In this document: positions 1 to 64,000 of the stretch, piece after piece
How the letters are laid out: every line of letters starts with the position of its first letter
Position numbering within the stretch: position 1 is the first letter of the stretch
NCBI RefSeq assembly: GCF_029457495.1
Contig: NZ_CP120361.1
Span: 1,938,001 to 2,002,000, forward strand
DNA: 64,000 nucleotides
DNA from: Chelativorans sp. AA-79
Lineage (GTDB): Bacteria > Pseudomonadota > Alphaproteobacteria > Rhizobiales > Rhizobiaceae
Reading direction: 5' to 3'
The notes under the pieces: model-generated
What the model saw: only the letters and a program-made list of their open reading frames with translations
What the model was told of the DNA's origin: nothing
Database searches by the model: none
Made by a program: the position numbers and the translations under genes

Positions 1-314
1 ATCTTTCAGCCTACGCGTTCTCCGCAGCGCCGAGGGACGGCGATTCCATCGTCGTGGGCTTGAGGCCCGAACATTTCTCGATCGGGTGCAACGGGTCCGG
101 CGAGACGGGCGCCCGCTTCTCGCTGCCCGTCCGCTACACGGAGAAGACCGGCAGCGACGTGACCGCCTTTCTGGATTCAGGCGACGGCGACCTGATCGCC
201 GTGCGCTTCGATCACAAGCACCATCACGTCCCTAAAACGGGGGAGATGGTCGAAATCCATTTTCCGAAAGACCGTTTCGACGTCTTCGACGCGACATCCG
301 GAAAAAGGATCTAG
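1..314 (+). CDS. ABC transporter ATP-binding protein, C-terminal fragment
   Basis: The gene enters the window already open; the visible frame gives about 103 residues ending in TAG. The motif GLRPEH is the hallmark of the C-terminal TOBE region of MalK/UgpC-type sugar-importer ATPases; the Walker motifs would lie upstream of the window. The stop is 32 bases before the next start, a solute-binding protein, so the two are probably co-transcribed as parts of one importer whose permeases may lie further upstream. The substrate cannot be read from this fragment. Confidence 0.85.
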   Translation, partial: LSAYAFSAAPRDGDSIVVGLRPEHFSIGCNGSGETGARFSLPVRYTEKTGSDVTAFLDSGDGDLIAVRFDHKHHHVPKTGEMVEIHFPKDRFDVFDATSGKRI

Positions 315-346
315 GCCGCTGGCCAACAAGCAGGGAGGAAATGACA

Positions 347-1612
347 ATGAAATCCGTTCTTAAAGGCGTGTATCTGGCGCTCTCCATGAGCGTTGCATCG
401 GCGGCGGCGCAGGCAGCGGACCTGACGATGTTCCATTCCTGGTCCAACGAAAGCGAGATTTCTGCGCTCAACGTGTTCGTCGACGCGCTCAAGGCGAAGG
501 GCCACACCATCAAGGAACTGGCAGTCCCGCACGAGCAGTCGGGCGCCGGTGGCCCCATCGTGGCACTCGTGATCGCGGGAACGCCGCCCAACATCTTCCT
601 GACCGGCAACGCGGACGTCTATCGCGACATCCGCGACCGCGGGCTTGGGCAGACGGTCGGCGAGCATTTCGACAAGATCGGCGCGACGGAGAAATTCCCG
701 CCGGCCGTCCGCGAGGCCATCAAGGTGGACGGCGAAGTGCGCAAGATCCCATCGGGCATCCATATCGACGGCATGATCTATTACAACATGGAGGTGGCGA
801 AAGCCGCCGGCGTCGATCCGACCTCATGGACGAGCTTCGACGAGATGTTCGCCGATATGGAGGCGGTGAAGGCGGCCGGCTACAACTTCATGGCGATGGG
901 CGGCAACACGTTTCAGGCGGGCTACCTGTTCCATGCGCTGATGGCCGGCATCGGCGGGCCGGATGTGTACAATAAGTTCTACCGGGTCGATGAGGGCGGC
1001 AAGCCGGACGAAACCGTCTTCGAGGACGAGGGCCTGCGCGACGCCATCGAGGCGTTCCGGCGCATTACGGCCCAGGCCGACGAGGGCTGGGTGAACCGGC
1101 AGTGGAACGAATCCACCAACACGGTCATCTCCGGAAAGACGCTGATGCACTTCCACGGCGACTGGATGAAGGGGCAATGGAAGGCGAGCGGGAAGGTGCT
1201 GGGCCAGGACTACAACTGCATCAACCTGCCGGGCACCAAGGCGCTGTCGGTGACGGTGGATTCCATGGGCATACTCGGCGGCGATCCGGTGTCGCCCGAG
1301 CAGATGGAGGCTGAGTTCGAACTGGCTTCGATCGCCGTCGACCCGGTCAAAAACGCAGAATTCGCTTCCTTCAAGGGCTCCACCCCCGTCCGTGTCGACG
1401 CACCGGAAGACAAGCTCGATGCCTGCAACAGGCTTGTCCTGGATTCGCTTGCAAAGGACGACTTCTGGGTGCTCAATCCCTTCTACATCAGCGATTCCGA
1501 CTGGATCAACTCCGTCTGGAACACGATGTTCACCTTCCAGGGCGATCCGTCGATGACGACCGACGATGCCATCGCCATGCTGAAGGACGAATATGACGCG
1601 ATCTTCAACTGA
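347..1612 (+). CDS. Sugar ABC transporter substrate-binding protein (family 1)
   Basis: Periplasmic binding protein of the bacterial extracellular solute-binding family 1, resembling glucose/mannose-type (GtsA-like) proteins in its N-terminal block LTMFHSWSNESE. A signal peptide is clear: a basic start, a hydrophobic core and an AQA cleavage site near residue 23. Mature length of about 400 residues fits the family. Two ATGs are possible, at 341 and 347; I prefer 347 because GGGAGG at 333-338 is then 8 bases away rather than 2. It follows the ATPase fragment by 32 bases. It captures the substrate, most likely a sugar or sugar derivative, but the ligand cannot be named. Confidence 0.88.
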   Translation: MKSVLKGVYLALSMSVASAAAQAADLTMFHSWSNESEISALNVFVDALKAKGHTIKELAVPHEQSGAGGPIVALVIAGTPPNIFLTGNADVYRDIRDRGLGQTVGEHFDKIGATEKFPPAVREAIKVDGEVRKIPSGIHIDGMIYYNMEVAKAAGVDPTSWTSFDEMFADMEAVKAAGYNFMAMGGNTFQAGYLFHALMAGIGGPDVYNKFYRVDEGGKPDETVFEDEGLRDAIEAFRRITAQADEGWVNRQWNESTNTVISGKTLMHFHGDWMKGQWKASGKVLGQDYNCINLPGTKALSVTVDSMGILGGDPVSPEQMEAEFELASIAVDPVKNAEFASFKGSTPVRVDAPEDKLDACNRLVLDSLAKDDFWVLNPFYISDSDWINSVWNTMFTFQGDPSMTTDDAIAMLKDEYDAIFN

Positions 1613-1845
1613 CCGCTTGCGGCGCGGATGAGGCAGCCGGCCTATCGGGGGCGGAACATGACGTCGCCGCGCCGTCGGGGTCCGTGGGTCTTCCGCTCTG
1701 ACAATCCGCTCTTCTATACGGTAGGCCATGGTGTAGGCCGGATCAAAGACATTGCCCATCTCGTAGCGGGCGACCTCAGCCATGAGGTGGCTCGCTCCAG
1801 GGCGAGATCCGCATTACACCGTGTCCACCGATCCGGGAGGATACC

Positions 1846-2490
1846 ATGCGAGAGGCTTTGATTGTTTGGGGCGGCTGGAGCGGGCACGAGCCCGAAAAGT
1901 GCGCCGGGATCGTCCGCGAAATGCTGGAGGAAGACGGCTTCGAGGTCCACACGGAAGACTCGACCGAGGCCTTCGCGGATCCGGCGATCAGGGAACTGAG
2001 CCTGATCGTGCCGATTTTCACCATGTCCAAGATCGAGAAGGAGGAGGTCTCGAACCTGACGGCCGCCGTTGAGGCGGGCGTCGGCCTCGGTGGCTTTCAC
2101 GGGGGAATGGCGGACGCGTTCCGCGAGGCCGTCGACTACCAGTTCATGGTCGGAGGCCAGTGGGTGGCGCATCCGGGCGGCATCGTCGACTATCGTGTCG
2201 ATATCACCCGGCCGGACGACCCTATCATGGAGGGGCTGCGGAGCTTTGCCTACCGGTCGGAGCAGTATTACATGCATGTCGACCCATCGATCGAGGTGCT
2301 GGCCACCACCACTTTCTCGGGCGAGCACGCCCCCTGGATCGAGGGCGTGGTCATGCCTGTCGTCTGGAAGCGCAGGCACGGAAGAGGCCGCGTCTTCTGC
2401 TCCACGCTCGGCCACGTGGCGGCGGAATTCGGTGTGCCGGAGATGCGCACAATCCTGCGCCGCGGCCTGAACTGGGCCGCGCGCGACTAG
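1846..2490 (+). CDS. ThuA-like domain protein
   Basis: A 214-residue single-domain protein of the ThuA (trehalose utilisation) family, a class I glutamine-amidotransferase-like fold. Visible family marks are the N-terminal strand EALIVWGGWSGHE and the conserved GGFHGGMADAF block near residue 83, followed by VGGQWVAHPGG. ThuA is needed for trehalose and sucrose catabolism in Sinorhizobium; related proteins occur in many sugar clusters, and their reaction is not firmly known. GGGAGG lies 5 bases before the ATG. It is 233 bases after the binding-protein gene and probably belongs to the same catabolic unit. Family call is firm; function is not. Confidence 0.82.
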   Translation: MREALIVWGGWSGHEPEKCAGIVREMLEEDGFEVHTEDSTEAFADPAIRELSLIVPIFTMSKIEKEEVSNLTAAVEAGVGLGGFHGGMADAFREAVDYQFMVGGQWVAHPGGIVDYRVDITRPDDPIMEGLRSFAYRSEQYYMHVDPSIEVLATTTFSGEHAPWIEGVVMPVVWKRRHGRGRVFCSTLGHVAAEFGVPEMRTILRRGLNWAARD

Positions 2491-2494
2491 CTTC

Positions 2495-2520
2495 CGACGA
2501 CCGGAGCTTGCAGGTCGTCG
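2495..2520 (+). terminator. Stem-loop after the ThuA-like gene
   Basis: CGACGACC (2495-2502) pairs perfectly with GGTCGTCG (2513-2520) around a 10-base loop, starting 5 bases after the TAG of the ThuA-like gene. No T-run follows, so termination would not be a textbook intrinsic one; it may protect the 3' end instead. Confidence 0.4.
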
Positions 2521-2618
2521 TGCGAAACCGCGACGGATGAAATGAGTCCAGCCCTGGACGAACGCATGAACGGAGCCCGCATGGAGCTCTGGACGATCCA
2601 ACGTTCAATGTGCGAAAC

Positions 2619-2629
2619 TGGTCCGACCA
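2619..2629. promoter_or_regulatory. Predicted FCD-GntR operator, TGGT-N3-ACCA
   Basis: TGGTCCGACCA is an 11-base palindrome, within ACTGGTCCGACCAGA, 33 bases before the start of the M24 peptidase-like gene. TGGT-N3-ACCA is the known core of FadR/PdhR-type operators. The same core occurs at 7156, 7327, 17029 and 17205, always in front of genes of this cluster. The regulator is inferred to be the GntR protein at 14148-14879. Confidence 0.65.
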
Positions 2630-2662
2630 GAAGGGCTGGAGGCCCGCCGAGGAGGAACTGTC

Positions 2663-3853
2663 ATGAATGTCGACGCGCTTCGCACGACCCGTATCGTGAC
2701 ACCATTTGACACGAGCCGGCTTGACACACTGATGGAAGAGGCCGGCATCGACGTCCTCCTCGCCACTTCCAAGCACAACACGCAGTATTTGCTGGGCGGC
2801 TACAGATTCATTTTCTTTTCGGCGATGGACGCGATCGGGCATAGCAGGTACCTGCCCATCGTCATCTACAACAAAGGGCGTGTCGAAGATTCCGCCTATG
2901 TGGCGAACCGGATGGAGTGTGGCGAGCATCAGAACCATCCATTCTGGACGCCAGCTTTTCATCCTGCGGCCTGGGGCGCGCTGGATGCGGCCGCCTGTGC
3001 GGTCGAGCATCTGAGGAAGATCGGAAAGGGCGCCGGACGCATCGGCATCGAGCCATCTTTCCTGCCGGTGGATGCCTACCAACTGTTTGGCGAACGGCTG
3101 GAGGGCGCGACCTTCGTGGACGCGACGGGCGTGCTCGAGCGGATGCGTGCCGTGAAGGCGCCGGAAGAGCTGGAGAAGCTGCGGAGGGCCTCCGAGCTCA
3201 TCACCGATGCCATGATCGCGACAATCGCATGGGCGCGTGCGGGAACGACAAAGACCGAGATCATCGAGCGGCTGCGACGGGAGGAAACGAACCGCGGCCT
3301 GCAGTTCGAATACTGTCTTCTCACCCTCGGATCGAGCCACAACCGGGCTGCGTCAGACCAGGCCTGGCGGGAGGGGGATGTGCTCTCCATCGATTCGGGC
3401 GGGAACTGTCGCGGCTATATCGGCGATCTGTGTCGCATGGGTGTGCTGGGTGATCCCGATGCCGAACTGGAGGATTTGCTGGGCGAGGTGGAGCGGATCC
3501 AGCAGGCGGCATTCTCGAAGATTCGCGCGGGCGTGCGCGGCGGCGATGTGATCGCCCACGGGCAGGGTGCGCTCAAAGCCTCGAAGGTTGCAGAGTTCAC
3601 CGACTTCTTCGCCCACGGCATGGGGCTCATCACCCATGAGGTACCGTTTCTGATGACCAATCACCCGGTGACCTATGAGGGTGTGGATGCCGACCGCCCG
3701 CTGGAGGCCGGCATGGTCCTCTCGGTGGAGACGACGATGCTTCACCCTTCCCGGGGGTTCATCAAGCTCGAGGATACGTTGGCGGTCACGGCCGACGGCT
3801 ACGAGATGTTCGGCGAGCGGGGCAGGGGGTGGAACCGGGGCGCGACGGCATAG
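2663..3853 (+). CDS. M24 family metallopeptidase (creatinase/Xaa-Pro peptidase-like)
   Basis: A 396-residue protein with a creatinase-type N-terminal domain (about residues 15-160) and a C-terminal pita-bread M24 domain. All five metal ligands are visible: Asp in LSIDSGG, Asp in GYIGDLCR, His in FFAHGMGL, Glu in SVETT and Glu in KLEDTLAV. It should therefore be a competent two-metal hydrolase, of either the peptidase or the creatinase/DMSP-lyase-like type. GAGGAGG precedes the ATG, and a TGGT-N3-ACCA operator lies just upstream, tying it to the GntR regulon. Substrate unknown; within a sugar cluster a role in removing an amide or peptide-linked compound is only a guess. Confidence 0.85.
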   Translation: MNVDALRTTRIVTPFDTSRLDTLMEEAGIDVLLATSKHNTQYLLGGYRFIFFSAMDAIGHSRYLPIVIYNKGRVEDSAYVANRMECGEHQNHPFWTPAFHPAAWGALDAAACAVEHLRKIGKGAGRIGIEPSFLPVDAYQLFGERLEGATFVDATGVLERMRAVKAPEELEKLRRASELITDAMIATIAWARAGTTKTEIIERLRREETNRGLQFEYCLLTLGSSHNRAASDQAWREGDVLSIDSGGNCRGYIGDLCRMGVLGDPDAELEDLLGEVERIQQAAFSKIRAGVRGGDVIAHGQGALKASKVAEFTDFFAHGMGLITHEVPFLMTNHPVTYEGVDADRPLEAGMVLSVETTMLHPSRGFIKLEDTLAVTADGYEMFGERGRGWNRGATA

Positions 3854-3908
3854 GATGCGGACAGCGGGTTGGAAAGGCCACGCCTGCCTACACCCAAGGC
3901 TTGCAGCC

Positions 3909-4331
3909 TTACGCCTTGCCGGCTTTCAGCAGGCGGAAGCCGGGCAGATCGCGAAGCGCCTGTTCCGGACCGGCCGGTGAATAGACGACGAAGAGCTGCA
4001 TCGGGCCGTTGCCGGTGTTCAGCGTCGAGTGATAACGGCTTTCGGGCACGTAGACCGTGCAGCCCGGCCCCACCTCGCGCGTGACGGGACTGCCGTTCTC
4101 GTCCTCGACCATCTGCTCGCCGGTGCCCGAAATCACGAAGATGATCTCTTCGGCGCCCGGATGGTTGTGGCGCGCATGGCCTTCGCCCGGGTTCACGTCC
4201 ACCACGCCGCCGGAGAACCGCCTGGCGCCGTTGACCTCCGGCCCGACCGTCAGCGCCAGCTTTCCCCAATCGAAGCCGAAGGCATCCACCTCTCCAGGTT
4301 GGATGAAGAATTGCCGTCCGTTCTCACTCAT
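3909..4331 (-). CDS. Cupin domain protein
   Basis: A 140-residue single-cupin protein. The first cupin motif is visible as EGHARHNHPGAEEIIFV, with the metal-type His-x-His and Glu, and the second as YVPESRYHSTLN. It has no signal peptide and should be cytoplasmic. It is the last gene of a three-gene minus-strand unit (UPF0261, PEP-hydrolase-like, cupin), 21 bases after the preceding stop. Cupins of this kind can be isomerases, dioxygenases or sensors; I cannot choose. Confidence 0.8.
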   Translation of the reverse strand: MSENGRQFFIQPGEVDAFGFDWGKLALTVGPEVNGARRFSGGVVDVNPGEGHARHNHPGAEEIIFVISGTGEQMVEDENGSPVTREVGPGCTVYVPESRYHSTLNTGNGPMQLFVVYSPAGPEQALRDLPGFRLLKAGKA

Positions 4332-4352
4332 CTCGCTTTCCTCCCTGGACTT

Positions 4353-5195
4353 TCATATGCCTTTGCGCAGCGGCAGAGCCTTGAAGCCTGCCGTCTGGTC
4401 GCGGATCGCCGCCTCCGCCGGCAGGCGCTCCATCGAGCTTGCGCCGTAGAAGCCGTGGATGCCGGTGCAGCGCTCGAGGATATAGCGTGCGTCCTCGGGC
4501 ATCGCGATCGGCCCTCCGTGGCAAAGCACGATCACGTCCTCGCGGACGGTCCGGGCCGCGGCCGCGATGGCGTCGATCTCCTCCACGCACCGGTCCAGCG
4601 ACTTGGCCGACGAGGCCCCGATCGTGCCACCGGTGGTGACCCCCATATGGGCAACCACAATGTCCGCGCCGGCGCGCGTCATGGCGACCGCCTCGCGCGG
4701 ATTGAAGACATAGGGCGTCGTCAGCAGATCGAGCTGATGCGCGGCGGCGATCATGTCGACCTCCAGCGCGTAGGACATGCCCGTTTCCTCGAAGCTCTGG
4801 CGCATCACCCCGTCGAAGAGGCCGATCGTCGGAAAATTCTGCACGCCGGAAAAGCCCATCGCCTTCAGCTCGCCAAGGAACCGCGGCATCAGCACGAAGG
4901 GGTCCGTCCCGTTGACGCCGGCAAGCACCGGCGTTTTCTTCACCACCGGCAGAACCTCGACTGCCATCTCCTTCACGATCTCGTTGGCGTTCCCGTAGGC
5001 GAGCAGGCCGGCGGCCGAGCCCCGTCCCGCCATGCGGTAGCGGCCCGAATTGTAGATGATGATGAGGTCGATGCCGCCCGCCTCCTCGGCCTTGGCGGAA
5101 AGGCCCGTTCCGGCCCCGCCGCCGACGATGGGCTTGCCCTCGGCAATCATCTTGCGGAACGTCTCGAGGACCTGGCTACGTGGAATTGCGGGCAT
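4353..5195 (-). CDS. Phosphoenolpyruvate hydrolase-like TIM-barrel protein
   Basis: A 280-residue protein of the phosphoenolpyruvate-hydrolase-like family, related in fold to the isocitrate lyase/PEP mutase superfamily. Characteristic stretches are the N-terminal [16 protein letters not shown], the [18 protein letters not shown] segment and a C-terminal [13 protein letters not shown]. It overlaps the end of the upstream UPF0261 gene by 20 bases, so the two are translationally coupled. In plants the same two domains are fused in one protein, Tm-1. Enzymatic activity of the family is poorly established. Confidence 0.82.
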
Positions 5196-6399
5196 CTTGC
5201 CTCTCAGTGCTGATGGATTCGAGAAAGGTGGAGGCTGCGGCCTCGGCGAAGGCGGGATCGTTGATGTGCAGCGACAGGCGCACGATCTTGCGCCGGGCGG
5301 TCTGCCGGACGGTCGCTTCGATCGCCTGGAACAGGGCCGCGTCGGCCTCCGGATCGAAGAAGGCGCCGCCTTCGATATCGAGCGCGGAAATGCCTCTTTC
5401 GGGGATCAGGAACCGCACCTCGCCCTCGCATGCGTTGAGCTTCGCGCCGATCCACACGCCGATGGCGCGGCACTCCTCCGCCGTCGTGCGCATCAGCGTG
5501 ACGTTGGGGTTGTGCTTGTAGAGATTGCGGGCCCGCAGCGGTTCCGGCACGGTCTCCGGCGCCCAGAAATTCACCATGTCGAGCGCGCCGACCGAGCCCA
5601 CATAAGGAAGGCGCGTGCGGGCGACGGCACCGAAGCGATCTTCCGTAGCCGGGAGGACGCCGCCGAAGAGCAGGTCGCACACCTCTGTGGTCGTGATGTC
5701 GATGAAGCCGGCCAGCATGCCGCTGTCGGCCAGCTTCTCCATCGTGCGCCCGCCCGTGCCCGTGGCATGGAAGACCATGCAGTCGTAGTCGTCGCGCAGA
5801 CGGTCTGCGATCGCGGTGACGCAGGGCGTGGTCACGCCGAACATGGTGAGGCCGATCGCCGGCCTGGTCTCGCTACGGTCGGCGGGATGCGCGGCCATTC
5901 CCGCGACCGCCTCCGCGGCGTTGTGCAGGATGACGCGGCTGAGGCCGTTCAGCCCCGCAATGTCGGTGACCGCGGGCATCATGACGATGTCGGAAATGTC
6001 GACATAAGGCGACACGTCCCCGGAAGCGAGGGTGGAGACCATCAGCTTCGGGAGGCCGTAGGGCAGCATGCGCATTCCGGCGGTGATGATCGCGGTGCCC
6101 CCGCCGCCGCCGATGCCGACCACCCCGCCGATATCCCCGCGCGAGGCGATGAAGCGGCTGAAGGCCGTGGTCATCGCCGCGACCGCCGTTCCGCGGTCGT
6201 CCAGGCCGAGAACCGCCGCCGGGCCGTCGGGATGAAAGGCCGCCACCTCCGCCGCCGGGACGTCCATCTTCGAAGGGGACGGACGCGTGCCCACGTCGAC
6301 ACGGACCACGGGCAGCCCGCGCGCCTCGACCAGGGCGGCGAGGAATGCCAGCTCCTCCCCTTTCGTATCGGCCGTGCCGACGACATAGACCCGTTTCAA
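5176..6399 (-). CDS. UPF0261 / Tm-1-like ATP-binding domain protein
   Basis: Starting at TTG 6399, preceded by GGGAGG at 4 bases, gives 407 residues, the usual UPF0261 length; an ATG at 6492 would add 31 unusual residues and lie inside a regulatory palindrome. The start [16 protein letters not shown] is the family signature, followed by a glycine-rich nucleotide-binding segment [13 protein letters not shown] near residue 95. It is the Tm-1-like N-terminal domain, known from tomato Tm-1 to bind ATP; its bacterial role is unknown. First gene of a TetR-linked operon with the PEP-hydrolase-like and cupin genes. Confidence 0.83.
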
Positions 6400-6486
6400 G
6401 CAACCTCCCTTGCCTGCTCGTTTTCTTCTTCCGCCCTTCCTGGGGCGGCAGCTTCTGCCGGCTGTTGCAAATTTTTGAGACGCGAG

Positions 6487-6499
6487 TATCATAATGATA
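6487..6499. promoter_or_regulatory. Predicted TetR operator
   Basis: TATCATAATGATA is a perfect 13-base palindrome (6+1+6) that ends on the first base of the tetR-type start codon and lies 88 bases before the divergent UPF0261 start. Its place fits an operator for the adjacent TetR regulator controlling both directions. The assignment is by position only. Confidence 0.5.
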
Positions 6500-7140
6500 T
6501 GGATATCTCACGTCAATCAACCGAGTTGCTGGAGGAAAGCGAACGCGGCCCGCGGGCGAGGACCCGCCGACTGATGCTCGAGACGGCAATCAAGCTTATG
6601 CAGGCGGGTGTGACGCCGTCCGTCAGCGACGTGGCCGAAGCGGCGGAGGTGTCGCGGGCAACCGCCTATCGCTACTTCCCTAGCCAGGCGGCCCTGGTCG
6701 ATGCCGTGGTGGACGAGGCCCTGGGGCCAATTCTGAAATGGAAGGATCGGTCGTCCGATGCCGCAGAGCGGATCGAGAGTCTGTTCCGCACATCGCTGCC
6801 GCGCATCGACGAGTTCGAGGCGACGTTCAAGGCCGCGTTGAAGCTTTCGCTGGACCAGTGGGCGCAGCGAAAGTCGGGGGCGCCGGAGGGCGAGCCGCAG
6901 TTCATGCGCGGGCACCGCGTGGAACTCCTGCGCAATGCGCTGGAGCCGTTGCGTGGGGAATTGCCCGAGGCAGAGGTCGACCGGCTCGCCCAGGCGCTGT
7001 CGCTGATCTTCGGCATCGAGGCCCTGGTGGTGCTCAAGGATATCTGGGGCCTCGACAGCAAGGAATCCGAGAAGGTGGCGACCTGGGCCGCACTGGAACT
7101 GGTGCGGGCGACAGTGCGCCACAAGGATGAGGGGGGCTAG
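6499..7140 (+). CDS. TetR family transcriptional regulator
   Basis: A 213-residue regulator with an N-terminal helix-turn-helix (about residues 20-70): [20 protein letters not shown] is a textbook TetR recognition-helix region. The C-terminal two-thirds is the variable ligand-binding part. The ATG at 6499 sits at the expected distance before the HTH. It is divergent from the UPF0261 operon and probably controls that operon and itself through the palindrome at its start. The ligand is unknown. Confidence 0.88.
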
Positions 7141-7152
7141 AAACACAGGTCA

Positions 7153-7169
7153 ATCTGGTTGGACCAGAT
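7153..7169. promoter_or_regulatory. Predicted FCD-GntR operator (distal site of ABC operon)
   Basis: ATCTGGTTGGACCAGAT is a perfect palindrome of two 7-base arms around TGG, starting 13 bases after the TetR stop. It is the best-conserved of the five TGGT-N3-ACCA copies. It lies 171 bases before the second copy of the same promoter region, so a loop between two bound dimers is possible. Confidence 0.65.
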
Positions 7170-7308
7170 CGGGTATCTGCGTGGTTGTATGCTGCCGCGC
7201 ATCCGTCTGTGGGGCTTGCGTTGGGTTCGACTGATAGACAGCCGAAACCATGGTGTTTTGGAGCAGGGCCTTTCAAACAACCCCACGTAGCCTGACGCGA
7301 CAAGTGGC

Positions 7309-7340
7309 TTGACTGAAATTGCAATTTGGTACTACCAGAT
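7309..7340 (+). promoter_or_regulatory. Promoter with overlapping GntR operator (proximal site)
   Basis: TTGACT at 7309-7314 is a good -35 hexamer. The palindrome ATTTGGTACTACCAGAT (7324-7340), core TGGT-ACT-ACCA at 7327-7337, lies where the -10 element would be. Repressor binding would block polymerase, so this is probably the main control point of the ABC operon starting at 7466. The same arrangement occurs at 17186-17215. The rest of the 325-base gap 7141-7465 holds no convincing gene. Confidence 0.6.
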
Positions 7341-7465
7341 TATCGGGAAGAAGGAGGAGAAGTCGCCTCGCAGAGAACTGGCGAACAGGTGAGGAGACCT
7401 GTCGCCACAACGGCACAAGTGGGGTGGCCAGCAACCGTTTCAGGCGCAAGAATGGGAGGAACATC

Positions 7466-8773
7466 ATGCGCAATGGAATGAAGGGCCTATTTGCGGGCAT
7501 ATCGCTGTTTGCCTTCGGGGCATCAGCAAGCGCGCAGGAACTGACGATCTTCTGGGCCGAATGGGATCCGGCCAACTATCTGCAGGAACTCGTCAATGAA
7601 TACGAAGCCGAGACCGGTGTAGCGGTCACGGTCGAGACGACGCCCTGGCAGGATTTCCAGACGAAGGCTTTCACCGAGTTCAATGCGAGAGGCTCCGCCT
7701 ACGACATGGTCGTCGGCGACTCCCAGTGGCTGGGCGCCGCTTCCGAGGCGGGGCACTATGTGGACCTCACGGAGTTCTTCAACAAGCACAAGTTGAACGA
7801 AGTGATGGCTCCGGCGACAGTGAAATACTATGCCGAATATCCGGCCAATTCCGGGAAGTACTGGGCCATTCCGGCCGAGGGCGACGCGGTGGGCTGGGCC
7901 TACCGCAAGGACTGGTTCGAGGACCCGGAGGAGATGGAGGCGTTCAAGGCCAAGTATGGCTACGACCTCGCCCCGCCGCAGACCTGGGCTCAGATGCGCG
8001 ACATCGCCGAGTTCTTCCACCGTCCGGACGAAAATCGCTACGGGATCGCCATCTACACCGACAATTCCTATGACGGCCTCGTCATGGGTGTCGAAAACGC
8101 CATCTTCTCCTATGGCGGCGAGCTGGGAAACTACGAGACCTACGAGGTCGAGGGCATCATCAACTCCGAGCAGAACGTCAAGGCGCTCGAGATGTATCGT
8201 GAGCTCTACGGCTATACGCCTCCGGGCTGGGCCAAGACCTTCTTCGTGGAGAACAACCAGGCCATCACCGAGAACCTGGCCGCAATGAGCATGAACTACT
8301 TCGCCTTCTTCCCGGCACTCGTGAACGAGGCGTCGAACCCCAATGCCGAAGTGACCGGCTTCTTCGCCAATCCGGAGGGTCCGGATGGCGACCAGTTCGC
8401 CGCGCTCGGCGGGCAGGGGATCTCGATCGTCTCCTATTCCGATAACAAGGAAGAAGCGATGAAGTTCCTGGAATGGTTCATCCAGGACGACGTCCAGAAG
8501 CGCTGGGCCGAACTCGGCGGCTACACCGCGCATGCCAAGACGCTGGAATCGGAAGAGTTCCGCAATGCGACCCCTTACAACGAGGCCTTCTACCAGACCA
8601 TGTTCAAGGTGAAGGACTTCTGGGCGACGCCGGAATATGCCGAGCTTCTCATCCAGATGAATCAGCGCATCTACCCCTACATCGTAGGTGGGGAAGGCAC
8701 GGCCAAGGAAGCGCTCGACGCGCTTGCGACGGACTGGAAGGGGACGTTCGAGAAGTACAATCGCTACGAGTGA
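7466..8773 (+). CDS. Carbohydrate ABC transporter substrate-binding protein
   Basis: Extracellular solute-binding family 1 protein, 435 residues. Starting at ATG 7466 (GGGAGGA 5 bases upstream) gives a signal peptide of about 24 residues with a SASA-Q cleavage region, followed by ELTIFWAEWDPANYLQEL, typical of sugar/polyol binding proteins. An upstream in-frame start would run through the operator and is rejected. It heads a six-gene operon with two permeases, a small membrane protein and two ATPases. Ligand unknown; the surrounding enzymes suggest a sugar acid or polyol. Confidence 0.88.
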   Translation: MRNGMKGLFAGISLFAFGASASAQELTIFWAEWDPANYLQELVNEYEAETGVAVTVETTPWQDFQTKAFTEFNARGSAYDMVVGDSQWLGAASEAGHYVDLTEFFNKHKLNEVMAPATVKYYAEYPANSGKYWAIPAEGDAVGWAYRKDWFEDPEEMEAFKAKYGYDLAPPQTWAQMRDIAEFFHRPDENRYGIAIYTDNSYDGLVMGVENAIFSYGGELGNYETYEVEGIINSEQNVKALEMYRELYGYTPPGWAKTFFVENNQAITENLAAMSMNYFAFFPALVNEASNPNAEVTGFFANPEGPDGDQFAALGGQGISIVSYSDNKEEAMKFLEWFIQDDVQKRWAELGGYTAHAKTLESEEFRNATPYNEAFYQTMFKVKDFWATPEYAELLIQMNQRIYPYIVGGEGTAKEALDALATDWKGTFEKYNRYE

Positions 8774-8781
8774 TGCAAGTA

Positions 8782-8810
8782 GGCGAAGAGGGCTTTCAGC
8801 CCCCTTCGCC
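8782..8810 (+). other. Intercistronic stem-loop after the binding-protein gene
   Basis: Arms GGCGAAGAGGGCT (8782-8794) and AGCCCCCTTCGCC (8798-8810) pair in 12 of 13 positions around a TTC loop, beginning 8 bases after the binding-protein stop. A second, shorter hairpin GCCGC-TTGT-GCGGC follows at 8825-8838. No T-run follows. Such hairpins between binding-protein and permease genes are known to stabilise the upstream mRNA or attenuate the rest, giving more binding protein than membrane components. Confidence 0.65.
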
Positions 8811-8859
8811 GCCGATTCTGTCGGGCCGCTTGTGCGGCGCACTCTCGGAGGAGGAGAGT

Positions 8860-9765
8860 TTGGCGACTGAAGTTATTACACGGCTGGATCCGCAGTCGCG
8901 TGCCGCCGCGCGCGGCTGGAGCGATCTGACGATCCGGAACCTTTTCATAATCCCGACGATCCTTTTCCTGATCATCTTCAACATCTTTCCGCTGCTATAC
9001 TCGCTCGGCTACTCCTTCACGGATTTCCGCGCATCCACCAATGCGCCTGCGAATTTCGTTGGTCTGGCCAACTACCGCGCACTGCTGAACGACCCCTTCA
9101 TCTGGACCAATTTCGCGATCACCGCGAAATATGTGGTCGTCTCGGTGACAGGGCAGGTGGTGGTCGGGTTCGGCGTCGCCATGCTGCTCAACCGGGCGAT
9201 CCCCTTCAAGGGCCTCCTGACGACGCTGCTGCTCCTGCCGATGATGCTGTCCATGGCGGTCGTCGGCCTGTTCTGGAAGCTGCTTTACGATCCGTCCTTC
9301 GGCATCATCAACTATGCGCTGGGTCTCGGCCGCTTCGAATGGCTGTCCAATCCGGACATGGCGCTCTACGCCGTCGCGATCACCGACATCTGGATGTGGT
9401 CGCCCTTCGTGATGCTCCTGTCGCTGGCCGGCCTGTCCGCCGTACCGAAGCATCTCTACGAGGCGGCGGCGATCGACCGGGCGGGGCCCTTCTACACCTT
9501 CTTCCGCATCACGCTGCCGCTGGTGGCGCCGATCCTGATGATCGCGATCATCTTCCGTACCATGGAAGCCTTCAAGACCTTCGACCTGGCCTACATCCTG
9601 ACCAGCCAGCCGACCACGGAACTCATCTCGATCCGGCTCTACAAGATGGCTTTCCAGGAATGGCAGACCGGCATGTCCTCCGCACTCGCCTACATCATGC
9701 TGATCATGGTGGTCGCCATCACCAACATCTACGTCAAATACCTGAACAAGGTGAAGGAGCGCTGA
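8860..9765 (+). CDS. Carbohydrate ABC transporter permease (MalF-type)
   Basis: A 301-residue inner-membrane permease. The start is TTG 8860, with GGAGGAGAG just upstream; no ATG fits. Six hydrophobic segments are visible, the first being FIIPTILFLIIFNIFPLLYS near residue 30. The EAA loop that docks on the ATPase is YEAAAIDRAGPFYTFFRITLP, around residues 205-225. Follows the binding-protein gene by 86 bases holding two hairpins, and is followed at one base by the second permease. Confidence 0.87.
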   Translation: MATEVITRLDPQSRAAARGWSDLTIRNLFIIPTILFLIIFNIFPLLYSLGYSFTDFRASTNAPANFVGLANYRALLNDPFIWTNFAITAKYVVVSVTGQVVVGFGVAMLLNRAIPFKGLLTTLLLLPMMLSMAVVGLFWKLLYDPSFGIINYALGLGRFEWLSNPDMALYAVAITDIWMWSPFVMLLSLAGLSAVPKHLYEAAAIDRAGPFYTFFRITLPLVAPILMIAIIFRTMEAFKTFDLAYILTSQPTTELISIRLYKMAFQEWQTGMSSALAYIMLIMVVAITNIYVKYLNKVKER

Positions 9766-9766
9766 G

Positions 9767-10726
9767 GTGGCCGCCGTCAAGACAACCTCCGAAGTCGCGC
9801 TCAACAGACTGGCCATTGTCGCCGTCCTGATCGTGACGATCATATTCCTGGCGCCGATCTACTGGATCGCCTCGACAGCCTTCAAGCCGCGCAACCTGGC
9901 GACCACGATTCCGCCGACGGTCCTGTTCGAGCCGGAAATCGCGCCGTTCGTGAAGCTGATGGTGCGCCGTTCGCAGCTTCGCGAGCCACCGACGGCCGAA
10001 GAATACGCAGCCGCGCCCTGGTGGGAGCGGATCGTTCTCGACGATGGCGAGAAGATCGTCCGGTCCGGCCGCGGCGAAGTGCAGATGTCGGCCTATCCCG
10101 ACCGCTTCATGAATTCGATCATCATCGCGATTTCCTCGACGGTCCTCGCGGTCGGCATGGGCACGCTCACGGCTTACGGCTTCTCGCGCTTCAAGGTGGC
10201 CGGTGAGCAGGACTGGCTGTTCTTCATCCTGTCGACACGCATGCTGCCGCCGGTGGTCGTGGCGATACCGATGTTCCTGATGTACCGCTGGTTCGGGCTG
10301 AACGACACCCATATCGGGCTGATCATCCTCTACACCGCCTTCAACCTCTCCTTCTCCGTCTGGCTCATGAAGGGCTTCATCGACGAGATACCGAGGGAAT
10401 ATGAGGAAGCCGCACTTGTCGACGGCTACACGCGGCTCCAGGCCTTCTTCAAGGTCGTGCTGCCCGAAGCCGCCACCGGCATCGCGGCCACGGCAGTCTT
10501 CTGCTTCATCATCGCGTGGAACGAGTACGCCTTCGCGCTGATCATGACGAACCGCCGGGCGCAGACCGCTCCGCCCTTCATTCCAAGCCAGGTCGGCTCC
10601 GGCCTGCCGGACTGGACCGTCATCGCCGCGGGCACGTTCCTGTTCCTGCTGCCGGTCGCGATCTTCACCTTCCTCCTGCGCAATCACCTCCTGCGCGGCA
10701 TGTCCTTCGGAGCGATCCGCAAATGA
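9767..10726 (+). CDS. Carbohydrate ABC transporter permease (MalG-type)
   Basis: A 319-residue second permease starting at GTG 9767, one base after the previous stop, with GAAGGAG upstream. The first membrane segment is near residues 15-35. A long hydrophilic stretch of about 70 residues follows before the next segment; an insertion of this size after TM1 recurs in polyol-type MalG-like permeases. The EAA loop reads YEEAALVDGYTRLQAFFKV. The stop overlaps the start of the next small gene. Confidence 0.87.
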   Translation: MAAVKTTSEVALNRLAIVAVLIVTIIFLAPIYWIASTAFKPRNLATTIPPTVLFEPEIAPFVKLMVRRSQLREPPTAEEYAAAPWWERIVLDDGEKIVRSGRGEVQMSAYPDRFMNSIIIAISSTVLAVGMGTLTAYGFSRFKVAGEQDWLFFILSTRMLPPVVVAIPMFLMYRWFGLNDTHIGLIILYTAFNLSFSVWLMKGFIDEIPREYEEAALVDGYTRLQAFFKVVLPEAATGIAATAVFCFIIAWNEYAFALIMTNRRAQTAPPFIPSQVGSGLPDWTVIAAGTFLFLLPVAIFTFLLRNHLLRGMSFGAIRK

Positions 10727-10968
10727 CTTTTCGAGAGATGAACCGGCGCTATCTCGAGCCAGGTTCGATGTGGCTCATGATCTTCGGGATCGTGGCGCTC
10801 TGCCAGCCCTGGATATTCTTCCTGCACCGCTATGGCGTCACCATCATCCTGATCGGGCTTGTCGCATTCATCATCACCTCGCATATCGGGCCGGGATCGG
10901 TGGGGACCGAGGAGGACGTCTCCGACGACGTGTTCGACGTCTCCGACCATCGCGAGGGCAAGGCATGA
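10723..10968 (+). CDS. Small membrane protein within ABC operon
   Basis: An 81-residue protein whose ATG overlaps the permease stop (ATGA) and whose stop overlaps the next ATPase start (ATGA), so it is translationally coupled on both sides and clearly part of the transporter operon. Two hydrophobic segments are visible, around residues 15-30 and 36-53, followed by an acidic tail rich in Asp and Glu. I do not recognise a named family with certainty. The glycerol ABC operon of Rhizobium leguminosarum (glpSTPQUV) also carries a small membrane protein with two ATPases, so this may be an equivalent accessory subunit. Confidence 0.75.
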   Translation: MTFREMNRRYLEPGSMWLMIFGIVALCQPWIFFLHRYGVTIILIGLVAFIITSHIGPGSVGTEEDVSDDVFDVSDHREGKA

Positions 10969-12071
10969 CCCATATCGAACTCAACGGTGTCCAGAAATAT
11001 TTCGGCGACCTCCAGGTCATCAAGGACATGAACCTCGTGATCGAGGACAACGAGTTCATCGTCATGCTCGGCCAGTCGGGTTGCGGCAAGACCACGACGC
11101 TTCGCGCCATCGCTGGCCTGGAAACGATCGACGAGGGCGACATCCTCATCGATGGGCGTCGGGTTCAGCATCTCAAGGCCGCGGACCGCGACATCGCCTT
11201 CGTGTTCCAGTCCTTCTCGCTTTACCCTCACATGACCGTGTACGAGAACATCGCATTTCCGCTGCGCGCCATGCGGACAAGCCGGTCGGACATCGACAAC
11301 GAGGTGAAGCGGGTCGCGGGAACATTGCGCATTACGCATCTGCTCGACCGCAGGCCGTCGGCGCTTTCGGGCGGCGACATGCAGCGCGTCGCGATTTGCC
11401 GCGCGTTGGTGCGCCAGCCAAAAGCGATGCTGATGGACGAGCCGATCGGCGCGCTCGACGCCAAGCTGCGCGAGGAGATGCGCGCCGAGATCAAGCGCCT
11501 GCACGTCAAGCAGGGATCGACCACCATCTATGTCACGCATGACCAGGTGGAGGCGATGAGCCTCGCCGACCGGATCGTCATCATGCATGAAGGCGTGCTC
11601 CAGCAGGTCGGCACGCCGGAGGAGGTCTATGCCCACCCGCAGAACCTTTTCGTGGCGCAGTTCGTCGGCAGTCCGGTGATGAACGTGATGCCCGCGCGCG
11701 TGCGGGAGGAAGAGGGTGCCGTGCGTGTCGTTCTCGATGATACGACTGCGGGGTTCCCGTTTCCGCGCGAACTTCTGTCGAAGCTGAACGGGCATGCATC
11801 CGAGGGCGCTCTCGCCCTCGGCATCCGACCGGAGGGGGTCCTGGTCTCGCGTGAGCCGCGCGAGGATTACCTGCCGGTCGAAGCGCAGATCATCGAGCCG
11901 CTCGGCTCGCACGACATCGTCGACCTCAAGGTTGGCGAGGGCATGCTGCGGGCGCGCACGCCGGCAGGTTTCGTGCCCAGGGCGGGAGAACAGGTGCATG
12001 CGCGCATCGATCCCGTGCAGGCGCACTTCTTCGATACAACGAGCGGCAAGTCGCTCGGAGTGAGGCTGTAG
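10965..12071 (+). CDS. ABC transporter ATP-binding protein (first of two)
   Basis: A 368-residue MalK/UgpC-type ATPase. Walker A GQSGCGKTT near residue 38, signature LSGGDMQRV near 134, Walker B MLMDEP followed by D-loop ALDAKL, and switch His in YVTHDQ are all present. The C-terminal TOBE part includes GIRPEG. The signature has Asp where LSGGQ is usual. It starts by a 4-base overlap with the small membrane gene. Together with the next ATPase it should form a heterodimeric motor for the two permeases. Confidence 0.9.
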   Translation: MTHIELNGVQKYFGDLQVIKDMNLVIEDNEFIVMLGQSGCGKTTTLRAIAGLETIDEGDILIDGRRVQHLKAADRDIAFVFQSFSLYPHMTVYENIAFPLRAMRTSRSDIDNEVKRVAGTLRITHLLDRRPSALSGGDMQRVAICRALVRQPKAMLMDEPIGALDAKLREEMRAEIKRLHVKQGSTTIYVTHDQVEAMSLADRIVIMHEGVLQQVGTPEEVYAHPQNLFVAQFVGSPVMNVMPARVREEEGAVRVVLDDTTAGFPFPRELLSKLNGHASEGALALGIRPEGVLVSREPREDYLPVEAQIIEPLGSHDIVDLKVGEGMLRARTPAGFVPRAGEQVHARIDPVQAHFFDTTSGKSLGVRL

Positions 12072-12074
12072 GCG

Positions 12075-13148
12075 ATGGCGCATATCGAACTGAAAAACAT
12101 CACGAAGACCTTCGGTGCCAACACCGCGCTTCGAGGGCTCGACCTCGAAGTGGCCGACGGCCAGTTCTTCGTGCTGCTCGGCGAGACGGGTGCCGGCAAG
12201 ACCACCACGCTGCGCATCGTGGCCGGGCTGGAGAAGCCGACCGCGGGAACCGTGCTGATCGACGGGGTTGACGTCGGCAGCTGGGGGGCGGCCGAACGCG
12301 ACGTCGCGCTCGTGCTTCAGCAATATTCGCTCTATCCGCGCTATACGGTGCGCGAGAACCTCGAATTCCCTTTGAAGTCCAAAATCCGCCGCGTCGAGCC
12401 GGCCGAGATGAAAGTGCGCGTGGAGCGCGTCGCGAAGACCTTGCGCATCGACCACCTGCTCGACCGCAAGACCGACCGCCTTTCCGGCGGCGAGATGCAG
12501 CGCGTTTCCATAGGACGGGCCATCGTGCGCAAGCCGCGGGTCTTTCTCATGGATGAGCCGCTGTCGGCGCTCGATGCCAAGCTGCGCGAGGCGCTGCGCA
12601 CCGAGCTAAAAAATCTCCAGATGAATCTCGGCGCGACATTCCTGTTCGTCACGCACGACCAGATCGAGGCCATGTCCATGGGCGACCGGATCGGCGTTCT
12701 CGACCGTGGCCGGCTCGTCCAGGTCGGCACCCCTTCGGAAATCTACTCCAGACCGAAGAACACGTTCGTGGCCCGTTCGGTGGGCTCCCCGCCGATGAAT
12801 CTCATCCACGGCGCAATCAGCGGCGGAAATGCCGTGGCGGAGGCTGGTTTCAATCTGCCGATCGCGACGCTCAGCGGCGGTATGGAAGGCCGTGACCTGA
12901 TTTTCGGGATCAGGCCCGAGGACATGTTCCTCGAAAGCGGTGCCCCTGCACAGGCAAGAGTGCATGACGTGGAAAATTACGGTGTCGAGAAGATCGTCAC
13001 TTTGCATGCCGGTGACAGCGTGATCCGGCTGACGACACCGGCGCACCAGAACCTTCGGATCGACGAGGCCGTGCAGTTCTCCTGCAATCCCAACAAGGTG
13101 ATCCTGTTCGACGGGGGGACGGGCAAGAGTCTCGCCTATCCCGCGTGA
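12075..13148 (+). CDS. ABC transporter ATP-binding protein (second of two)
   Basis: A 357-residue ATPase starting 3 bases after the previous gene. Walker A GETGAGKTT, signature LSGGEMQRV, Walker B FLMDEPLSALDAKL and FVTHDQ are intact, so both ATPases of the operon look catalytically complete. The C-terminal regulatory part carries GIRPED. The divergence from its neighbour suggests two specialised halves, not a recent duplication. It ends the plus-strand operon; the next gene converges on it 13 bases away. Confidence 0.9.
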   Translation: MAHIELKNITKTFGANTALRGLDLEVADGQFFVLLGETGAGKTTTLRIVAGLEKPTAGTVLIDGVDVGSWGAAERDVALVLQQYSLYPRYTVRENLEFPLKSKIRRVEPAEMKVRVERVAKTLRIDHLLDRKTDRLSGGEMQRVSIGRAIVRKPRVFLMDEPLSALDAKLREALRTELKNLQMNLGATFLFVTHDQIEAMSMGDRIGVLDRGRLVQVGTPSEIYSRPKNTFVARSVGSPPMNLIHGAISGGNAVAEAGFNLPIATLSGGMEGRDLIFGIRPEDMFLESGAPAQARVHDVENYGVEKIVTLHAGDSVIRLTTPAHQNLRIDEAVQFSCNPNKVILFDGGTGKSLAYPA

Positions 13149-13161
13149 CGAAATCCCGACA

Positions 13162-14142
13162 TCAGGCGCTTGCAGGAAACCGCAGACGGTAGCGCGCTTC
13201 GGCCTTGGGATTGCAGAAGTTCACGGGAAGTTCTCCGGAAAGAACCCGCACCGCCTCTTCAGCGGCTCCAGTGCCCATTCGCATCATGGAGTCGTCGGTG
13301 ATTCCGGCCGCGTGAGGCGTGAGGATCACATTGTCGAGTGCAAGCAGAGGATGGTCCGCCGGCAGCGGCTGGGTTGAGAACACGTCCAGCGCAGCACCCG
13401 CGATCGATCCCTGCTGCAAGGCTGCCACAAGAGCTGCCTCGTCGACGACCGGGCCGCGCGAGACATTGATCAGCAGGGCCCCGGGCCTCATCCGCCCGAT
13501 GCGCTCGCGGTTGATGAGCCCTCTGGTCTCGGCCGTCAGCGGGCAGCATAGCACGATCACATCGGACTGAACGACCAGGGTATCGAGATCGACCCTGAGA
13601 ACGCCTTCGGGAAGCGAGGTGGAACTGCGGGTTGCCGTGATAACGTTGAGCCCGAAACCCGATCGGGCGATTTGGCACACCGCGCGCCCGACCGCGCCCA
13701 TGCCAACGATGCCCATTGTCCGCCCGGCGAGATCGCGGCCCAGGTCGGCATGGGCCCGTCCCGCATTCCAACCCGCTTGACGCAGATCGCGGTCGACCAA
13801 ACGGAACCGCCGCTGCAGCGCCAGGGTGACCATGATCACGTGTTCGGCCACCGTCGGCGCATTCACGGCCGGCACGTTGGCGACGAGAACGCCCGCCTCG
13901 GTCGCGGCCTCGACCGGGATCATATCCAATCCCGCTCCGTGCCGGATCACTGCACGCAGCCGCGGCGGATCATCGAAGAGCGCTGCGGGCAGGGGGGCCC
14001 TCACGATGATGATGTCGGCCTCGCGGCCTTCGCGAAGCAGGGTCCCCTGATCGGGCGCGCTCGCAAGGACAAACTCGCCGGCCTGCTTCAGAATTCCCAG
14101 AGCGTGGGGGTGAAGATTATGCGTCGAGAAAATGACCGGCAC
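13162..14142 (-). CDS. D-2-hydroxyacid dehydrogenase family protein
   Basis: A 326-residue NAD(P)-dependent dehydrogenase of the phosphoglycerate-dehydrogenase-like family. The nucleotide-binding motif is GIVGMGAVGRAV near residue 145. Catalytic Arg lies in NVSRGPVVDE and His in LTPHAAG. The usual catalytic Glu of DVFxxEP is Gln here (DVFSTQPLP). It is the last gene of the operon with the GntR regulator (5-base gap), the dehydratase and the isomerase-like gene, so it probably reduces or oxidises a 2-keto or 2-hydroxy acid made in this pathway. Confidence 0.85.
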   Translation of the reverse strand: MPVIFSTHNLHPHALGILKQAGEFVLASAPDQGTLLREGREADIIIVRAPLPAALFDDPPRLRAVIRHGAGLDMIPVEAATEAGVLVANVPAVNAPTVAEHVIMVTLALQRRFRLVDRDLRQAGWNAGRAHADLGRDLAGRTMGIVGMGAVGRAVCQIARSGFGLNVITATRSSTSLPEGVLRVDLDTLVVQSDVIVLCCPLTAETRGLINRERIGRMRPGALLINVSRGPVVDEAALVAALQQGSIAGAALDVFSTQPLPADHPLLALDNVILTPHAAGITDDSMMRMGTGAAEEAVRVLSGELPVNFCNPKAEARYRLRFPASA

Positions 14143-14147
14143 GTCGA

Positions 14148-14879
14148 CTAAGCCCGCGCGTTTGCGGCCTCCATCTGGAACGCATCCGGGTTGTCCGCGC
14201 CGGGCGTGCCGATCAGGCCTTTCCAGTAGCTCTCGGCTCCGGTCAGGTGCGCGCTCATGAGCGCTTGCGCCAGATTGCCGTCCCTTCGCAGGAGAGCCTC
14301 GAAGATCTGGATGTGCTCGGCATGGGAACGACGGCCGCGGTCAGGATCGCCGAAATAAATCGGCAGGCGCTGTTCGCCCATGATGTAATAGACGCTGCAG
14401 ACCTTGTGGAAGACGCTGTTCTTCGTCGCACGCACGATCTCGAGGTGGAAATCACGGTCCTCGCGCGCAAGACCCTTGCCCGCGGCTATTCTCTCCTCCG
14501 AGGACTTCAGGATCTCCCGCAGCCGCTCGAAGTTCTCTTCCGTCGCCCTTTCGCAGGCAAGCTCGGCTGCCTTGATCTCATGGATCTTCCTGAGCTCCAC
14601 CGTCTCATAAATCTGGACCGGATCGAGCGGAACGCCGGCACGGGCAAACAGTGCCATCGCCTCCACGCTCGCCTCGTTCGTCGTCAGATAGATGCCGGAC
14701 TTGGCGCGACGCTCGACGATGCGCATGGCCTCCAGGATGGCCAGCGCTTCCCGGATCTGCCCGCGGCTCACCGAGAAATGCTCGGCAAGCTCCCGTTCGG
14801 ACGGAAGGCGCCCGCTGTCCGTTTTGGAGTGTGCGTAGAGATAGGCGGCCAGATCCGGGAGGAGGTTGTTTTCTTTCAT
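14148..14879 (-). CDS. GntR family regulator, FCD (FadR) subfamily
   Basis: A 243-residue regulator. The N-terminal winged helix carries LPSERELAEHFSVSRGQIRE (about residues 24-43). The C-terminal helical FCD domain contains the metal/ligand-type residues in EDRDFHLEIV and the later His-containing HAEHIQIFEAL. FCD regulators bind organic or sugar acids. It sits inside a catabolic operon (3 bases after the dehydratase, 5 before the dehydrogenase). The five TGGT-N3-ACCA palindromes of the region match the known FadR-type operator, making this the likely cluster-wide repressor. Confidence 0.88.
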   Translation of the reverse strand: MKENNLLPDLAAYLYAHSKTDSGRLPSERELAEHFSVSRGQIREALAILEAMRIVERRAKSGIYLTTNEASVEAMALFARAGVPLDPVQIYETVELRKIHEIKAAELACERATEENFERLREILKSSEERIAAGKGLAREDRDFHLEIVRATKNSVFHKVCSVYYIMGEQRLPIYFGDPDRGRRSHAEHIQIFEALLRRDGNLAQALMSAHLTGAESYWKGLIGTPGADNPDAFQMEAANARA

Positions 14880-14882
14880 GTT

Positions 14883-16052
14883 TCAGCTTCTCTGCGCGTA
14901 AGCTTCAAGAACCGTTTCCGCGATGGTGAAGCCAAGGCCTGGACGGTCGGGGATTTCGATCATGCCGTCCTCCACCGACACGTCATCCTCCACGAGGTCG
15001 TGTATCATCGGGTTTGCGCCGAGCGAATACTCGATGGTGAAGCTCGACGGCGAAGCTGCGCATACATGCAGGCCGGCAAAGAAACAAGGCGCGCCAGCCC
15101 ACAGATGCGGCGCAAGCCTCAAGTTGAATGCGCTGGCGATCGCGCCGATGCGCATCGCCTCGGTTATGCCGCCGCAGAAGGCCGGATCGGGCTGGAAGAT
15201 GTCGGCCGACTTCAGGACCGCGAGATCGCGGAACGCGAAACGCGTCGCATCGGATTCACCCGCGGCGATCGGCACCGGGCCGCTCGATCGGACCTCGGCC
15301 ATGCCCGCTTTATCATCCGCGCTCACCGGCTCCTCGAACCAGGCGAGGTCGCAATCGGACACGAGTTGGATAAAGCGTTTTGCCTCGGCCACTGTGTAGG
15401 TCCCGTGCGCATCGACCATCAGCTCAATGTCGGGGCCGAGCGCGGCGCGGGCGGCCTTCACCCTTGCCGCGGAAATGTGCGGCGCGCCGTCCATGACCCC
15501 CACGCGCATCTTCACCGCCCGGAACCCGCCGGCGGCGAGGTAGGATTGCAACTGCTCGCCGATCCTGTCGGCGGGCGCCCAGCCGCCTGAAGCATAGGCG
15601 GGCAGCCGGTCCGCCTTGCGTCCTCCGAGCAGGCGCCATACCGGCTGTCCGAGCGACTTGCCGAGGATGTCCCAAAGCGCGATATCGACAGCGCTGATCG
15701 CCGCGACGGACAGGCCCCGGCGCGAGAGTTCGGGCATTGCATGACCCTGGGCGGCGGCGGCTTCGTACCGCACGCCGTTATAGAGCATCTCCCATATCTG
15801 GACGATGTCGGCGGGATCGCGCCCGATCAGCCGGGGCGCGATCTCGTGGTTGAGCAGATGAACCAGCGCGGCATAGCTGCCGGCGCTGCCGGCGGCGTTC
15901 TTGCCTTCGCCCCAGCCTGTCAGCCCGTCATCGGTCTCGATGCGCAGGATCGCAGCGTCGAAAGTCTGCAACTGGCCGAAGTCGCTGCGATGCTGGCGAT
16001 CTGGCTCGATCGGTATCCTGACCCACCACGCCTGTGCCGATTTGATCCGCAT
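14883..16052 (-). CDS. Mandelate racemase/muconate-lactonizing enzyme family protein
   Basis: A 389-residue enolase-superfamily enzyme. Metal ligands appear in order: Asp in MVDAHG, Glu in WFEEPV and Glu in AAGESD. The first catalytic motif is KMRVG (Lys-x-Arg) and a His-Asp dyad is suggested by FQPDPA and HLWAG, which places it in the mandelate-racemase-like group containing sugar-acid dehydratases. It probably dehydrates an aldonic or aldaric acid. The gap to the upstream isomerase gene is 9 bases. The exact substrate cannot be read. Confidence 0.87.
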   Translation of the reverse strand: MRIKSAQAWWVRIPIEPDRQHRSDFGQLQTFDAAILRIETDDGLTGWGEGKNAAGSAGSYAALVHLLNHEIAPRLIGRDPADIVQIWEMLYNGVRYEAAAAQGHAMPELSRRGLSVAAISAVDIALWDILGKSLGQPVWRLLGGRKADRLPAYASGGWAPADRIGEQLQSYLAAGGFRAVKMRVGVMDGAPHISAARVKAARAALGPDIELMVDAHGTYTVAEAKRFIQLVSDCDLAWFEEPVSADDKAGMAEVRSSGPVPIAAGESDATRFAFRDLAVLKSADIFQPDPAFCGGITEAMRIGAIASAFNLRLAPHLWAGAPCFFAGLHVCAASPSSFTIEYSLGANPMIHDLVEDDVSVEDGMIEIPDRPGLGFTIAETVLEAYAQRS

Positions 16053-16061
16053 TTCATGCGC

Positions 16062-16949
16062 TCATCGGATCAGCGGCAGGATCGTCTCGGCCGTGATGCG
16101 CATCTGGTCGGAATAGAACGTCTCCGTGAGCAGGCTGGAGCCGTGATCCTGGATGAATTTCAGCTGCTCGGGCGGGATGTCGACGGGATCGCGCTCCACC
16201 ATGTCCGGGTATTTCGCGGCGGGCGTGCGGTCCACCGGCGCAACGAACTCGTTCGTCAGCGCGCCGTCATAGCCGATCTCCTTGAGCGTGCCGATGATTT
16301 TCGGCCAGTCGAGATGGCCGAGACCGGCGGCAAAGCGGTTGTTGTCGGCAATGTGGAAATCGAACAGGCGCGGGCCTGCGAGCCGGATCGCGTCGTAGAT
16401 GTCGTCCTCCTCGATATTCAGGTGGAACGCGTCGAGGCAGACGCCGCATTCGGGGCTGACGGCGTCGGCCAGAGCCAGCGCCTGCGCACAGCGGTTGAAG
16501 AGGTAGGTCTCAAAGCGGTTCAGCGGCTCGACGGCGATCCGCACGCCTTGCTTCTGCGCATGGTCGAAACATTCCCGGGTGGCGTCGACGACCCACCGCC
16601 ACTCTTCCTCCTCGGTGGCATCCGGAACGACCTTGCCGACCGTCGCCGGCACGAGCGTGACGATCTGGCCATCGAGCTCGGAAACCATGGTGATCACGCT
16701 CTTCACGTAGTCGACGGTGCGCGCGCGCTGGCCTTCGTCCTTGGCCGCAAGATTGCGCTCGCCGAGCGTCAGCGTCACGGCACCCCAGCAGCGGATGCCG
16801 TGTTCCTTGAGCAGGGCACGCGTCTCCGTGGCCTCGTATTGCTTCGGCTCGCCCGAGATCTCGATCGATTCATAGCCGAACCGCTTGATGCGGCGCAGCG
16901 TCGTCTCCAGCGGTTCCGCCCGCATCCAATTGTGTGTCGAAAGATGCAC
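16062..16949 (-). CDS. Sugar phosphate isomerase/epimerase (xylose isomerase-like TIM barrel)
   Basis: GTG 16949 with GGGAGGAGG upstream gives 295 residues; longer in-frame starts lack a ribosome site. The protein is an AP endonuclease 2 / xylose-isomerase-like TIM barrel: EPLNRFETYLFN, CLDAFHLNIEEDD and a late LTNEFVAP carry the usual Glu, Asp, His and Glu metal ligands of tagatose/psicose 3-epimerase-like enzymes. It leads the minus-strand operon whose promoter region has an operator at 17029. It shows family resemblance to the divergent gene at 17233. Confidence 0.85.
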   Translation of the reverse strand: MHLSTHNWMRAEPLETTLRRIKRFGYESIEISGEPKQYEATETRALLKEHGIRCWGAVTLTLGERNLAAKDEGQRARTVDYVKSVITMVSELDGQIVTLVPATVGKVVPDATEEEEWRWVVDATRECFDHAQKQGVRIAVEPLNRFETYLFNRCAQALALADAVSPECGVCLDAFHLNIEEDDIYDAIRLAGPRLFDFHIADNNRFAAGLGHLDWPKIIGTLKEIGYDGALTNEFVAPVDRTPAAKYPDMVERDPVDIPPEQLKFIQDHGSSLLTETFYSDQMRITAETILPLIR

Positions 16950-17028
16950 CGTCGACCTCCTCCCTCGAATCTCCGAACATCCGGGAAAGCCGGAACATCC
17001 GCCCTTCCGCAAAGCCGCACCCGAAATC

Positions 17029-17039
17029 TGGTGTGACCA
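17029..17039. promoter_or_regulatory. Predicted FCD-GntR operator (minus-strand operon)
   Basis: TGGTGTGACCA, within ATCTGGTGTGACCAATAT, lies 79 bases before the GTG of the isomerase-like gene on the minus strand. It matches the TGGT-N3-ACCA core seen at four other places. Its partner site at 17205 is 176 bases away across the divergent region, close to the 171-base spacing of the pair at 7156/7327. Confidence 0.65.
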
Positions 17040-17185
17040 ATATCTCCCGTTTTCATCTCTATCGCATTCTCATCCAGTCCACAAGGATTTGGCTGGAGCT
17101 TGGAAGTCGTAGATATAAATACAAAAGAATCAATGAATTGCATAGAAAAGCGAATGCGCGAAGATGGTCTTAGCTTTTTCATCGC

Positions 17186-17215
17186 TTGACCCGATTGTTC
17201 CGTTTGGTATTACCA
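17186..17215 (+). promoter_or_regulatory. Promoter with overlapping GntR operator
   Basis: TTGACC at 17186-17191 looks like a -35 box, and TATTAC at 17208-17213 could be the -10 box 16 bases further. The palindrome core TGGTATTACCA (17205-17215) covers that -10 box, the same geometry as at 7309-7340. It lies 17 bases before the start codon of the next gene, so binding would repress it directly. Confidence 0.62.
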
Positions 17216-17232
17216 GATTGGGAGGCAGTGCG

Positions 17233-18078
17233 ATGAAGATCGGCATGTGCATGTTCCTCTGGACGACGAACGTCACCCGGGAGCACGAGGATGTCCTGCG
17301 CGACATCAAGGCGACCGGCTTCGACGGGGTGGAGATTCCCGTTTTCGAGGGTGATCCTGAGGATTTTGCCCGCCTCGGCGCGCTGCTCGACCGGATCGGC
17401 CTCGAGCGCACGGCGGTTTCGGCAATCGGCGATCCCGCCAAGAACCTCATTTCCGCCGATGCCGGAGAACGCGCGGCGGGCATCGCCCATATGCAATGGG
17501 CCATCGACTGTACGTCTGCGCTCGGCGCCAGCGTCCTCAGCGGACCGCTTCACTCCACGCTCGGGCATTTTTCCGGCGAGGGGCCGACGAAGGACGAGTT
17601 CCGCCGTTCGGTCGAATCCCAGAGGATCATCGGTGACTATGCGGAGACGCGAGGTGTTACGATCGGGCTCGAGGCGCTCAACCGCTTCGAATGCTATCTC
17701 GTCAACACCATGGACGCGCTTGCCGCGCACCTGGACGAGATCGCCCATCCCAGAATCCGCGCCATGTACGACACCTTCCACGCCAATATCGAGGAGGAGG
17801 ATCCGATCGGCGCCTTCAGCCGGAATGTGGAGACCATCGTTCATGTCCACATTTCCGAGAACAGCCGCGGCGTGCCGGGGCGGGGCAATATCCCGTGGGC
17901 GGAGACCTTCGCCGCCATCCGGGACAGCGACTACGATGGTTGGCTGACGATCGAGGCCTTCGGGCGCGGGCTCCCCGATCTGGCGGCGGCGACCAAGGTC
18001 TGGCGCGATTTCGCTGAAAGCCCGGACATCGTGTATCGGGAAGGCTATCGCCACATCCGCGGATATCTGAGCGCGTGA
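17233..18078 (+). CDS. Sugar phosphate isomerase/epimerase (second copy type)
   Basis: ATG 17233 with GGAGG 7 bases upstream gives 281 residues; upstream in-frame starts run into the operator. TIM-barrel protein of the tagatose/psicose-epimerase or hydroxypyruvate-isomerase-like kind: LEALNRFECYLVN, YDTFHANIEEEDP and a C-terminal LTIEAFG provide the metal-site Glu, Asp, His and Glu. It opens with MKIGMCMFLWTTNV. It shares layout with the 16062-16949 product, suggesting two related steps or two substrates of the same pathway. Regulated by the TGGT-N3-ACCA site. Confidence 0.86.
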   Translation: MKIGMCMFLWTTNVTREHEDVLRDIKATGFDGVEIPVFEGDPEDFARLGALLDRIGLERTAVSAIGDPAKNLISADAGERAAGIAHMQWAIDCTSALGASVLSGPLHSTLGHFSGEGPTKDEFRRSVESQRIIGDYAETRGVTIGLEALNRFECYLVNTMDALAAHLDEIAHPRIRAMYDTFHANIEEEDPIGAFSRNVETIVHVHISENSRGVPGRGNIPWAETFAAIRDSDYDGWLTIEAFGRGLPDLAAATKVWRDFAESPDIVYREGYRHIRGYLSA

Positions 18079-18154
18079 TTCTCGCGGAGCGCATGAGAAG
18101 CGTACCGGTGGGTACGGGACAGTGACCTGGGATAGATCAAGGGAGGAATGAGCG

Positions 18155-18742
18155 ATGCCGGGCAAGAAGATATTGATGCTGACGGGTGAGTTCACCGAAG
18201 AATATGAGATATTTGTTTTCCAGCAAGGGATGGAGGCTGTCGGTCATACGGTCCATGTGATCTGCCCGGACAAGAATGCGGGTGAGGTGATCAAGACCTC
18301 GCTGCACGATTTCGAGGGGCACCAGACCTATACGGAAAAGCCGGGGCATGACTTCGTCATCAACAAGACCTTCTCGGAGGTCCGGCCGGAAGAGTACGAC
18401 GCCGTCTATTGCGCGGGCGGTCGCGGCCCCGAATACATCCGCACCGACAAGCGTATCCAGGCAATCGTGCGGCATTTCCACGAGGCCGACAAGCCGATCT
18501 TCACGATCTGCCACGGCGTCCAGATCCTCGTCGCCGTCGACGGTGTGGTGGAAGGCAAAAAGGTTGGGGCGCTCGGCGCGTGCGAGCCGGAGGTGAGGCT
18601 TGCCGGCGGAACCTATGTCGACCTGTCGCCCACCGAGGCGCTTGTCGACGGGAAGATGGTCTCGGCGAAGGGCTGGACGGCACTGGCCGCCTTCATGCGC
18701 GAATGCCTGAAGGTCCTGGGCACCGAGATCAGGCACGGGTAG
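18155..18742 (+). CDS. DJ-1/PfpI family protein
   Basis: A 195-residue DJ-1/PfpI (class I amidotransferase-like) protein. The nucleophile elbow is visible as FTICHGVQIL with Cys near residue 122, preceded by the oxyanion-type AGGRGPEYIR segment. GGGAGGAATG lies before the ATG. Members can be glyoxalases, deglycases, peptidases or hydratases. It follows the isomerase-like gene by 76 bases and may be read with it; it converges on the amidohydrolase gene. No substrate can be assigned. Confidence 0.83.
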   Translation: MPGKKILMLTGEFTEEYEIFVFQQGMEAVGHTVHVICPDKNAGEVIKTSLHDFEGHQTYTEKPGHDFVINKTFSEVRPEEYDAVYCAGGRGPEYIRTDKRIQAIVRHFHEADKPIFTICHGVQILVAVDGVVEGKKVGALGACEPEVRLAGGTYVDLSPTEALVDGKMVSAKGWTALAAFMRECLKVLGTEIRHG

Positions 18743-18758
18743 ACGGGGCTGACCCCGC

Positions 18759-19646
18759 CTATGCCGGCCGGTAGATGCGTGCGGCCGTGTCGTGCATGAT
18801 GTCCGCCACGGCCTTCTCGCCATGCCGCTCGGCCGCCGCGCGGTGGGCGGAGAGCACGGAAGCGTAGTCCGTCCAGAGCTTTTCGATCGGGAAGTTGGAG
18901 CCGAACATCAGCCGCTCGCTACCCAGAATATCGATGGCGGTATCGACGACGAGGGCGATGAGGTCCGGATCGTTCCGGTGCATGAAGGTGCCGAGGCCCG
19001 AGAGCTTGGCGTGTAGATTCGGCAGGGGCGCGAAGTGGGCGAGGCCGTCCTTCCACGCGTCGACGGTTTCCGGCCGGTCGTCGACCAGCATGCCGCAATG
19101 GGTGAGGATGAAATCCGTCTCCGGGTTTTCGGCGACGAATTCCGCGCCCGCTTTCATCTGCGCCGGGAAGAGTTGCAGGTCGAAGCAGAAGCCGTAATCC
19201 TTGAGCCGTGCCACGCTCCGGCGCACGGCGGGATCGATGACCTGGTCGGGCCCGGGGGCGAAGCGGTATTCCGGCACTTCGTGCCAGTGCAGCTGCATGC
19301 GTACGCCGCGTACCAGCGGGTACGCCTTGAGCCTGTCCAGCTGGGGGCGAACATCCTCCACCGTCATGTCCGCATAGCCGACGATCGCCTGCGGCCAGCC
19401 GGTTTCCTCAGCCGTCTCGCTCACCCAGGCGACCTCCTTCTCGAAATCCTCCTTGGCCCAGTTGGTCTGCACGTAGACAGCCTTGGCCACACCCAGCCCT
19501 TGAAGGTCCGAGAGATATTCGCTGATTGCATAGTCGCGCCGGATCGGCTCATAGGGACCGAAGATGCGCGGCACCATCGGGCCGCTGAGCCAGGGCAGGT
19601 CGGCACGCCGCCAGATATGGAAATGCGAGTCAATGACCGGCTGCAT
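18759..19646 (-). CDS. Amidohydrolase family protein (amidohydrolase 2)
   Basis: ATG 19646, with GAAGGAG 7 bases upstream, gives 295 residues. The start VIDSHFHIWRR carries the first His-x-His metal ligands; later ILTHCGM and LMFGSNFP are the usual third-His and Asp/Asn positions of the COG3618/PF04909 group, which includes lactonases and decarboxylases such as 2-pyrone-4,6-dicarboxylate hydrolase. The start overlaps the upstream VWA gene by 17 bases, so it belongs to the molybdenum-hydroxylase operon and may act on its product. Confidence 0.84.
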   Translation of the reverse strand: MQPVIDSHFHIWRRADLPWLSGPMVPRIFGPYEPIRRDYAISEYLSDLQGLGVAKAVYVQTNWAKEDFEKEVAWVSETAEETGWPQAIVGYADMTVEDVRPQLDRLKAYPLVRGVRMQLHWHEVPEYRFAPGPDQVIDPAVRRSVARLKDYGFCFDLQLFPAQMKAGAEFVAENPETDFILTHCGMLVDDRPETVDAWKDGLAHFAPLPNLHAKLSGLGTFMHRNDPDLIALVVDTAIDILGSERLMFGSNFPIEKLWTDYASVLSAHRAAAERHGEKAVADIMHDTAARIYRPA

Positions 19647-20802
19647 GGGCTTTCTCCTTCCATAGGATTGCCGCCTTGGGCGCGGGCTGGCCGAGCGACA
19701 GGATGAAGCGTGCCAGCGCGTCATCGGACGAGCCGTCGACGAGATCGTCAAGCCAGGGCAGGATTGACGCGAGCGCTGCCGTTTCCGGCCGGAACCGCGG
19801 ATCGCCGGCAAGCGGTGTCGCCAGTGACAGGCGGTGGGCGAGGGCGGCGAGCCGGCGCATTGCGCTCTCGAAGTCGGCGTGGTCGCCGCGCTCCAGACCG
19901 TCCGAAGCGAGTACGACCAGGCTGCCGCGGGCGAGCGCCACGAAGCGTGGCACGGCCAGAAACGCCTTGAGCGCCGGGCCTATGCGCGTTCCGCCGTCCC
20001 AGTCGTCGACCGATGCCGCCGCGCGTTCGAGGGCCAGGGTCCGGTCGCGGGTTCTGAGCGCCGTCGTAATGCGGCTCAGCCTGGTGCCGATGGTGAAGAT
20101 TTCGGTGCCCGGTGCCGCCTGCACGGCCGCATGCGCGAGCGCCAGAAGTCCGTCCGTCTGCTCCCGCATCGAACCGGAGATGTCGATCATCAGCAGCAGC
20201 CGGCGCGCAATCTCCTTGCGGCGGCGCAAGCGGGGGGCGGCGAGATCGCCATCCGCCTGCACGATATCGCGGAACGAGCGGCGCAGGTCCACCATGCCCT
20301 TAGAGCGGGTCCGAAGGTGCCGGAAGGTCCGGCGGCGGGGCAGGGCGTCCGGCAGGTGACGCTGGAGAGCTCCCGAAGCGTTCTCCGTATCATCGAACGC
20401 GCGCGTGGAGAGCCGCTCGGTCGCGGACGCGTGGGCGCCGCTCTTTTCCTGCTCCAGGAGAGGTTCCGCAGCGGCCTCGGCGCCGCCTCCATCCTTCACG
20501 ACCGTTTCTTCCTCATCCTCGTTTCGCATGGCCGCCACGCGGCCCTTTCCGAAGAAGACGGCGCGGAAGAGGGCGTCGAAGGCAGCCTGCCTGTCGATCG
20601 GCGGGGCGAGCGTGGCGATGGCGGCGCGCCGGATATGCTCCATACTTTTCGGGCCGAGCAGGGCGACGGCCGCCAGAAAGCTCACCGTCTGGTCCGGCGC
20701 GACGGAAAAGCCGTGCCGCCGCAACGTCTGGACGAAGTCGAGGAAGGGGGCGCATTCCCGCGGCAACCGGGAACCTGGCTGGCTCTGGTGATCCGCCGTC
20801 AC
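19630..20802 (-). CDS. VWA domain protein, CoxE-like
   Basis: GTG 20802 overlaps the MoxR stop in a GTGA junction and gives 390 residues. The von Willebrand A domain begins with the MIDAS motif DISGSMREQ near residue 200 and continues with a Thr-containing DGGTRIG and SDGLERG. The N-terminal half matches CoxE-like proteins. With the MoxR ATPase it should form the chaperone pair that, in carbon monoxide dehydrogenase, finishes the molybdenum active site (CoxD/CoxE). Here it probably matures the split hydroxylase encoded just upstream. Confidence 0.85.
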   Translation of the reverse strand: MTADHQSQPGSRLPRECAPFLDFVQTLRRHGFSVAPDQTVSFLAAVALLGPKSMEHIRRAAIATLAPPIDRQAAFDALFRAVFFGKGRVAAMRNEDEEETVVKDGGGAEAAAEPLLEQEKSGAHASATERLSTRAFDDTENASGALQRHLPDALPRRRTFRHLRTRSKGMVDLRRSFRDIVQADGDLAAPRLRRRKEIARRLLLMIDISGSMREQTDGLLALAHAAVQAAPGTEIFTIGTRLSRITTALRTRDRTLALERAAASVDDWDGGTRIGPALKAFLAVPRFVALARGSLVVLASDGLERGDHADFESAMRRLAALAHRLSLATPLAGDPRFRPETAALASILPWLDDLVDGSSDDALARFILSLGQPAPKAAILWKEKAHAAGH

Positions 20803-21704
20803 GGCCTGCCCCACGTCAGCGACTCCTCCAGGATGCGCGGCAGCTCCTCTTGCATATAGGCGAGATCCTCCTCGTCCTTGAGAAGGACGCCGATCGCCCG
20901 GCGGAAGGCTTCCGGCCACGGGCTGCCCGTCTTCTCCAGCACCGTCGCGGCATTCGCCCATTCGACGGCTTCCGAAATGCCGGGCGGCTTGGCGAGCGGG
21001 CGCGAGCGGATGGTGCTGACGGCGCGCGCGACGGCGGCTGCCGTTTTCTCGGCCACGTCGGCGGCGCGGGCCAGGATGATGGCCGTTTCGCGGGCGAGGT
21101 CCGGATAGGCGATCCAATGGTAGACGCAGCGCCGGCGGAGCGCCTCCGCCAGTTCACGCGTGCGGTTGGAGGTGAGGATCACGATCGGCGGTTCGCCTGC
21201 CCGCACCGTACCGCGTTCGGGAATCGATATCTGGAAATCGGAGAGATATTCGAGGAGCAGGGCTTCGAATTCGTGGTCAGAGCGGTCGATTTCATCGACC
21301 AGCAGCACGGTTTGCGCTGGGTTGCGGAGCGAGCGCAGCAGCGGACGCTCGATCAGGAAGCGGTCCTCATAGATGTCGGTCTCGGCCTTCTTCGCCTGGC
21401 GGATCGCCAGGAGCTGGCGCTGATAGTTCCACTCATAAAGGGCGTGCTGGGCGTCGATGCCTTCGTAGCATTGCAGGCGGATAAGGTCGCGGCCAAGGAT
21501 TTCGGCCACGGCTTTCGCCGCTTCCGTCTTGCCCGCGCCCGGCACGCCTTCCAATAGAAGCGGCTTGCCGAGCCGGATGGCAAGGAAGACTGCCGTCGCG
21601 AGCGGCTCGTCGGCGATGTAGCGGCAGTGCCCGAAGCGCTCGGCGACCGCTTCGGGCGAGCTCAGGACGTCACTTGCCGCCTCTCCGCCCATCATACCAC
21701 TCAA
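20799..21704 (-). CDS. MoxR/CoxD-like AAA ATPase
   Basis: A 301-residue MoxR-family AAA+ ATPase. Walker A GVPGAGKTEAAKA is near residue 58 and Walker B VLLVDEIDRSD near 137; the sensor-1 segment is IVILTSNRTREL. Its ATG overlaps the preceding gene stop (ATGA) and its end overlaps the VWA start. In CO dehydrogenase operons this gene is coxD, a chaperone for assembly of the metal centre. The context here is the same but no third partner (coxF) is present. Confidence 0.88.
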   Translation of the reverse strand: MSGMMGGEAASDVLSSPEAVAERFGHCRYIADEPLATAVFLAIRLGKPLLLEGVPGAGKTEAAKAVAEILGRDLIRLQCYEGIDAQHALYEWNYQRQLLAIRQAKKAETDIYEDRFLIERPLLRSLRNPAQTVLLVDEIDRSDHEFEALLLEYLSDFQISIPERGTVRAGEPPIVILTSNRTRELAEALRRRCVYHWIAYPDLARETAIILARAADVAEKTAAAVARAVSTIRSRPLAKPPGISEAVEWANAATVLEKTGSPWPEAFRRAIGVLLKDEEDLAYMQEELPRILEESLTWGRP

Positions 21705-22711
21705 TGGGCCGCGCCGGCGTTCTGCCGCAGCGCCCGCAAAACCCGCTCGGGCGTGATCGGCAGCGTGTCAATGCGCACCCCCACGGCATCGAAAATGGCG
21801 TTGGCAATGGCGGGGATCTGTGGGTTGGCGCACATCTCGCCGGGTCCCTTGGCGCCATAGGGGCCGTCCGCGGCGGGCCGCTCCAAAACGACGATCTCGG
21901 TTTCGGCGAGATCGCCGGGACCGGGCATCAGATACTGGTTGAAGTCGCGCCCGCCGTGCTCGCGACTTGGATAATAGGGCTCCGTGGTCTCGTATAGCGC
22001 GTGGCTCATGCCCATCCAGGAGCCGCCGACGAGCTGCTGTTCCACCATCTTGGGATTGAGCGCCCGGCCGATCTCGAAGACGTTCTTGACGGTAAGCACG
22101 CTCACCTCGCCGGTCTCGTCGTCCACCTCCACCTCGGCCACCGTGCAGGCATGGGCATAGCAGGTGGAGGGCTTCATCGCGCCCGTTTCGGTGTCCGGAT
22201 AGGAGCGGGGCACGAGGAACATGCCGCGCCCGGAGATCGAGCGCCCATGCTTGAAATGGGCGGCGAGGGCGGTGTCGAAGATCGAGATCGAGCGCTGGGG
22301 TGCACCTTTCACATGGATGTTGCCCTGGCCGTCCGTTTCGAGGTCGGCGGCATCCGTCTCCAGTTCCTCGGCCGCCACCTCCAGCATCACCTGACGGGCT
22401 TCCTTCGCCGCCTGGATGACCGCATTGCCGGCGCGGTGCGTCCCGCGCGAGGCGAAGGTGCCCATGCAGTGCGGGCCGGTGTCCGTATCGGCGGTATCGA
22501 TCACCACGCGGTCCGTCGGCACGCCGATCGTCTCGGCGCAGATCTGCGTCATGATCTGCTTCATGCCCTGGCCGAGATCGACCGAGGACAGCGAGACCAT
22601 GAAGTTGCCGGTGGGCGTGGAATGCACCAGCGCCTGAGTCGGGTCGCCGCCGAGGTTCATGCCTGTCGGGTAATTCACCGCCGCCACCCCGCGGCCCCTC
22701 TTCAAAGCCAT
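21701..22711 (-). CDS. Xanthine dehydrogenase-family molybdopterin subunit, C-terminal half
   Basis: A 336-residue protein equal to the C-terminal half of a molybdenum-hydroxylase large subunit. It opens with a full start codon and the domain-like text GVAAVNYPTGMNLGG, includes DLGQGMKQIM and SRGTHRAGNAV cofactor-binding segments, and ends with YGAKGPGEMCANP, where the Glu of GxGE is the catalytic base of the family. It begins 3 bases after the partner gene stop. It needs the 22715-24082 product to form a complete active site. Confidence 0.85.
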   Translation of the reverse strand: MALKRGRGVAAVNYPTGMNLGGDPTQALVHSTPTGNFMVSLSSVDLGQGMKQIMTQICAETIGVPTDRVVIDTADTDTGPHCMGTFASRGTHRAGNAVIQAAKEARQVMLEVAAEELETDAADLETDGQGNIHVKGAPQRSISIFDTALAAHFKHGRSISGRGMFLVPRSYPDTETGAMKPSTCYAHACTVAEVEVDDETGEVSVLTVKNVFEIGRALNPKMVEQQLVGGSWMGMSHALYETTEPYYPSREHGGRDFNQYLMPGPGDLAETEIVVLERPAADGPYGAKGPGEMCANPQIPAIANAIFDAVGVRIDTLPITPERVLRALRQNAGAAH

Positions 22712-22714
22712 GGT

Positions 22715-24082
22715 TCAGCCCTCCCTCGTGGCGGACGACATCCGCATGTATCTCTCGGCGACCGGCCAATTTGCGATGCGGGATGCTTCCTGCATGCATT
22801 CGATGAGCGCGGCACCCTCGGTGACCTGCCGGTGCGCCTTCATGTCCCCGTCGCGATAGGCGTTGATGAAGCGGAACTCGAGCGGGTCCATGCCGATCAG
22901 ATGGGCGAGCTTGTCCATCTGCACTTCCAGCGCGAAGTCGCCGATGGTCACGCCGAAGCCGCGCATGGCGCTCGACGGCGTGCGGTTGGTGTACACGCAA
23001 TAACTGTCCACCCAGACATTCGGCACGGTGTAGGGGCCGGGAAAATGCGCGGCGGACTTCTGCGCGCCGTAGGGCGAATGGCGGGAATAGGCGCCGGCGT
23101 CGATATAGGCCTTGACGTAGCGCGCGACGATGCGCCCGTCCTGTGTGACGCCGTCCTTGATGACGAGTTTCTCGGCGGCGCGCGGCGAGGAGATCTGCAT
23201 CTCCTCTTCGCGGCTGTAGATGAAGGAGACCGGCCTTCCCGTGAGCTTCGCGCCGAGGATGGCGATCGGCTCGACGATGACATCGACTTTTCCGCCGAAG
23301 CCGCCGCCGACGGTACCGCCGACCATGTGCAGCTTGGCGCCGTCCATCTGAAGAATGATCGAGGTGTTGTCGAGCGTGAAGAACATCGCCTGGGTGTTGG
23401 TGTAGCAGGTGAAACGGCCGTCGCCTTCGGGCGCCACGACGCAGCCCGTCGTCTCCGTCGGCGCGTGCTCGATCGGGCCCGAGGAGTAGGTCTCCTCCAG
23501 CACGTGGTCGGCCTCGGCGAAGCCGGCCTCCACATCGCCGAAGCGCACCTTGCGGCATTCGCCACTGTCGTAGCGGTAGTAGTTCTGGCCGTGATACTCG
23601 TTGACGATCGGCGCGTCCGGCTTCAGCGCATCCTCGATGCTGAGGACCGCTGGCAGCACCTCGTAGTCGACCTTCACCTTCGCGGCCGCCTCCTGTGCGG
23701 CGCGCTCGCTGTTGGCGAGGACGGCGACGACCGCCTCGCCCTTCCAGCGCACCTTGTCGGTGGCGAGCACGGTCTCATCCTCCGGACCCACCTGGATGAG
23801 GGTCAGGATCGTGTAGACATTATGCGGTACGTCGGCGGCCGTCAGGATGCGCGCGACGCCGGGGTGCTTTTCGGCCTCGGATAGATCGATGCCGCGGATA
23901 CGGGCATGGTGGTGGGGGCTGCGCACCATTTTCAGATGCAGAAGTCCCGGAAAGTTGCGGTCGGCAAAATAGGCGGTCGTGCCGGTAACATGGCCGAGCG
24001 TGTCGACGCGCAGGCGCGGCTGGCCGATCTCTTTGAGATCGTCGGTGCGCTCGTCGGCGAAATAGGATTTGCGGACCTCCAT
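22715..24082 (-). CDS. Xanthine dehydrogenase-family molybdopterin subunit, N-terminal half
   Basis: ATG 24082 (AGGGAG upstream) gives 455 residues. Residues 15-130 form the a/b-hammerhead domain; GTVGGGFGGK near residue 235 and SSAMRGFGV near 375 are first-half molybdopterin-binding motifs. The frame ends where a fused subunit would continue. Together with the next gene the length is 791 residues, normal for an undivided large subunit. A comparable split is known in nicotinate dehydrogenase (NdhL/NdhM) of Eubacterium barkeri. Substrate unknown. Confidence 0.85.
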   Translation of the reverse strand: MEVRKSYFADERTDDLKEIGQPRLRVDTLGHVTGTTAYFADRNFPGLLHLKMVRSPHHHARIRGIDLSEAEKHPGVARILTAADVPHNVYTILTLIQVGPEDETVLATDKVRWKGEAVVAVLANSERAAQEAAAKVKVDYEVLPAVLSIEDALKPDAPIVNEYHGQNYYRYDSGECRKVRFGDVEAGFAEADHVLEETYSSGPIEHAPTETTGCVVAPEGDGRFTCYTNTQAMFFTLDNTSIILQMDGAKLHMVGGTVGGGFGGKVDVIVEPIAILGAKLTGRPVSFIYSREEEMQISSPRAAEKLVIKDGVTQDGRIVARYVKAYIDAGAYSRHSPYGAQKSAAHFPGPYTVPNVWVDSYCVYTNRTPSSAMRGFGVTIGDFALEVQMDKLAHLIGMDPLEFRFINAYRDGDMKAHRQVTEGAALIECMQEASRIANWPVAERYMRMSSATREG

Positions 24083-24099
24083 GATATTCTCCCTAGGCC

Positions 24100-24582
24100 C
24101 TACGCCGCGTTGACGGAATTGGCGCGCGCGGCCGAAAGGATCGCCTGGATGATCGGTTCGTGGCCGGTGCACCGGCAGATGTTGCCGCCGATGGCGTCGA
24201 CCACATCCTCGCGGCTCGGTGACGGGTTGCGGTCGAGCAGCGCCTTGGCGGCCATCAGCATGCCCGGCGTGCAGAAGCCGCATTGCGCGGCAAATCCTTC
24301 ATGGAAGGCGCGCTGCAGCGGGTGGAGCACGCCACCGCGGGCAAGCCCCGCGGTGGTTTCGATGGCCGCACCGCTGCAGGTCTCCGCCAGAGCGATGCAC
24401 GAAAGCCTGAGTTCGCCGTCGATGATGACGGAGCAGCTTCCGCAGGTGCCCTGGTGACAACCGCCCTTCACCGACATGTCGCCGATCTTCTCGCGCAGCG
24501 CCTTCAAGAGCGTGGAGCCGCTTTCGACGAACTCCGCCTTTTCCTCGCCGTTCAGCGTGAACTGTACCGGAACCTTGGCCAT
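24100..24582 (-). CDS. 2Fe-2S subunit of molybdenum hydroxylase
   Basis: ATG 24582 with GGGAGGAGG upstream gives 160 residues. The plant-ferredoxin cluster motif GGCHQGTCGSCSV lies near residue 40, and the second cluster is bound by AQCGFCTPGM and NICRCTGHEP near residues 100-140. This is the normal small (CoxS-like) subunit length. It passes electrons from the molybdenum centre to the FAD subunit encoded immediately upstream. Confidence 0.92.
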   Translation of the reverse strand: MAKVPVQFTLNGEEKAEFVESGSTLLKALREKIGDMSVKGGCHQGTCGSCSVIIDGELRLSCIALAETCSGAAIETTAGLARGGVLHPLQRAFHEGFAAQCGFCTPGMLMAAKALLDRNPSPSREDVVDAIGGNICRCTGHEPIIQAILSAARANSVNAA

Positions 24583-24602
24583 CGCCTCCTCCCATATCCC
24601 TG

Positions 24603-25403
24603 CTACGCGAGCAGCAGCCTGCCCAGGTGCACCGGCAGGACCTGACTGCGGTACCATGCGCTCGCGATCGCATCGGTGATGGGCGAGGTGCCGTCGGTCG
24701 CCATAGTCAGGGCGTCACGAATGCCGTCCGCCGTCCGCGGCTTGCCGGCGAGCTCGGCCTCCACCGCCTGCGCCCGGATCGGCCGGTCGGCCATGCAGCC
24801 ATAGGCGACGCGGGCGCTGGAGATCGTTCCGTCCGTCTCCTCCAGAAGAGCGGCGATCGTCACCACGGAGACGCCCTTCGGCTTGACGCGCGAGACCTTT
24901 AGGAAGCGCAGGCCGCCAGCGGCCGGCAGGGCGAAGCTGACGCTCTTCAGCACGGAATGCGCGTAGGTTCCATAGCGGTCCGCGAGAAAGGCCGAAAGAG
25001 GGACCGGCCCGCCGTTGATCTCGACCATTGCATCCAGCGCCAGCAGCGCGACGGCAAGGTCGCCATAGGGGGCGGGTGCGTAAAGATTGCCGCCCACGGT
25101 CGCCATATTGCGCACCGCTGGGCCGCCGACGCTCTTTGCGGCCTCGGCAATGTGCGCGAGGCGCCCGTCGGCGATGATCCGTCCTATCGTCACGGAAGCG
25201 CCTAGCGTCGCCTGGCCGTCGTCAACCGTGATTGCCGAGAGCGCGGGATCCGTCGCGCGCACATAGGTCGAGAAGGACAGGTCGCCCTCATTGGCCTGGC
25301 GCACGACAAGGGTGCCGCCGCCCAGGTACCGCGAAGCGCCGTCGGCCGCGAGCGCGGCACTGGCGGCATCCGCGGTCGGGAAGGTCTGGAGCGTCAGGGC
25401 CAT
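24603..25403 (-). CDS. FAD-binding subunit of molybdenum hydroxylase (CoxM-like)
   Basis: A 266-residue subunit. The FAD-contact motifs are YLGGGTLVVRQ near residue 27 and MATVGGNLYAPAPYGD near residue 100, followed by the CO-dehydrogenase flavoprotein C-terminal domain. Length is slightly short of the usual 280-290. It lies 20 bases before the 2Fe-2S gene and 10 bases after the SRPBCC gene, making one tight operon. Confidence 0.9.
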   Translation of the reverse strand: MALTLQTFPTADAASAALAADGASRYLGGGTLVVRQANEGDLSFSTYVRATDPALSAITVDDGQATLGASVTIGRIIADGRLAHIAEAAKSVGGPAVRNMATVGGNLYAPAPYGDLAVALLALDAMVEINGGPVPLSAFLADRYGTYAHSVLKSVSFALPAAGGLRFLKVSRVKPKGVSVVTIAALLEETDGTISSARVAYGCMADRPIRAQAVEAELAGKPRTADGIRDALTMATDGTSPITDAIASAWYRSQVLPVHLGRLLLA

Positions 25404-25413
25404 GACCGCCTCC

Positions 25414-25857
25414 TCAAGCCTTCTCTGCGAAATGGGCTTTCAGCGCGTCGAAGCCGCCCTGGAACACATTGGCGCCCATGCCTTCCGCGACCTTGTCGGC
25501 TTCCTCAGGCGGCGCATCGAAGATCGCCGTCCATTCGGCATAGGTCCGGTTGCCGTCGGTGACGCGCCGCAAGGAGAGCGTGGCCCGGTGGTTGCTGATG
25601 GGCTGGGGCGTTTCCAGGATACTGTAGCTGACGGAGTGCTCGGCGTCGGAAAAGGCGATCAGCTTCTCGCGTATCGTCGCGCCAGAGGCGATCTGGAACT
25701 TGCGCACGCAGCCGATCTCGTCGGCGGGGCGTCCTTCCTCGATCTCGCTTTTGACCATGCGCGGATGCCAGGAGGGCAGGCCGTTGAAATCGCGGATGCG
25801 CGCCCAGACCTTCTCGACCGGCGCGTCGATGACGGAGGAGACGGTGATTGTCGGCAT
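25414..25857 (-). CDS. SRPBCC family protein (CoxG-like)
   Basis: A 147-residue START-like/SRPBCC protein; SSVIDAPVEKVWARIRDFN is the typical N-terminal segment of the fold and the C-terminal helix ends GGFDALKAHF. It is the first gene of the molybdenum-hydroxylase operon. CoxG of CO dehydrogenase clusters is an SRPBCC protein that helps anchor or load the enzyme; recent work links CoxG-type proteins to lipid or quinone carriage. This one lacks an obvious C-terminal membrane segment and could instead be a polyketide-cyclase-like protein. Confidence 0.78.
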   Translation of the reverse strand: MPTITVSSVIDAPVEKVWARIRDFNGLPSWHPRMVKSEIEEGRPADEIGCVRKFQIASGATIREKLIAFSDAEHSVSYSILETPQPISNHRATLSLRRVTDGNRTYAEWTAIFDAPPEEADKVAEGMGANVFQGGFDALKAHFAEKA

Positions 25858-25970
25858 GCGGCTTCCCTATCGTGATCCGGTTGGGTGATCGTAGGGAACA
25901 CCGGCGGCGATGCTTATCGATCGGTCTGGAACACTTATCGAATAGTCTGAAAATCGTCCTGCCGGTCGTT

Positions 25971-26834
25971 CTAACGACAGAGTTCCATGCCCGCCGGCGC
26001 CGGCGGAACCGGCCGGCTTTCACAGGCGGCCGAGCGGTAGACGGTCGGCGCTACGCCGGTGTGTTCGCGGAAGAAGCGGGAGAAATTCCCCTGCGATGAA
26101 AAGCCGAGATTGCAGGCGAGGGAAATCACCGGCTCGTCGGAGGACTGCAGGCTTCGCGTGGCTTCGGCGAGCCTGAGCGTGTTCCAGTAGACGTTCGGCG
26201 TGACCCCCATCTGCTCCCGGAAGAGCGCGAAGAAGTGCGGCCGGGAAAGGCCGACGCTGCGGGCGACCTCGTCGAAGCAGATGCGTTCGCCGATATTGGC
26301 TTCCATCAGCGCGACCGCCTTGCGTATCCGGAAGTCCCGGCCACGTTGCCCGGTCCTGGCGACCGTTTTTTTCGGCCGCATTGCGCCGCCCGCCGCTATG
26401 ATGTGGTCGATGAAGCGTACGACCTCGTAGGAGACGAGATCGTCCTCACCGCTCGCCAGCCGGTCGGGAAGCAGAGATGCCAGGTCGGCAAGCCAGGGCG
26501 GGAGCGAAATGACCGGTTCCTCGAAGGCCAGGGAGGCGGGAGCCAATCCGAGCCGGCTGTTGAGCCATTCACGGTCGATATAGAAGGCCAGGAACTGGCC
26601 GGGGATCTCGGATTTGGCAAAGCTATGGCTGTGCGGCTCGAAGGAGTTGATGCCGATGGCTACTCCCGGCTGCGGGGTGATGGTCCGGCCGTCGACCGTC
26701 ATGGTGCCGGCGCATCCGGCAAGCCAGATGACGATGTGAATCTCCGGATGGGCATGGGTGACGAGATTGCCGCCGACATTCAGAAGCGTGACGTGCCCAA
26801 AGGGGCCCCGGAAGAGCCTGATGAACTCCCTCAT
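25971..26834 (-). CDS. AraC family transcriptional regulator with cupin sensor
   Basis: ATG 26834 with GGGAGG 5 bases upstream gives 287 residues. An AraC-type N-terminal cupin (THAHPEIHIVIWLAG) is followed by a two-HTH domain: FDEVARSVGLSRPHFFALFR and the second helix region FSSQGNFSRFFREHTG, with the usual PTVYR end. It lies 113 bases before the SRPBCC gene on the same strand and is the best candidate for the regulator of the molybdenum-hydroxylase operon. Confidence 0.87.
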   Translation of the reverse strand: MREFIRLFRGPFGHVTLLNVGGNLVTHAHPEIHIVIWLAGCAGTMTVDGRTITPQPGVAIGINSFEPHSHSFAKSEIPGQFLAFYIDREWLNSRLGLAPASLAFEEPVISLPPWLADLASLLPDRLASGEDDLVSYEVVRFIDHIIAAGGAMRPKKTVARTGQRGRDFRIRKAVALMEANIGERICFDEVARSVGLSRPHFFALFREQMGVTPNVYWNTLRLAEATRSLQSSDEPVISLACNLGFSSQGNFSRFFREHTGVAPTVYRSAACESRPVPPAPAGMELCR

Positions 26835-27170
26835 CTTTTCCTCCCGCGAACGACACCTCCCGTTTCGACGCGCCAGCACGCGCCGTCATTCGCAAGTTTC
26901 GATCTTTGGGCAGCATGCCGTGCCCGTCAACCCCGAGACACCGGCTTCTGCGGCTTGCAGGGTTGTGCGGGAGAGTTTTTCAGACTGATCGATTGGCTGC
27001 TCCCAGGTGATCCGGGGGAGAGCGGGCGGTCCGGGATGACACCTGATGGGCCAGAGCCCGCACCAGGGTGGGCTATCTGATCGAGCCCGTGGAGCCCGGG
27101 TGTGAATGACCGGCGATGAGATTCTGCTCACCGCCGGCTTCATTTCGATCAAAGCGGGTCGCGGGAGTTG
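26835..27170. other. Intergenic region upstream of AraC gene
   Basis: No gene is convincing in these 336 bases. A stem-loop at 27110-27137 (CCGGCGATGAG against CTCACCGCCGG, one mismatch, 6-base loop) lies 33 bases beyond the LprI-like gene stop on the minus strand and may end that transcript, though no T-run follows. The promoter of the AraC gene must lie in the part nearest 26835; I see no clear hexamers. Confidence 0.4.
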
Positions 27171-27581
27171 TCAATTCGCGGACGGAACGGGGCAGGTCAG
27201 ATCGCCTTCCTCGCAATCCAGGTAACCCTGGAAATCTTTGACGCGGGATTGCGTCAGGCCGTCCATGCACATCGCGACGAGCATTGGGATTGCGCTTCCT
27301 CCGGCTGCGCCCGCAGTCTGGAAACTGCACTCCGCATCGCGGAATTTGACCCAATCGCGCTGTGCTTGAACGAGAAGCTCCTTGGTATCCGCATCGTCCG
27401 ACAGGCGGGCCTCAATCTGCTTGTAGAGCTCATTGAGCTTCTTGTCGGATTTTTTGAACGCAGCATCGGCGCACTCGTTCAGGGTTGCCTGATCCTCGGC
27501 GTCATCGTAGCACTTGTCCTGAGCGAATGCGAAAGCCGGTGTTGCCAGGACCATGGCAGCAGTCAGCATTGCGGACTTCAT
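27171..27581 (-). CDS. LprI-like (DUF1311) exported protein
   Basis: A 136-residue protein with a signal peptide (about 20 residues, cleavage after AFAFA) and a lysozyme-inhibitor LprI N-terminal domain: CYDDAEDQATLNECADAAFKK is split here by family-typical Cys pairs, and WVKFRDAECSF is the second mark. LprI of Mycobacterium inhibits lysozyme; most proteobacterial members are uncharacterised. It should be periplasmic with disulphides. It lies in a run with two other small exported proteins on the same strand. Confidence 0.82.
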   Translation of the reverse strand: MKSAMLTAAMVLATPAFAFAQDKCYDDAEDQATLNECADAAFKKSDKKLNELYKQIEARLSDDADTKELLVQAQRDWVKFRDAECSFQTAGAAGGSAIPMLVAMCMDGLTQSRVKDFQGYLDCEEGDLTCPVPSAN

Positions 27582-27643
27582 CGATTGTCCCTCCGTTCAG
27601 AATTTCACCTGTCGACCCTGCGGGGCTCAGCGCTTGCCAAGGT

Positions 27644-27997
27644 TCAGTTCAGGTTTCCGTCGCCGCTACGGTCGGCTGCCGCAAAATCTCTCATGACCCG
27701 GTCCATGAATTCATCGCGGCGCACGCGGCCGTCACCGTTGGCGTCAATGGCAGCGAATTGTTCCGGCGTAAGCACCTCTGCGACTTCACTCTGCACGAGA
27801 ACGCCGTCACCGTTGCTGTCGATCCTGGCGAAGCTGGCAGACATGAAGGCCTGATATTCCCCTTGGCTGACGCCCCCGTCATTGTCGGTGTCGAGCTGAT
27901 CGAGATGGCCTTCGTGCATGGCTGGGGCCTGTTGTGCCGCTGTAAATCCGGTTCCGGCCAGGAGGGTGATTGCGGCGGCAAGAATTGTCTTGTGCAT
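27644..27997 (-). CDS. Exported EF-hand protein
   Basis: ATG 27997 (GGGAGG upstream) gives 117 residues with a signal peptide of about 21. At least three calcium-binding loops are visible: DTDNDGGVSQGE, DSNGDGVLVQSE and DANGDGRVRRDE, with a fourth, DRSGDGNLN, cut off at the C-terminus. It should be a periplasmic calcium-binding protein. Its partner is unknown. Spaced 62 bases from the LprI-like gene. Confidence 0.85.
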   Translation of the reverse strand: MHKTILAAAITLLAGTGFTAAQQAPAMHEGHLDQLDTDNDGGVSQGEYQAFMSASFARIDSNGDGVLVQSEVAEVLTPEQFAAIDANGDGRVRRDEFMDRVMRDFAAADRSGDGNLN

Positions 27998-28014
27998 CGG
28001 ATATCCTCCCTCTC

Positions 28015-28260
28015 CTAGCGGCACGCCAACCGATTACCGAGATAACCGCCACCGCCGAGTCCGGCGGCCATCGCAAGCGTCGCTCCTCTGCCGGCTCCGA
28101 TCGTGCTGCCGATCAAGCCGCCAATGACTGCGCCGCCAATGGTGCCGGCGATGCATCCGAACTCGTGGTTGCGAGCCTGCACTTGCGGGTCCGGGCTGGC
28201 CTGGCAACCTGCCAGCAGCAATGCCGCGGCGGTGAAGCCAATTGCATTTCGTTTGATCAT
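28015..28260 (-). CDS. Glycine-zipper outer-membrane lipoprotein
   Basis: An 81-residue protein with a lipobox LLAGC at residues 15-19, so it is a predicted lipoprotein. The mature part holds a glycine-zipper segment, IGGAVIGGLIGSTIGAGRG, like the 17-kDa surface antigen/OsmB group. Such proteins insert in or span the outer membrane. It is 17 bases before the EF-hand gene and probably co-transcribed. Confidence 0.82.
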   Translation of the reverse strand: MIKRNAIGFTAAALLLAGCQASPDPQVQARNHEFGCIAGTIGGAVIGGLIGSTIGAGRGATLAMAAGLGGGGYLGNRLACR

Positions 28261-28671
28261 TCCCTCACCTTTCTGTTTCGTGCTCCGCCCCCCGGCGCGG
28301 CCAATCGGATATCCTCCAGACCTTTGTTTCCCTAAAGGAACTTAGCCGAGGAATCCGCATTTTGGAAAGCACAGAAACGATGAAATTTCACCGGAAATGG
28401 CGGAAATGATGGTCATTTTTTGAAAATTGATAGTTTCTTGACAGTTTGTGCGGCTGAAATAAATAAGATTTTTCTGAATTTCATTAAAACCTGTAACGAT
28501 ATTTGAGAACATCACCAACGCATGTGCAGTTTGCAGTCTGATGATGTCAGAAATAGGATAAACTGCTTGAATATGTGAGGACGTTTGTTAAAAAACTTCT
28601 CGGAGAGGGCGGTCGGCATCGAATGACGCCCTTACGTTCGAGCAGTCCTAAAGGGCATTGGGGAGGAGACA
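28261..28671. other. AT-rich intergenic region between divergent genes
   Basis: No gene is convincing in these 411 bases. The centre, about 28360-28590, is markedly richer in A and T than the rest of the window. It holds TTGACA at 28438-28443 with TAAGAT about 20 bases further, and the perfect palindrome TGAAATTTCA at 28381-28390. It probably contains the promoters of the lipoprotein and AraC genes. Confidence 0.4.
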
Positions 28672-29547
28672 TTGGTCGAGCCCGTTGCCAGCCTTTTGAG
28701 CAGCATTCCTGACGAGTGGAGAGCCAAGTTCGAGGGCTCCGGTGGAGGGGGCACGCGCACACTCACGGAGCCGAACTCGATCAAGTTCAACGCGCCCTCC
28801 CACATGGCGCTGGTTCTGCTGACGCCACAACCGGGTGGAGAGGTTGCACCCAACCCGGGCCGTAAAACGGTGTTTTCAGCTCCAGCCGGCACAGTCGAGA
28901 TCGTTCCCTGCAACGCCGAACTGTTTGCGCGCTGGAAGACGTCGAAGGAAAACCTGGCGCTGGCCTTGGCACCCGAACAACTCTCCAGGCTGGCGGGTTT
29001 GGAATTCGATGCGGAGAATCTCGAGTTTCGGATTCTTGCGGCGGGGGATGTCGACGAGAAAGCGCTTTTGCTGGCCAATTTGATCCGGGACGAGTTTCGA
29101 GCGGGCAAGCCATCGAACTATCCATATCTGGATTCCTTACTTACGGTCTTCTCCACCTATCTCCTGCGCAATTATTCGACCGTTCGGGATCGTCCGGCAA
29201 CACGGCACCGTGGAGGGCTGACGTTGAAGGCATGGCGTGATGTTCAGGATTACATCAGGGCCAATATTGGCGAGCGGCTGTCGATCGAGCGACTGGCGTC
29301 GCTTGCCGGTCTTTCGCCCAGCCATTTTCTGCGCGCCTTCAAGCAGACGGTCGGCCGATCGCCTCATCAATATGTCCTTGCGGCGCGTCTCGAACTGGCC
29401 GAGCACCTTGTGGTCACGACCGACATATCCCTGGCGAGGATCGCCAGCATCGCCGGATTTGCCAATCACAGCCACCTGACCGCGTCGATGCGGCGGCATA
29501 GATTCACGACCCCGACCGCCCTGCGGCGTGCTCGCATCGCCCGCTGA
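28672..29547 (+). CDS. AraC family transcriptional regulator
   Basis: A 291-residue regulator starting at TTG 28672, with GGGGAGGAG upstream. The C-terminal third is a standard AraC double HTH: SIERLASLAGLSPSHFLRAF, GRSPHQYV and the second helix ARIASIAGFANHSHL. The N-terminal part is not a recognisable cupin. It is followed by the small exported ORF and the MscS channel, so it may respond to an envelope or osmotic signal; this is inference from position only. Confidence 0.83.
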   Translation: MVEPVASLLSSIPDEWRAKFEGSGGGGTRTLTEPNSIKFNAPSHMALVLLTPQPGGEVAPNPGRKTVFSAPAGTVEIVPCNAELFARWKTSKENLALALAPEQLSRLAGLEFDAENLEFRILAAGDVDEKALLLANLIRDEFRAGKPSNYPYLDSLLTVFSTYLLRNYSTVRDRPATRHRGGLTLKAWRDVQDYIRANIGERLSIERLASLAGLSPSHFLRAFKQTVGRSPHQYVLAARLELAEHLVVTTDISLARIASIAGFANHSHLTASMRRHRFTTPTALRRARIAR

Positions 29548-29603
29548 GCAGGAACACCATCAACATTGCCAAGGAGATGCACCGCCGAAATGGAACAGGA
29601 GAC

Positions 29604-29804
29604 ATGAAAATGCGGCTCGATCGGATGACAGTCGCGGCTGCTGTCCTGTCGGCATGTTCCGTGCCGATCTTGGCCCAGGGCAGTATCGGCGTGGAGGTCA
29701 ACGTCACGGTGCCGAAAAAGGCGGCCGCCGAGCTTGCGGCTATGCCCTCGCAGGTAACATCGTATCGGCTCGAGTGCTGCATTCACCTGCCCATCCAAAC
29801 CTGA
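29604..29804 (+). CDS. Small putative exported protein
   Basis: A 66-residue frame with AGGAGA 6 bases before the ATG. The first 25 residues look like a signal peptide ending at LAQG, followed by SIGVEVNVTVPKKAAAELAA. The last 20 residues look less protein-like, so it could be the 5' part of a broken gene. It ends 11 bases before the MscS start. I recognise no family. Confidence 0.45.
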   Translation: MKMRLDRMTVAAAVLSACSVPILAQGSIGVEVNVTVPKKAAAELAAMPSQVTSYRLECCIHLPIQT

Positions 29805-29815
29805 CCTGGCGAGAG

Positions 29816-31663
29816 ATGTTCATGAGAGCGATCGAAAGGACGATTTGCAGGGCCGTACTGATTCTGGTGATGCTTGGTACGATTGCTTTTGCGCAGGATC
29901 TTGGTCCTGATCCCGGCGGGGAATCCAACGGCGACTTCTTCGTATCCGAGAACCCACAGGACGTTGAAGACATCCTCGATCAACTCGTCGCGCCCGCTGA
30001 AGAGAGCGTTCAGACCCTGCAGGAACTGCTGCATCCGGCGAACACCAACAGTCCCCGCGATACGATCATTAGCTTTCTCAAATTGACCCAGCGCTACTAC
30101 GTCTTGCTTCGGCAGGATGCGTACACGCCGGAAGATGCAGCGGAGCTGCAGCATCTATATGACGAGATGCAGTGGTTCTTCGATCTGAGGAACGTCGCAC
30201 CGTCGCTGCGCCAGGACGTGGCAGTGAATTCCGCCGTCTATCTCCGTGAGATCATCGACCGAATCGGGCTGCCGCCGCTTGAGCAGATTCCTGACCGGGA
30301 ACAGATGCTCGCCGCGGTTCAAGACGGATATCCGTCAACATGGAAGATCGGTAGCAGCCCGCTGGAAATCGTGCGGATCGACGAGGGTCCGAACCAGGGG
30401 AAGTATCTGTTCAGCGAAGAAACGCTCGAGACGGTCGAAGACCTCTTCTGGCAAGTCAGATCGTTTCCTTACCGGACCACGTCGGCGGAAGGGTTCTATC
30501 AGGCGTCCTTCCTGACCCCCAACCCCACGCTCCAGTCGTGGACGGACGGGTTCCCCGCCTGGATGCACAACGACATCCTGGGGCAGACGATTTGGCAGTG
30601 GATCGCGATGGTCTCCCTCTTTGCCCTGGCGATCCTGTCGATTTGGCTCCTGTCGTCTATTCTCAGGCGACTGACACGTAGCGTTACACCCCTTGCCCGG
30701 AGTGCGACGCTGCTTCTTGTGCCGCTTTTTGCGGCCCTCGTCAGCTATGCGCTCTACGACCTGATCGGCGACAAGATATTCATCACAGGTATGGTTTTCC
30801 AGACCGCCGTCTATGTCATTTATGGCATGGCCCTGATAGCGGCGATTATCTTTATCTTCTCACTGGGAACCGTGATGATCGATCTGGCAGCCGCAACCGA
30901 ATATGCCAAACGGCGCCCGTCAGACATCCACCTGGTGGCCCTCGGCATCCGCGTGGTCAGCATCATTGCCATCATAGCTGTCTTGCTCCAAGGCATGCGT
31001 CTCATGGGATTCTCGCTCGCCACCATTCTTGCCAGCGCGGGTGTAACGGGTCTTGCTGTCGCACTGGCTGCGCAGAACACCTTGCGCAACGTCTTCGGTA
31101 GTCTCATGTTGCTTTTGGACAAGCCTTTCGAAGTGGGTCAACGGATCAAGATTCGAGGCTACGAAGGTACTGTCGAAGACATCGGTATGCGCTCAACCCG
31201 GCTGCGTCTGCTCACGGGCCATCTCGTCAGCATTCCGAACGAAAACGTAGCCGAAATGGATATCGAGAATGTCGACGAGCGACCCTCTATACGGCGCACG
31301 TTCAACCTTTCGATGGCGTATGATACGTCTCTGGAGAAAATCCAACGCGCCGTGGCCATCTTGCGAGAGGTCCTTTCTGTGCCCGTCGATGCCGGTGGCG
31401 GTGAAGCGGGCGCTCAACCGTCACGACAAAGATCCCAGAGCGGGCAAGAGGTGGAAGAAAGACATCCGAACGAAGCCATCAACAGTCCGGAGCGGCCGCC
31501 ACGCGTCTTCTTTAACGAACTGACCTCCGGCTCGCTCAACATCACCGTTACCTACTGGTACAGCCCGCCGAATTACTGGGCTTATCTTGAGCACTGTCAA
31601 ATGATCAATCACGAGATCATTCGCCGCTTTCGAGAAGAAAATATTCCTATTGGCAACCCGTAG
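29816..31663 (+). CDS. MscS-type mechanosensitive ion channel
   Basis: A 615-residue channel; ATG 29816 or the ATG two codons later gives a signal peptide of about 25 residues. A periplasmic domain of about 220 residues precedes several membrane helices (about 265-400). The pore helix and beta domain are recognisable from ATILASAGVTGLAVALAAQN followed by LMLLLDKPFEVGQRIKI, the MscS hallmark. The C-terminal cytoplasmic vestibule has a charged, repeat-poor insertion near residues 530-560. It releases solutes on osmotic down-shock. Confidence 0.88.
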   Translation: MFMRAIERTICRAVLILVMLGTIAFAQDLGPDPGGESNGDFFVSENPQDVEDILDQLVAPAEESVQTLQELLHPANTNSPRDTIISFLKLTQRYYVLLRQDAYTPEDAAELQHLYDEMQWFFDLRNVAPSLRQDVAVNSAVYLREIIDRIGLPPLEQIPDREQMLAAVQDGYPSTWKIGSSPLEIVRIDEGPNQGKYLFSEETLETVEDLFWQVRSFPYRTTSAEGFYQASFLTPNPTLQSWTDGFPAWMHNDILGQTIWQWIAMVSLFALAILSIWLLSSILRRLTRSVTPLARSATLLLVPLFAALVSYALYDLIGDKIFITGMVFQTAVYVIYGMALIAAIIFIFSLGTVMIDLAAATEYAKRRPSDIHLVALGIRVVSIIAIIAVLLQGMRLMGFSLATILASAGVTGLAVALAAQNTLRNVFGSLMLLLDKPFEVGQRIKIRGYEGTVEDIGMRSTRLRLLTGHLVSIPNENVAEMDIENVDERPSIRRTFNLSMAYDTSLEKIQRAVAILREVLSVPVDAGGGEAGAQPSRQRSQSGQEVEERHPNEAINSPERPPRVFFNELTSGSLNITVTYWYSPPNYWAYLEHCQMINHEIIRRFREENIPIGNP

Positions 31664-31794
31664 TCCCATTTCGAACGGGTAGATGCGCGAGTTGGCCTCG
31701 CGTTGTTGCCGTCAGGGACCTGGGAAGGGACCGTGCCGCATTTGAAGACTGCGCGGCCCCTTTCGGCTTCGAAATAGCGCCTATATGGCGTTAT

Positions 31795-33249
31795 ATGAAA
31801 GCTTGGCAGTGGAGTTCCCTGAATCCCCCCGCGTGCCGCCGTTTCATGCGCGGGATCATCTTTGCGGTGTTGCTTGCAACCGGGCTTCTCGGCCTGGCAG
31901 TTCCGCTCGCGTCTCAGCAAGGGGGTACAGCCGTCCTGCTCAGGCTGGACGGTGCCGTGAGCCCGGCGACGGCCGACTACATCTCGCGAGGGCTGGAGCG
32001 GGCGGCGGGGCGTGAGGCAAAGCTGGTCGTGCTGCAGATGAACACGCCCGGCGGGCTCGATACCTCCATGCGTGAGATCATCCTTGCCATCCTGGCCTCG
32101 CCGGTGCCGGTCGCGAGCTATGTCGCGCCGTCCGGCGCGCGCGCGGCCAGTGCCGGCACCTACATCCTCTATGCGAGCCATGTGGCCGCCATGGCACCCG
32201 GCACCAATCTCGGCGCGGCGACACCGGTGGCCATCGGCGGTGGTTTTCCTTTTGGCGCCGACGAGGAGCCGAGCGGGGCAGAGGATGGAGAAGCCGCAGA
32301 GGAAACGGAAGGCGGCGATGGCCAGGCGCCGCGCAGTGCATCCGAGGCGAAGGCAATCAACGACGCCGTCGCCTATATCCGCGGCCTAGCCGAACTGCGT
32401 GGACGGAATGCGGACTGGGCCGAGCGCGCGGTGCGCCAGGCGGCAAGCCTTTCCTCCACCGTGGCCGAGCGCGAAGGCGTGATCGACTTCCTCGCCGGCA
32501 GCGTCGAGGATGTCCTGGCGCAGGCCGACGGAAGGAGGGTACGCACGAGCCAGGGAACCCTGACGCTCGATACCGCTGGCTTGAGCGTCGACGAGATGGA
32601 GCCAGACTGGCGGACCCGGCTTCTTGCCATCATTACAAACCCCAACGTAGCGCTGATCCTCATGATGATCGGCATCTACGGGCTGATCTTCGAACTCCTC
32701 AATCCGGGTGCCATGGTGCCGGGCACGGTGGGCGGTATCAGCCTGCTCCTCGGCCTTTACGCGCTGGCAGTGCTGCCGGTCACCTATGCGGGGGCGGGAC
32801 TGATGCTTCTGGGCATTGCGCTCATCGTGGCGGAGGCCTTCGCGCCCTCCTTCGGCATTCTCGGCATCGGCGGCGCGCTGGCGGTGGTGGTGGGCGCCAC
32901 CATCCTGTTCGATACGGATGTGCCGGGCCTGCAGCTCTCCTGGCCGGTCATCGGCGCCGTGGCGGTGGCGAGCCTGGCCCTCACGCTCGTCATCGTCCGG
33001 CTGGCGTGGAGCTCTCACCGGCACAAGATCGTCACCGGCGCGCAGCAGCTCATCGGCGCGACCGGCGCCGTGCATCGCTGGAACGGAACGGGAGGCTATG
33101 TGTTCGTTCATGGAGAGCGCTGGCGGGCGGTATCGTCGGAGCCGCTGGAGGAAGGTCAGCCCGTGCGCATTATCGGCCGCGACGGGCTCACACTCGAGGT
33201 GGTAGCGGCTGAGGAGGGGGAAATCGCCGCGAGAGGAGGAAACTCATGA
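31795..33249 (+). CDS. NfeD family membrane serine protease
   Basis: A 484-residue NfeD-type protein: signal segment, ClpP-like protease domain (about 40-250), four membrane helices (about 280-400) and a C-terminal OB-fold. The catalytic Ser lies in [11 protein letters not shown] and the strand motif [11 protein letters not shown] is present. An acidic insert around residues 160-185 is rich in Glu and Asp. The start may be 31795 or the ATG at 31846. The next gene is a slipin, its known partner and substrate in archaea (PH1510/PH1511). Confidence 0.88.
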
Positions 33250-34022
33250 ATCTGTTCGGCAATTTCACCTTCTTTGCAGTCCTTGTCGTTCTTCTGGTCG
33301 CGATCCTCGCGTCGGTGATCAAGATCTTGCGGGAGTACGAGCGCGGGGTGGTCTTCACGCTCGGCCGTTTCACCGGGGCGAAGGGGCCGGGGCTGATCCT
33401 GCTGGTCCCCTTCGTGCAGCAGATGGTGCGTGTGGACCTGCGCACGCTGGTGCTGGACGTGCCGGGCCAGGACGTGATCTCACGCGACAATGTCTCGGTA
33501 CGGGTCAATGCGGTCATCTATTTCCGTGTCATCGACCCCGAGAACGCGACCATCCAGGTGGAGGACTTCATGATGGCCACCAGCCAGCTCGCCCAGACGA
33601 CGCTGCGCTCGGTGCTCGGTAAGCACGACCTCGACGAGATGCTGGCCGAGCGCGACAAGCTCAACGCCGATATCCAGGAGATCCTCGACAAGCAGACGGA
33701 CGCCTGGGGCATCAAGGTCGCCAATGTCGAGATCAAGCATGTGGACATCGACGAATCCATGGTCCGCGCCATCGCCCGCCAGGCCGAGGCGGAGCGCGAA
33801 CGGCGCGCGAAGATCATCAATGCCGAAGGCGAGGCCCAGGCCGCGCAGAAGCTGTTGGAAGCGGCGGAGATTTTGGCCGGCCGGCCGGAGGCCATGCAAC
33901 TGCGCTATCTGGGAACGCTGAACGTGGTGGCGGGCGAGAAGAACTCCACCATCGTCTTTCCGTTCCCCATGGAGCTTGCGAGCCTCTTGCCCGGCATTGT
34001 GAGCAAGGAGCCCAAGGCGTGA
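33246..34022 (+). CDS. Slipin (stomatin/prohibitin family)
   Basis: A 258-residue SPFH-domain protein. One N-terminal membrane segment (residues 7-25) is followed by [13 protein letters not shown] and the band-7 core; the central helix with repeated Ala-Glu forms the coiled coil. Its ATG overlaps the NfeD stop (ATGA). The pair is a standard operon: the slipin scaffolds membrane microdomains and the NfeD protease processes or remodels it. Confidence 0.9.
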
Positions 34023-34023
34023 C

Positions 34024-34040
34024 GCCGCCGTACCGGCGGC
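34024..34040 (+). terminator. Stem-loop after the slipin gene
   Basis: GCCGCCG (34024-34030) pairs perfectly with CGGCGGC (34034-34040) around TAC, 2 bases after the slipin stop. A T-run is missing, so it is a terminator candidate for the NfeD-slipin operon rather than a certain one. Confidence 0.45.
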
Positions 34041-34145
34041 CGATTGCATCGGCAGTCCGAAGGCCGGAGGACGCCGGCAAAGCAGAAGGCCGAGGCTCCA
34101 GCGCGGCCATGCGGGGCAAATGTCCGACGCTTTCGCAACCGGGGC

Positions 34146-34949
34146 TCAATCGTCCGAATCCGGGATCTTGAGCATGTAACCGCAGGCTTTGCAGTGGACC
34201 GCATCCGGATCATGGCGCTGCAGCCCGCATTGCGGGCAGGGGTGCCAGACCTTGTTCGGCCGAAAGACCGCCTGTCCCAACCGGATGAAGAGGGTGATGC
34301 CTGCCAGCATGATCACGACTGCCGTGAGCTTGCCCCAGGGACCCGGCAGCAGGATGTCCCCGTAGCCGGTGGTGGTCATGCTGGTGACGGTGAAATAGAG
34401 GGCGTCGATATAACCCGTGAAACCGGAGCCTTCCCGAAAGAAGAACGTGTAGATGAAGCCTGTCACCACGAAGAGGAAGCTGATCAGGTTGACCACGGAC
34501 TGCACGACCTCGCGCCATTGGCCGTAGCCTCGCCTGATCAGGGGCCGCCAGAACACTCCGCTGCGCGACAGCGACCACAGGCGCAGCACGCGCAGGAAGC
34601 CCAGGTTGGCGAGCCATAGCGGAAGGAGCAGTGTGAGCAGGATGAAGATGTCCACGATGCTCGTCGGTTGCCGCAGCCAGCGCGGAATGTCCTTGGATGC
34701 CAATGCACGGGCTGTGATGTCGAGAACGAGGAGCGTCGCGATCGAATAGTCTATCCAGAGGAATGACGGCCGCTTCTGGAGCACCGGGCTGGCAACGAAG
34801 AAGGCGACGATCAGCAAGTCGACTGCCATCACGGCGTATTGGAAGCGCAGGGCGCCGGGAGTGTGGCCGTGATAGAGCAGGCGGAGACGCTCGCGAAGCA
34901 TATGCGGGCCGGTGCGTGTCTGCGGTGCAGTGGCGGGGCGCTCGTCCAT
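34146..34949 (-). CDS. Voltage-sensor-type potassium channel with C-terminal zinc ribbon
   Basis: A 267-residue ion transporter. Several hydrophobic segments include an S4-like stretch, FLRVLRLWSLSRSG (about residues 120-133). The pore helix ends in the K+ selectivity filter TTTGYGD near residue 197, followed by the last membrane helix. The final 30 residues add a zinc ribbon, CPQCG then CKACG. It converges on the slipin operon. It should conduct K+; the zinc ribbon is not part of the standard channel domain. Confidence 0.86.
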   Translation of the reverse strand: MDERPATAPQTRTGPHMLRERLRLLYHGHTPGALRFQYAVMAVDLLIVAFFVASPVLQKRPSFLWIDYSIATLLVLDITARALASKDIPRWLRQPTSIVDIFILLTLLLPLWLANLGFLRVLRLWSLSRSGVFWRPLIRRGYGQWREVVQSVVNLISFLFVVTGFIYTFFFREGSGFTGYIDALYFTVTSMTTTGYGDILLPGPWGKLTAVVIMLAGITLFIRLGQAVFRPNKVWHPCPQCGLQRHDPDAVHCKACGYMLKIPDSDD

Positions 34950-35181
34950 GGCTCCTCAGTGAATGCGAGGCTGCAAAGGTGGTTCCGCTCAAATCAAGCG
35001 AACGCGCAGCTCTGCCCGTCTTTGCCGATGATGCATCCGGTAAACACCGACCGCAAGCTGCGACTTCACGCAGTGTCATGAGCAGGCAGATTTCGTGGCC
35101 CGGCCGAGATTTCCGGCCTTGTCGACGGTTGTTTATTTGTCAAACCTATATTTCATTGTATGATTCCGCTGTAACCGAATC

Positions 35182-35946
35182 TTGCACAGGTGCCGCTTGT
35201 CGCTGAACTACGACGAGATCGTCCGGACCGGCCTCGCCAGGCAGGTGGCCGAAACCATCCGCTCGGCGATCCTCGAAGGCCGGTTGAAGGTCGATCAGAG
35301 GCTTCCGAACGAAGAGGAACTCGCCCGCCGTTTCGGCGTGTCGCGGCCGACGGTTCGGGAGGCGCTGAAGCGGTTGGCCGCGCAGAACCTCATCCGCTCG
35401 CGACGCGGTCCTGCCGGCGGCAATTTCGTGACCCGACCCGACCCGGAGGGCGTCGGCCAGGCGATTGCCGGCGCGGCGACGCTGCTTGTCGGCCTCGGCG
35501 CCTTCGAAGTCGACGAGATCATCGCGGCGCGCATGGAAACCGAGGCGGCGTGCTGCCGCATGGCAGCAGTGAACCGCGCCGAAAAGGATCTCGAGGCCAT
35601 GGCCGCCGAGATCGCACTGCAGCGCCGGGAAGACCTTTCGGACGAGGATTTCTGTGCTTCGGACGTGCGTTTCCATCGGGCGCTGGTCGACGCGACCGCC
35701 AACGGACCGCTGCGGCTCATGATGTACACGGTCATCGAAAGCTTCATCCCGGTCACCAACATGCTGATCTACCGCCATCGCGTCCGGCGCAGCGCGGTCG
35801 ATGCGCACGAGCGGATCATGCGGGCCATCGAGGCACGCGACGGGGAAGGTGCGGCTGTGCTGATGCGCGAGCATCTGGAGGGCATGCGCGGCGTGCTTGC
35901 GGAAGCGCTGGAACGGCGCGGCGGCGGAACCGGGACGCAAGCCTGA
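35182..35946 (+). CDS. GntR family regulator, FCD (FadR) subfamily
   Basis: A 254-residue regulator; starts are TTG 35182 or TTG 35197, the latter giving a product beginning SLNYDEIVRTGL. The winged helix has LPNEEELARRFGVSRPTVRE; the FCD domain follows with DVRFHRALVDAT and HERIMRAIEA. It lies 30 bases before the AcuI-like reductase on the same strand and probably governs it, and possibly the converging acyl-CoA synthetase. Its ligand should be an organic acid or acyl-CoA. Confidence 0.85.
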   Translation: MHRCRLSLNYDEIVRTGLARQVAETIRSAILEGRLKVDQRLPNEEELARRFGVSRPTVREALKRLAAQNLIRSRRGPAGGNFVTRPDPEGVGQAIAGAATLLVGLGAFEVDEIIAARMETEAACCRMAAVNRAEKDLEAMAAEIALQRREDLSDEDFCASDVRFHRALVDATANGPLRLMMYTVIESFIPVTNMLIYRHRVRRSAVDAHERIMRAIEARDGEGAAVLMREHLEGMRGVLAEALERRGGGTGTQA

Positions 35947-35976
35947 TCTACACGGCAACAGGAGAGAAATAACGCT

Positions 35977-36972
35977 ATGGACGAGACATTCCGTGCCCTG
36001 ATGATCGTCGATCGCGACGGCGCCCCCACGGCCGAGTTCCGCGAATTGACGGTTGCCGACCTGCCGGATCACGACGTGCTGGTCGAAGTCGCCTATTCTA
36101 CGCTGAACTACAAGGATGGGCTTGCCGTCAGCGGCAAGGGTCGCATTGCGCGACGGCTGCCCCTGGTGGCGGGCATCGACGTTGCCGGAACCGTCATCGA
36201 GAGCCGGTCGCCGGACTGGAAGGCCGGCGATCATGTGATCGTCAACGGCTGGGGGCTTTCCGAGACCGAATGGGGCGGCTACACGCGCTACCAGAAGCTG
36301 AAGCCGCAATGGCTGACCCGCCTGCCGGAGATCTTCACCCTGGAGCAGGCGATGGCCATCGGCACCGCCGGCTACACCGCCGCGTTGTGCGTGGACGCGC
36401 TGGAGCAATGGGGCAGCATCGCGCCGGGAGGCAGGGAGGTGCTGGTCACCGGTGCGGCGGGTGGCGTCGGCTCGACCGCGATTAGTCTTCTTTCCGGGAA
36501 AGGCTATCCGGTCACCGCCTCCACCGGCCGTCCCGAAACACACGACTATCTTTCGGCCCTGGGTGCAGCGAACTTCGTGGAGCGCGAGGCGCTGGCCGCG
36601 AAGGGCGGCCCGCTGCAGAAGGAGCGCTGGGCGGGCGCGGTGGATTCGGTCGGATCGACGACCTTGGCCAATGTGCTGGCCCAGACCGCCTATGGCGGGG
36701 CGGTGGCCGCCTGCGGCCTGGCTGGCGGCATGGAACTTCCCGCAAGCGTGGCGCCGCACATCCTGCGCGGCGTAACGCTCATCGGCATCGACAGCGTCAT
36801 GGCGCCTGCGGGCAAGAGAGATCATGCCTGGAAGACGCTCGCCGATCATCTGGACAAGGCGCATCTCGACAGGATCGCACGCGTCGAGCCGCTGTCGGAA
36901 CTGCCGAGGCTCGCGAACGAGATCGTCGCCGGCAGGATCCGGGGACGCGTCGTGATCGACGTCAGGGCCTGA
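35977..36972 (+). CDS. acuI: Acrylyl-CoA reductase-type oxidoreductase (AcuI/YhdH)
   Basis: A 331-residue zinc-free medium-chain dehydrogenase/reductase of the AcuI/YhdH group. The start RALMIVDRDG, the YSTLNYKDGLAV segment and the NADPH motif VTGAAGGVGSTA near residue 158 are typical. The family reduces acryloyl-CoA to propionyl-CoA with NADPH, detoxifying acrylate from DMSP or other C3 acids. Following a GntR gene and facing an acyl-CoA synthetase gene, it fits use of a C3 acid, but the physiological substrate is inferred. Confidence 0.85.
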   Translation: MDETFRALMIVDRDGAPTAEFRELTVADLPDHDVLVEVAYSTLNYKDGLAVSGKGRIARRLPLVAGIDVAGTVIESRSPDWKAGDHVIVNGWGLSETEWGGYTRYQKLKPQWLTRLPEIFTLEQAMAIGTAGYTAALCVDALEQWGSIAPGGREVLVTGAAGGVGSTAISLLSGKGYPVTASTGRPETHDYLSALGAANFVEREALAAKGGPLQKERWAGAVDSVGSTTLANVLAQTAYGGAVAACGLAGGMELPASVAPHILRGVTLIGIDSVMAPAGKRDHAWKTLADHLDKAHLDRIARVEPLSELPRLANEIVAGRIRGRVVIDVRA

Positions 36973-37030
36973 GGCCGGATCATTCCCGCTTCGATGGAGC
37001 CGGTCCGGGCGGAAGCCGTCCTCCCGGACC

Positions 37031-38674
37031 CTATTCGAGTTCGCTGGCCAGATTGCGCAGCGCGAACTTCTGGATCTTGCCGGTCGACGTTTTGGGAATC
37101 TCGGCGAAGACGATCTTGGCGGGGCACTTGTAGCCTGCCAGATTCGCCTTGCAGTGTGCCAGGAGATCGGCTTCGCTTGCTTGCCTACCGGGCTTGAGTT
37201 CCACGAAGGCAACCGGCCTTTCGCCCCATTTCTCGTCCTGTCTGGCGACGACGCCGCAGACGGCGACGGCGGGATGCTTGTACAGCGCGTCCTCGACCTC
37301 GATGGAAGAGATGTTCTCACCGCCCGAAATGATGATGTCCTTCGAGCGGTCCTTGAGCTGGATGTAGCCGTCCGGATGAAGGACCCCGAGATCGCCGGAG
37401 TGGAACCAGCCGCCGGCGAAGGCTTCCTCGGTGGCCTTCCTGTTCTTCAGATAACCCTTCATGACGATGTTGCCGCGGAACATGACCTCGCCCAGTGTCG
37501 TGCCATCGGCGGGCACCGCTTCCATGGTTTGCGGATCGCGCACGGTGACCGCTGAAAGGGACAGGTAGTTGACCCCCTGGCGGGCTTTCCTGACCGCCTG
37601 TTGCGAGGCCGGGAGGGCGTCCCAGTCCGAATGCCACTCGTTGACGACGGCCGGACCGTAGGTCTCGGTGAGGCCGTAGAGGTGGTTTACCCGAAAACCG
37701 GCTTCCGACATGGCCTGCAGCACCGCTTCCGGTGGTGGCGCAGCTGCCGTGTTGAAGATCACGTTGTGCGCAAAGGCGCGCTTCTCGTCATCGCGCGCGT
37801 TGACCAGCGTCGACATCACGATCGGCGCGCCGCAAAGATGGGTGACGCCATGGTCGGCGATCGCATCGTACATCGCCCTGGCGCGCACCCAGCGAAGGCA
37901 GACGTGCGTCCCGGCCTGCACCGCGACTGCCCAGGGAAAGCACCAGCCGTTGCAATGGAACATCGGCAGCGTCCACAGATAGACCGGGTGCTTGCCCATT
38001 TCCGAGTGGATCGTGTTGCTGAGCGCGGCCAGTGCGGCGCCGCGGTGATGGTAGACAACGCCCTTCGGATTCCCGGTCGTTCCCGACGTATAGTTCAGCG
38101 CTATCGCATCCCATTCGTCGACGGGCATGACGCCCTCGAAGCTTTCGTCGCCTCCAGCCACGAACGCGGCATAGTCGCGGCTGCCGATCCGCTCGCCTTT
38201 GGGGGCGGGCGCGTCGTCGGGATAGTCGGGGTCGTCGAAGTCGATGACGAGCGGCGTGACCGCCGCCTGCCCGAGCGCGCTTTTCATGACGCCGGAAAAC
38301 TCACGGTCGACGATCACGATCCGGGACTCGGCATGGTCGAGCTGGAAGGCGACGGTGGCCGCGTCCGAGCGCGTGTTCAATGAATGAAGCACCGCTCCAT
38401 TGGCCATGGGCACGCCGAAATGCGTCTCCAGCATCGCAGGCGTGTTGGACAGCATCACCGTGACCGTGTCGCCCTTGCCGATTCCTTCCTTGACGAGAGC
38501 GGAGGCGAGCTTGCGGCAATTCTTCCAGAACTGCGCGTAGGAGAGCCGGGTCTCGCCATGGATCACCGCCAGACGGTCAGGGTAGGTTCGCGCCGCTCGC
38601 TCCAGATAGATCAGGGGCGTCATCGGCTGATGGTTGGCCTCGCAGCGCTCCAGACCATCTTGGTATTTGTTCAC
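37031..38674 (-). CDS. Acyl-CoA synthetase (AMP-forming)
   Basis: GTG 38674, 8 bases after GGGAGG, gives 547 residues. The AMP-binding motif YTSGTTGNPKGV (about residue 185), the LYGLTETYGP block and the C-terminal catalytic Lys in TSTGKIQKFALR are all present. It resembles medium-chain and 3-methylmercaptopropionate-type (DmdB) ligases. It is 44 bases after the rhodanese gene and may be the last gene of the long minus-strand operon. It should activate a carboxylic acid to its CoA ester. Confidence 0.86.
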   Translation of the reverse strand: MNKYQDGLERCEANHQPMTPLIYLERAARTYPDRLAVIHGETRLSYAQFWKNCRKLASALVKEGIGKGDTVTVMLSNTPAMLETHFGVPMANGAVLHSLNTRSDAATVAFQLDHAESRIVIVDREFSGVMKSALGQAAVTPLVIDFDDPDYPDDAPAPKGERIGSRDYAAFVAGGDESFEGVMPVDEWDAIALNYTSGTTGNPKGVVYHHRGAALAALSNTIHSEMGKHPVYLWTLPMFHCNGWCFPWAVAVQAGTHVCLRWVRARAMYDAIADHGVTHLCGAPIVMSTLVNARDDEKRAFAHNVIFNTAAAPPPEAVLQAMSEAGFRVNHLYGLTETYGPAVVNEWHSDWDALPASQQAVRKARQGVNYLSLSAVTVRDPQTMEAVPADGTTLGEVMFRGNIVMKGYLKNRKATEEAFAGGWFHSGDLGVLHPDGYIQLKDRSKDIIISGGENISSIEVEDALYKHPAVAVCGVVARQDEKWGERPVAFVELKPGRQASEADLLAHCKANLAGYKCPAKIVFAEIPKTSTGKIQKFALRNLASELE

Positions 38675-38718
38675 TACGTTCACCTCCCACAGATACCGCC
38701 GCAGCCGCGGCCGGTCGC

Positions 38719-39108
38719 CTATGCTTCGCGCTTCTTCTTCTCGGCAACGGGAAAGCCGGCCCGCTTCCACTCGCTGAAGCCGCCGCGCATGCTTTTCGCG
38801 TTCAGCCCCATCTCCTGTGCCACCTTGGCCGCAAGCAGCGAGCGCCAGCCCGACGCGCAGTAGAAGACGAAGGTCCGGTCCTCCGCGAATGCCGGTTTGT
38901 GATACGGGCTTTCGGGATCGATCCAGAACTCCAGCATCCCGCGCGGCGCGTGCATGGCATCGGGTATCATGCCGTCGCGTTCGAGTTCGCGCGGGTCGCG
39001 GACGTCGACCATCACGACGTCGGCCGGTTGCGATGCCATCTCGGCCGTATCGACGGATTGAACGACCGCCTCGGCCTCCGCCAGCATCTCCTTGTATCCC
39101 TTGGCCAT
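38719..39108 (-). CDS. Rhodanese-like domain protein
   Basis: ATG 39108 gives 129 residues, a single rhodanese domain. MVDVRDPRE near residue 34 and the active-site loop YCASGWRS with Cys near residue 86 are clear; the loop fits a sulfur transferase. The N-terminus GYKEMLAEAEA is typical of cytoplasmic rhodaneses. It starts 2 bases after the AhpD-like gene, so the pair is tightly coupled. Confidence 0.87.
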   Translation of the reverse strand: MAKGYKEMLAEAEAVVQSVDTAEMASQPADVVMVDVRDPRELERDGMIPDAMHAPRGMLEFWIDPESPYHKPAFAEDRTFVFYCASGWRSLLAAKVAQEMGLNAKSMRGGFSEWKRAGFPVAEKKKREA

Positions 39109-39110
39109 GT

Positions 39111-39680
39111 TCAGCGTCCCAGCGAATAGAACTCGTCGTTCGGCCGCATGCTGGTGACGTTCGCCAGCCGGTTGGACATGCCGAAGAAGGCGGCGATGGC
39201 TGCGATGTCCCAGGCGTCCTCCTCGGTGAAGTCGTGCGCTTTCAGGACGTCCATATCCTCCTCGTCCACCTCGTAGGCGCGCTGGGAGACCTTCATGGCA
39301 AAGTCCAACATGGCCATCTGGCGCGGCGTGACGTCGGCCTTGCGATAGTTGATCGCCACCTGATCCGCGATCAGCGGGTCCTTGGCGCGAATCCTGAGGA
39401 TCGCGCCGTGCGCCACCACGCAGTATTGGCACTGATTGATGTTGCTGGTCGCGACCACGATCATCTCGCGCTCGGCCTTGGTCAAATTGCCCGGCTTGTC
39501 CATCAGCGCGTCGTGATAGGCGAAGAAGGCACGGAACTCGTCGGGCCGGTGGGCGAGGACAAGAAAGACGTTGGGGACGAAGCCGGACTTCTCCTGCACC
39601 GCGAGGATGCGCTCGGCGATGTCCTTGGGCAGGTCGGCGATGTCGGGGACGGGAAACCGGCTGATGGGCTGGGCGTTCAT
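39111..39680 (-). CDS. AhpD-like peroxidase-related protein
   Basis: A 189-residue protein of the carboxymuconolactone decarboxylase/AhpD fold. The redox motif NQCQYCVVAHG shows the CxxC plus His arrangement of AhpD-type hydroperoxide reductases. The start PISRFPVPD matches the peroxidase-related subgroup. It sits 18 bases after the molybdopterin oxidoreductase and 2 before rhodanese, suggesting a role protecting against, or turning over, a reactive product. Exact activity unknown. Confidence 0.85.
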   Translation of the reverse strand: MNAQPISRFPVPDIADLPKDIAERILAVQEKSGFVPNVFLVLAHRPDEFRAFFAYHDALMDKPGNLTKAEREMIVVATSNINQCQYCVVAHGAILRIRAKDPLIADQVAINYRKADVTPRQMAMLDFAMKVSQRAYEVDEEDMDVLKAHDFTEEDAWDIAAIAAFFGMSNRLANVTSMRPNDEFYSLGR

Positions 39681-39698
39681 CTTGTTCTCCAGGGATGT

Positions 39699-42011
39699 TC
39701 AGGTGGCCGCAAGCTCGGCCAGTCGGGTGAGATAGCTGTCGAACGCATCGGCCAGGTGCCCGTGATAGGGTTCGATCCGGACCAGGCAAGTGTGCGCCGA
39801 GCAGCCCTGGCCGAAGCGCGAGGTCGGCACGTCGAGCGTAAGCACATTGGGGTTTCCCGCGATGTCCAGCCCGCTATTCCCGGCGGGGGTCAGCCAAGCG
39901 CCGGTCGGCAGCACGGCGACGCCCTCGCGGACCGTGTCCGTCACGTTCGCCGTGGCGAGGCAGGCGCCCCGGTCGTTCCACAACCGCACCGTTGCGCCGT
40001 CGGCGATATCGAGCCGCGCGGCGTCGTCCGGGTTGATGCGAACCTGTTCTCGGCCGTTGCGCTTGAGGGCGCGGCTTGCGCGACCGGTCTCGAGCTGGCT
40101 GTGCAGCCGTCCCTCCGGCTGGTGCGAAATGAGATGGAACTCATCGGGCGCGCTTGCGTGCCCGAGCCATTCCGCCGGCTCCAGCCATGCGGGATGGTGC
40201 AGGCAGTCGTCATAGCCGAGCCGGGCAAGCGTCCGGGAGCCGAGAACGATGCGGCCGCTTTCGGTTGCCAGAGCGTGGGCGGTCGGATCCCGGCGGAAAT
40301 CGGCCAGGTAGGTATAATGCCGCCGGAGCGGCACCGCCGCATAGCCCCGTTCCCAGAAGGTGTCGAAATCGGGCATCTGAAAGTCGCGCCGCACTGCCGC
40401 GTCGGCGCGGCTTTCCTCGTAGAGATGACGCAGCCATCCCATCTCGTCGCGGCCCTCGTTGAAGGCGGGTCCGAGCCCGAGTTCGCAGGCGACGGCATTG
40501 AAGATGTCGAAATCCGAACGCGCCTCGCCGAGCGGCTCGATCGCCTTGTGCATGGCGAGCACGTAGTCCGACCGGCGGTTACCGGCGATGTCGTTGCGCT
40601 CGATAGAGGTCGAGGCGGGAAGCACGATGTCGGCGCGCTGCGCCGTCGCGGTCCACATCGGGTCTTGAACGACGATCGTCTCCGGGCGGGCCCAGGCGCG
40701 TTCGAGCCGGTTCAGGTCCTGGTGATGGTGGTAGGGATTGCCGCCGGCCCAGTAGACCAGCCGTGTGTCGGGATAGGTGCGCGTCTCGCCCTGATACGTG
40801 AAGCTGGCGCCAGGATTGAGCAGAAGGTCGGCGATGCGCGCAACCGGGATGAAGCTGTCGATCGGCTTCGTCAGCTGGGAGATCGCCGGCGCCTTGCCGG
40901 TGTTGAACGGGGCGCCGACGCCGCCCAGCGATCCATAGCCGTAGCCGACGCCGCCGCCAGGTAGGCCGATCTGCCCGATGACCGAGGCGAGCCCCAGCGC
41001 GGCCCAGAAGGGCTGCTCGCCGTGGTGAGCCCGTTGCAGGCTCCAGCTCACCGTGATCATGCTGCGCCGCTCGACCAGCGTGGGGGCGAGCGCTGCGATG
41101 CGGGAGGCGTCGAGGCCGGTGATGGTGGCGGCCCAGGCCGCGTCCTTGGCGACACCGTCGGTCCTGCCTGCAAGATAGTCGAGGAACGTCTCCGACCCGC
41201 TGCAGCAGCGCTCGAGGAAGTCGCGATCATGCCGCCCGGTCTTCACGATCTCGCCGGCGAGCGCGAGCATCAGCGCGGTGTCGGTGTTCGGCCGGATGGG
41301 CCACCATTCGGCGCCGACCCACTCGGGCAGGTCGTCGCGGAGCGGGGAGATCAGGATGATGCGCGCCTTGCGCTCAGCGAGGCGGCGCAAATGCGTCTCC
41401 AGAGTATGGGTGCCGATGCCGCCGGCTTCCGTCTGTGCGGTCCGTGGCGACATGGCGCCGAACACGAGCACCGTCTCGCTATGCTCGGCGATCGAATCGA
41501 GCGTATTGGCAAGTCCGCCGCTGGCGACGTCGCTGCCAAGCGTGTGACGCAGGATCACCGGGCCGGCTGCGATCGAATAGGTATCCACATGGCCTGTATA
41601 ACCGCCGGCGAGGTTGAGCATGCGCTTTAGCAGGGATGAGGCGTGGTGGAAGCGGCCGCAGCTCGTCCAGCCGTAGGAGCCAGCGAAGATCGAAGCGTTG
41701 CCGAAGGCGGACGAGACGCGGCTGATCTCGCCCGCGACCAACTGCGTCGCCTCGTCCCAGGTGACCGGGACGAAGCGTTCGCGCCCGCGCCCGGCGCCGT
41801 CGCTCCGTTCCCGGTTTTTCAGCCAACCTTCCCGCACCATGGGCCGTAGCACGCGCCGCTCCGGATTGGCCCATTCGCCGACAGAATGGATGATGGGCGA
41901 GGGAGCCGGGTCCGGGCCGAACGGTTCGGCGCCGACGATCCGGCCATCCTCGACAAGCAATGCATAGGCGCCCCAGTGACTGCAGTGCGGAACGCGTCTG
42001 ATCGTGCCCAT
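39699..42011 (-). CDS. Molybdopterin-dependent S/N-oxide reductase family protein (BisC-like)
   Basis: A 770-residue DMSO-reductase-family enzyme. It lacks the N-terminal iron-sulfur cluster motif and a Tat signal, so it should be cytoplasmic. The motif GSYGWTSCGRFHHA near residue 110 matches the TorA/BisC block in which Ser binds molybdenum. The C-terminal dinucleotide-binding domain is complete to GCSAHTCLVR. BisC-type enzymes reduce biotin or methionine sulfoxide and other S- or N-oxides. Its place among CoA-transferase and aldolase genes is unusual. Confidence 0.87.
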   Translation of the reverse strand: MGTIRRVPHCSHWGAYALLVEDGRIVGAEPFGPDPAPSPIIHSVGEWANPERRVLRPMVREGWLKNRERSDGAGRGRERFVPVTWDEATQLVAGEISRVSSAFGNASIFAGSYGWTSCGRFHHASSLLKRMLNLAGGYTGHVDTYSIAAGPVILRHTLGSDVASGGLANTLDSIAEHSETVLVFGAMSPRTAQTEAGGIGTHTLETHLRRLAERKARIILISPLRDDLPEWVGAEWWPIRPNTDTALMLALAGEIVKTGRHDRDFLERCCSGSETFLDYLAGRTDGVAKDAAWAATITGLDASRIAALAPTLVERRSMITVSWSLQRAHHGEQPFWAALGLASVIGQIGLPGGGVGYGYGSLGGVGAPFNTGKAPAISQLTKPIDSFIPVARIADLLLNPGASFTYQGETRTYPDTRLVYWAGGNPYHHHQDLNRLERAWARPETIVVQDPMWTATAQRADIVLPASTSIERNDIAGNRRSDYVLAMHKAIEPLGEARSDFDIFNAVACELGLGPAFNEGRDEMGWLRHLYEESRADAAVRRDFQMPDFDTFWERGYAAVPLRRHYTYLADFRRDPTAHALATESGRIVLGSRTLARLGYDDCLHHPAWLEPAEWLGHASAPDEFHLISHQPEGRLHSQLETGRASRALKRNGREQVRINPDDAARLDIADGATVRLWNDRGACLATANVTDTVREGVAVLPTGAWLTPAGNSGLDIAGNPNVLTLDVPTSRFGQGCSAHTCLVRIEPYHGHLADAFDSYLTRLAELAAT

Positions 42012-42052
42012 GTCGCTTCTCCGGAGACAGTTCTCCGGCCCTTTCTTTGTCG

Positions 42053-43603
42053 CTAGATCACGGCCTCGATGAGAAACGGTCCCTTCCTCGCGCAGGCCGA
42101 ATTCAGGAGATCGGCGAAGCCTTCTACGGTGTCGGCTCGTGCGGCTTCGACACCCATGCCTGCAGCCAGCGACACCCAGTCGATTGCAGGGTCGTCGAGG
42201 TCGAGCATGCGGCTTGCGTTGTGGCCGGGCACACCCGCGCCCACATTCTTCAATTCGCCGTAGAGGATGGCGTAGCGCCTGTTGGAGAACACAATGGTGA
42301 GGCAGTCAAGCCGCTCGCGCGCTTGCGTCCACAGTGCCTGTGCCGTGTACATGCCGCTGCCGTCCGCCTGGAGCGTGATGACCTTTCGGTCGGGGCAGGC
42401 AACCGCCGCGCCCGTGGCGAGCGGCAGGCCGATCCCGATCGCGCCGCCGGTCAGTTGAAGGAAGTCGTGCGGCGGCGCGCCGTAGGTGCAGCGGAAGAAG
42501 TCACGGCCGGAGGAAATCGACTCGTCGCAGACGACGGCATTTTCCGGCATATGGAGAGCCAGTGCGGCGGCGATGGCATCGGGCGTGAGCCTGCCGGCGG
42601 GCAGGGCCGGCCGCTCGCGCGCGGCAAGCCGTGGCTTGTCGGACGCGGCCAGGCCGACCTCGTCGGCCAGCGCCTCGATTGCCGCGGGCAAGTCGCTTCC
42701 TGGTTCGGCGAGGTCGAGCACCGCGCACTCTGCCGGCAGCATGCTGCTCGGCTTGCCAGGATAGGCGAAGAACCCGACAGGCGCCTTTGCGCCGATGAGG
42801 ATCACCTGTTCCGTCGAGGCGAAGGCCTCCAGCGCCTTGTCGATGACATAGGGCACGCGATCGACCCTCGCGCGGCCCGCGCCGCGCTGCATGCGGCCGT
42901 TGGACTGCTGGGCCATCAAGCGTGCGCCTGTACGTGCGGCGATCCGGTCGAGCAGCGCAAGCGGCGCTTCGCGCAGGGCGGTTCCCGTGGCGATGATCGT
43001 GGTCTGTCGGCCGGAGAGCAGCGCCTGTGCCGCCTCACGGATGCGTTGCGGCTCGGGTTTCGCAGGGCCGGGCATGGCGAGGCGCTCCGGCGCGCGGCCG
43101 TTCGTGGTGGTCCAGGCTGCGTCCGCGTGAAGGATCAGGGTGGCGATCTGGCCGGGGGCGGTGTTGGCGGCGCGGATCGCCTCCTGCGCCACGGTGCCCA
43201 CCGCATCCGCGCTGGTCGCGCGGCCGACCCAGTGCGACATCGGCTGGGCGAGAGAGTCGATATCGGATGCCAGGGGTGCATCATGGGCGAGATGCCAGGT
43301 GGCGTGGTCTCCGACGACATTGACCATCGGGCTGCGCGCGCGCTTGGCATTGTGGAGATTGGCGAGCCCGTTGGCCAATCCCGGCCCCAGATGCAACAGC
43401 GTCAAGGCGGGCTTGTCGGCCATGCGGGCATAGCCGTCGGCCGCACCGGTCACCACGCCTTCGAACAGCCCCAACACGCAGCGCATGCGTGGCTGGCGAT
43501 CCAGCGCGGCGACGAAGTGCATCTCCGACGTGCCCGGATTGGCAAAGCACACGTCGATGTCGTTGGCGAGCATGGTCTCGCAGAGGATATCGGCGCCGTT
43601 CAT
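42053..43603 (-). CDS. TPP-dependent acetolactate synthase-like enzyme
   Basis: A 516-residue thiamine-diphosphate enzyme. The N-terminal FANPGTSEMHFV and catalytic Glu in GLFEGVVTGAADGYARM, and the C-terminal TPP motif ADGSGMYTAQ ending in NRRYAI, are family marks. The protein is shorter than true acetolactate synthases and resembles the benzoylformate-decarboxylase-like group. It overlaps the kinase stop by 4 bases. It probably decarboxylates a 2-keto acid in this pathway. Confidence 0.86.
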   Translation of the reverse strand: MNGADILCETMLANDIDVCFANPGTSEMHFVAALDRQPRMRCVLGLFEGVVTGAADGYARMADKPALTLLHLGPGLANGLANLHNAKRARSPMVNVVGDHATWHLAHDAPLASDIDSLAQPMSHWVGRATSADAVGTVAQEAIRAANTAPGQIATLILHADAAWTTTNGRAPERLAMPGPAKPEPQRIREAAQALLSGRQTTIIATGTALREAPLALLDRIAARTGARLMAQQSNGRMQRGAGRARVDRVPYVIDKALEAFASTEQVILIGAKAPVGFFAYPGKPSSMLPAECAVLDLAEPGSDLPAAIEALADEVGLAASDKPRLAARERPALPAGRLTPDAIAAALALHMPENAVVCDESISSGRDFFRCTYGAPPHDFLQLTGGAIGIGLPLATGAAVACPDRKVITLQADGSGMYTAQALWTQARERLDCLTIVFSNRRYAILYGELKNVGAGVPGHNASRMLDLDDPAIDWVSLAAGMGVEAARADTVEGFADLLNSACARKGPFLIEAVI

Positions 43604-45117
43604 GCAATGTGCTCCCGAGGCAGGTCAACTGCCAGATCTGCGATTGCGGACAAGTCCTGCCATGACGGCTGTAGCATGTCGAGCAGGCGTGAGAAGAGCC
43701 TGTACTTGGCGGCCGCATAGTCCCCGACTGCGCCGGGCTCGGGCGCAACGACCGTATCGGGCGCGACGATCCAGTCCCGTGCGAGCGTCTCCGGAGATGC
43801 GCCGTACAGATGCTTGGCCGCGATGGCGGCCAGGCCGCGCAGGCCGGCAAGGCCGCCCGTGGTGGCCTGGACCTTTCGGCCGAGCACGGTCGCCAGGAAG
43901 CGGGTGAAATTGGCATCGCCCGAGAGGCCGCCGCCGAGCGACAGGTCTCCCTCGGGCGCATTCATCATCTCGTGGCTCTTGCACGCGACGAAGGCAAGCG
44001 CCTCCAGCGCAGCCCAGGCTATTTCACGCGGGCCTGAGGCCGCCGTCAGCCCGAAGATCGCGCCGGAGGCATGGGGGGCGGTCACCGGCGCGCGTTCTCC
44101 CCCGGGCTCCAGGAAGGGATGAAGCAGCACGCCGGAATAGGCCGGCTGCGATGGTCCGGCCGCCCCGCTCCCGGTCAGCCTCGCCACATGGGCGCAGAGC
44201 GCGGCGCCGTTGAAGCTTGGGTGAAAGCATAGATATCCGCCCGTGAGTGCGAATGGCTGGATGATGGCGCCGGGGGGCTTTTCCCGCATCGCGCCCGGAT
44301 CGTCCATGTGGCAGGCATGGATCGCGCTGGTGCCGAAAATGGACGCTCTCGTCACGCCCGGCCGGCTGCCGAGGCCGAGGCCTGTCAGCGCCGATTGCAC
44401 ATCGCCGGGGCCGAGCAGGACGGGAGTCCCCTCCGCGATGCCGGTCCTGTCGGCCGCTGCTTTCGACAGGCCGGCGCGGCAGTCGCCGATCGGCGCGAGT
44501 TCGGGAAGCAGCGCCACGCCCCGGCGAAGGCCCAACGCCTCTTCGACGGCGGCGGATGTCTCGCCCGTACGCCAATCGCCCCATGTGGGAAGGAGTGCGG
44601 TCGGCTCCGCCAATACTCTTCCGGTCAATCCGTGAAACAGCCATTCCTTGCAACGGAGGGCATGAGCGATACGCTCCAGCCGTGCCGTGTCGTTGTCCTG
44701 CAGCCACAGCAGGTGCAGGCTCTGGGAAGCGGCCGTGGGCTGCGCCGATGTGACCGCCTCGACCGCTTCGAGGCGGCCGGCACGCTGCAATGCCGTGGCG
44801 AGCGCGCGCGTACGCCCGTCGAGCCAGGTGATCGCGTTGCCGACCGCCCGTCCGCCGGTGTCGATCGGCCATAGCCCGTCGCCCTGTCCGGTTATGATCA
44901 GGCCTTCGATCGGCCCTTCCAAACGTCGGGCGCACTCGGCCAGCACCGCGAAGGCGTCGTCCAGCGTCGCCTGCATGTCCTGCTCGACGCGCGCGCCGTC
45001 GCGCTGCAGTGCGGAATTGTCGCGCTGCGCCGTCGCCACCACGCGCCCCTCGGCATCGAAGGCTGCCGCCTTGACGGTCGTCGTGCCCGAATCGAGGCAG
45101 AGGAGTCTGGCGCTCAT
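43600..45117 (-). CDS. FGGY-family carbohydrate kinase
   Basis: A 505-residue sugar kinase. The N-terminal phosphate loop LCLDSGTTTVKAAAFDAEG and the GDG and GG.SGD-like motif LGGGLSGDANFTRF in the C-terminal half are FGGY marks. It probably phosphorylates a linear sugar, polyol or sugar acid. It lies 20 bases after the class II aldolase gene, the usual partner in fuculose, ribulose and erythrulose-type pathways. Confidence 0.88.
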   Translation of the reverse strand: MSARLLCLDSGTTTVKAAAFDAEGRVVATAQRDNSALQRDGARVEQDMQATLDDAFAVLAECARRLEGPIEGLIITGQGDGLWPIDTGGRAVGNAITWLDGRTRALATALQRAGRLEAVEAVTSAQPTAASQSLHLLWLQDNDTARLERIAHALRCKEWLFHGLTGRVLAEPTALLPTWGDWRTGETSAAVEEALGLRRGVALLPELAPIGDCRAGLSKAAADRTGIAEGTPVLLGPGDVQSALTGLGLGSRPGVTRASIFGTSAIHACHMDDPGAMREKPPGAIIQPFALTGGYLCFHPSFNGAALCAHVARLTGSGAAGPSQPAYSGVLLHPFLEPGGERAPVTAPHASGAIFGLTAASGPREIAWAALEALAFVACKSHEMMNAPEGDLSLGGGLSGDANFTRFLATVLGRKVQATTGGLAGLRGLAAIAAKHLYGASPETLARDWIVAPDTVVAPEPGAVGDYAAAKYRLFSRLLDMLQPSWQDLSAIADLAVDLPREHIA

Positions 45118-45137
45118 GACGGGGCCGCGAGCAAGGT

Positions 45138-45824
45138 TCAGGATGCCCGGCGCAGGCCTTCAAGGGCCTTGCTGCTCTGCTGGCCGTAGGTCTTGAATTT
45201 CTCCAGGACCTCGGCAATCTCCGGTTCGGAAAGGACGGGCGGCTCGCCCAGCGGCAGGCATAGGAGGTACTGGCGGGCCAGTTCCTCCACCGTGACGGCG
45301 AGTGACAATGCTCGCGCGATCGAGACATGCGCGGCGATGACGCCGTGATGGGCCATCAGGCAGGCACGGCGGCCCTCCAGCGCTTTGACGACCCGGTCGG
45401 CGAGCGCCTGCGAGCCGAATATCTCGTAGGGTGCACAGCGGATCGAGTTCCCACCGGTGGCTGCGATGGAATAGTGGATCGCCGGGATGTCCTTCTCCAG
45501 GATGGAGACCGTCGTCGCATGCGTGGAATGGGTGTGGACGACCGCATTGAGGTCGGGGCGGGCCTTCAGGATGTCGCGATGGAAGCGCCATTCGCTCGAC
45601 GGCAGCACATCGCCCTTGAAGGTTGCGTCCCAATTCATCGCTACGACGTGATCGGGCGTCAGCTTGTCGTAGGGAATGCCGGTCGGCGAGATCAGGAAGC
45701 CGTCGCCGAAGCGGACGCTGATGTTGCCGGCGGTGCCCTTGTTGATGCCGAGTCCATTCATGCTGCGGCAGGCTTCGATCAGTTCGGTCCGAAGGGTCAG
45801 TTCTTCGCTCATGGTGTCGCTCAT
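45138..45824 (-). CDS. Class II aldolase/adducin family protein
   Basis: ATG 45824, overlapping the dehydrogenase stop (ATGA), gives 228 residues. GNISVRFGDGFLISPTG is the phosphate-binding segment, VVHTHSTHAT has the two zinc His, and MAHHGVI the third His region. Members are L-fuculose-1-phosphate aldolases and ribulose-5-phosphate epimerases. With the FGGY kinase and dehydrogenase it suggests kinase then retro-aldol cleavage of an unusual sugar acid. Confidence 0.88.
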   Translation of the reverse strand: MSDTMSEELTLRTELIEACRSMNGLGINKGTAGNISVRFGDGFLISPTGIPYDKLTPDHVVAMNWDATFKGDVLPSSEWRFHRDILKARPDLNAVVHTHSTHATTVSILEKDIPAIHYSIAATGGNSIRCAPYEIFGSQALADRVVKALEGRRACLMAHHGVIAAHVSIARALSLAVTVEELARQYLLCLPLGEPPVLSEPEIAEVLEKFKTYGQQSSKALEGLRRAS

Positions 45825-46870
45825 TTGATCGGGTGAAGGGGCTGTTGTCCGTCGAGAAGCCGCCCGATGTCCTCCGCTATCATATCGGCCGCCTTGACAA
45901 TCGAATAGCGCGAGGCGCCGGCGATGTGCGGCGACAGGGTGACATTCGGCAGTTTCAGTAGCGGCCAATCGGCCGGCGGCGGCTCCGGATCAAAGGTGTC
46001 GAGCGCAGCGCCCTTGAGGTGGCCGGAAACCAGCGCGTCGTGCAGCGCGCAATAGTCGAGAACCTGGCCGCGCGTCGTGTTGACGATATAGGCGCCACGT
46101 TTCATCGATTCGATCTGCTGGCGGCCGATCATGCCCCTGGTTTGCGGGGTGACCCGTGGATGCAGCGTGATGACATCGGCGACGGCAATGAGCTGTTCCA
46201 GTTCCACCTTCTCGATGCCGGCGGCGCGATCCTCGTCGGTGAGTTGCTTGAAGGGATCGGCGACGAGGATCCTGCAGCCGAAGGGTTGCAACAGCCGAGC
46301 GACGCGCGTGCCGATGTCGCCATAGCCGACGATCCCGACGGTGAGTTCGCAGAGTTCCGGTCCCGCATGATCGAAGTGGTAGAACTCGCGGCGGAACTCC
46401 CCACTGGCGACCGAGAGATGGCCGCGGATCAGGTTGCGCGTCTCGGCCAGCAACGAAGCGACGGTGAACTCGGCAACTGCGGAGGCGTTGCGGCCGGGTG
46501 TGTTGATGACCGTCACCCCGCGTTCCCGCGCGGCCGCCATTTCGATGTTGACCGGCCCGCCACGCGAGACGGCGATGATCTCCAAGTTCGGCGCACGGGT
46601 GAGGCTTTCCGCCGTGATCGGTGCGAGATGCGTGATCAGGATATCCAAATCCCCGATGAAGTCGAAATAGTGCTCGGGCCGACCGACGAACTCGGCGACC
46701 GGCAGCGATGGGTCGTGTTTTGTCGATTGGATCCTCAGCGGCCAATCGAGCATCACGCTCTTCACCGAGAACCGGTGATTGGAAAGGCGGCGGTCGAGTG
46801 CCCTTTCGAAGAAGGCGGGCTGCATGAATCCGTCGCCGATGATGCCGATCGAAAGTGTCTCTCTCACCAT
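45821..46870 (-). CDS. D-2-hydroxyacid dehydrogenase family protein
   Basis: ATG 46870 gives 349 residues. The NAD motif GIVGYGDIGTRVA lies near residue 178; catalytic Arg in NTTRGQVLD, Glu in FDPEPPP and His in LSPHIAG are all retained. The N-terminal domain departs from usual family members (IIGDGFMQPAFFERAL), so the substrate may be unusual. It is 11 bases after the CaiB-type gene. It shows the full triad, in contrast to the enzyme at 13162-14142. Confidence 0.86.
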   Translation of the reverse strand: MVRETLSIGIIGDGFMQPAFFERALDRRLSNHRFSVKSVMLDWPLRIQSTKHDPSLPVAEFVGRPEHYFDFIGDLDILITHLAPITAESLTRAPNLEIIAVSRGGPVNIEMAAARERGVTVINTPGRNASAVAEFTVASLLAETRNLIRGHLSVASGEFRREFYHFDHAGPELCELTVGIVGYGDIGTRVARLLQPFGCRILVADPFKQLTDEDRAAGIEKVELEQLIAVADVITLHPRVTPQTRGMIGRQQIESMKRGAYIVNTTRGQVLDYCALHDALVSGHLKGAALDTFDPEPPPADWPLLKLPNVTLSPHIAGASRYSIVKAADMIAEDIGRLLDGQQPLHPIK

Positions 46871-46881
46871 GTCCCTTTTCC

Positions 46882-48105
46882 TCAGGCAATGCACACGGCC
46901 GGTGCGTCGTCGTCATCGTCAAGCCCGGGCAGCACCTCCCGGTATGGTGCCGGCTCGACGGCGAGCGCGTCGAGGATCTCGCCCGTATGCTGGGCAAAGC
47001 GCGGCGGCGCCATCCGGTAGCCCGCCGGCGTCCGCGACATCTTGATCGGGCTTCCGGTGCCGCGATATTCTCCAATGTCGACCACCATCTCCCGGTGCAG
47101 CGTATGCGGTGCGGTCGCCACCTGCTCGATGTTGCGGACCGCGCCGCAGGGGACGCCCGCCTTGATCAGCGTATCCGCGATGGCTTCGCATTCATGCGTG
47201 GCGAGCGCTGCCTCCAGCTCGGCCTTCAGCGCGTCGCGGTTGACGTTGCGGTCGCCATTGGTGGCAAAGCACCGATCGTCCGGCAGGTCCGGGCGGCCGA
47301 TGATCCGGCAGAGCGTTTCGAACTGGCGATCGTTGCCGACCGCCAGGAAGAGCGGCTCCGTTGCCGTGGCGAATGTGTCGTACGGGCAGATATTGGGATG
47401 CGCGTTGCCAGATGGTTCCGCAACCTGGCCGGAGAGATAGTAGTTGGGCAGGTGTGGGTGAAGCAGCGATACGCCGCAATCGTAGAGGGTGGTCTCGACG
47501 AACTGGCCCTTGCCGCTGGTCGTACGCTCGTTGAGTGCCATCAGAATGCCGATGACGGCATTCAGCCCCGTAACCATATCGACCACCGGCAGGCCGACCC
47601 TCAGGGGTTCGCCGCCGCTTTGGCCATTGACGCTCATGATGCCGCAGGACGCCTGGATCGCGGCATCGTAGCCCGGCAGCCCGCCAAGCGGACCGTCGGC
47701 GCCGAAGCCGGACACCCTGCAATGGACAAGGCGCGGAAACCGCTCCGCAAGCTCCTCCTGACCCAGCCCCCATCTCTCGAGCGTCCCCGTCTTGAAGTTC
47801 TCGATGAAGACGTCCGCATCCTCCAGCAAACGCAGCAGCAGCTCACGTCCGGCGGGCTTCGCCATGTCGAGCGCCATGCCGCGTTTGTTGCGGTTGAGGC
47901 CGAGGAAGTAGCTGGCGGTCCCGTTGAGGAAGGGCGGTCCCCAGCCACGCGTCTCGTCGCCCGTCGGAGGTTCGATCTTGATCACGTCGGCGCCATGATC
48001 CGCAAGGATCTGGCCGGCATAAGGCCCGCCCAGCACGCGGCTGGCGTCGATCACCTTGAGGTTGGAGAGAGAACCGTGTGGCAGCATGTCTTTCAATCCA
48101 GTCAT
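46882..48105 (-). CDS. CaiB/BaiF family CoA-transferase (class III)
   Basis: A 407-residue class III CoA-transferase. LKVIDASRVLGGPYAGQ is the N-terminal mark, and the catalytic Asp lies in PGYDAAIQA near residue 163. Length is normal for the family. The ATG begins directly after the CoA-transferase B stop with no gap. It moves CoA between acids. Having a class I pair and a class III enzyme in one operon suggests two different CoA activation steps. Confidence 0.88.
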   Translation of the reverse strand: MTGLKDMLPHGSLSNLKVIDASRVLGGPYAGQILADHGADVIKIEPPTGDETRGWGPPFLNGTASYFLGLNRNKRGMALDMAKPAGRELLLRLLEDADVFIENFKTGTLERWGLGQEELAERFPRLVHCRVSGFGADGPLGGLPGYDAAIQASCGIMSVNGQSGGEPLRVGLPVVDMVTGLNAVIGILMALNERTTSGKGQFVETTLYDCGVSLLHPHLPNYYLSGQVAEPSGNAHPNICPYDTFATATEPLFLAVGNDRQFETLCRIIGRPDLPDDRCFATNGDRNVNRDALKAELEAALATHECEAIADTLIKAGVPCGAVRNIEQVATAPHTLHREMVVDIGEYRGTGSPIKMSRTPAGYRMAPPRFAQHTGEILDALAVEPAPYREVLPGLDDDDDAPAVCIA

Positions 48106-48873
48106 TCAGGAGGGGAGTGCCACACCGGCGATGTCGCGGCGCAGATTGGCCGCGAAACCCGGATAGGTTTCCTCGAGTTCGTCCAGCACACGCCCGCGCA
48201 GCAGCTCGAGCGTGCCACGGTCCGGGGCGGGGGTCACGGACGGGCTCGGATCGTGCAGAAATTCGAAACCGGTCGCGGCACGTATTTCCTCCAGGCTGTG
48301 GCCGGAGTGCATGCTTTCGAGGCGGAAACCCGGGCGCGCGGGGTCGAAGCTGAACAGGCCCATGCCGGTGAGCAGCGCCCGCGGTCCGCCCGTCCGATGG
48401 ATGCCTTCGGGACTCAAGCCCGGAGCGCTGACGAAATCGACCTTCTCGACGAAGACGCGCGGCGAATGCTCTTCCCTGAACAGGATCACGCGCGGCACCA
48501 CGAAATAAAGATAGGCCGAGCCGAAGGAGCCCGGCCAACGCACCTTCGAGCGCGGATAGCCACCTGCTCCGACGAGATTGACGTTGCCTTGGCCGTCTAT
48601 CTGGCCACCGCCCAGAAAGAAGGCGTCGATGCGGCCCTGGCCGGCGCAGTCGAACAGTTCTGCCGAGCCGTTGGTGAAGAAGTTGTGCTCGACGGAACCC
48701 AGGATCGAAATCCTTACCTCCGGCGCCCCCATCTCCTTCTCGAGCGCGCGCAGCAGCATTGCGCCGGCAGCCGGAATTGGGGAGGAGGCGCCCACGGCCA
48801 CGTGCCGCACGCCTTCGAGCAGTCGCGCGACCGTGCAGATCAGGATCTCGCGGGGCGAAGCGGCCGCCGTCAT
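48106..48873 (-). CDS. CoA-transferase subunit B (GctB/IpdB-like)
   Basis: ATG 48873, overlapping the subunit A stop by 4 bases, gives 255 residues. The N-terminal VGASSPIPAAGAMLLR and the LVGAGGYPRSKVRWPG block are typical of glutaconate-CoA-transferase B-type proteins. It should pair with the subunit A product. Some members (IpdAB) are ring hydrolases rather than transferases, so the reaction is open. Confidence 0.82.
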   Translation of the reverse strand: MTAAASPREILICTVARLLEGVRHVAVGASSPIPAAGAMLLRALEKEMGAPEVRISILGSVEHNFFTNGSAELFDCAGQGRIDAFFLGGGQIDGQGNVNLVGAGGYPRSKVRWPGSFGSAYLYFVVPRVILFREEHSPRVFVEKVDFVSAPGLSPEGIHRTGGPRALLTGMGLFSFDPARPGFRLESMHSGHSLEEIRAATGFEFLHDPSPSVTPAPDRGTLELLRGRVLDELEETYPGFAANLRRDIAGVALPS

Positions 48874-49679
48874 TGTGCTGCCTCGAGTGCCGCGCCGCGC
48901 ATGTAATCGGCGAAACCCTCGGCATTGCGGGCGGCGCGCGCGTATCGGGCAAGTTCGGCCGTGTCCGTCGGATATTCGCCCCACAATCCATAGGGGAGGG
49001 CGCCGCGCGGCGCGACGGCGATGTCGCTCACATAGAGCGCGGGCAGGGTGCCCGCCGCGCTTTCCTCGGTGGCAAGGAGGCTTTCCTCCACGATGCGCTC
49101 CACGGTGACGAGCGTGATGCGGGAAGCGTAGGCCATCGCGGCGAGTTCGCGTCGCCGGCCGATCCAGACATTGCCGAAACGGTCCGCCTTCGGAGCGTGG
49201 AAGATGGCGACGTCGGGATGGATCGCCGGCACCAACACGATCGGGTCTCCGCTCTCGGCAAAAGGATTGTCGATCACGCGCCAGTCCTCGCGGTTGGCCA
49301 GAACGTCCGTGCCGATCAAGCCACGGATCGGCATGAAGGGATTCCCCTTCTGCGCGGCCAGCAGGCCGGCGTGAATCGCGGGGCAGGTGGCGTCGATGAT
49401 CTCCACCGTGCCGTCGAGGACCGCCCGGTTGAAACGGGGTGCTCCGCCTGCCTCGCCGAGCGAGACGGCGCTGGTCTCGATCGTGCGTACGAGACCTGCG
49501 CCGATGAGCATGTCGACCTGGAGGCCTCCGGTCGGGACGCACACAAGGTGGAGTTGACCGGCACCGTTTTCGATCAGCGGCATGGTCATTGCCATCGACA
49601 CTCCGGCGTAGTCGACCGGCAGCGCGACGCGCATGCCCGTCTCGACCCGCCGTGCCATCGATTGCAGCTGCGATGCCAA
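48870..49679 (-). CDS. CoA-transferase subunit A (GctA/IpdA-like)
   Basis: I choose TTG 49679, just after GGAGGAGGA, giving 269 residues; the ATG at 49724 lies inside an operator palindrome and would place the promoter elements in the gene. GQLHLVCVPTGGLQVDML and the GLVRTIETSAVSLGEAGGAP block match GctA/IpdA-type subunits. It is the first gene of the minus-strand operon and faces the ABC transporter promoter. Confidence 0.8.
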   Translation of the reverse strand: MASQLQSMARRVETGMRVALPVDYAGVSMAMTMPLIENGAGQLHLVCVPTGGLQVDMLIGAGLVRTIETSAVSLGEAGGAPRFNRAVLDGTVEIIDATCPAIHAGLLAAQKGNPFMPIRGLIGTDVLANREDWRVIDNPFAESGDPIVLVPAIHPDVAIFHAPKADRFGNVWIGRRRELAAMAYASRITLVTVERIVEESLLATEESAAGTLPALYVSDIAVAPRGALPYGLWGEYPTDTAELARYARAARNAEGFADYMRGAALEAAQ

Positions 49680-49705
49680 ATCCTCCTCCTCCCGGTCGGG
49701 CCGGT

Positions 49706-49742
49706 GTTCTATATTGTAGAACAAAATTCTGTTATTCAGAAT
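49706..49742. promoter_or_regulatory. Two predicted IclR operators before the CoA-transferase operon
   Basis: GTTCTATATTGTAGAAC (49706-49722) is a 17-base near-perfect palindrome (7 of 8 arm positions), and ATTCTGTTATTCAGAAT (49726-49742) is a weaker version (6 of 8), centred 20 bases apart, or two helical turns. Both lie just before the CoA-transferase A gene. They match the site at 49867 and fit IclR-type operators. Confidence 0.6.
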
Positions 49743-49821
49743 TAGTTGCGTTTTCCCAACCTGTCAACGGCTCAGGGTGGCGATATGCCCATGGGCGATT
49801 CGATGTCGTGTGAAACGTCGC

Positions 49822-49883
49822 TTGACAAGTCGAGCAAATCGGGTCCAATGATAAATACAGAATGCTGTTCTATAATATAGAAC
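49822..49883 (+). promoter_or_regulatory. Promoter and predicted IclR operator of the ABC operon
   Basis: TTGACA at 49822-49827 is a consensus -35 box, with an AATGAT-type -10 about 19 bases on. The perfect 17-base palindrome GTTCTATAATATAGAAC (49867-49883) follows, just before the ribosome site of the ATPase gene. Its form repeats at 49706. The IclR regulator encoded at the end of this operon (54084) is the likely binder; an IclR could repress or activate. Confidence 0.6.
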
Positions 49884-49898
49884 GCAGGGAGGAGGCAG

Positions 49899-51050
49899 AT
49901 GAGTGACGGTTTGGCTTGGCGCGCAGAGCGCCGGGACACTGCAGTGAACGGCTGCGACGGCGCAGACTCCCGCCCTGCGAAGGGCATCGGCAGCAGTATT
50001 GCCGTGGCCGATGTGTCAAAATCGTATGGCACCTTCAAGGCCGCCGACCGGATCAGGCTCGAGATCGAGCCGGGCGAATTCGTGACGCTGCTTGGTCCTT
50101 CGGGCAGCGGGAAGACGACCCTGCTGAACCTCGTTGCCGGTTTCCAGAAGCTCGACAGCGGCGGAATCCTGATCGACGGGAAACCGATCCACAACGTGCC
50201 GACCCACCGGCGCGGCTTCGGCATGGTCTTCCAGAGCTACGCCCTGTTCCCCAACATGACGGTCACCCAGAACGTCGCGTTTCCGATGCGCATGGCCGGT
50301 ATCGACCGCGCCACCACCGAACGCCGCGTCGCCGAAACGCTGGAGATCATGCGACTTTCCGAGCATGCGTCGAAGATGCCCGCGCAGATGAGCGGCGGGC
50401 AGCAGCAGCGTGTCGCCATCGCCCGCGCCATCGTCATGCGCCCGCGCGTCGTGCTGATGGACGAGCCGCTGTCCGCGCTTGACCGGCGCCTGCGCGAATC
50501 CATCCAGATAGAGATCCGCGACCTGCACCAGAGGCTGGGCAGCACCATCCTGTTCGTGACCCATGACCAGGGCGAAGCTCTGACCATGTCCGACCGCATA
50601 GCCGTGCTCGATGCCGGCCGCATCGTGCAGGTGGGGACCCCCGTGGAGATCTACCGTCACCCGGTAAATCGCTTCGTTGCGTCCTTCGTCGGCGAATCCA
50701 ACCTGATCGAGGCTGAGATCGTCCAGAAGCGCGGCTCGACCATGACTCTGAAGAGCCGCGCCGGATATGTCTTCAACGCGGAGAGCCGCAACGCCATCGA
50801 TGTGGGGCGGGCGACCGTTCTGGTCAGGCCGGAACGCATCGCCGTCTTCGACGAGGCGACGCCGGGCTCGACGCCGGCGACCGTCACCTCCGCCCTCTTT
50901 CTCGGCGAGATCTTGCGGATCGAGGCGCGGATGGAGGGGGGCGAGACCCTGCTCATCCGCTGTACGGACACGGCCAGCCGCGGCCTGCCGGCGGTCGGCG
51001 AACGGCTGCATGTAAGCTGGGGAGCTGAAGACTGCTGGGTGCTGGCATGA
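49899..51050 (+). CDS. ABC transporter ATP-binding protein (PotA-type)
   Basis: A 383-residue ATPase of the spermidine/putrescine/iron (PotA/FbpC) group. Walker A GPSGSGKTTLLN, signature MSGGQQQRV, Walker B LMDEPLSALDRRL and FVTHDQ are present, with a C-terminal TOBE domain. GGGAGGAGG precedes the ATG. First gene of the transporter operon; its stop overlaps the permease start. Its N-terminal 30 residues are a variable extension. Confidence 0.9.
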   Translation: MSDGLAWRAERRDTAVNGCDGADSRPAKGIGSSIAVADVSKSYGTFKAADRIRLEIEPGEFVTLLGPSGSGKTTLLNLVAGFQKLDSGGILIDGKPIHNVPTHRRGFGMVFQSYALFPNMTVTQNVAFPMRMAGIDRATTERRVAETLEIMRLSEHASKMPAQMSGGQQQRVAIARAIVMRPRVVLMDEPLSALDRRLRESIQIEIRDLHQRLGSTILFVTHDQGEALTMSDRIAVLDAGRIVQVGTPVEIYRHPVNRFVASFVGESNLIEAEIVQKRGSTMTLKSRAGYVFNAESRNAIDVGRATVLVRPERIAVFDEATPGSTPATVTSALFLGEILRIEARMEGGETLLIRCTDTASRGLPAVGERLHVSWGAEDCWVLA

Positions 51051-52846
51051 CGACGGCCTCGATTGACATGCGCCCGGTCGGGGCGCTTGGCGCGAGGTTG
51101 CGGCGGCGGCTGAAGGACCCAGCAATGCTGCTCTTGCCGGCGGCTGGTTTTCTCGCCTTCATCTATCTTCTCCCGCTCATCGATCTCACCCGCATCAGCA
51201 TGAGCGGCGCGACCTGGTGGGTTCATTTCGAGCGTGTATTCGCGGTCCCACAGTACTGGGAATCGCTCGTTCGCACGATGGAGATCTCCGTCACGGTCGC
51301 CTTGCTGTGCCTGTTCTTCGGCTACCCGACGGCCCTTCTTATCCATCGCAGCCGCGGCTGGGTGCAGGTCCTGGTCGCGGCTTGCATCGTGCTGCCCTAT
51401 TTCATTGCGATCCTCATCCGCACCTATGCATGGATGGTGCTGCTGGGTCGCAACGGCCCAATCAACAAGATGGCCACGTGGCTCGGCATCTACGACCAGC
51501 CGATGCAGCTTCTTTTCAACCGCGGAGCCGTTCTTCTCGGTATGACGGCGGTGCTTCTGCCGATCATGGTGCTGTCCATCTACTCGAGCGTGTCGCGCCT
51601 GGACGGGAGCCTCATGCGCGCCGCGCAGGCGAGCGGCGCCGGTCCGATCGCCACTTTCTGGCGCGTGCTGCTTCCTCTGACTTTCCCGGGCATCGGCGCG
51701 GGCTTCCTGCTCGTCTTCGTCATGGGGCTCGGATTCTTCATCACGCCCACCGTTCTTGGTGGCGCCGGCGACCAGATGTTCGCCATGCACATCACCCAGC
51801 AGGCCGATTTCGTCACCAGCGAGGGGTTCCTCCAGGCGCTTGGGGTGGTGCTCCTGGTGATCACCCTCGTGGTTGTCGGGGTGGCCGGGCGCTTCCTGGG
51901 CTTTGAGTTCATCTGGGGTGGCGGCAAGCTTGCCGAAACACATGACAAACCGGATGCGGCGGCCGGCGGCCGGGCATCCGGCGTCGGGCGCCGCACGTTC
52001 GGCATGGTGCTGGCCGACACGATCGGCTGGCCGATCCTGCGGATGCTGTCGAGACTGCCGGGATTGATCGGCGGGATCACGGTCGTTTCGATGGGCGCGT
52101 TCGTCATCGCCACGCTCATCGTGCCGATCATCGTCGTGATGATCATATCGTTCAGCCACGCGAGCTATCTGACGTTCCCGCCGCCGAGCTTCTCGCTACG
52201 CTGGTACGAGAAGTTCTTCACCGACAGCGCCTGGATCGAGGCTTTCACGAACTCGGTGATGATCGCCGTTATCTCGGCGGCCATCGCCGTCGCTCTCGGC
52301 GCTTCGGCCGCGATGGGCATCGTGCGCAGTTCGATGAAGGGCAAGACCATCGTCATGTTGCTCCTGGTCAGTCCGGTGATCGTGCCGCCCGTGGTGCTCG
52401 GCCTGTCGCTCTACAGCCTGTTCGTGCGATGGGAGATCGCCGGCACGATCGGCGGCCTCGCGTCCGCCCATGCCATCGGGGGCATTCCCATCGTGGTGGT
52501 GATCGTTTCGGCCGCCCTGCAAGGCGTGGACCGCAAGCTCGAGCAGGCTGCTGCCGTGCATGGCGCCTCGCCGCTCACCGTCTTCCGCACGGTCACGCTC
52601 CCCGCGATCGCTCCTGGGCTCGCGGCGGCGGCATTCTTCGCCTTCCTACATTCGTTCGACGAACTGGTGCTGTCGCTTTTCCTGTCGAGCCCCCGGCTGC
52701 AGACCTTGCCGCTCAGGCTCTGGGCCGACGTCAACTATCAGCTCAACCCGGTGCTTGCCGTGGTTTCGACCCTCGAGGTCCTGCTCGTGATCGGTGGCAT
52801 CGCGCTGGCACGGCCGGTTCTGACCCGCTCTCGCGGCGTGGCTTGA
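51047..52846 (+). CDS. Fused double permease of ABC transporter (PotB-PotC type)
   Basis: A 599-residue protein with two complete binding-protein-dependent transport permease domains: about residues 25-285 and 340-590, joined by a hydrophilic linker rich in Gly and Ala. Two EAA-type loops are visible, AAQASGAGPIATFWRVLLP and AAAVHGASPLTVFRTVTLP. PotB and PotC are normally separate genes. It overlaps the ATPase stop by 4 bases and precedes the binding protein by 26. Confidence 0.88.
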   Translation: MTTASIDMRPVGALGARLRRRLKDPAMLLLPAAGFLAFIYLLPLIDLTRISMSGATWWVHFERVFAVPQYWESLVRTMEISVTVALLCLFFGYPTALLIHRSRGWVQVLVAACIVLPYFIAILIRTYAWMVLLGRNGPINKMATWLGIYDQPMQLLFNRGAVLLGMTAVLLPIMVLSIYSSVSRLDGSLMRAAQASGAGPIATFWRVLLPLTFPGIGAGFLLVFVMGLGFFITPTVLGGAGDQMFAMHITQQADFVTSEGFLQALGVVLLVITLVVVGVAGRFLGFEFIWGGGKLAETHDKPDAAAGGRASGVGRRTFGMVLADTIGWPILRMLSRLPGLIGGITVVSMGAFVIATLIVPIIVVMIISFSHASYLTFPPPSFSLRWYEKFFTDSAWIEAFTNSVMIAVISAAIAVALGASAAMGIVRSSMKGKTIVMLLLVSPVIVPPVVLGLSLYSLFVRWEIAGTIGGLASAHAIGGIPIVVVIVSAALQGVDRKLEQAAAVHGASPLTVFRTVTLPAIAPGLAAAAFFAFLHSFDELVLSLFLSSPRLQTLPLRLWADVNYQLNPVLAVVSTLEVLLVIGGIALARPVLTRSRGVA

Positions 52847-52872
52847 AGAAATCAACTGGAGAGGAGACTGAA

Positions 52873-53964
52873 ATGCAATGGACGTCGAGACTGGTCCGCC
52901 TCGCGGCGGGCGTCGCGGGCACTGCGTTCTGCCTGAGCATCGCCGGCAGCGCATTCGCCCAGAGCAACGAGGTGGTCATGCAGGATCCCGGCGGCGCCTA
53001 TGGCGATGCGCTTCGAGAGATCATGTACGATCCCTTCGAGAAGGAAACCGGCATCGACGTCGTTCTGGTGCAGGAGGCCCGTAGCGGCCCGCGTATCAAG
53101 GCGCAGGTCGAGGCCGGGAAGACCGAATGGGACCTCACTTTCATCTTCGACCAGGAAACGAAGCTTCTCGGTGATTGCTGCCTGGCGGATATCGACTACG
53201 ACAAGCTTTCCGACAGTGCGAAGGAGACGCTGGCGGCCATGCCCGAGAATCTGAAGCGTTCCAAGGGAGTCGCCCTGCAGGTGATCGGCGTTGGCCTTGT
53301 CTACAACACCGACAAGTACAGTGGCGAAAACGTGCCGCAGAACTGGGTCGATTTCTGGGACGTCGAAAAATTCCCCGGTGCGCGCTGCCTGCCGGCATGG
53401 CCGCGTTTCGTCTTCGAGGCCGCCCTGATGGCCGATGGAGTGGCGAAGGAGGACCTTTACCCGCTCGACATTGATCGGGCCCTGAAGAAGGTGGAGGAGA
53501 TCAAACCGCACGTCACCAAGTGGTGGACGACCTCCGCCCAGGCGCCGCAATTGCTGCTCGACGGCGAGGCCGACATGTGCATGGCCTACACCGGCACCAT
53601 GAGCAAGCTCGCCCTCGAGGGTGCCCCGATCGAGCTCACCTGGAATCAGGGCTTCGTCTATTACGACTTCTTCTCCATCCCGAAGGGCGCGCCCAATTAC
53701 GACAACGCCCTCAAGCTGCTCTCATGGCGCCTCGATGCGGAGCGCGCTGCCGAGCTGACCTCGAACTATCCCGTGGCACTTCCCTCGCCGGTGGTCTATG
53801 AGGCCGCCGACCCCGAGATCAGCCGTTATTGGGCGAACAATCCTGCCAATATCGCCAAGGCGATCGAATGGAGTCCGGACTACTGGGGTGCTCCTTCTCC
53901 GGATGGCCGCACCACCAACGAAGAGTACGGCCAGGAAAAGCTGAACGCGCTCCTCGCTGGATGA
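52873..53964 (+). CDS. Extracellular solute-binding protein (PotD-like)
   Basis: ATG 52873 (GGAGAGGAG upstream) gives 363 residues with a signal peptide of about 30, ending at GSAFA. The mature start EVVMQDPGGAYGDALREIM and the later DLTFIFDQ and LVYNTDKYS stretches match the spermidine/putrescine-type binding proteins, a group that also binds many unrelated amines and organic acids. It completes the transporter. Ligand unknown; the divergent catabolic operon suggests it is the operon substrate. Confidence 0.88.
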   Translation: MQWTSRLVRLAAGVAGTAFCLSIAGSAFAQSNEVVMQDPGGAYGDALREIMYDPFEKETGIDVVLVQEARSGPRIKAQVEAGKTEWDLTFIFDQETKLLGDCCLADIDYDKLSDSAKETLAAMPENLKRSKGVALQVIGVGLVYNTDKYSGENVPQNWVDFWDVEKFPGARCLPAWPRFVFEAALMADGVAKEDLYPLDIDRALKKVEEIKPHVTKWWTTSAQAPQLLLDGEADMCMAYTGTMSKLALEGAPIELTWNQGFVYYDFFSIPKGAPNYDNALKLLSWRLDAERAAELTSNYPVALPSPVVYEAADPEISRYWANNPANIAKAIEWSPDYWGAPSPDGRTTNEEYGQEKLNALLAG

Positions 53965-53972
53965 TTCACTGC

Positions 53973-54009
53973 GACCTGCCGCGGGTCCTTGGAAGGTCCG
54001 CGGCAGGTC
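53973..54009 (+). terminator. Strong stem-loop after the binding-protein gene
   Basis: GACCTGCCGCGG (53973-53984) pairs over 12 of 12 positions with CCGCGGCAGGTC (53998-54009), around a 13-base loop, 8 bases after the binding-protein stop. It is the longest perfect hairpin I found beside a stop codon. It lacks a T-run, but it could end or stabilise the ABC mRNA and reduce reading into the iclR-type gene. Confidence 0.6.
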
Positions 54010-54083
54010 CTCCGTAAGTCGGTTTGGCCGATTTCGCTCTCTGTGCTAGAGCGCCTTTGTGACTGGGTCGAGAACACCACCTC

Positions 54084-54833
54084 ATGGACAAAGCATTCGT
54101 CAAGGGATTGCGGCTTCTGGAGACGCTCGCGACGAGCGAGCAGCCGCGCGGTGTCACCGATCTTGCCACCGAACTGAAGTTTACGAAGAGCAATGTCCAC
54201 CGACTGCTGGCAACGCTGCAGCAACAGGGCTACGTGCGGCAGATCCCGCCCCACAGCACCTATGAGCTCACCACCAAGATCTGGGAGCTCGGCAGCAATG
54301 TGATCCGCCGCATGGACCTTCTCAAGGTGGCACGTCCGGCGATGATGAAACTTGCGGAGATCACCGGAGAAACGATCCATCTTTCGGTGCTGGAGGATCT
54401 TGAAATCATCTATGTCGACAAGATCGAAAGCGAACAGCACATCCGCGCTCATACCAGCATCGGCGCGCGCGCTCCCGCTTATGCGGTGGCGACCGGCAAG
54501 GCAATGCTCGCCCACATGCCCGACAGCTATCTCGATCGGTTCACGCCTCATTTCAAGCGCTTCACCGACACGACGCGCGCTTCCCTGGCCGAGTTGAAGG
54601 AAGATATCGAGGTGGCCCGCCAGCAGGGCTATGCGATGGTCCCGCACGGCGAATGGCGGGAGGGGATCGCCGCCGTCGCATGCGCCATTCTCGGCCGCTC
54701 CGGCGAAGTGGTCGGCGCCATCGGAATGTCGGGGCCCGATTCCCGCATCAAGCGCAAGCATCTCAAGCAATTCTCGTCCGATGTGATGGAAGCGGCCCGA
54801 TCGATCGGGCTTGCACTCGGCTATCGTCCTTGA
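54084..54833 (+). CDS. IclR family transcriptional regulator
   Basis: A 249-residue IclR regulator. The N-terminal winged HTH spans residues 5-65 (GLRLLETLATSEQPRG, then TKSNVHRLLATLQQQG). The effector domain ends with AAVACAILGRSGEVVGAI. It follows the transporter operon by 119 bases containing a hairpin. Placed beside a transporter and divergent operon with IclR-like palindromes, it is their probable regulator. Confidence 0.88.
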   Translation: MDKAFVKGLRLLETLATSEQPRGVTDLATELKFTKSNVHRLLATLQQQGYVRQIPPHSTYELTTKIWELGSNVIRRMDLLKVARPAMMKLAEITGETIHLSVLEDLEIIYVDKIESEQHIRAHTSIGARAPAYAVATGKAMLAHMPDSYLDRFTPHFKRFTDTTRASLAELKEDIEVARQQGYAMVPHGEWREGIAAVACAILGRSGEVVGAIGMSGPDSRIKRKHLKQFSSDVMEAARSIGLALGYRP

Positions 54834-54947
54834 ACCGTCGCGTGCGAGCCGCGAGGATCTCGGCGCGCCCCGCCGTTCTCGGTCAATCGTCGATCGCAAG
54901 TCCGGCTTGCCTCCAACGGTCACAACCCGAATTCCGGGTGAGGGCCG

Positions 54948-56789
<1,842 letters not shown>

Positions 56790-56956
56790 AGCAGCTTTGT
56801 GCGGCGCCTGCAGTGCGTCCGCAGGGCGCAACTGCGCATCCCGGAACCATGCATTCGAAACCGCCTTTGCCGATCCGCAACGCGGAGACCCTACCCGGGA
56901 TGGAAAGCTGTTCTTAACCCGCCGGGTTCGATTTGTTCGGGGATAGCCTTACCGGC

Positions 56957-57103
56957 TCAATCTTTACCTTCAGCTTCGCTCCGGTCCGCAGAGACCGCAC
57001 GCTCTTTTGCAGCCGCCTTGGCCGCCAGCTTCTCGGCTTTCTTCGCCGCCTTGATGCGTTCGCGTTCCTTGCGTTCGTGATTGTAGTTCGGCGCTCGCGC
57101 CAT
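56957..57103 (-). CDS. Small basic lysine- and alanine-rich protein
   Basis: A 48-residue protein, ATG 57103 with GAAGGAGG 4 bases upstream. It begins MARAPNYNHERKERERIKAAK and is one long predicted helix of Lys, Ala and Glu. I recall similar short proteins of this opening in Hyphomicrobiales; their function is unknown. The frame extends upstream without a better start. It is 167 bases from recQ and in the same direction. Confidence 0.7.
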   Translation of the reverse strand: MARAPNYNHERKERERIKAAKKAEKLAAKAAAKERAVSADRSEAEGKD

Positions 57104-57534
57104 GCTGCCTCCTTCATCTGCTGGGGCATGAATACGGAGATGGGGCTGAAAATACAATGGGCGGGTGGACAATCCGCTGCCGCGCAGGGCTTCGGCCCGT
57201 CTTCGCGGGCCGAGAAGCTCTCTCCTTTCATTGTAAATCGTAACCTGGATCATCGGGTTCTCCTGAGAAATTGTCGATCGAACGCCCGTGGGAGCGCTTG
57301 GAATGTTCTTCTGCCGAGAAGATTATTCTTGGTGCTCCTGTTATTCGACCGCCGGAGAGCTTAGATGAACGGTGCAGCCCCGGCACCCGGCCACAGGCGC
57401 GTCCGGTGCGAGAAGATGGCGGTGCGGCGGCCTGCGCCCGTGCGTCAAGGTATCGCCGTAAAGAAGAGTTTCGCTTCCGCCGGGCAGCCTGAGCACCGGA
57501 TGTATATCTGTTAACACGCGTCCCGCTTGGGCGC
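57104..57534. other. Intergenic region before the desaturase gene
   Basis: No convincing gene lies in these 431 bases. A small hairpin TCTTCT-GCCG-AGAAGA lies near 57307-57322. Desaturase transcription must start in the 3' part; I see no confident -35/-10 pair. Confidence 0.35.
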
Positions 57535-58584
57535 ATGACCACGCTTGGAGATATTGTGAAAGGTAATGTTGCCGCCAGCGCCACCATCGAGAGGAAGGGG
57601 CGCTCCTGGACCGCGGCTCTCGCACGATACAAACAACCCAGTCCGGCCCGCAGCACGGTCGAAATAGCCGTTACGGCACTGCCCTTTGTCGCATTGTGGG
57701 CATTGACCGCGCTAGCCGTTGTGCACGGCTACTGGTGGGGCCTCCTGCTGACGATCCCCGCGGCCGGTTTTCTGGTTCGTCTTTTCATTCTGCAGCACGA
57801 TTGCGGTCACGGCACTTTGTTCGCGCGGCGCGGGATCAACGACTGGATAGGCCGCGTCATCGGCGTCTTCACGCTCACGCCCTACGATTACTGGCGCCGC
57901 ACCCATGCCGTCCATCATGCAACCGCAGGCAATCTCGACAAGCGGGGGATCGGCGACGTCAAAACCCTGACGGTCGGCGAATATCGCGCGTTGCCCTGGT
58001 ATGGCCGCCTGCACTACCGGCTCTATCGCCATCCGCTGGTGATGTTCGGCCTGGGTCCCGCCTGGCTGTTCATCTGTCAATATCGGCTGCCCTTCGGTCT
58101 TATGCGCGCCGGAGTGCAACCCTGGACGTCGACGATCGCCACCAATCTTGGCGTTGCCCTTCCGGTGGCCGGCCTGATGTGGCTCATCGGGATCGGCCCC
58201 TTTCTCATGGTGCAGGTACCGATCACCCTGATGGCGGCCACCGCAGGCGTCTGGCTTTTCTACGTTCAGCATCAGTTCGAAGAAACACATTGGTCCGAGG
58301 GCGACGACTGGAATTTCCAGCATGCCGCATTGCACGGCAGCTCGCACTACGACCTTCCCCTTCCGCTGCGCTGGATCACCGGGAATATCGGCATCCACCA
58401 CGTGCATCACCTGTCAGCCAAAGTGCCGTTCTATCGTCTGCCCGAGGTGCTGCGAGACCATCCCGAGCTGCGCGACATAGGCCGCATCACCTTCCTTGAG
58501 AGCCTGAGATGCGTCAAACTCGTCCTGTGGGACGAAAGCGCCAAACGCCTCGTTTCGTTTCGAGAAGCACGCGCGACAGCCTAG
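57535..58584 (+). CDS. Fatty acid desaturase
   Basis: A 349-residue membrane desaturase. The three His boxes are visible: HDCGHG near residue 85, HAVHH near 122 and HHVHH near 285; hydrophobic segments near residues 45-85 and 185-245 would cross the membrane. The ATG lies before a signal-less start. It introduces double bonds into acyl lipids using oxygen, and may respond to cold or membrane stress. Its exact regiospecificity (delta-9 or omega type) cannot be decided. Confidence 0.88.
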   Translation: MTTLGDIVKGNVAASATIERKGRSWTAALARYKQPSPARSTVEIAVTALPFVALWALTALAVVHGYWWGLLLTIPAAGFLVRLFILQHDCGHGTLFARRGINDWIGRVIGVFTLTPYDYWRRTHAVHHATAGNLDKRGIGDVKTLTVGEYRALPWYGRLHYRLYRHPLVMFGLGPAWLFICQYRLPFGLMRAGVQPWTSTIATNLGVALPVAGLMWLIGIGPFLMVQVPITLMAATAGVWLFYVQHQFEETHWSEGDDWNFQHAALHGSSHYDLPLPLRWITGNIGIHHVHHLSAKVPFYRLPEVLRDHPELRDIGRITFLESLRCVKLVLWDESAKRLVSFREARATA

Positions 58585-58619
58585 CCGAACACAGCGTCGT
58601 TTCATCTCTGCTGGACTGA

Positions 58620-58802
58620 TCACCGCAACCGTGTGACCCGGACGGCAGGATGCTGAAGGTCCGTGACTTTGCGATGCATCAGCTTGACCAGGATGCGCGA
58701 CGCCTCCCTGCTTGCTTCGTCCGTATCGTCCCAGACCCGGCGAGGCTCCGATTCGTAGAACGCTTTCGCCAGCTTCTCCACCTGTTGCTCTGTCAGTTTC
58801 AT
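58620..58802 (-). CDS. Small hypothetical protein
   Basis: A 60-residue frame starting KLTEQQVEKLAKAFYE, a predicted charged helical protein ending in basic residues. I recognise no family. The ribosome site is weak (GAGTGA 6 bases before the ATG). An intrinsic-terminator-like hairpin with eight Ts ends only 12 bases before its start on the same strand, so its expression, if real, may be attenuated. Confidence 0.5.
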   Translation of the reverse strand: MKLTEQQVEKLAKAFYESEPRRVWDDTDEASREASRILVKLMHRKVTDLQHPAVRVTRLR

Positions 58803-58814
58803 TGTGTGTCACTC

Positions 58815-58869
58815 AAAAAAAAGCGGCCGGCCAGGCTGGGGCTGGGGATTGGGATAGGCGCCGGCCGCT
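58815..58869 (-). terminator. Hairpin plus T-run on the minus strand
   Basis: Arms AGCGGCCGGC and GCCGGCCGCT (58822-58831 and 58860-58869) pair over 10 positions, with a long 28-base loop, and are followed on the minus strand by eight Ts (58815-58822). This is intrinsic-terminator form for a minus-strand transcript. No minus-strand gene is seen upstream of it. It could end a small RNA, end antisense transcription from the mat promoter region, or attenuate the 60-residue gene. The loop on the plus strand holds several runs of G. Confidence 0.55.
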
Positions 58870-59005
58870 ATCCGACACAGCATAGTCAGAGCAGCCGCTA
58901 TCGATAGTTAGCCGAAAGACTTCATCAAAATGGATGCGCTGTCGCGCATGGCTGCACCAGGGTCACGGAAAGGAATATGGTGCACGGCCATGCCTGTCTT
59001 CCCCT

Positions 59006-59038
59006 ATTGCATGCTAGTCGAGAGGTATTGTATGCAAT
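59006..59038 (+). promoter_or_regulatory. Predicted GntR-type tandem operator before matA
   Basis: ATTGTATGCAAT (59027-59038) is a near-perfect palindrome; ATTGCATGC (59006-59014) repeats its left part 21 bases earlier, two helical turns. The core resembles the TTGTATACA-type operator of MatR, the GntR regulator of malonate genes in Rhizobium. AAGGAGG follows. No matR-type gene is seen next to matA. Confidence 0.5.
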
Positions 59039-59060
59039 TAAGGAGGCGGAGGACGAGGCT

Positions 59061-60428
59061 GTGTGGTCGCAAGCCCAAATCGGAAAGCGGCGGGAGATTA
59101 CTTCATTCGTTTCGGATCTTATCCAGATCCTGACGGATCGGCGATGGCCGGCACTCATCCTCCCAGGAAAGACGAAGCAGATCGACCTTGGCGCCATGTG
59201 CGAGCTTCTCCTGTCGCGGCGGGGTGAGGCCACCGGTGTAGCGCTGGCGTCCGTTATTCTCGACGCCTATGGCAAGGCCGACGCCGATGCGCAACTCGCC
59301 TTTCTCAGGATATTGTTGAACGGCTTCGATGTGGATCAGGAAGCGCTCGAGAAGGCGATCGAAGCCTATGGCGCAAGAAGAGATCCTGTCAGCGCAAGCA
59401 AGCTGCACGATGCTGCCGAACCGAAACGCCAGGAGCTTTTCCGCCGGCTCAACATGGCCCCGGGGGGAACACAGGCGCTGGTGCGGATGCGGGAACATCT
59501 GCTGCAGCGGCTGCATGCGGAACCGGAACTCAGCGCGGTCGACACCGATTTCATCCATCTCTTTTCCTCCTGGTTCAACCGCGGATTTCTCACCTTGCAG
59601 GCCATGGATTGGCGCACTCCGGCCAATATCCTGGAGAAGATCATCCGGTATGAGGCCGTGCACGAGATCACCGACTGGGATGAATTGCGCCGGCGCGTCG
59701 AGCCGGGCGATCGGCGCTGCTTCGCATTTTTCCACCCGCAGATGCCCGACGAGCCGCTTATCTTCGTGGAAGTGGCCCTCGCCCGCGAGATCGTCACGTC
59801 TATGGACGTGCTGCTCGATCCGGATCGGACGCCCATTCCGGCCGAGGCCGCGAACACTGCCGTGTTCTACTCGATCTCCAACTGTCAGGCCGGACTGAAG
59901 GGTGTCTCGTTCGGTAGCCTGCTGATCAAGCAGGTTGTGGCGGACCTCCAGCAGGAACTGCCCAATCTCAGGAAATTCGTGACGCTCTCGCCGGTTCCGG
60001 GTTTTGCCGAATGGCTCCGTCAGCAATTGGCTGAACCTTCGTCGCACCTGATAAGCAAGGCGGACAGAGCGGTGCTCGGCGCGGCGGATCTCCTCAGTCC
60101 CGGGGAGCACGTCGCCGATGTCCGCAAGGCGCTGCTGAGTGCCGCCGCCGCTTACCTCCTCCATGCCAAGCGCGCGGACGGCCAGCCACTGGATCCCGTG
60201 GCGCGCTTTCACCTGGGCAATGGAGCCCGACTGCAGCACATCAATCTTCTTGCGGATCGCTCCGGACGGGCCGTCAGACAGTCCATCGGCATCATGGTCA
60301 ATTACCTTTATGACCCGAAGACAATCGAGGAAAACCACGAGCTTTTTGCTGAAAGCCGACAAGTTGTCGCTTCGCCGGAAACGCGAAAGCTATTCCAGGG
60401 GGACAGCATTGAAATCGAAAGAGCATAG
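59061..60428 (+). CDS. matA: Malonyl-CoA decarboxylase
   Basis: The enzyme converts malonyl-CoA to acetyl-CoA and carbon dioxide. I prefer GTG 59061 (455 residues, near the 462 of Rhizobium MatA, with GGAGG ahead); ATG 58977 would include the operator in the coding frame. The MCD domain runs through FYSISNCQAGLKGVSFGSLL and VTLSPVPGFAEWL, with the C-terminal FHLGNGARLQHINLLAD catalytic block. It is followed at 3 bases by matB. Confidence 0.9.
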   Translation: MWSQAQIGKRREITSFVSDLIQILTDRRWPALILPGKTKQIDLGAMCELLLSRRGEATGVALASVILDAYGKADADAQLAFLRILLNGFDVDQEALEKAIEAYGARRDPVSASKLHDAAEPKRQELFRRLNMAPGGTQALVRMREHLLQRLHAEPELSAVDTDFIHLFSSWFNRGFLTLQAMDWRTPANILEKIIRYEAVHEITDWDELRRRVEPGDRRCFAFFHPQMPDEPLIFVEVALAREIVTSMDVLLDPDRTPIPAEAANTAVFYSISNCQAGLKGVSFGSLLIKQVVADLQQELPNLRKFVTLSPVPGFAEWLRQQLAEPSSHLISKADRAVLGAADLLSPGEHVADVRKALLSAAAAYLLHAKRADGQPLDPVARFHLGNGARLQHINLLADRSGRAVRQSIGIMVNYLYDPKTIEENHELFAESRQVVASPETRKLFQGDSIEIERA

Positions 60429-60431
60429 CTG

Positions 60432-61955
60432 ATGGCGGACAGTCTCTTCTCCCATCTGATCACACAAGGGTCGGATCCCGACCGCACCGCGTTGATCGTT
60501 CCAGGCGGTGGCGTGGTGAGCTATCGCGATCTCGACCGCATGTCGGCTCGTTATGCACATGCGTTGTGCGCGCTGGGAGTGAGCAGGGGAGACCGGGTGG
60601 CCGTACAAGCCGAAAAGTCCCTGGATGTCGTGTTGCTCTACCTCGGGGCTATCCGCATGGGAGCGGTGTATCTGCCGCTCAACACCGCGTATACGGCGGC
60701 CGAGACGTCCTATTTTCTGGCGGATGCGGCGCCAGCCGTCTTCGTCTGTGATCCGTCGATGGAGAACACCGCTCGGGAACTCTGCCGGGCAGGGGACACG
60801 AAGGTCGCGACACTGGGCGGGGACCTCGGCGCGCTGGTGGACGCACAGCCGGACCAATTCGAAACCGCTGCGGTTTCAGAGCGCGATCTGGCGGCGATCC
60901 TGTACACGTCAGGAACGACGGGCCGCTCCAAGGGGGCGATGCTCACCCACGGCAATCTGCTGTCCAACGTCCAGGCGCTGCGGGAATGCTGGCGCTACAC
61001 ACCGGAAGACGTTTTGATCCATGCGCTGCCGATCTTCCACACGCACGGTCTCTTCGTTGCGCTCAACCTGACCTTCTTCTCCAAGGCATCGGCGATCCTG
61101 CTGCCCAAATTCGACCCGGACGCCATCATGAACGCCTTGCCCTCCGCAACGGTGCTGATGGGGGTTCCAACCTTCTACACGCGCCTTCTCGCACGTCCCG
61201 AGCTCTCGGTGGCAGCCTGCCGCCACATGCGCGTATTCATTTCCGGCTCTGCTCCGCTCAGGGCCGAAACGCATGAGGAATGGCAGCGGCGGACGGGCCA
61301 CGCGATCCTCGAGCGCTACGGCATGACCGAAACGAACATGAACACGTCGAACCCTTATGACGGCGAGCGGCGCCCCGGCACGGTGGGCTTCCCTCTTCCC
61401 GGCGTGAGTCTCCGGATCGTGGATGCACAGACGAACGTACCGGCGGGCGCGGATGAGGTCGGCATGATCCAGGTCAAAGGCCCGAACGTCTTCAGGGGCT
61501 ATTGGCGGATGCCGGAGAAAACGGCGGCTGAGTTCACCTCCGACGGATATTTCATCACTGGAGATTTGGGCAAGGTCGACGGCGACGGCTATGTTCACAT
61601 CATAGGGCGCCAGAAGGATCTCGTGATCACCGGCGGATACAACGTTTATCCCAAGGAGATCGAGACGGAGATCGACGCCATTCCGGGCGTGGCGGAAAGC
61701 GCCGTCTTCGGCATCGAGGACGCCGATATGGGCGAACGCGTGATAGCGGCGGTCATCACGGACGGCAGCCGCACCCTTCAGGCGGCCGATATCGAAGATC
61801 ATCTTGCAGGGCGGCTCGCGCGCTACAAGAGGCCGAGCGAGATCGTCTTCCTGTCGGAATTGCCCCGCAACACCATGGGCAAGGTGCAGAAGGAAGTGCT
61901 TCGCCGCAATCATGCCGAGACCCGGGAGCCGCTCGCGGCGGGAAACGAACGTTAG
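60432..61955 (+). CDS. matB: Malonyl-CoA synthetase
   Basis: A 507-residue AMP-forming acyl-CoA synthetase. LYTSGTTGRSKGAMLTH near residue 160, RYGMTETNMNTSNPYDG and the C-terminal Lys in NTMGKVQKEVLR are family motifs, matching MatB. It activates malonate with CoA and ATP. With MatA it makes acetyl-CoA from malonate. A malonate carrier (matC) is not next to it; its role may be filled by another transporter. Confidence 0.9.
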   Translation: MADSLFSHLITQGSDPDRTALIVPGGGVVSYRDLDRMSARYAHALCALGVSRGDRVAVQAEKSLDVVLLYLGAIRMGAVYLPLNTAYTAAETSYFLADAAPAVFVCDPSMENTARELCRAGDTKVATLGGDLGALVDAQPDQFETAAVSERDLAAILYTSGTTGRSKGAMLTHGNLLSNVQALRECWRYTPEDVLIHALPIFHTHGLFVALNLTFFSKASAILLPKFDPDAIMNALPSATVLMGVPTFYTRLLARPELSVAACRHMRVFISGSAPLRAETHEEWQRRTGHAILERYGMTETNMNTSNPYDGERRPGTVGFPLPGVSLRIVDAQTNVPAGADEVGMIQVKGPNVFRGYWRMPEKTAAEFTSDGYFITGDLGKVDGDGYVHIIGRQKDLVITGGYNVYPKEIETEIDAIPGVAESAVFGIEDADMGERVIAAVITDGSRTLQAADIEDHLAGRLARYKRPSEIVFLSELPRNTMGKVQKEVLRRNHAETREPLAAGNER

Positions 61956-61966
61956 GGAGACCGAAA

Positions 61967-63640
61967 ATGCTCGTTGAGAAGGAACGGACGACAACGGAAG
62001 CAAAGATCTCGGTCCTGGACCCGCGGGGATATCCCCCGGCCGTTACGGGCAAGTCTCCGGCGCCGCGACTAGGCACCCTGGATGGCAAGACGATCTATCT
62101 CGTAGATAGCCGCTTCGACGATTCCATCGAACTCTTAAAGCAGATCGAGATCTGGTTCCGGGAGTTCATGCCCGGCGTGAAGACCAAGATCGTCCAGATG
62201 GCGAGCACCTACGCCAAGGACGATCCGAAGCTGTGGGAAGAGATCCGGGCAAACGGCCATGGGGCCATTCTCGGCGTCGGCCATTGCAGCACGTGCGCGC
62301 CCGCCGTATGCACCCATGCCATAACGCTCGAGACCAAATATGGCGTGCCCACAGTCGCCGTTCACACGGACAAGTTCGAGAAGGTGGTGAAGTCGGTCGC
62401 CCGCATGGGCGGCCTGCCGCAACTGCCTCTGGTGTTCGTTCCCCAGCCGGTGATGGGAAAGAGCGCGGCGGAGCTGCGCGACTATGTTCTTGGCACGGAT
62501 CCCGTGCGCGGCGCGCCGGTCATGCGCGAGATCGTGGAGGGCCTGACCATCGGGCTGGCGCAGACCTCTTCGGCCGATCTCGTCGTCTCCAAGGCGCCGG
62601 CCGATCGCCTGCTGCCCGCCGACACGGAAGAAAACCTGCACGCGCTGTTCCTTGACAATCGCTGGACAGACAATCTGCCGATCGTGCTCCCCACGGAAAA
62701 ACGCGTGGCCGAGATGCTGAAGGGCACGAGCCGTTCTCCCGAAGAGATCGTCGGAAAGATGCAACCGACCGCCAATCGCGGCGCCTGGAGCTATACGGTC
62801 GAGAAGGTGGCCGTCAATGCGGTGATGGCCGGTGCGCGGCCCGAATATTTCCCGGTCATATTGGCGCTTGCCGCCGGTCAGGTCAGCGCGCGCGGCAGCA
62901 CGTCCAGCTCAGGCGCGGCCATGGCTGTGGTCAACGGCCCCATCCGGCATGAGATCGGCATGAATATGGGCATCGGCGCGTTGGGTCCCTACAACCACGC
63001 AAACGCCACCATCGGCCGCGCCTTCGGCCTGCTGTCGCAAAATCTGCAGGGCGGGTCCGTGCCGGGTGAAAGCTTCATGGGGTCGCTCGGCAACAATTAC
63101 AGCTACAACAGCATCACCTTCGCCGAAAACGAGGAACGCAGCCCGTGGGAGCCCCTGCATGTGCAGAAGGGCTTCGCGGCCGATACGAGCGCGGTCAGCG
63201 TCTTCTTCGGCTGCCGATCGACCACATTCTGTTTGGGGCTACGCGAAAAACACTGGCGCGAGCACGTGCGCGACATGCTGCTGGGCACCGACGCGGTGAC
63301 CGCTCCGGTGCTCCTGCTCGATCCGATCACTGCGCGCCAGTTCGTGGAGCGAGGAGGGTTCACCGAGAAGGCTGACCTGATCTCCTGGATCCACGAGACG
63401 GCGAAGATGCCGGGAGATCGCTACTGGGACCTGCAACTCATCCAGAACTACGTCTATCCGCGCGCCACGTTCGGCGAGGAGCCGATGGCGGGCGAACTGA
63501 AGAAGGGACCAGACGAACTCGTCCATGTCTTCCGTCTGCCGGAAATCAACGTCATCGTGGTGGGCGGCGAAACCAACGGCTATTGGCAGATCATGGGCGC
63601 CCGGCACCAGACGACCGTCTCGGTCGACGAGTGGCGTTAG
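61967..63640 (+). CDS. UGSC-family protein (cysteine form)
   Basis: A 557-residue protein 11 bases after matB. The N-terminal part (residues about 30-200) matches the UGSC family, named after a selenocysteine motif; here the equivalent reads GVGHCSTCAPA with Cys in place of selenocysteine, near residues 103-113. A second, longer C-terminal part follows with repeated Gly/Ala stretches. Related proteins occur beside glycine/betaine-reductase-type systems. The function is not established. It is followed by a thioredoxin-reductase-like flavoprotein, a likely electron donor. Confidence 0.7.
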   Translation: MLVEKERTTTEAKISVLDPRGYPPAVTGKSPAPRLGTLDGKTIYLVDSRFDDSIELLKQIEIWFREFMPGVKTKIVQMASTYAKDDPKLWEEIRANGHGAILGVGHCSTCAPAVCTHAITLETKYGVPTVAVHTDKFEKVVKSVARMGGLPQLPLVFVPQPVMGKSAAELRDYVLGTDPVRGAPVMREIVEGLTIGLAQTSSADLVVSKAPADRLLPADTEENLHALFLDNRWTDNLPIVLPTEKRVAEMLKGTSRSPEEIVGKMQPTANRGAWSYTVEKVAVNAVMAGARPEYFPVILALAAGQVSARGSTSSSGAAMAVVNGPIRHEIGMNMGIGALGPYNHANATIGRAFGLLSQNLQGGSVPGESFMGSLGNNYSYNSITFAENEERSPWEPLHVQKGFAADTSAVSVFFGCRSTTFCLGLREKHWREHVRDMLLGTDAVTAPVLLLDPITARQFVERGGFTEKADLISWIHETAKMPGDRYWDLQLIQNYVYPRATFGEEPMAGELKKGPDELVHVFRLPEINVIVVGGETNGYWQIMGARHQTTVSVDEWR

Positions 63641-63649
63641 GAGGCTGAC

Positions 63650-64000
63650 ATGCGGGAGTTCGATATCGTCGTCGTCGGCGCTGGAGTGGCCGGTTTGACG
63701 GCAGCAGCGACCGCTGCACGGCATGGGGTGTCGGTAGCGGTCGTTGAAAAACTCGGTGCCGGCGGCCAGATCATGACAGTCGAGCGCATCGAGAATTTTC
63801 CTGGCTCTTCCGAGCCCGTGGCCGGCTTCGAACTGGGTCCGGTCATGCAGGAACAGGCAGAGCAGGCCGGCGCCGAATTCCTGCTTGATACCGTGGAAGG
63901 GTTCGTTCTCGGCGGCCCGGTCCCGGTGATCCGTTGCTCGGAAGGAGAGATCGCCGCACGGGCGATCATCGTCGCCGCTGGATCGAGCCGCCGCGCTCTG
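63650..64000 (+). CDS. FAD-dependent oxidoreductase, thioredoxin reductase-like (partial)
   Basis: The first 117 residues of a flavoprotein that runs off the window. GAGG lies 5 bases before the ATG. The FAD dinucleotide-binding motif VVGAGVAGLTAA is at residues 8-19, followed by GGQIMTVERIENFPGS, the hallmark of thioredoxin-reductase-like proteins, and VAAGSSRR. The redox CxxC, if present, would be beyond the end. It follows the UGSC gene by 9 bases. Confidence 0.85.
   Translation, partial: MREFDIVVVGAGVAGLTAAATAARHGVSVAVVEKLGAGGQIMTVERIENFPGSSEPVAGFELGPVMQEQAEQAGAEFLLDTVEGFVLGGPVPVIRCSEGEIAARAIIVAAGSSRRAL

Follow-up and report, generated by a model that had tools for sequence, protein, structure and literature searches.

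A divergent transporter and enzyme locus of Chelativorans sp. AA-79 as a candidate catabolic unit joining CoA, sugar-phosphate and S/N-oxide-reductase-type enzymes

Results

Gene content and layout of the locus

The window, a 64,000-nucleotide stretch of contig NZ_CP120361.1 from Chelativorans sp. AA-79 to which all positions refer, holds eleven minus-strand genes in a single run (37031-49724), with intergenic gaps ranging from -4 to +44 bases (Table 1). With the starts adopted here, the gaps from ctfA to the ligase gene are -4, 0, 11, -4, 20, -4, 41, 18, 2 and 41; the ligase start behind the last of these is a GTA codon, and the next codon, a GTG (38674), gives a gap of 44. A fourth overlap arises if hadh starts at the GTG at 46894, which lies within caiB. 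The tight packing, the four overlaps and the presence of all named genes on the minus strand, as given in the preliminary description, are thus confirmed. The unit is nevertheless larger than eleven genes: the divergent transporter genes (PotA, a fused PotBC and PotD) and the iclR gene (49899-54833) belong to it. Between 36900 and 50000, where shuffled sequence would give 1.5 promoter-like and 6.5 terminator-like sites, one promoter-like site was found, on the plus strand at the potA side, and five terminator-like sites; the single minus-strand site among the five lies inside ctfB (48514-48536).

Two copies of a 17-bp palindrome occupy the shared promoter region. The longest ctfA frame (TTG at 49724) starts on top of one of them, so that the true start is probably 49679 (a TTG behind GGAGGAGGAGG) or 49658 (an ATG). 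Related loci carry two copies in 26 of 34 cases, one in six and none in two, and the palindrome was present at the locus in all 14 genomes searched. Elsewhere in the Chelativorans genome, no copy was found at up to one mismatch. A wider regulon was considered and rejected: the 14 genomes yielded three one-mismatch sites elsewhere (G710:C7, G559:C17, G910:C12:95409), and G662 also had an exact match on another contig. With up to four mismatches allowed, six matches off the promoter turned up in the 34 loci (L039, L041, L055, L066 and two in L067) and none in ten distant loci (L073-L082). We infer that the IclR protein binds the palindromes and represses both divergent promoters.

Table 1. Genes and operator sites of the locus, with best model matches (bits; family cut-off in brackets) and occurrence among 34 related loci.
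Feature	Position	Strand	Match	Loci
gntR-family gene before acuI	35182..35946	+		11/34
acuI, acrylyl-CoA reductase family, convergent neighbour	35977..36972	+	NF051456 435.6 (440)	11/34
AMP-forming acyl-CoA synthetase	37031..38674	-	PRK08162 903 (677)	18/34
Single-domain rhodanese	38719..39108	-	PF00581 61	25/34
ahpD-like CxxC protein	39111..39680	-	TIGR01926 216 (81.8)	27/34
bisC, molybdopterin S/N-oxide reductase-type enzyme	39699..42011	-	TIGR00509 1010 (1017.6; exactly 1017.55)	
TPP enzyme, benzoylformate-decarboxylase-like	42053..43603	-	PRK07586 768 (363)	29/34
FGGY-family kinase	43600..45117	-	PF00370 and PF02782, both over cut-off; D239 invariant	34/34, by selection
ald2, FucA-type class II aldolase	45138..45824	-	PRK08087 267 (264)	
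hadh, D-2-hydroxyacid dehydrogenase-family enzyme	45821..46870 (GTG start 46894 possible)	-		33/34
caiB, class III CoA-transferase	46882..48105	-	PF02515 420	
ctfB, class I CoA-transferase-fold subunit B	48106..48873	-	PF01144 29.1	
ctfA, class I CoA-transferase-fold subunit A	48870..49679	-	PF01144 44.7	31/34
Operator 1, GTTCTATATTGTAGAAC	49706..49722	.	17-bp palindrome copy in shared promoter	
Operator 2, GTTCTATAATATAGAAC	49867..49883	.	17-bp palindrome copy, before potA	
potA, ABC transporter ATPase	49899..51050	+	TIGR01187 364 (356)	30/34
potBC, fused two-domain permease (599 aa)	51047..52846	+	PotB- and PotC-like halves	30/34
potD, solute-binding protein	52873..53964	+	661 to solved chain 3rpw_A	29/34
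iclR, regulator	54084..54833	+	BhcR model 181 (350)	31/34

Enzymes and transporter

Residue conservation was counted over rows of at least 45% identity and 80% coverage for the aldolase, kinase and rhodanese, and over rows at 70% coverage for CtfB, CaiB, BisC and AhpD. The head of the operon comprises the dehydrogenase, kinase and aldolase. The aldolase is 55% identical to E. coli FucA and falls below the cut-off of the narrower equivalog TIGR01086 (249 bits against 400). Its residues E78, H97, H99, Y118, H160 and Y213 are invariant in 42 rows; from the residue roles in FucA, we take them to be the zinc histidines and the catalytic Glu and Tyr residues. The FGGY kinase remains under the cut-off of all nine NCBIfam models listed, the best being XylB (137 of 380 bits), and no ortholog was found in 60 relatives (best match 136 bits, 30% identity), which indicates a sporadic distribution of the operon.

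The CoA enzymes are less uniform. CtfA is nearest to the solved chain 5mzw_A (73 bits), presumably AibA, followed by the glutaconate CoA-transferase chain 1poi_A (62 bits), and CtfB to 5n03_D (60 bits), presumably AibB, followed by 1poi_B (58 bits). The pair, described earlier as a class I CoA-transferase, matches that fold, but the loop expected to hold the catalytic Glu (CtfB positions 52-66) contains no invariant acid in 44 rows and E62 varies, in a region where the alignment to AibB is uncertain; the pair may not be a CoA-transferase. In CaiB, whose best NCBIfam model is succinate--glutarate CoA-transferase (328 bits of a 750 cut-off), D176 is kept in 33 of 33 rows, and we take it to be the catalytic Asp, as in formyl-CoA transferase. 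The TPP enzyme exceeds the cut-off of an acetolactate synthase model (PRK07586). Acetolactate chemistry is nevertheless doubtful, since its nearest solved chains are benzoylformate decarboxylases (144 bits).

BisC lies just below its family cut-off and is nearest to the DMSO reductase chain 1eu1_A (639 bits). Y113, W115 and S146, presumably the Tyr/Trp and Ser ligand of the DMSO reductase site, are kept in 40 of 40 rows. Similarly, C84, C87 and H91 of AhpD are kept in 37 of 37 rows, and C84 of the rhodanese is invariant in 26. The preliminary description had taken the rhodanese and the reductase as hints of a sulfur-containing substrate. With the reductase site conserved, an S- or N-oxide on the substrate is still the best guess; the rhodanese is weak evidence and is ruled out as proof of sulfur, as it is missing from L039 and from the Bradyrhizobium-type loci L177-L181. 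Sulfur in the substrate is plausible.

Further solved relatives of PotD include 4i1d_A (207 bits) and mannopine, GABA-sensor, agropine and polyamine binders (110-142 bits), and PotD is likely the importer of the operon's compound. A literature search on 3rpw returned a single, unrelated paper. The convergent neighbour acuI surpasses the cut-off of the wider TIGR02823 (405 bits against 297), lies inside the operon in L049 and L195, and is a probable accessory part. Searches that took in 24 of the 34 loci, seven G-numbered genomes and one plasmid placed an aldehyde dehydrogenase (ALDH) next to the locus in 11 of 24 genomes. For a GlcD-type 2-hydroxyacid oxidase the figure was 16 of 24, and L043, L049 and L052 carry other GlcD types. 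No ALDH is linked to the locus in the Chelativorans genome, where a 75% homologue sits among unrelated genes and no GlcD homologue was obtained at E 1e-120.

Recurrence and variant loci

The 34 related loci were collected through the FGGY kinase, and genes were counted as present at matches of at least 45% identity; absences in L046, L060, L062 and L065, which stop at contig ends, are not real losses. Of these 34 loci, all from other genomes, 24 carry the full set of thirteen genes, iclR through ahpD, in the same order and at 48-90% protein identity: the operon recurs beyond chance. Another 46 loci were found, of which L073-L082 were tabulated. One copy lies in Paracoccus denitrificans, where pden_4586 is groES (PMC5339346), which places the operon at an estimated Pden_4590-4604.

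The variants show which parts hold together. In eight loci reached through PotD (L172, L173, L176-L181), an unrelated PfkB kinase and SDR replace the FGGY kinase and dehydrogenase. The aldolase of L177-L181 is also distant (only about 50% identical), and in a tree covering 16 of the 34 loci (matches over 180 residues), the four of these that were included, L178-L181, group as a lineage of their own (100/100) that does not belong to the 20-row operon clade (100/99). These replacements support the order oxidation, phosphorylation and aldol cleavage to DHAP and an aldehyde. L039 and L177-L181 lack caiB, the TPP enzyme and the ligase as well as the rhodanese, and AcuI, ligase, rhodanese, TPP enzyme and CaiB are absent from many loci; the eleven genes proposed earlier as one set are therefore constant only in part.

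A BisC-type enzyme is the common link among the loci. Leaving aside loci where a contig end intervenes, all 29 ctfA-bearing loci among the 34 also have bisC. Outside that count, L175 was read as far as ctfB. L195 consists of ctfA-ctfB-bisC-ahpD-acuI, with no head enzymes or transporter in its 17 kb, and G219, the genome with the tail alone, holds a 53% aldolase homologue elsewhere. Conversely, in the TRAP-type loci L062, L066 and L069 the head is present and, as far as each was read, CtfAB and AhpD are lacking (the L062 sequence runs into a contig end); two of the three, L062 and L069, keep BisC, and that of L066 belongs to a different branch (42%). As L067 and L063 also lack AhpD, the tail and AhpD are not universal.

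Discussion

Proposed pathway

The evidence supports the earlier view of one catabolic unit that mixes CoA, sugar-phosphate and S/N-oxide-reductase-type enzymes. We put at about one half the probability that this is a self-contained, probably substrate-induced operon resembling sulfoglycolysis or fucose breakdown and acting on a different substrate, one that bears an S- or N-oxide. The PotABCD-type transporter would import a small compound with several hydroxyl groups, probably a zwitterion or a carboxylate, as the opine-binding kin of PotD and the TRAP carriers of the variants suggest. The dehydrogenase or SDR would oxidise it, the FGGY or PfkB kinase phosphorylate it and the FucA-type aldolase cleave it to dihydroxyacetone phosphate and an aldehyde; the enzyme types and their replacements are observed, the chemistry and order predicted. 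The BisC-type reductase would remove the oxide oxygen, with the CxxC protein AhpD as a possible thiol electron carrier. In many loci, the aldehyde part may pass through a D-2-hydroxyacid to a 2-oxo acid and be decarboxylated (ALDH, GlcD-type oxidase, TPP enzyme), and the CoA enzymes (CaiB, CtfAB, AMP-ligase) and AcuI would lead towards propionyl-CoA.

A more specific version, 'oxide-sugar glycolysis', is offered tentatively. A polyhydroxylated sulfoxide or N-oxide would be imported, reduced by a cytosolic molybdoenzyme fed by the AhpD thiol protein and cut to DHAP and a heteroatom-bearing 2-hydroxyaldehyde, which would proceed through D-2-hydroxyacid, 2-oxo acid and acyl-CoA to acryloyl-/propionyl-CoA, the two head enzyme sets having arisen separately. 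In either version, the pathway would extend the short list of aldolase-split routes and indicate an environmental compound on which Mesorhizobium, Bradyrhizobium, Paracoccus and Sulfitobacter all draw. Routes to the substrate are the solved close relative of PotD (3rpw), the dedicated operator as a reporter and the operon of P. denitrificans PD1222.

Alternative readings

An unlikely alternative is a DHAP shunt variant in which BisC first reduces a sulfoxide and the aldolase cleaves a 5-S-substituted pentulose-1-phosphate, of the methylthioribulose type or the ribose half of a ribosyl-homocysteine-like thioether. What made it attractive is that aldolase homologues of 50-56% identity adjoin mtnA in 12 of 29 other genomes examined; a methionine gamma-lyase and an MdeB-like E1 in L066, a MetE-like gene in L069 and the S-oxide reductase type in most loci fit as well. 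The aldolase tree weakens it: the operon enzyme groups with sequences that include E. coli FucA, and the mtnA-linked rows fall elsewhere, although several of the deep forks have weak support and FucA forms a long branch. Moreover, the Chelativorans genome (G000) has no match to mtnA (TIGR00512), no MtnK- or MtnA-type gene was seen among the operon genes, and the kinase is accompanied by a dehydrogenase, not an isomerase. Equally unlikely is a sugar-acid route resembling the last part of inositol catabolism, in which a kinase acts on a 5-keto hexonate without an oxide and the product is cleaved into DHAP and a semialdehyde leading to acetyl-/propionyl-CoA, BisC being an auxiliary repair or redox enzyme. 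The PfkB of the variant loci does match IolC best (127 and 112 bits, far under the cut-off of 300), the SDR matches gluconate-5-dehydrogenase among many models, and the SSADH-like ALDH, AcuI and the TRAP solute binders of L062, L066 and L069 are in keeping. However, L062 and L069 combine BisC with the head and have no CtfAB, L195 combines it with CtfAB and has no head, and the chains closest to PotD, after two unnamed ones, bind opines, GABA and polyamines.

That two unrelated functions, sugar catabolism and sulfoxide/peroxide repair, are merely packed together is improbable. The tail alone in L195, its pieces in L196-L199 and the head without CtfAB and AhpD in L062, L066 and L069 would suit such a division, but the Pot-bearing loci read through keep the head enzymes or have analogues, with no loss, and shared operators precede both gene sets. 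Least credible is sulfoglycolysis proper on a sulfonated sugar: the logic of a redox/isomerase step, kinase, aldolase, aldehyde dehydrogenase and 2-hydroxyacid oxidation is the same in the consulted part of PMC9594981, yet inspecting the genes by eye, rather than with profile models, brought up no sulfoquinovosidase, sulfosugar isomerase, sulfosugar kinase, C-S lyase or sulfite exporter. We also know of no sulfonate reduction by S/N-oxide reductases.

Comparison with known systems

No orthologous assigned operon appeared among the matches listed in the accessible open-access literature, in agreement with the earlier statement that no pathway of this make-up is described. Searches on the P. denitrificans locus tags Pden_458, 459 and 460 returned PMC5339346 only, those on PDEN_RS228/229 and two protein accessions returned nothing, and a term search of the main text of an FGGY survey (PMC3245297), as far as accessible, found no Paracoccus, Mesorhizobium or erythrulose.

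The L-fucose pathway (FucI-FucK-FucA-FucO), in which FucK is an FGGY kinase, shares the kinase and the FucA aldolase with the operon. Unlike it, the operon shows no isomerase or FucO and adds dehydrogenase, CoA and molybdenum enzymes. CtfAB has the two-subunit class I CoA-transferase fold of GctAB, AibAB and IpdAB, its nearest solved relatives (we take the matched chains to include AibAB and IpdAB), but at 60-73 bits only, and the catalytic Glu of the transferases is not seen in its uncertainly aligned loop. The operon BisC resembles the BisC/TorA/DMSO reductases over its whole length and in the active-site Tyr, Trp and Ser, and differs in its score below the family cut-off and its linked AhpD, a possible electron partner. 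In the DHAP shunt (mtnK-mtnA-ald2), a class II aldolase, the enzyme type also present here, cleaves a substituted ketose-1-phosphate into DHAP and an aldehyde (PMC12632272, in the part available), whereas the operon aldolase stands apart from the mtnA-linked rows in a genome without mtnA. The sulfo-EMP and sulfo-EMP2 pathways use aldolases of other families (YihT, SqiA), their description in the part of PMC9594981 consulted includes no S/N-oxide reductase or CoA enzymes, and sulfonate genes were not noticed in the operon when read by eye. In both, according to the same source, phosphorylation of a ketose is followed by aldol cleavage into DHAP and a functionalised aldehyde that is then reduced or oxidised, and two non-orthologous enzyme sets run through identical intermediates (PMC9594981), as the FGGY/hadh and PfkB/SDR pairs may likewise do here.

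Distribution and layout of the operon

The eleven-gene operon is real, unassigned and widespread. No ortholog of its FGGY kinase was found among 60 relatives; the 120 homologues listed of 166 matches share 46-68% identity, and the named ones among them belong mostly to Rhizobiales and Rhodobacterales. An alignment of 21 FGGY kinase homologues led to 80 loci fetched from genome_contigs, of which 34 (L039-L072, best-segment identity 48-63%) were counted as related. The remaining 46 carry homologues of 24-35%, and the ten of these that were tabulated (L073-L082) lack the operon neighborhood. Within the related set, ald2 and the FGGY kinase occur in 34/34 loci, hadh in 33, iclR, ctfA, ctfB and bisC in 31 each, potBC and potA in 30, potD, caiB and the TPP enzyme in 29, ahpD in 27, rhodanese in 25, the AMP-ligase in 18, and acuI and gntR in 11; 24/34 have the complete iclR-to-ahpD series of thirteen genes. 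The kinase is also found on eleven plasmid records, including plasmid 1 of Paracoccus denitrificans PD1222. This plasmid has every gene of the series that begins with IclR and ends with acyl-CoA synthetase, annotated under generic names; its kinase is PDEN_RS22885, its bisC PDEN_RS22875 and its solute binder PDEN_RS22925.

In the window, the minus-strand order (5' to 3') is ctfA, ctfB, caiB, hadh, ald2, FGGY kinase, TPP enzyme, bisC, ahpD, rhodanese and AMP-ligase, with intergenic gaps of -4 to +44 bases when a GTG start at 38674 is used. The genes potA, potBC, potD and iclR diverge from ctfA, and a GntR-family gene and acuI converge with the operon end. GC content is 65.2% across 37031-54833 versus 63.2% and 62.6% in the flanking DNA, so the region does not stand out as an island by composition alone. 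The fusion of PotB- and PotC-like permeases into one protein recurs in loci read as ORFs, e.g. L039, L049, L172 and L176.

Coordinates of the features discussed, by source sequence
Feature	Sequence	Position	Strand
Eleven-gene operon	window	37031-49724	minus
Divergent potA, potBC, potD, iclR	window	49899-54833	
Fused PotB-/PotC-like permease, single 599-aa protein	window	51047-52846	
TTG start of longest ctfA frame, overlapping operator 1	window	49706-49724	
Second FucA-type aldolase (50% identical), own genome	L152 (C1:4462001-4481000)	within 9119-10129	
AceE-like E1 and methionine gamma-lyase, after the kinase	L066 (Hoeflea olei)	11630-15434	
ctfA-ctfB-bisC-ahpD-acuI	L195	6907-12611	
MsrB-like gene (by eye) adjoining 55% CaiB; 54% CtfA homologue farther along	L199	7642-9346	
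FGGY kinase, hadh (50%) and aldolase (54%) in a different sugar operon	L150	6516-16187	

A shared operator

Two copies of the palindrome GTTCyAyAnTRTRGAAC lie between ctfA and potA. Allowing up to 4 mismatches, two copies occur in 26/34 loci, one in 6 (in L062 it adjoins iclR) and none in 2 (L066 and L069). With at most 1 mismatch, the palindrome is found at the operon locus in 14/14 genomes, and in the own genome at these two sites and nowhere else; across the 14 genomes a control pattern gave 3 forward matches versus 30 for the palindrome. We infer that the linked IclR is its binder. The longest ctfA frame starts at a TTG on operator 1, so automatic ctfA start calls are likely wrong.

Variable head and tail modules

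When 397 genomes of the order were searched with PotD, there were 11 matches, the own genome among them. One (G523, L174/L182) is of the FGGY type, and another (L175, G488) was read as far as ctfB. In three loci (L172, L173, L176) that keep ctfA-ctfB-caiB-ald2-bisC-ahpD, the FGGY kinase and hadh have given way to a divergent PfkB kinase and an SDR; further palindrome copies between ctfA and the PfkB gene link these substitutes to the control shared by the other genes. The aldolases of these three loci fall inside the operon clade of the tree. L177-L181 carry ctfA-ctfB-bisC-ahpD, PfkB, SDR and a less similar aldolase (50-51%), the L177 aldolase and ctfB of some of these loci being matches not called as ORFs; the aldolases of L178-L181 form a separate lineage.

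L039 retains the FGGY kinase and hadh and lacks caiB, TPP enzyme, rhodanese and ligase. The TRAP-type loci L062 (cut by a contig end), L066 and L069 contain hadh, ald2 and the FGGY kinase without CtfAB or AhpD, and L063 and L067 lack AhpD; these loci speak against a fixed core. The tail also occurs without the head. A ctfA search of 398 genomes of the phylum matched 10, including the five-gene set of L195, where head and transporter are absent within 17 kb, ahpD-ctfA-ctfB (L198), ctfA and ctfB with caiB and an MsrB-like gene identified by eye (L199), and the ctfA-ctfB pair only (L196, L197). BisC is the sole part that accompanies the head where the tail is missing (L062, L069) and also the tail where the head is missing (L195).

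The L150 sugar operon, where the three head genes are adjacent again, also contains a GlpD-like gene, a second FGGY kinase and a HAD-type gene (names by eye). In Actinobacteria and Firmicutes, hadh-like genes (33-41%) are found close to distant FGGY kinases that bear a TxQGDGLW-like motif (L075, L077, L080, L082), suggesting that kinase and hadh may be an older module.

Predicted chemistry

The ald2 aldolase is 55% identical to E. coli FucA and retains its catalytic residues, so DHAP and an aldehyde are the expected products. In BisC, the DMSO reductase site residues Tyr, Trp and Ser are conserved in 40/40 rows, so the enzyme is expected to reduce an S- or N-oxide; its score falls narrowly short of TIGR00509. 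AhpD, which adjoins bisC in loci where both were read, retains CxxC and His in 37/37 rows and is a candidate electron carrier. CtfAB, weakly similar to AibAB and GctAB, may be a lyase or hydrolase, and AcuI suggests a product of the acryloyl-CoA type.

In 16/24 genomes, a single-query search placed a GlcD-type FAD oxidase at the locus; other GlcD types occur in L043, L049, L052 and L066. Among solved structures, benzoylformate decarboxylases come closest to the TPP enzyme, fitting a 2-oxo acid produced by such an oxidase. At the locus edge, 11/24 genomes have an SSADH-like aldehyde dehydrogenase (a partial match in L046), and one is present inside the fetched stretches of L066 and L067.

Pfam identifies the solute binder of a TRAP carrier in L062, L066 and L069, and a TRAP carrier was recognized by eye in L067. 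The L066 binder is nearest to 4p9k/4pak and 4pdh, which are D-erythronate and pantoate binders. L066 also encodes the AceE-like E1, which resembles MdeB, and a methionine gamma-lyase (515 of 550 bits), and L069 a MetE-like gene (152 of 406 bits). These sulfur-related neighbors in two variants are hints that favor a sulfur-containing substrate and prove nothing.

Comparison with known pathways

The literature searched contained no description of an operon that joins an aldolase-split architecture to CoA enzymes, AhpD and a molybdenum enzyme of the S/N-oxide reductase type. The operon architecture itself follows known aldolase-split routes, among which sulfo-EMP and sulfo-EMP2 are described as passing through the same intermediates with non-orthologous enzymes (PMC9594981).
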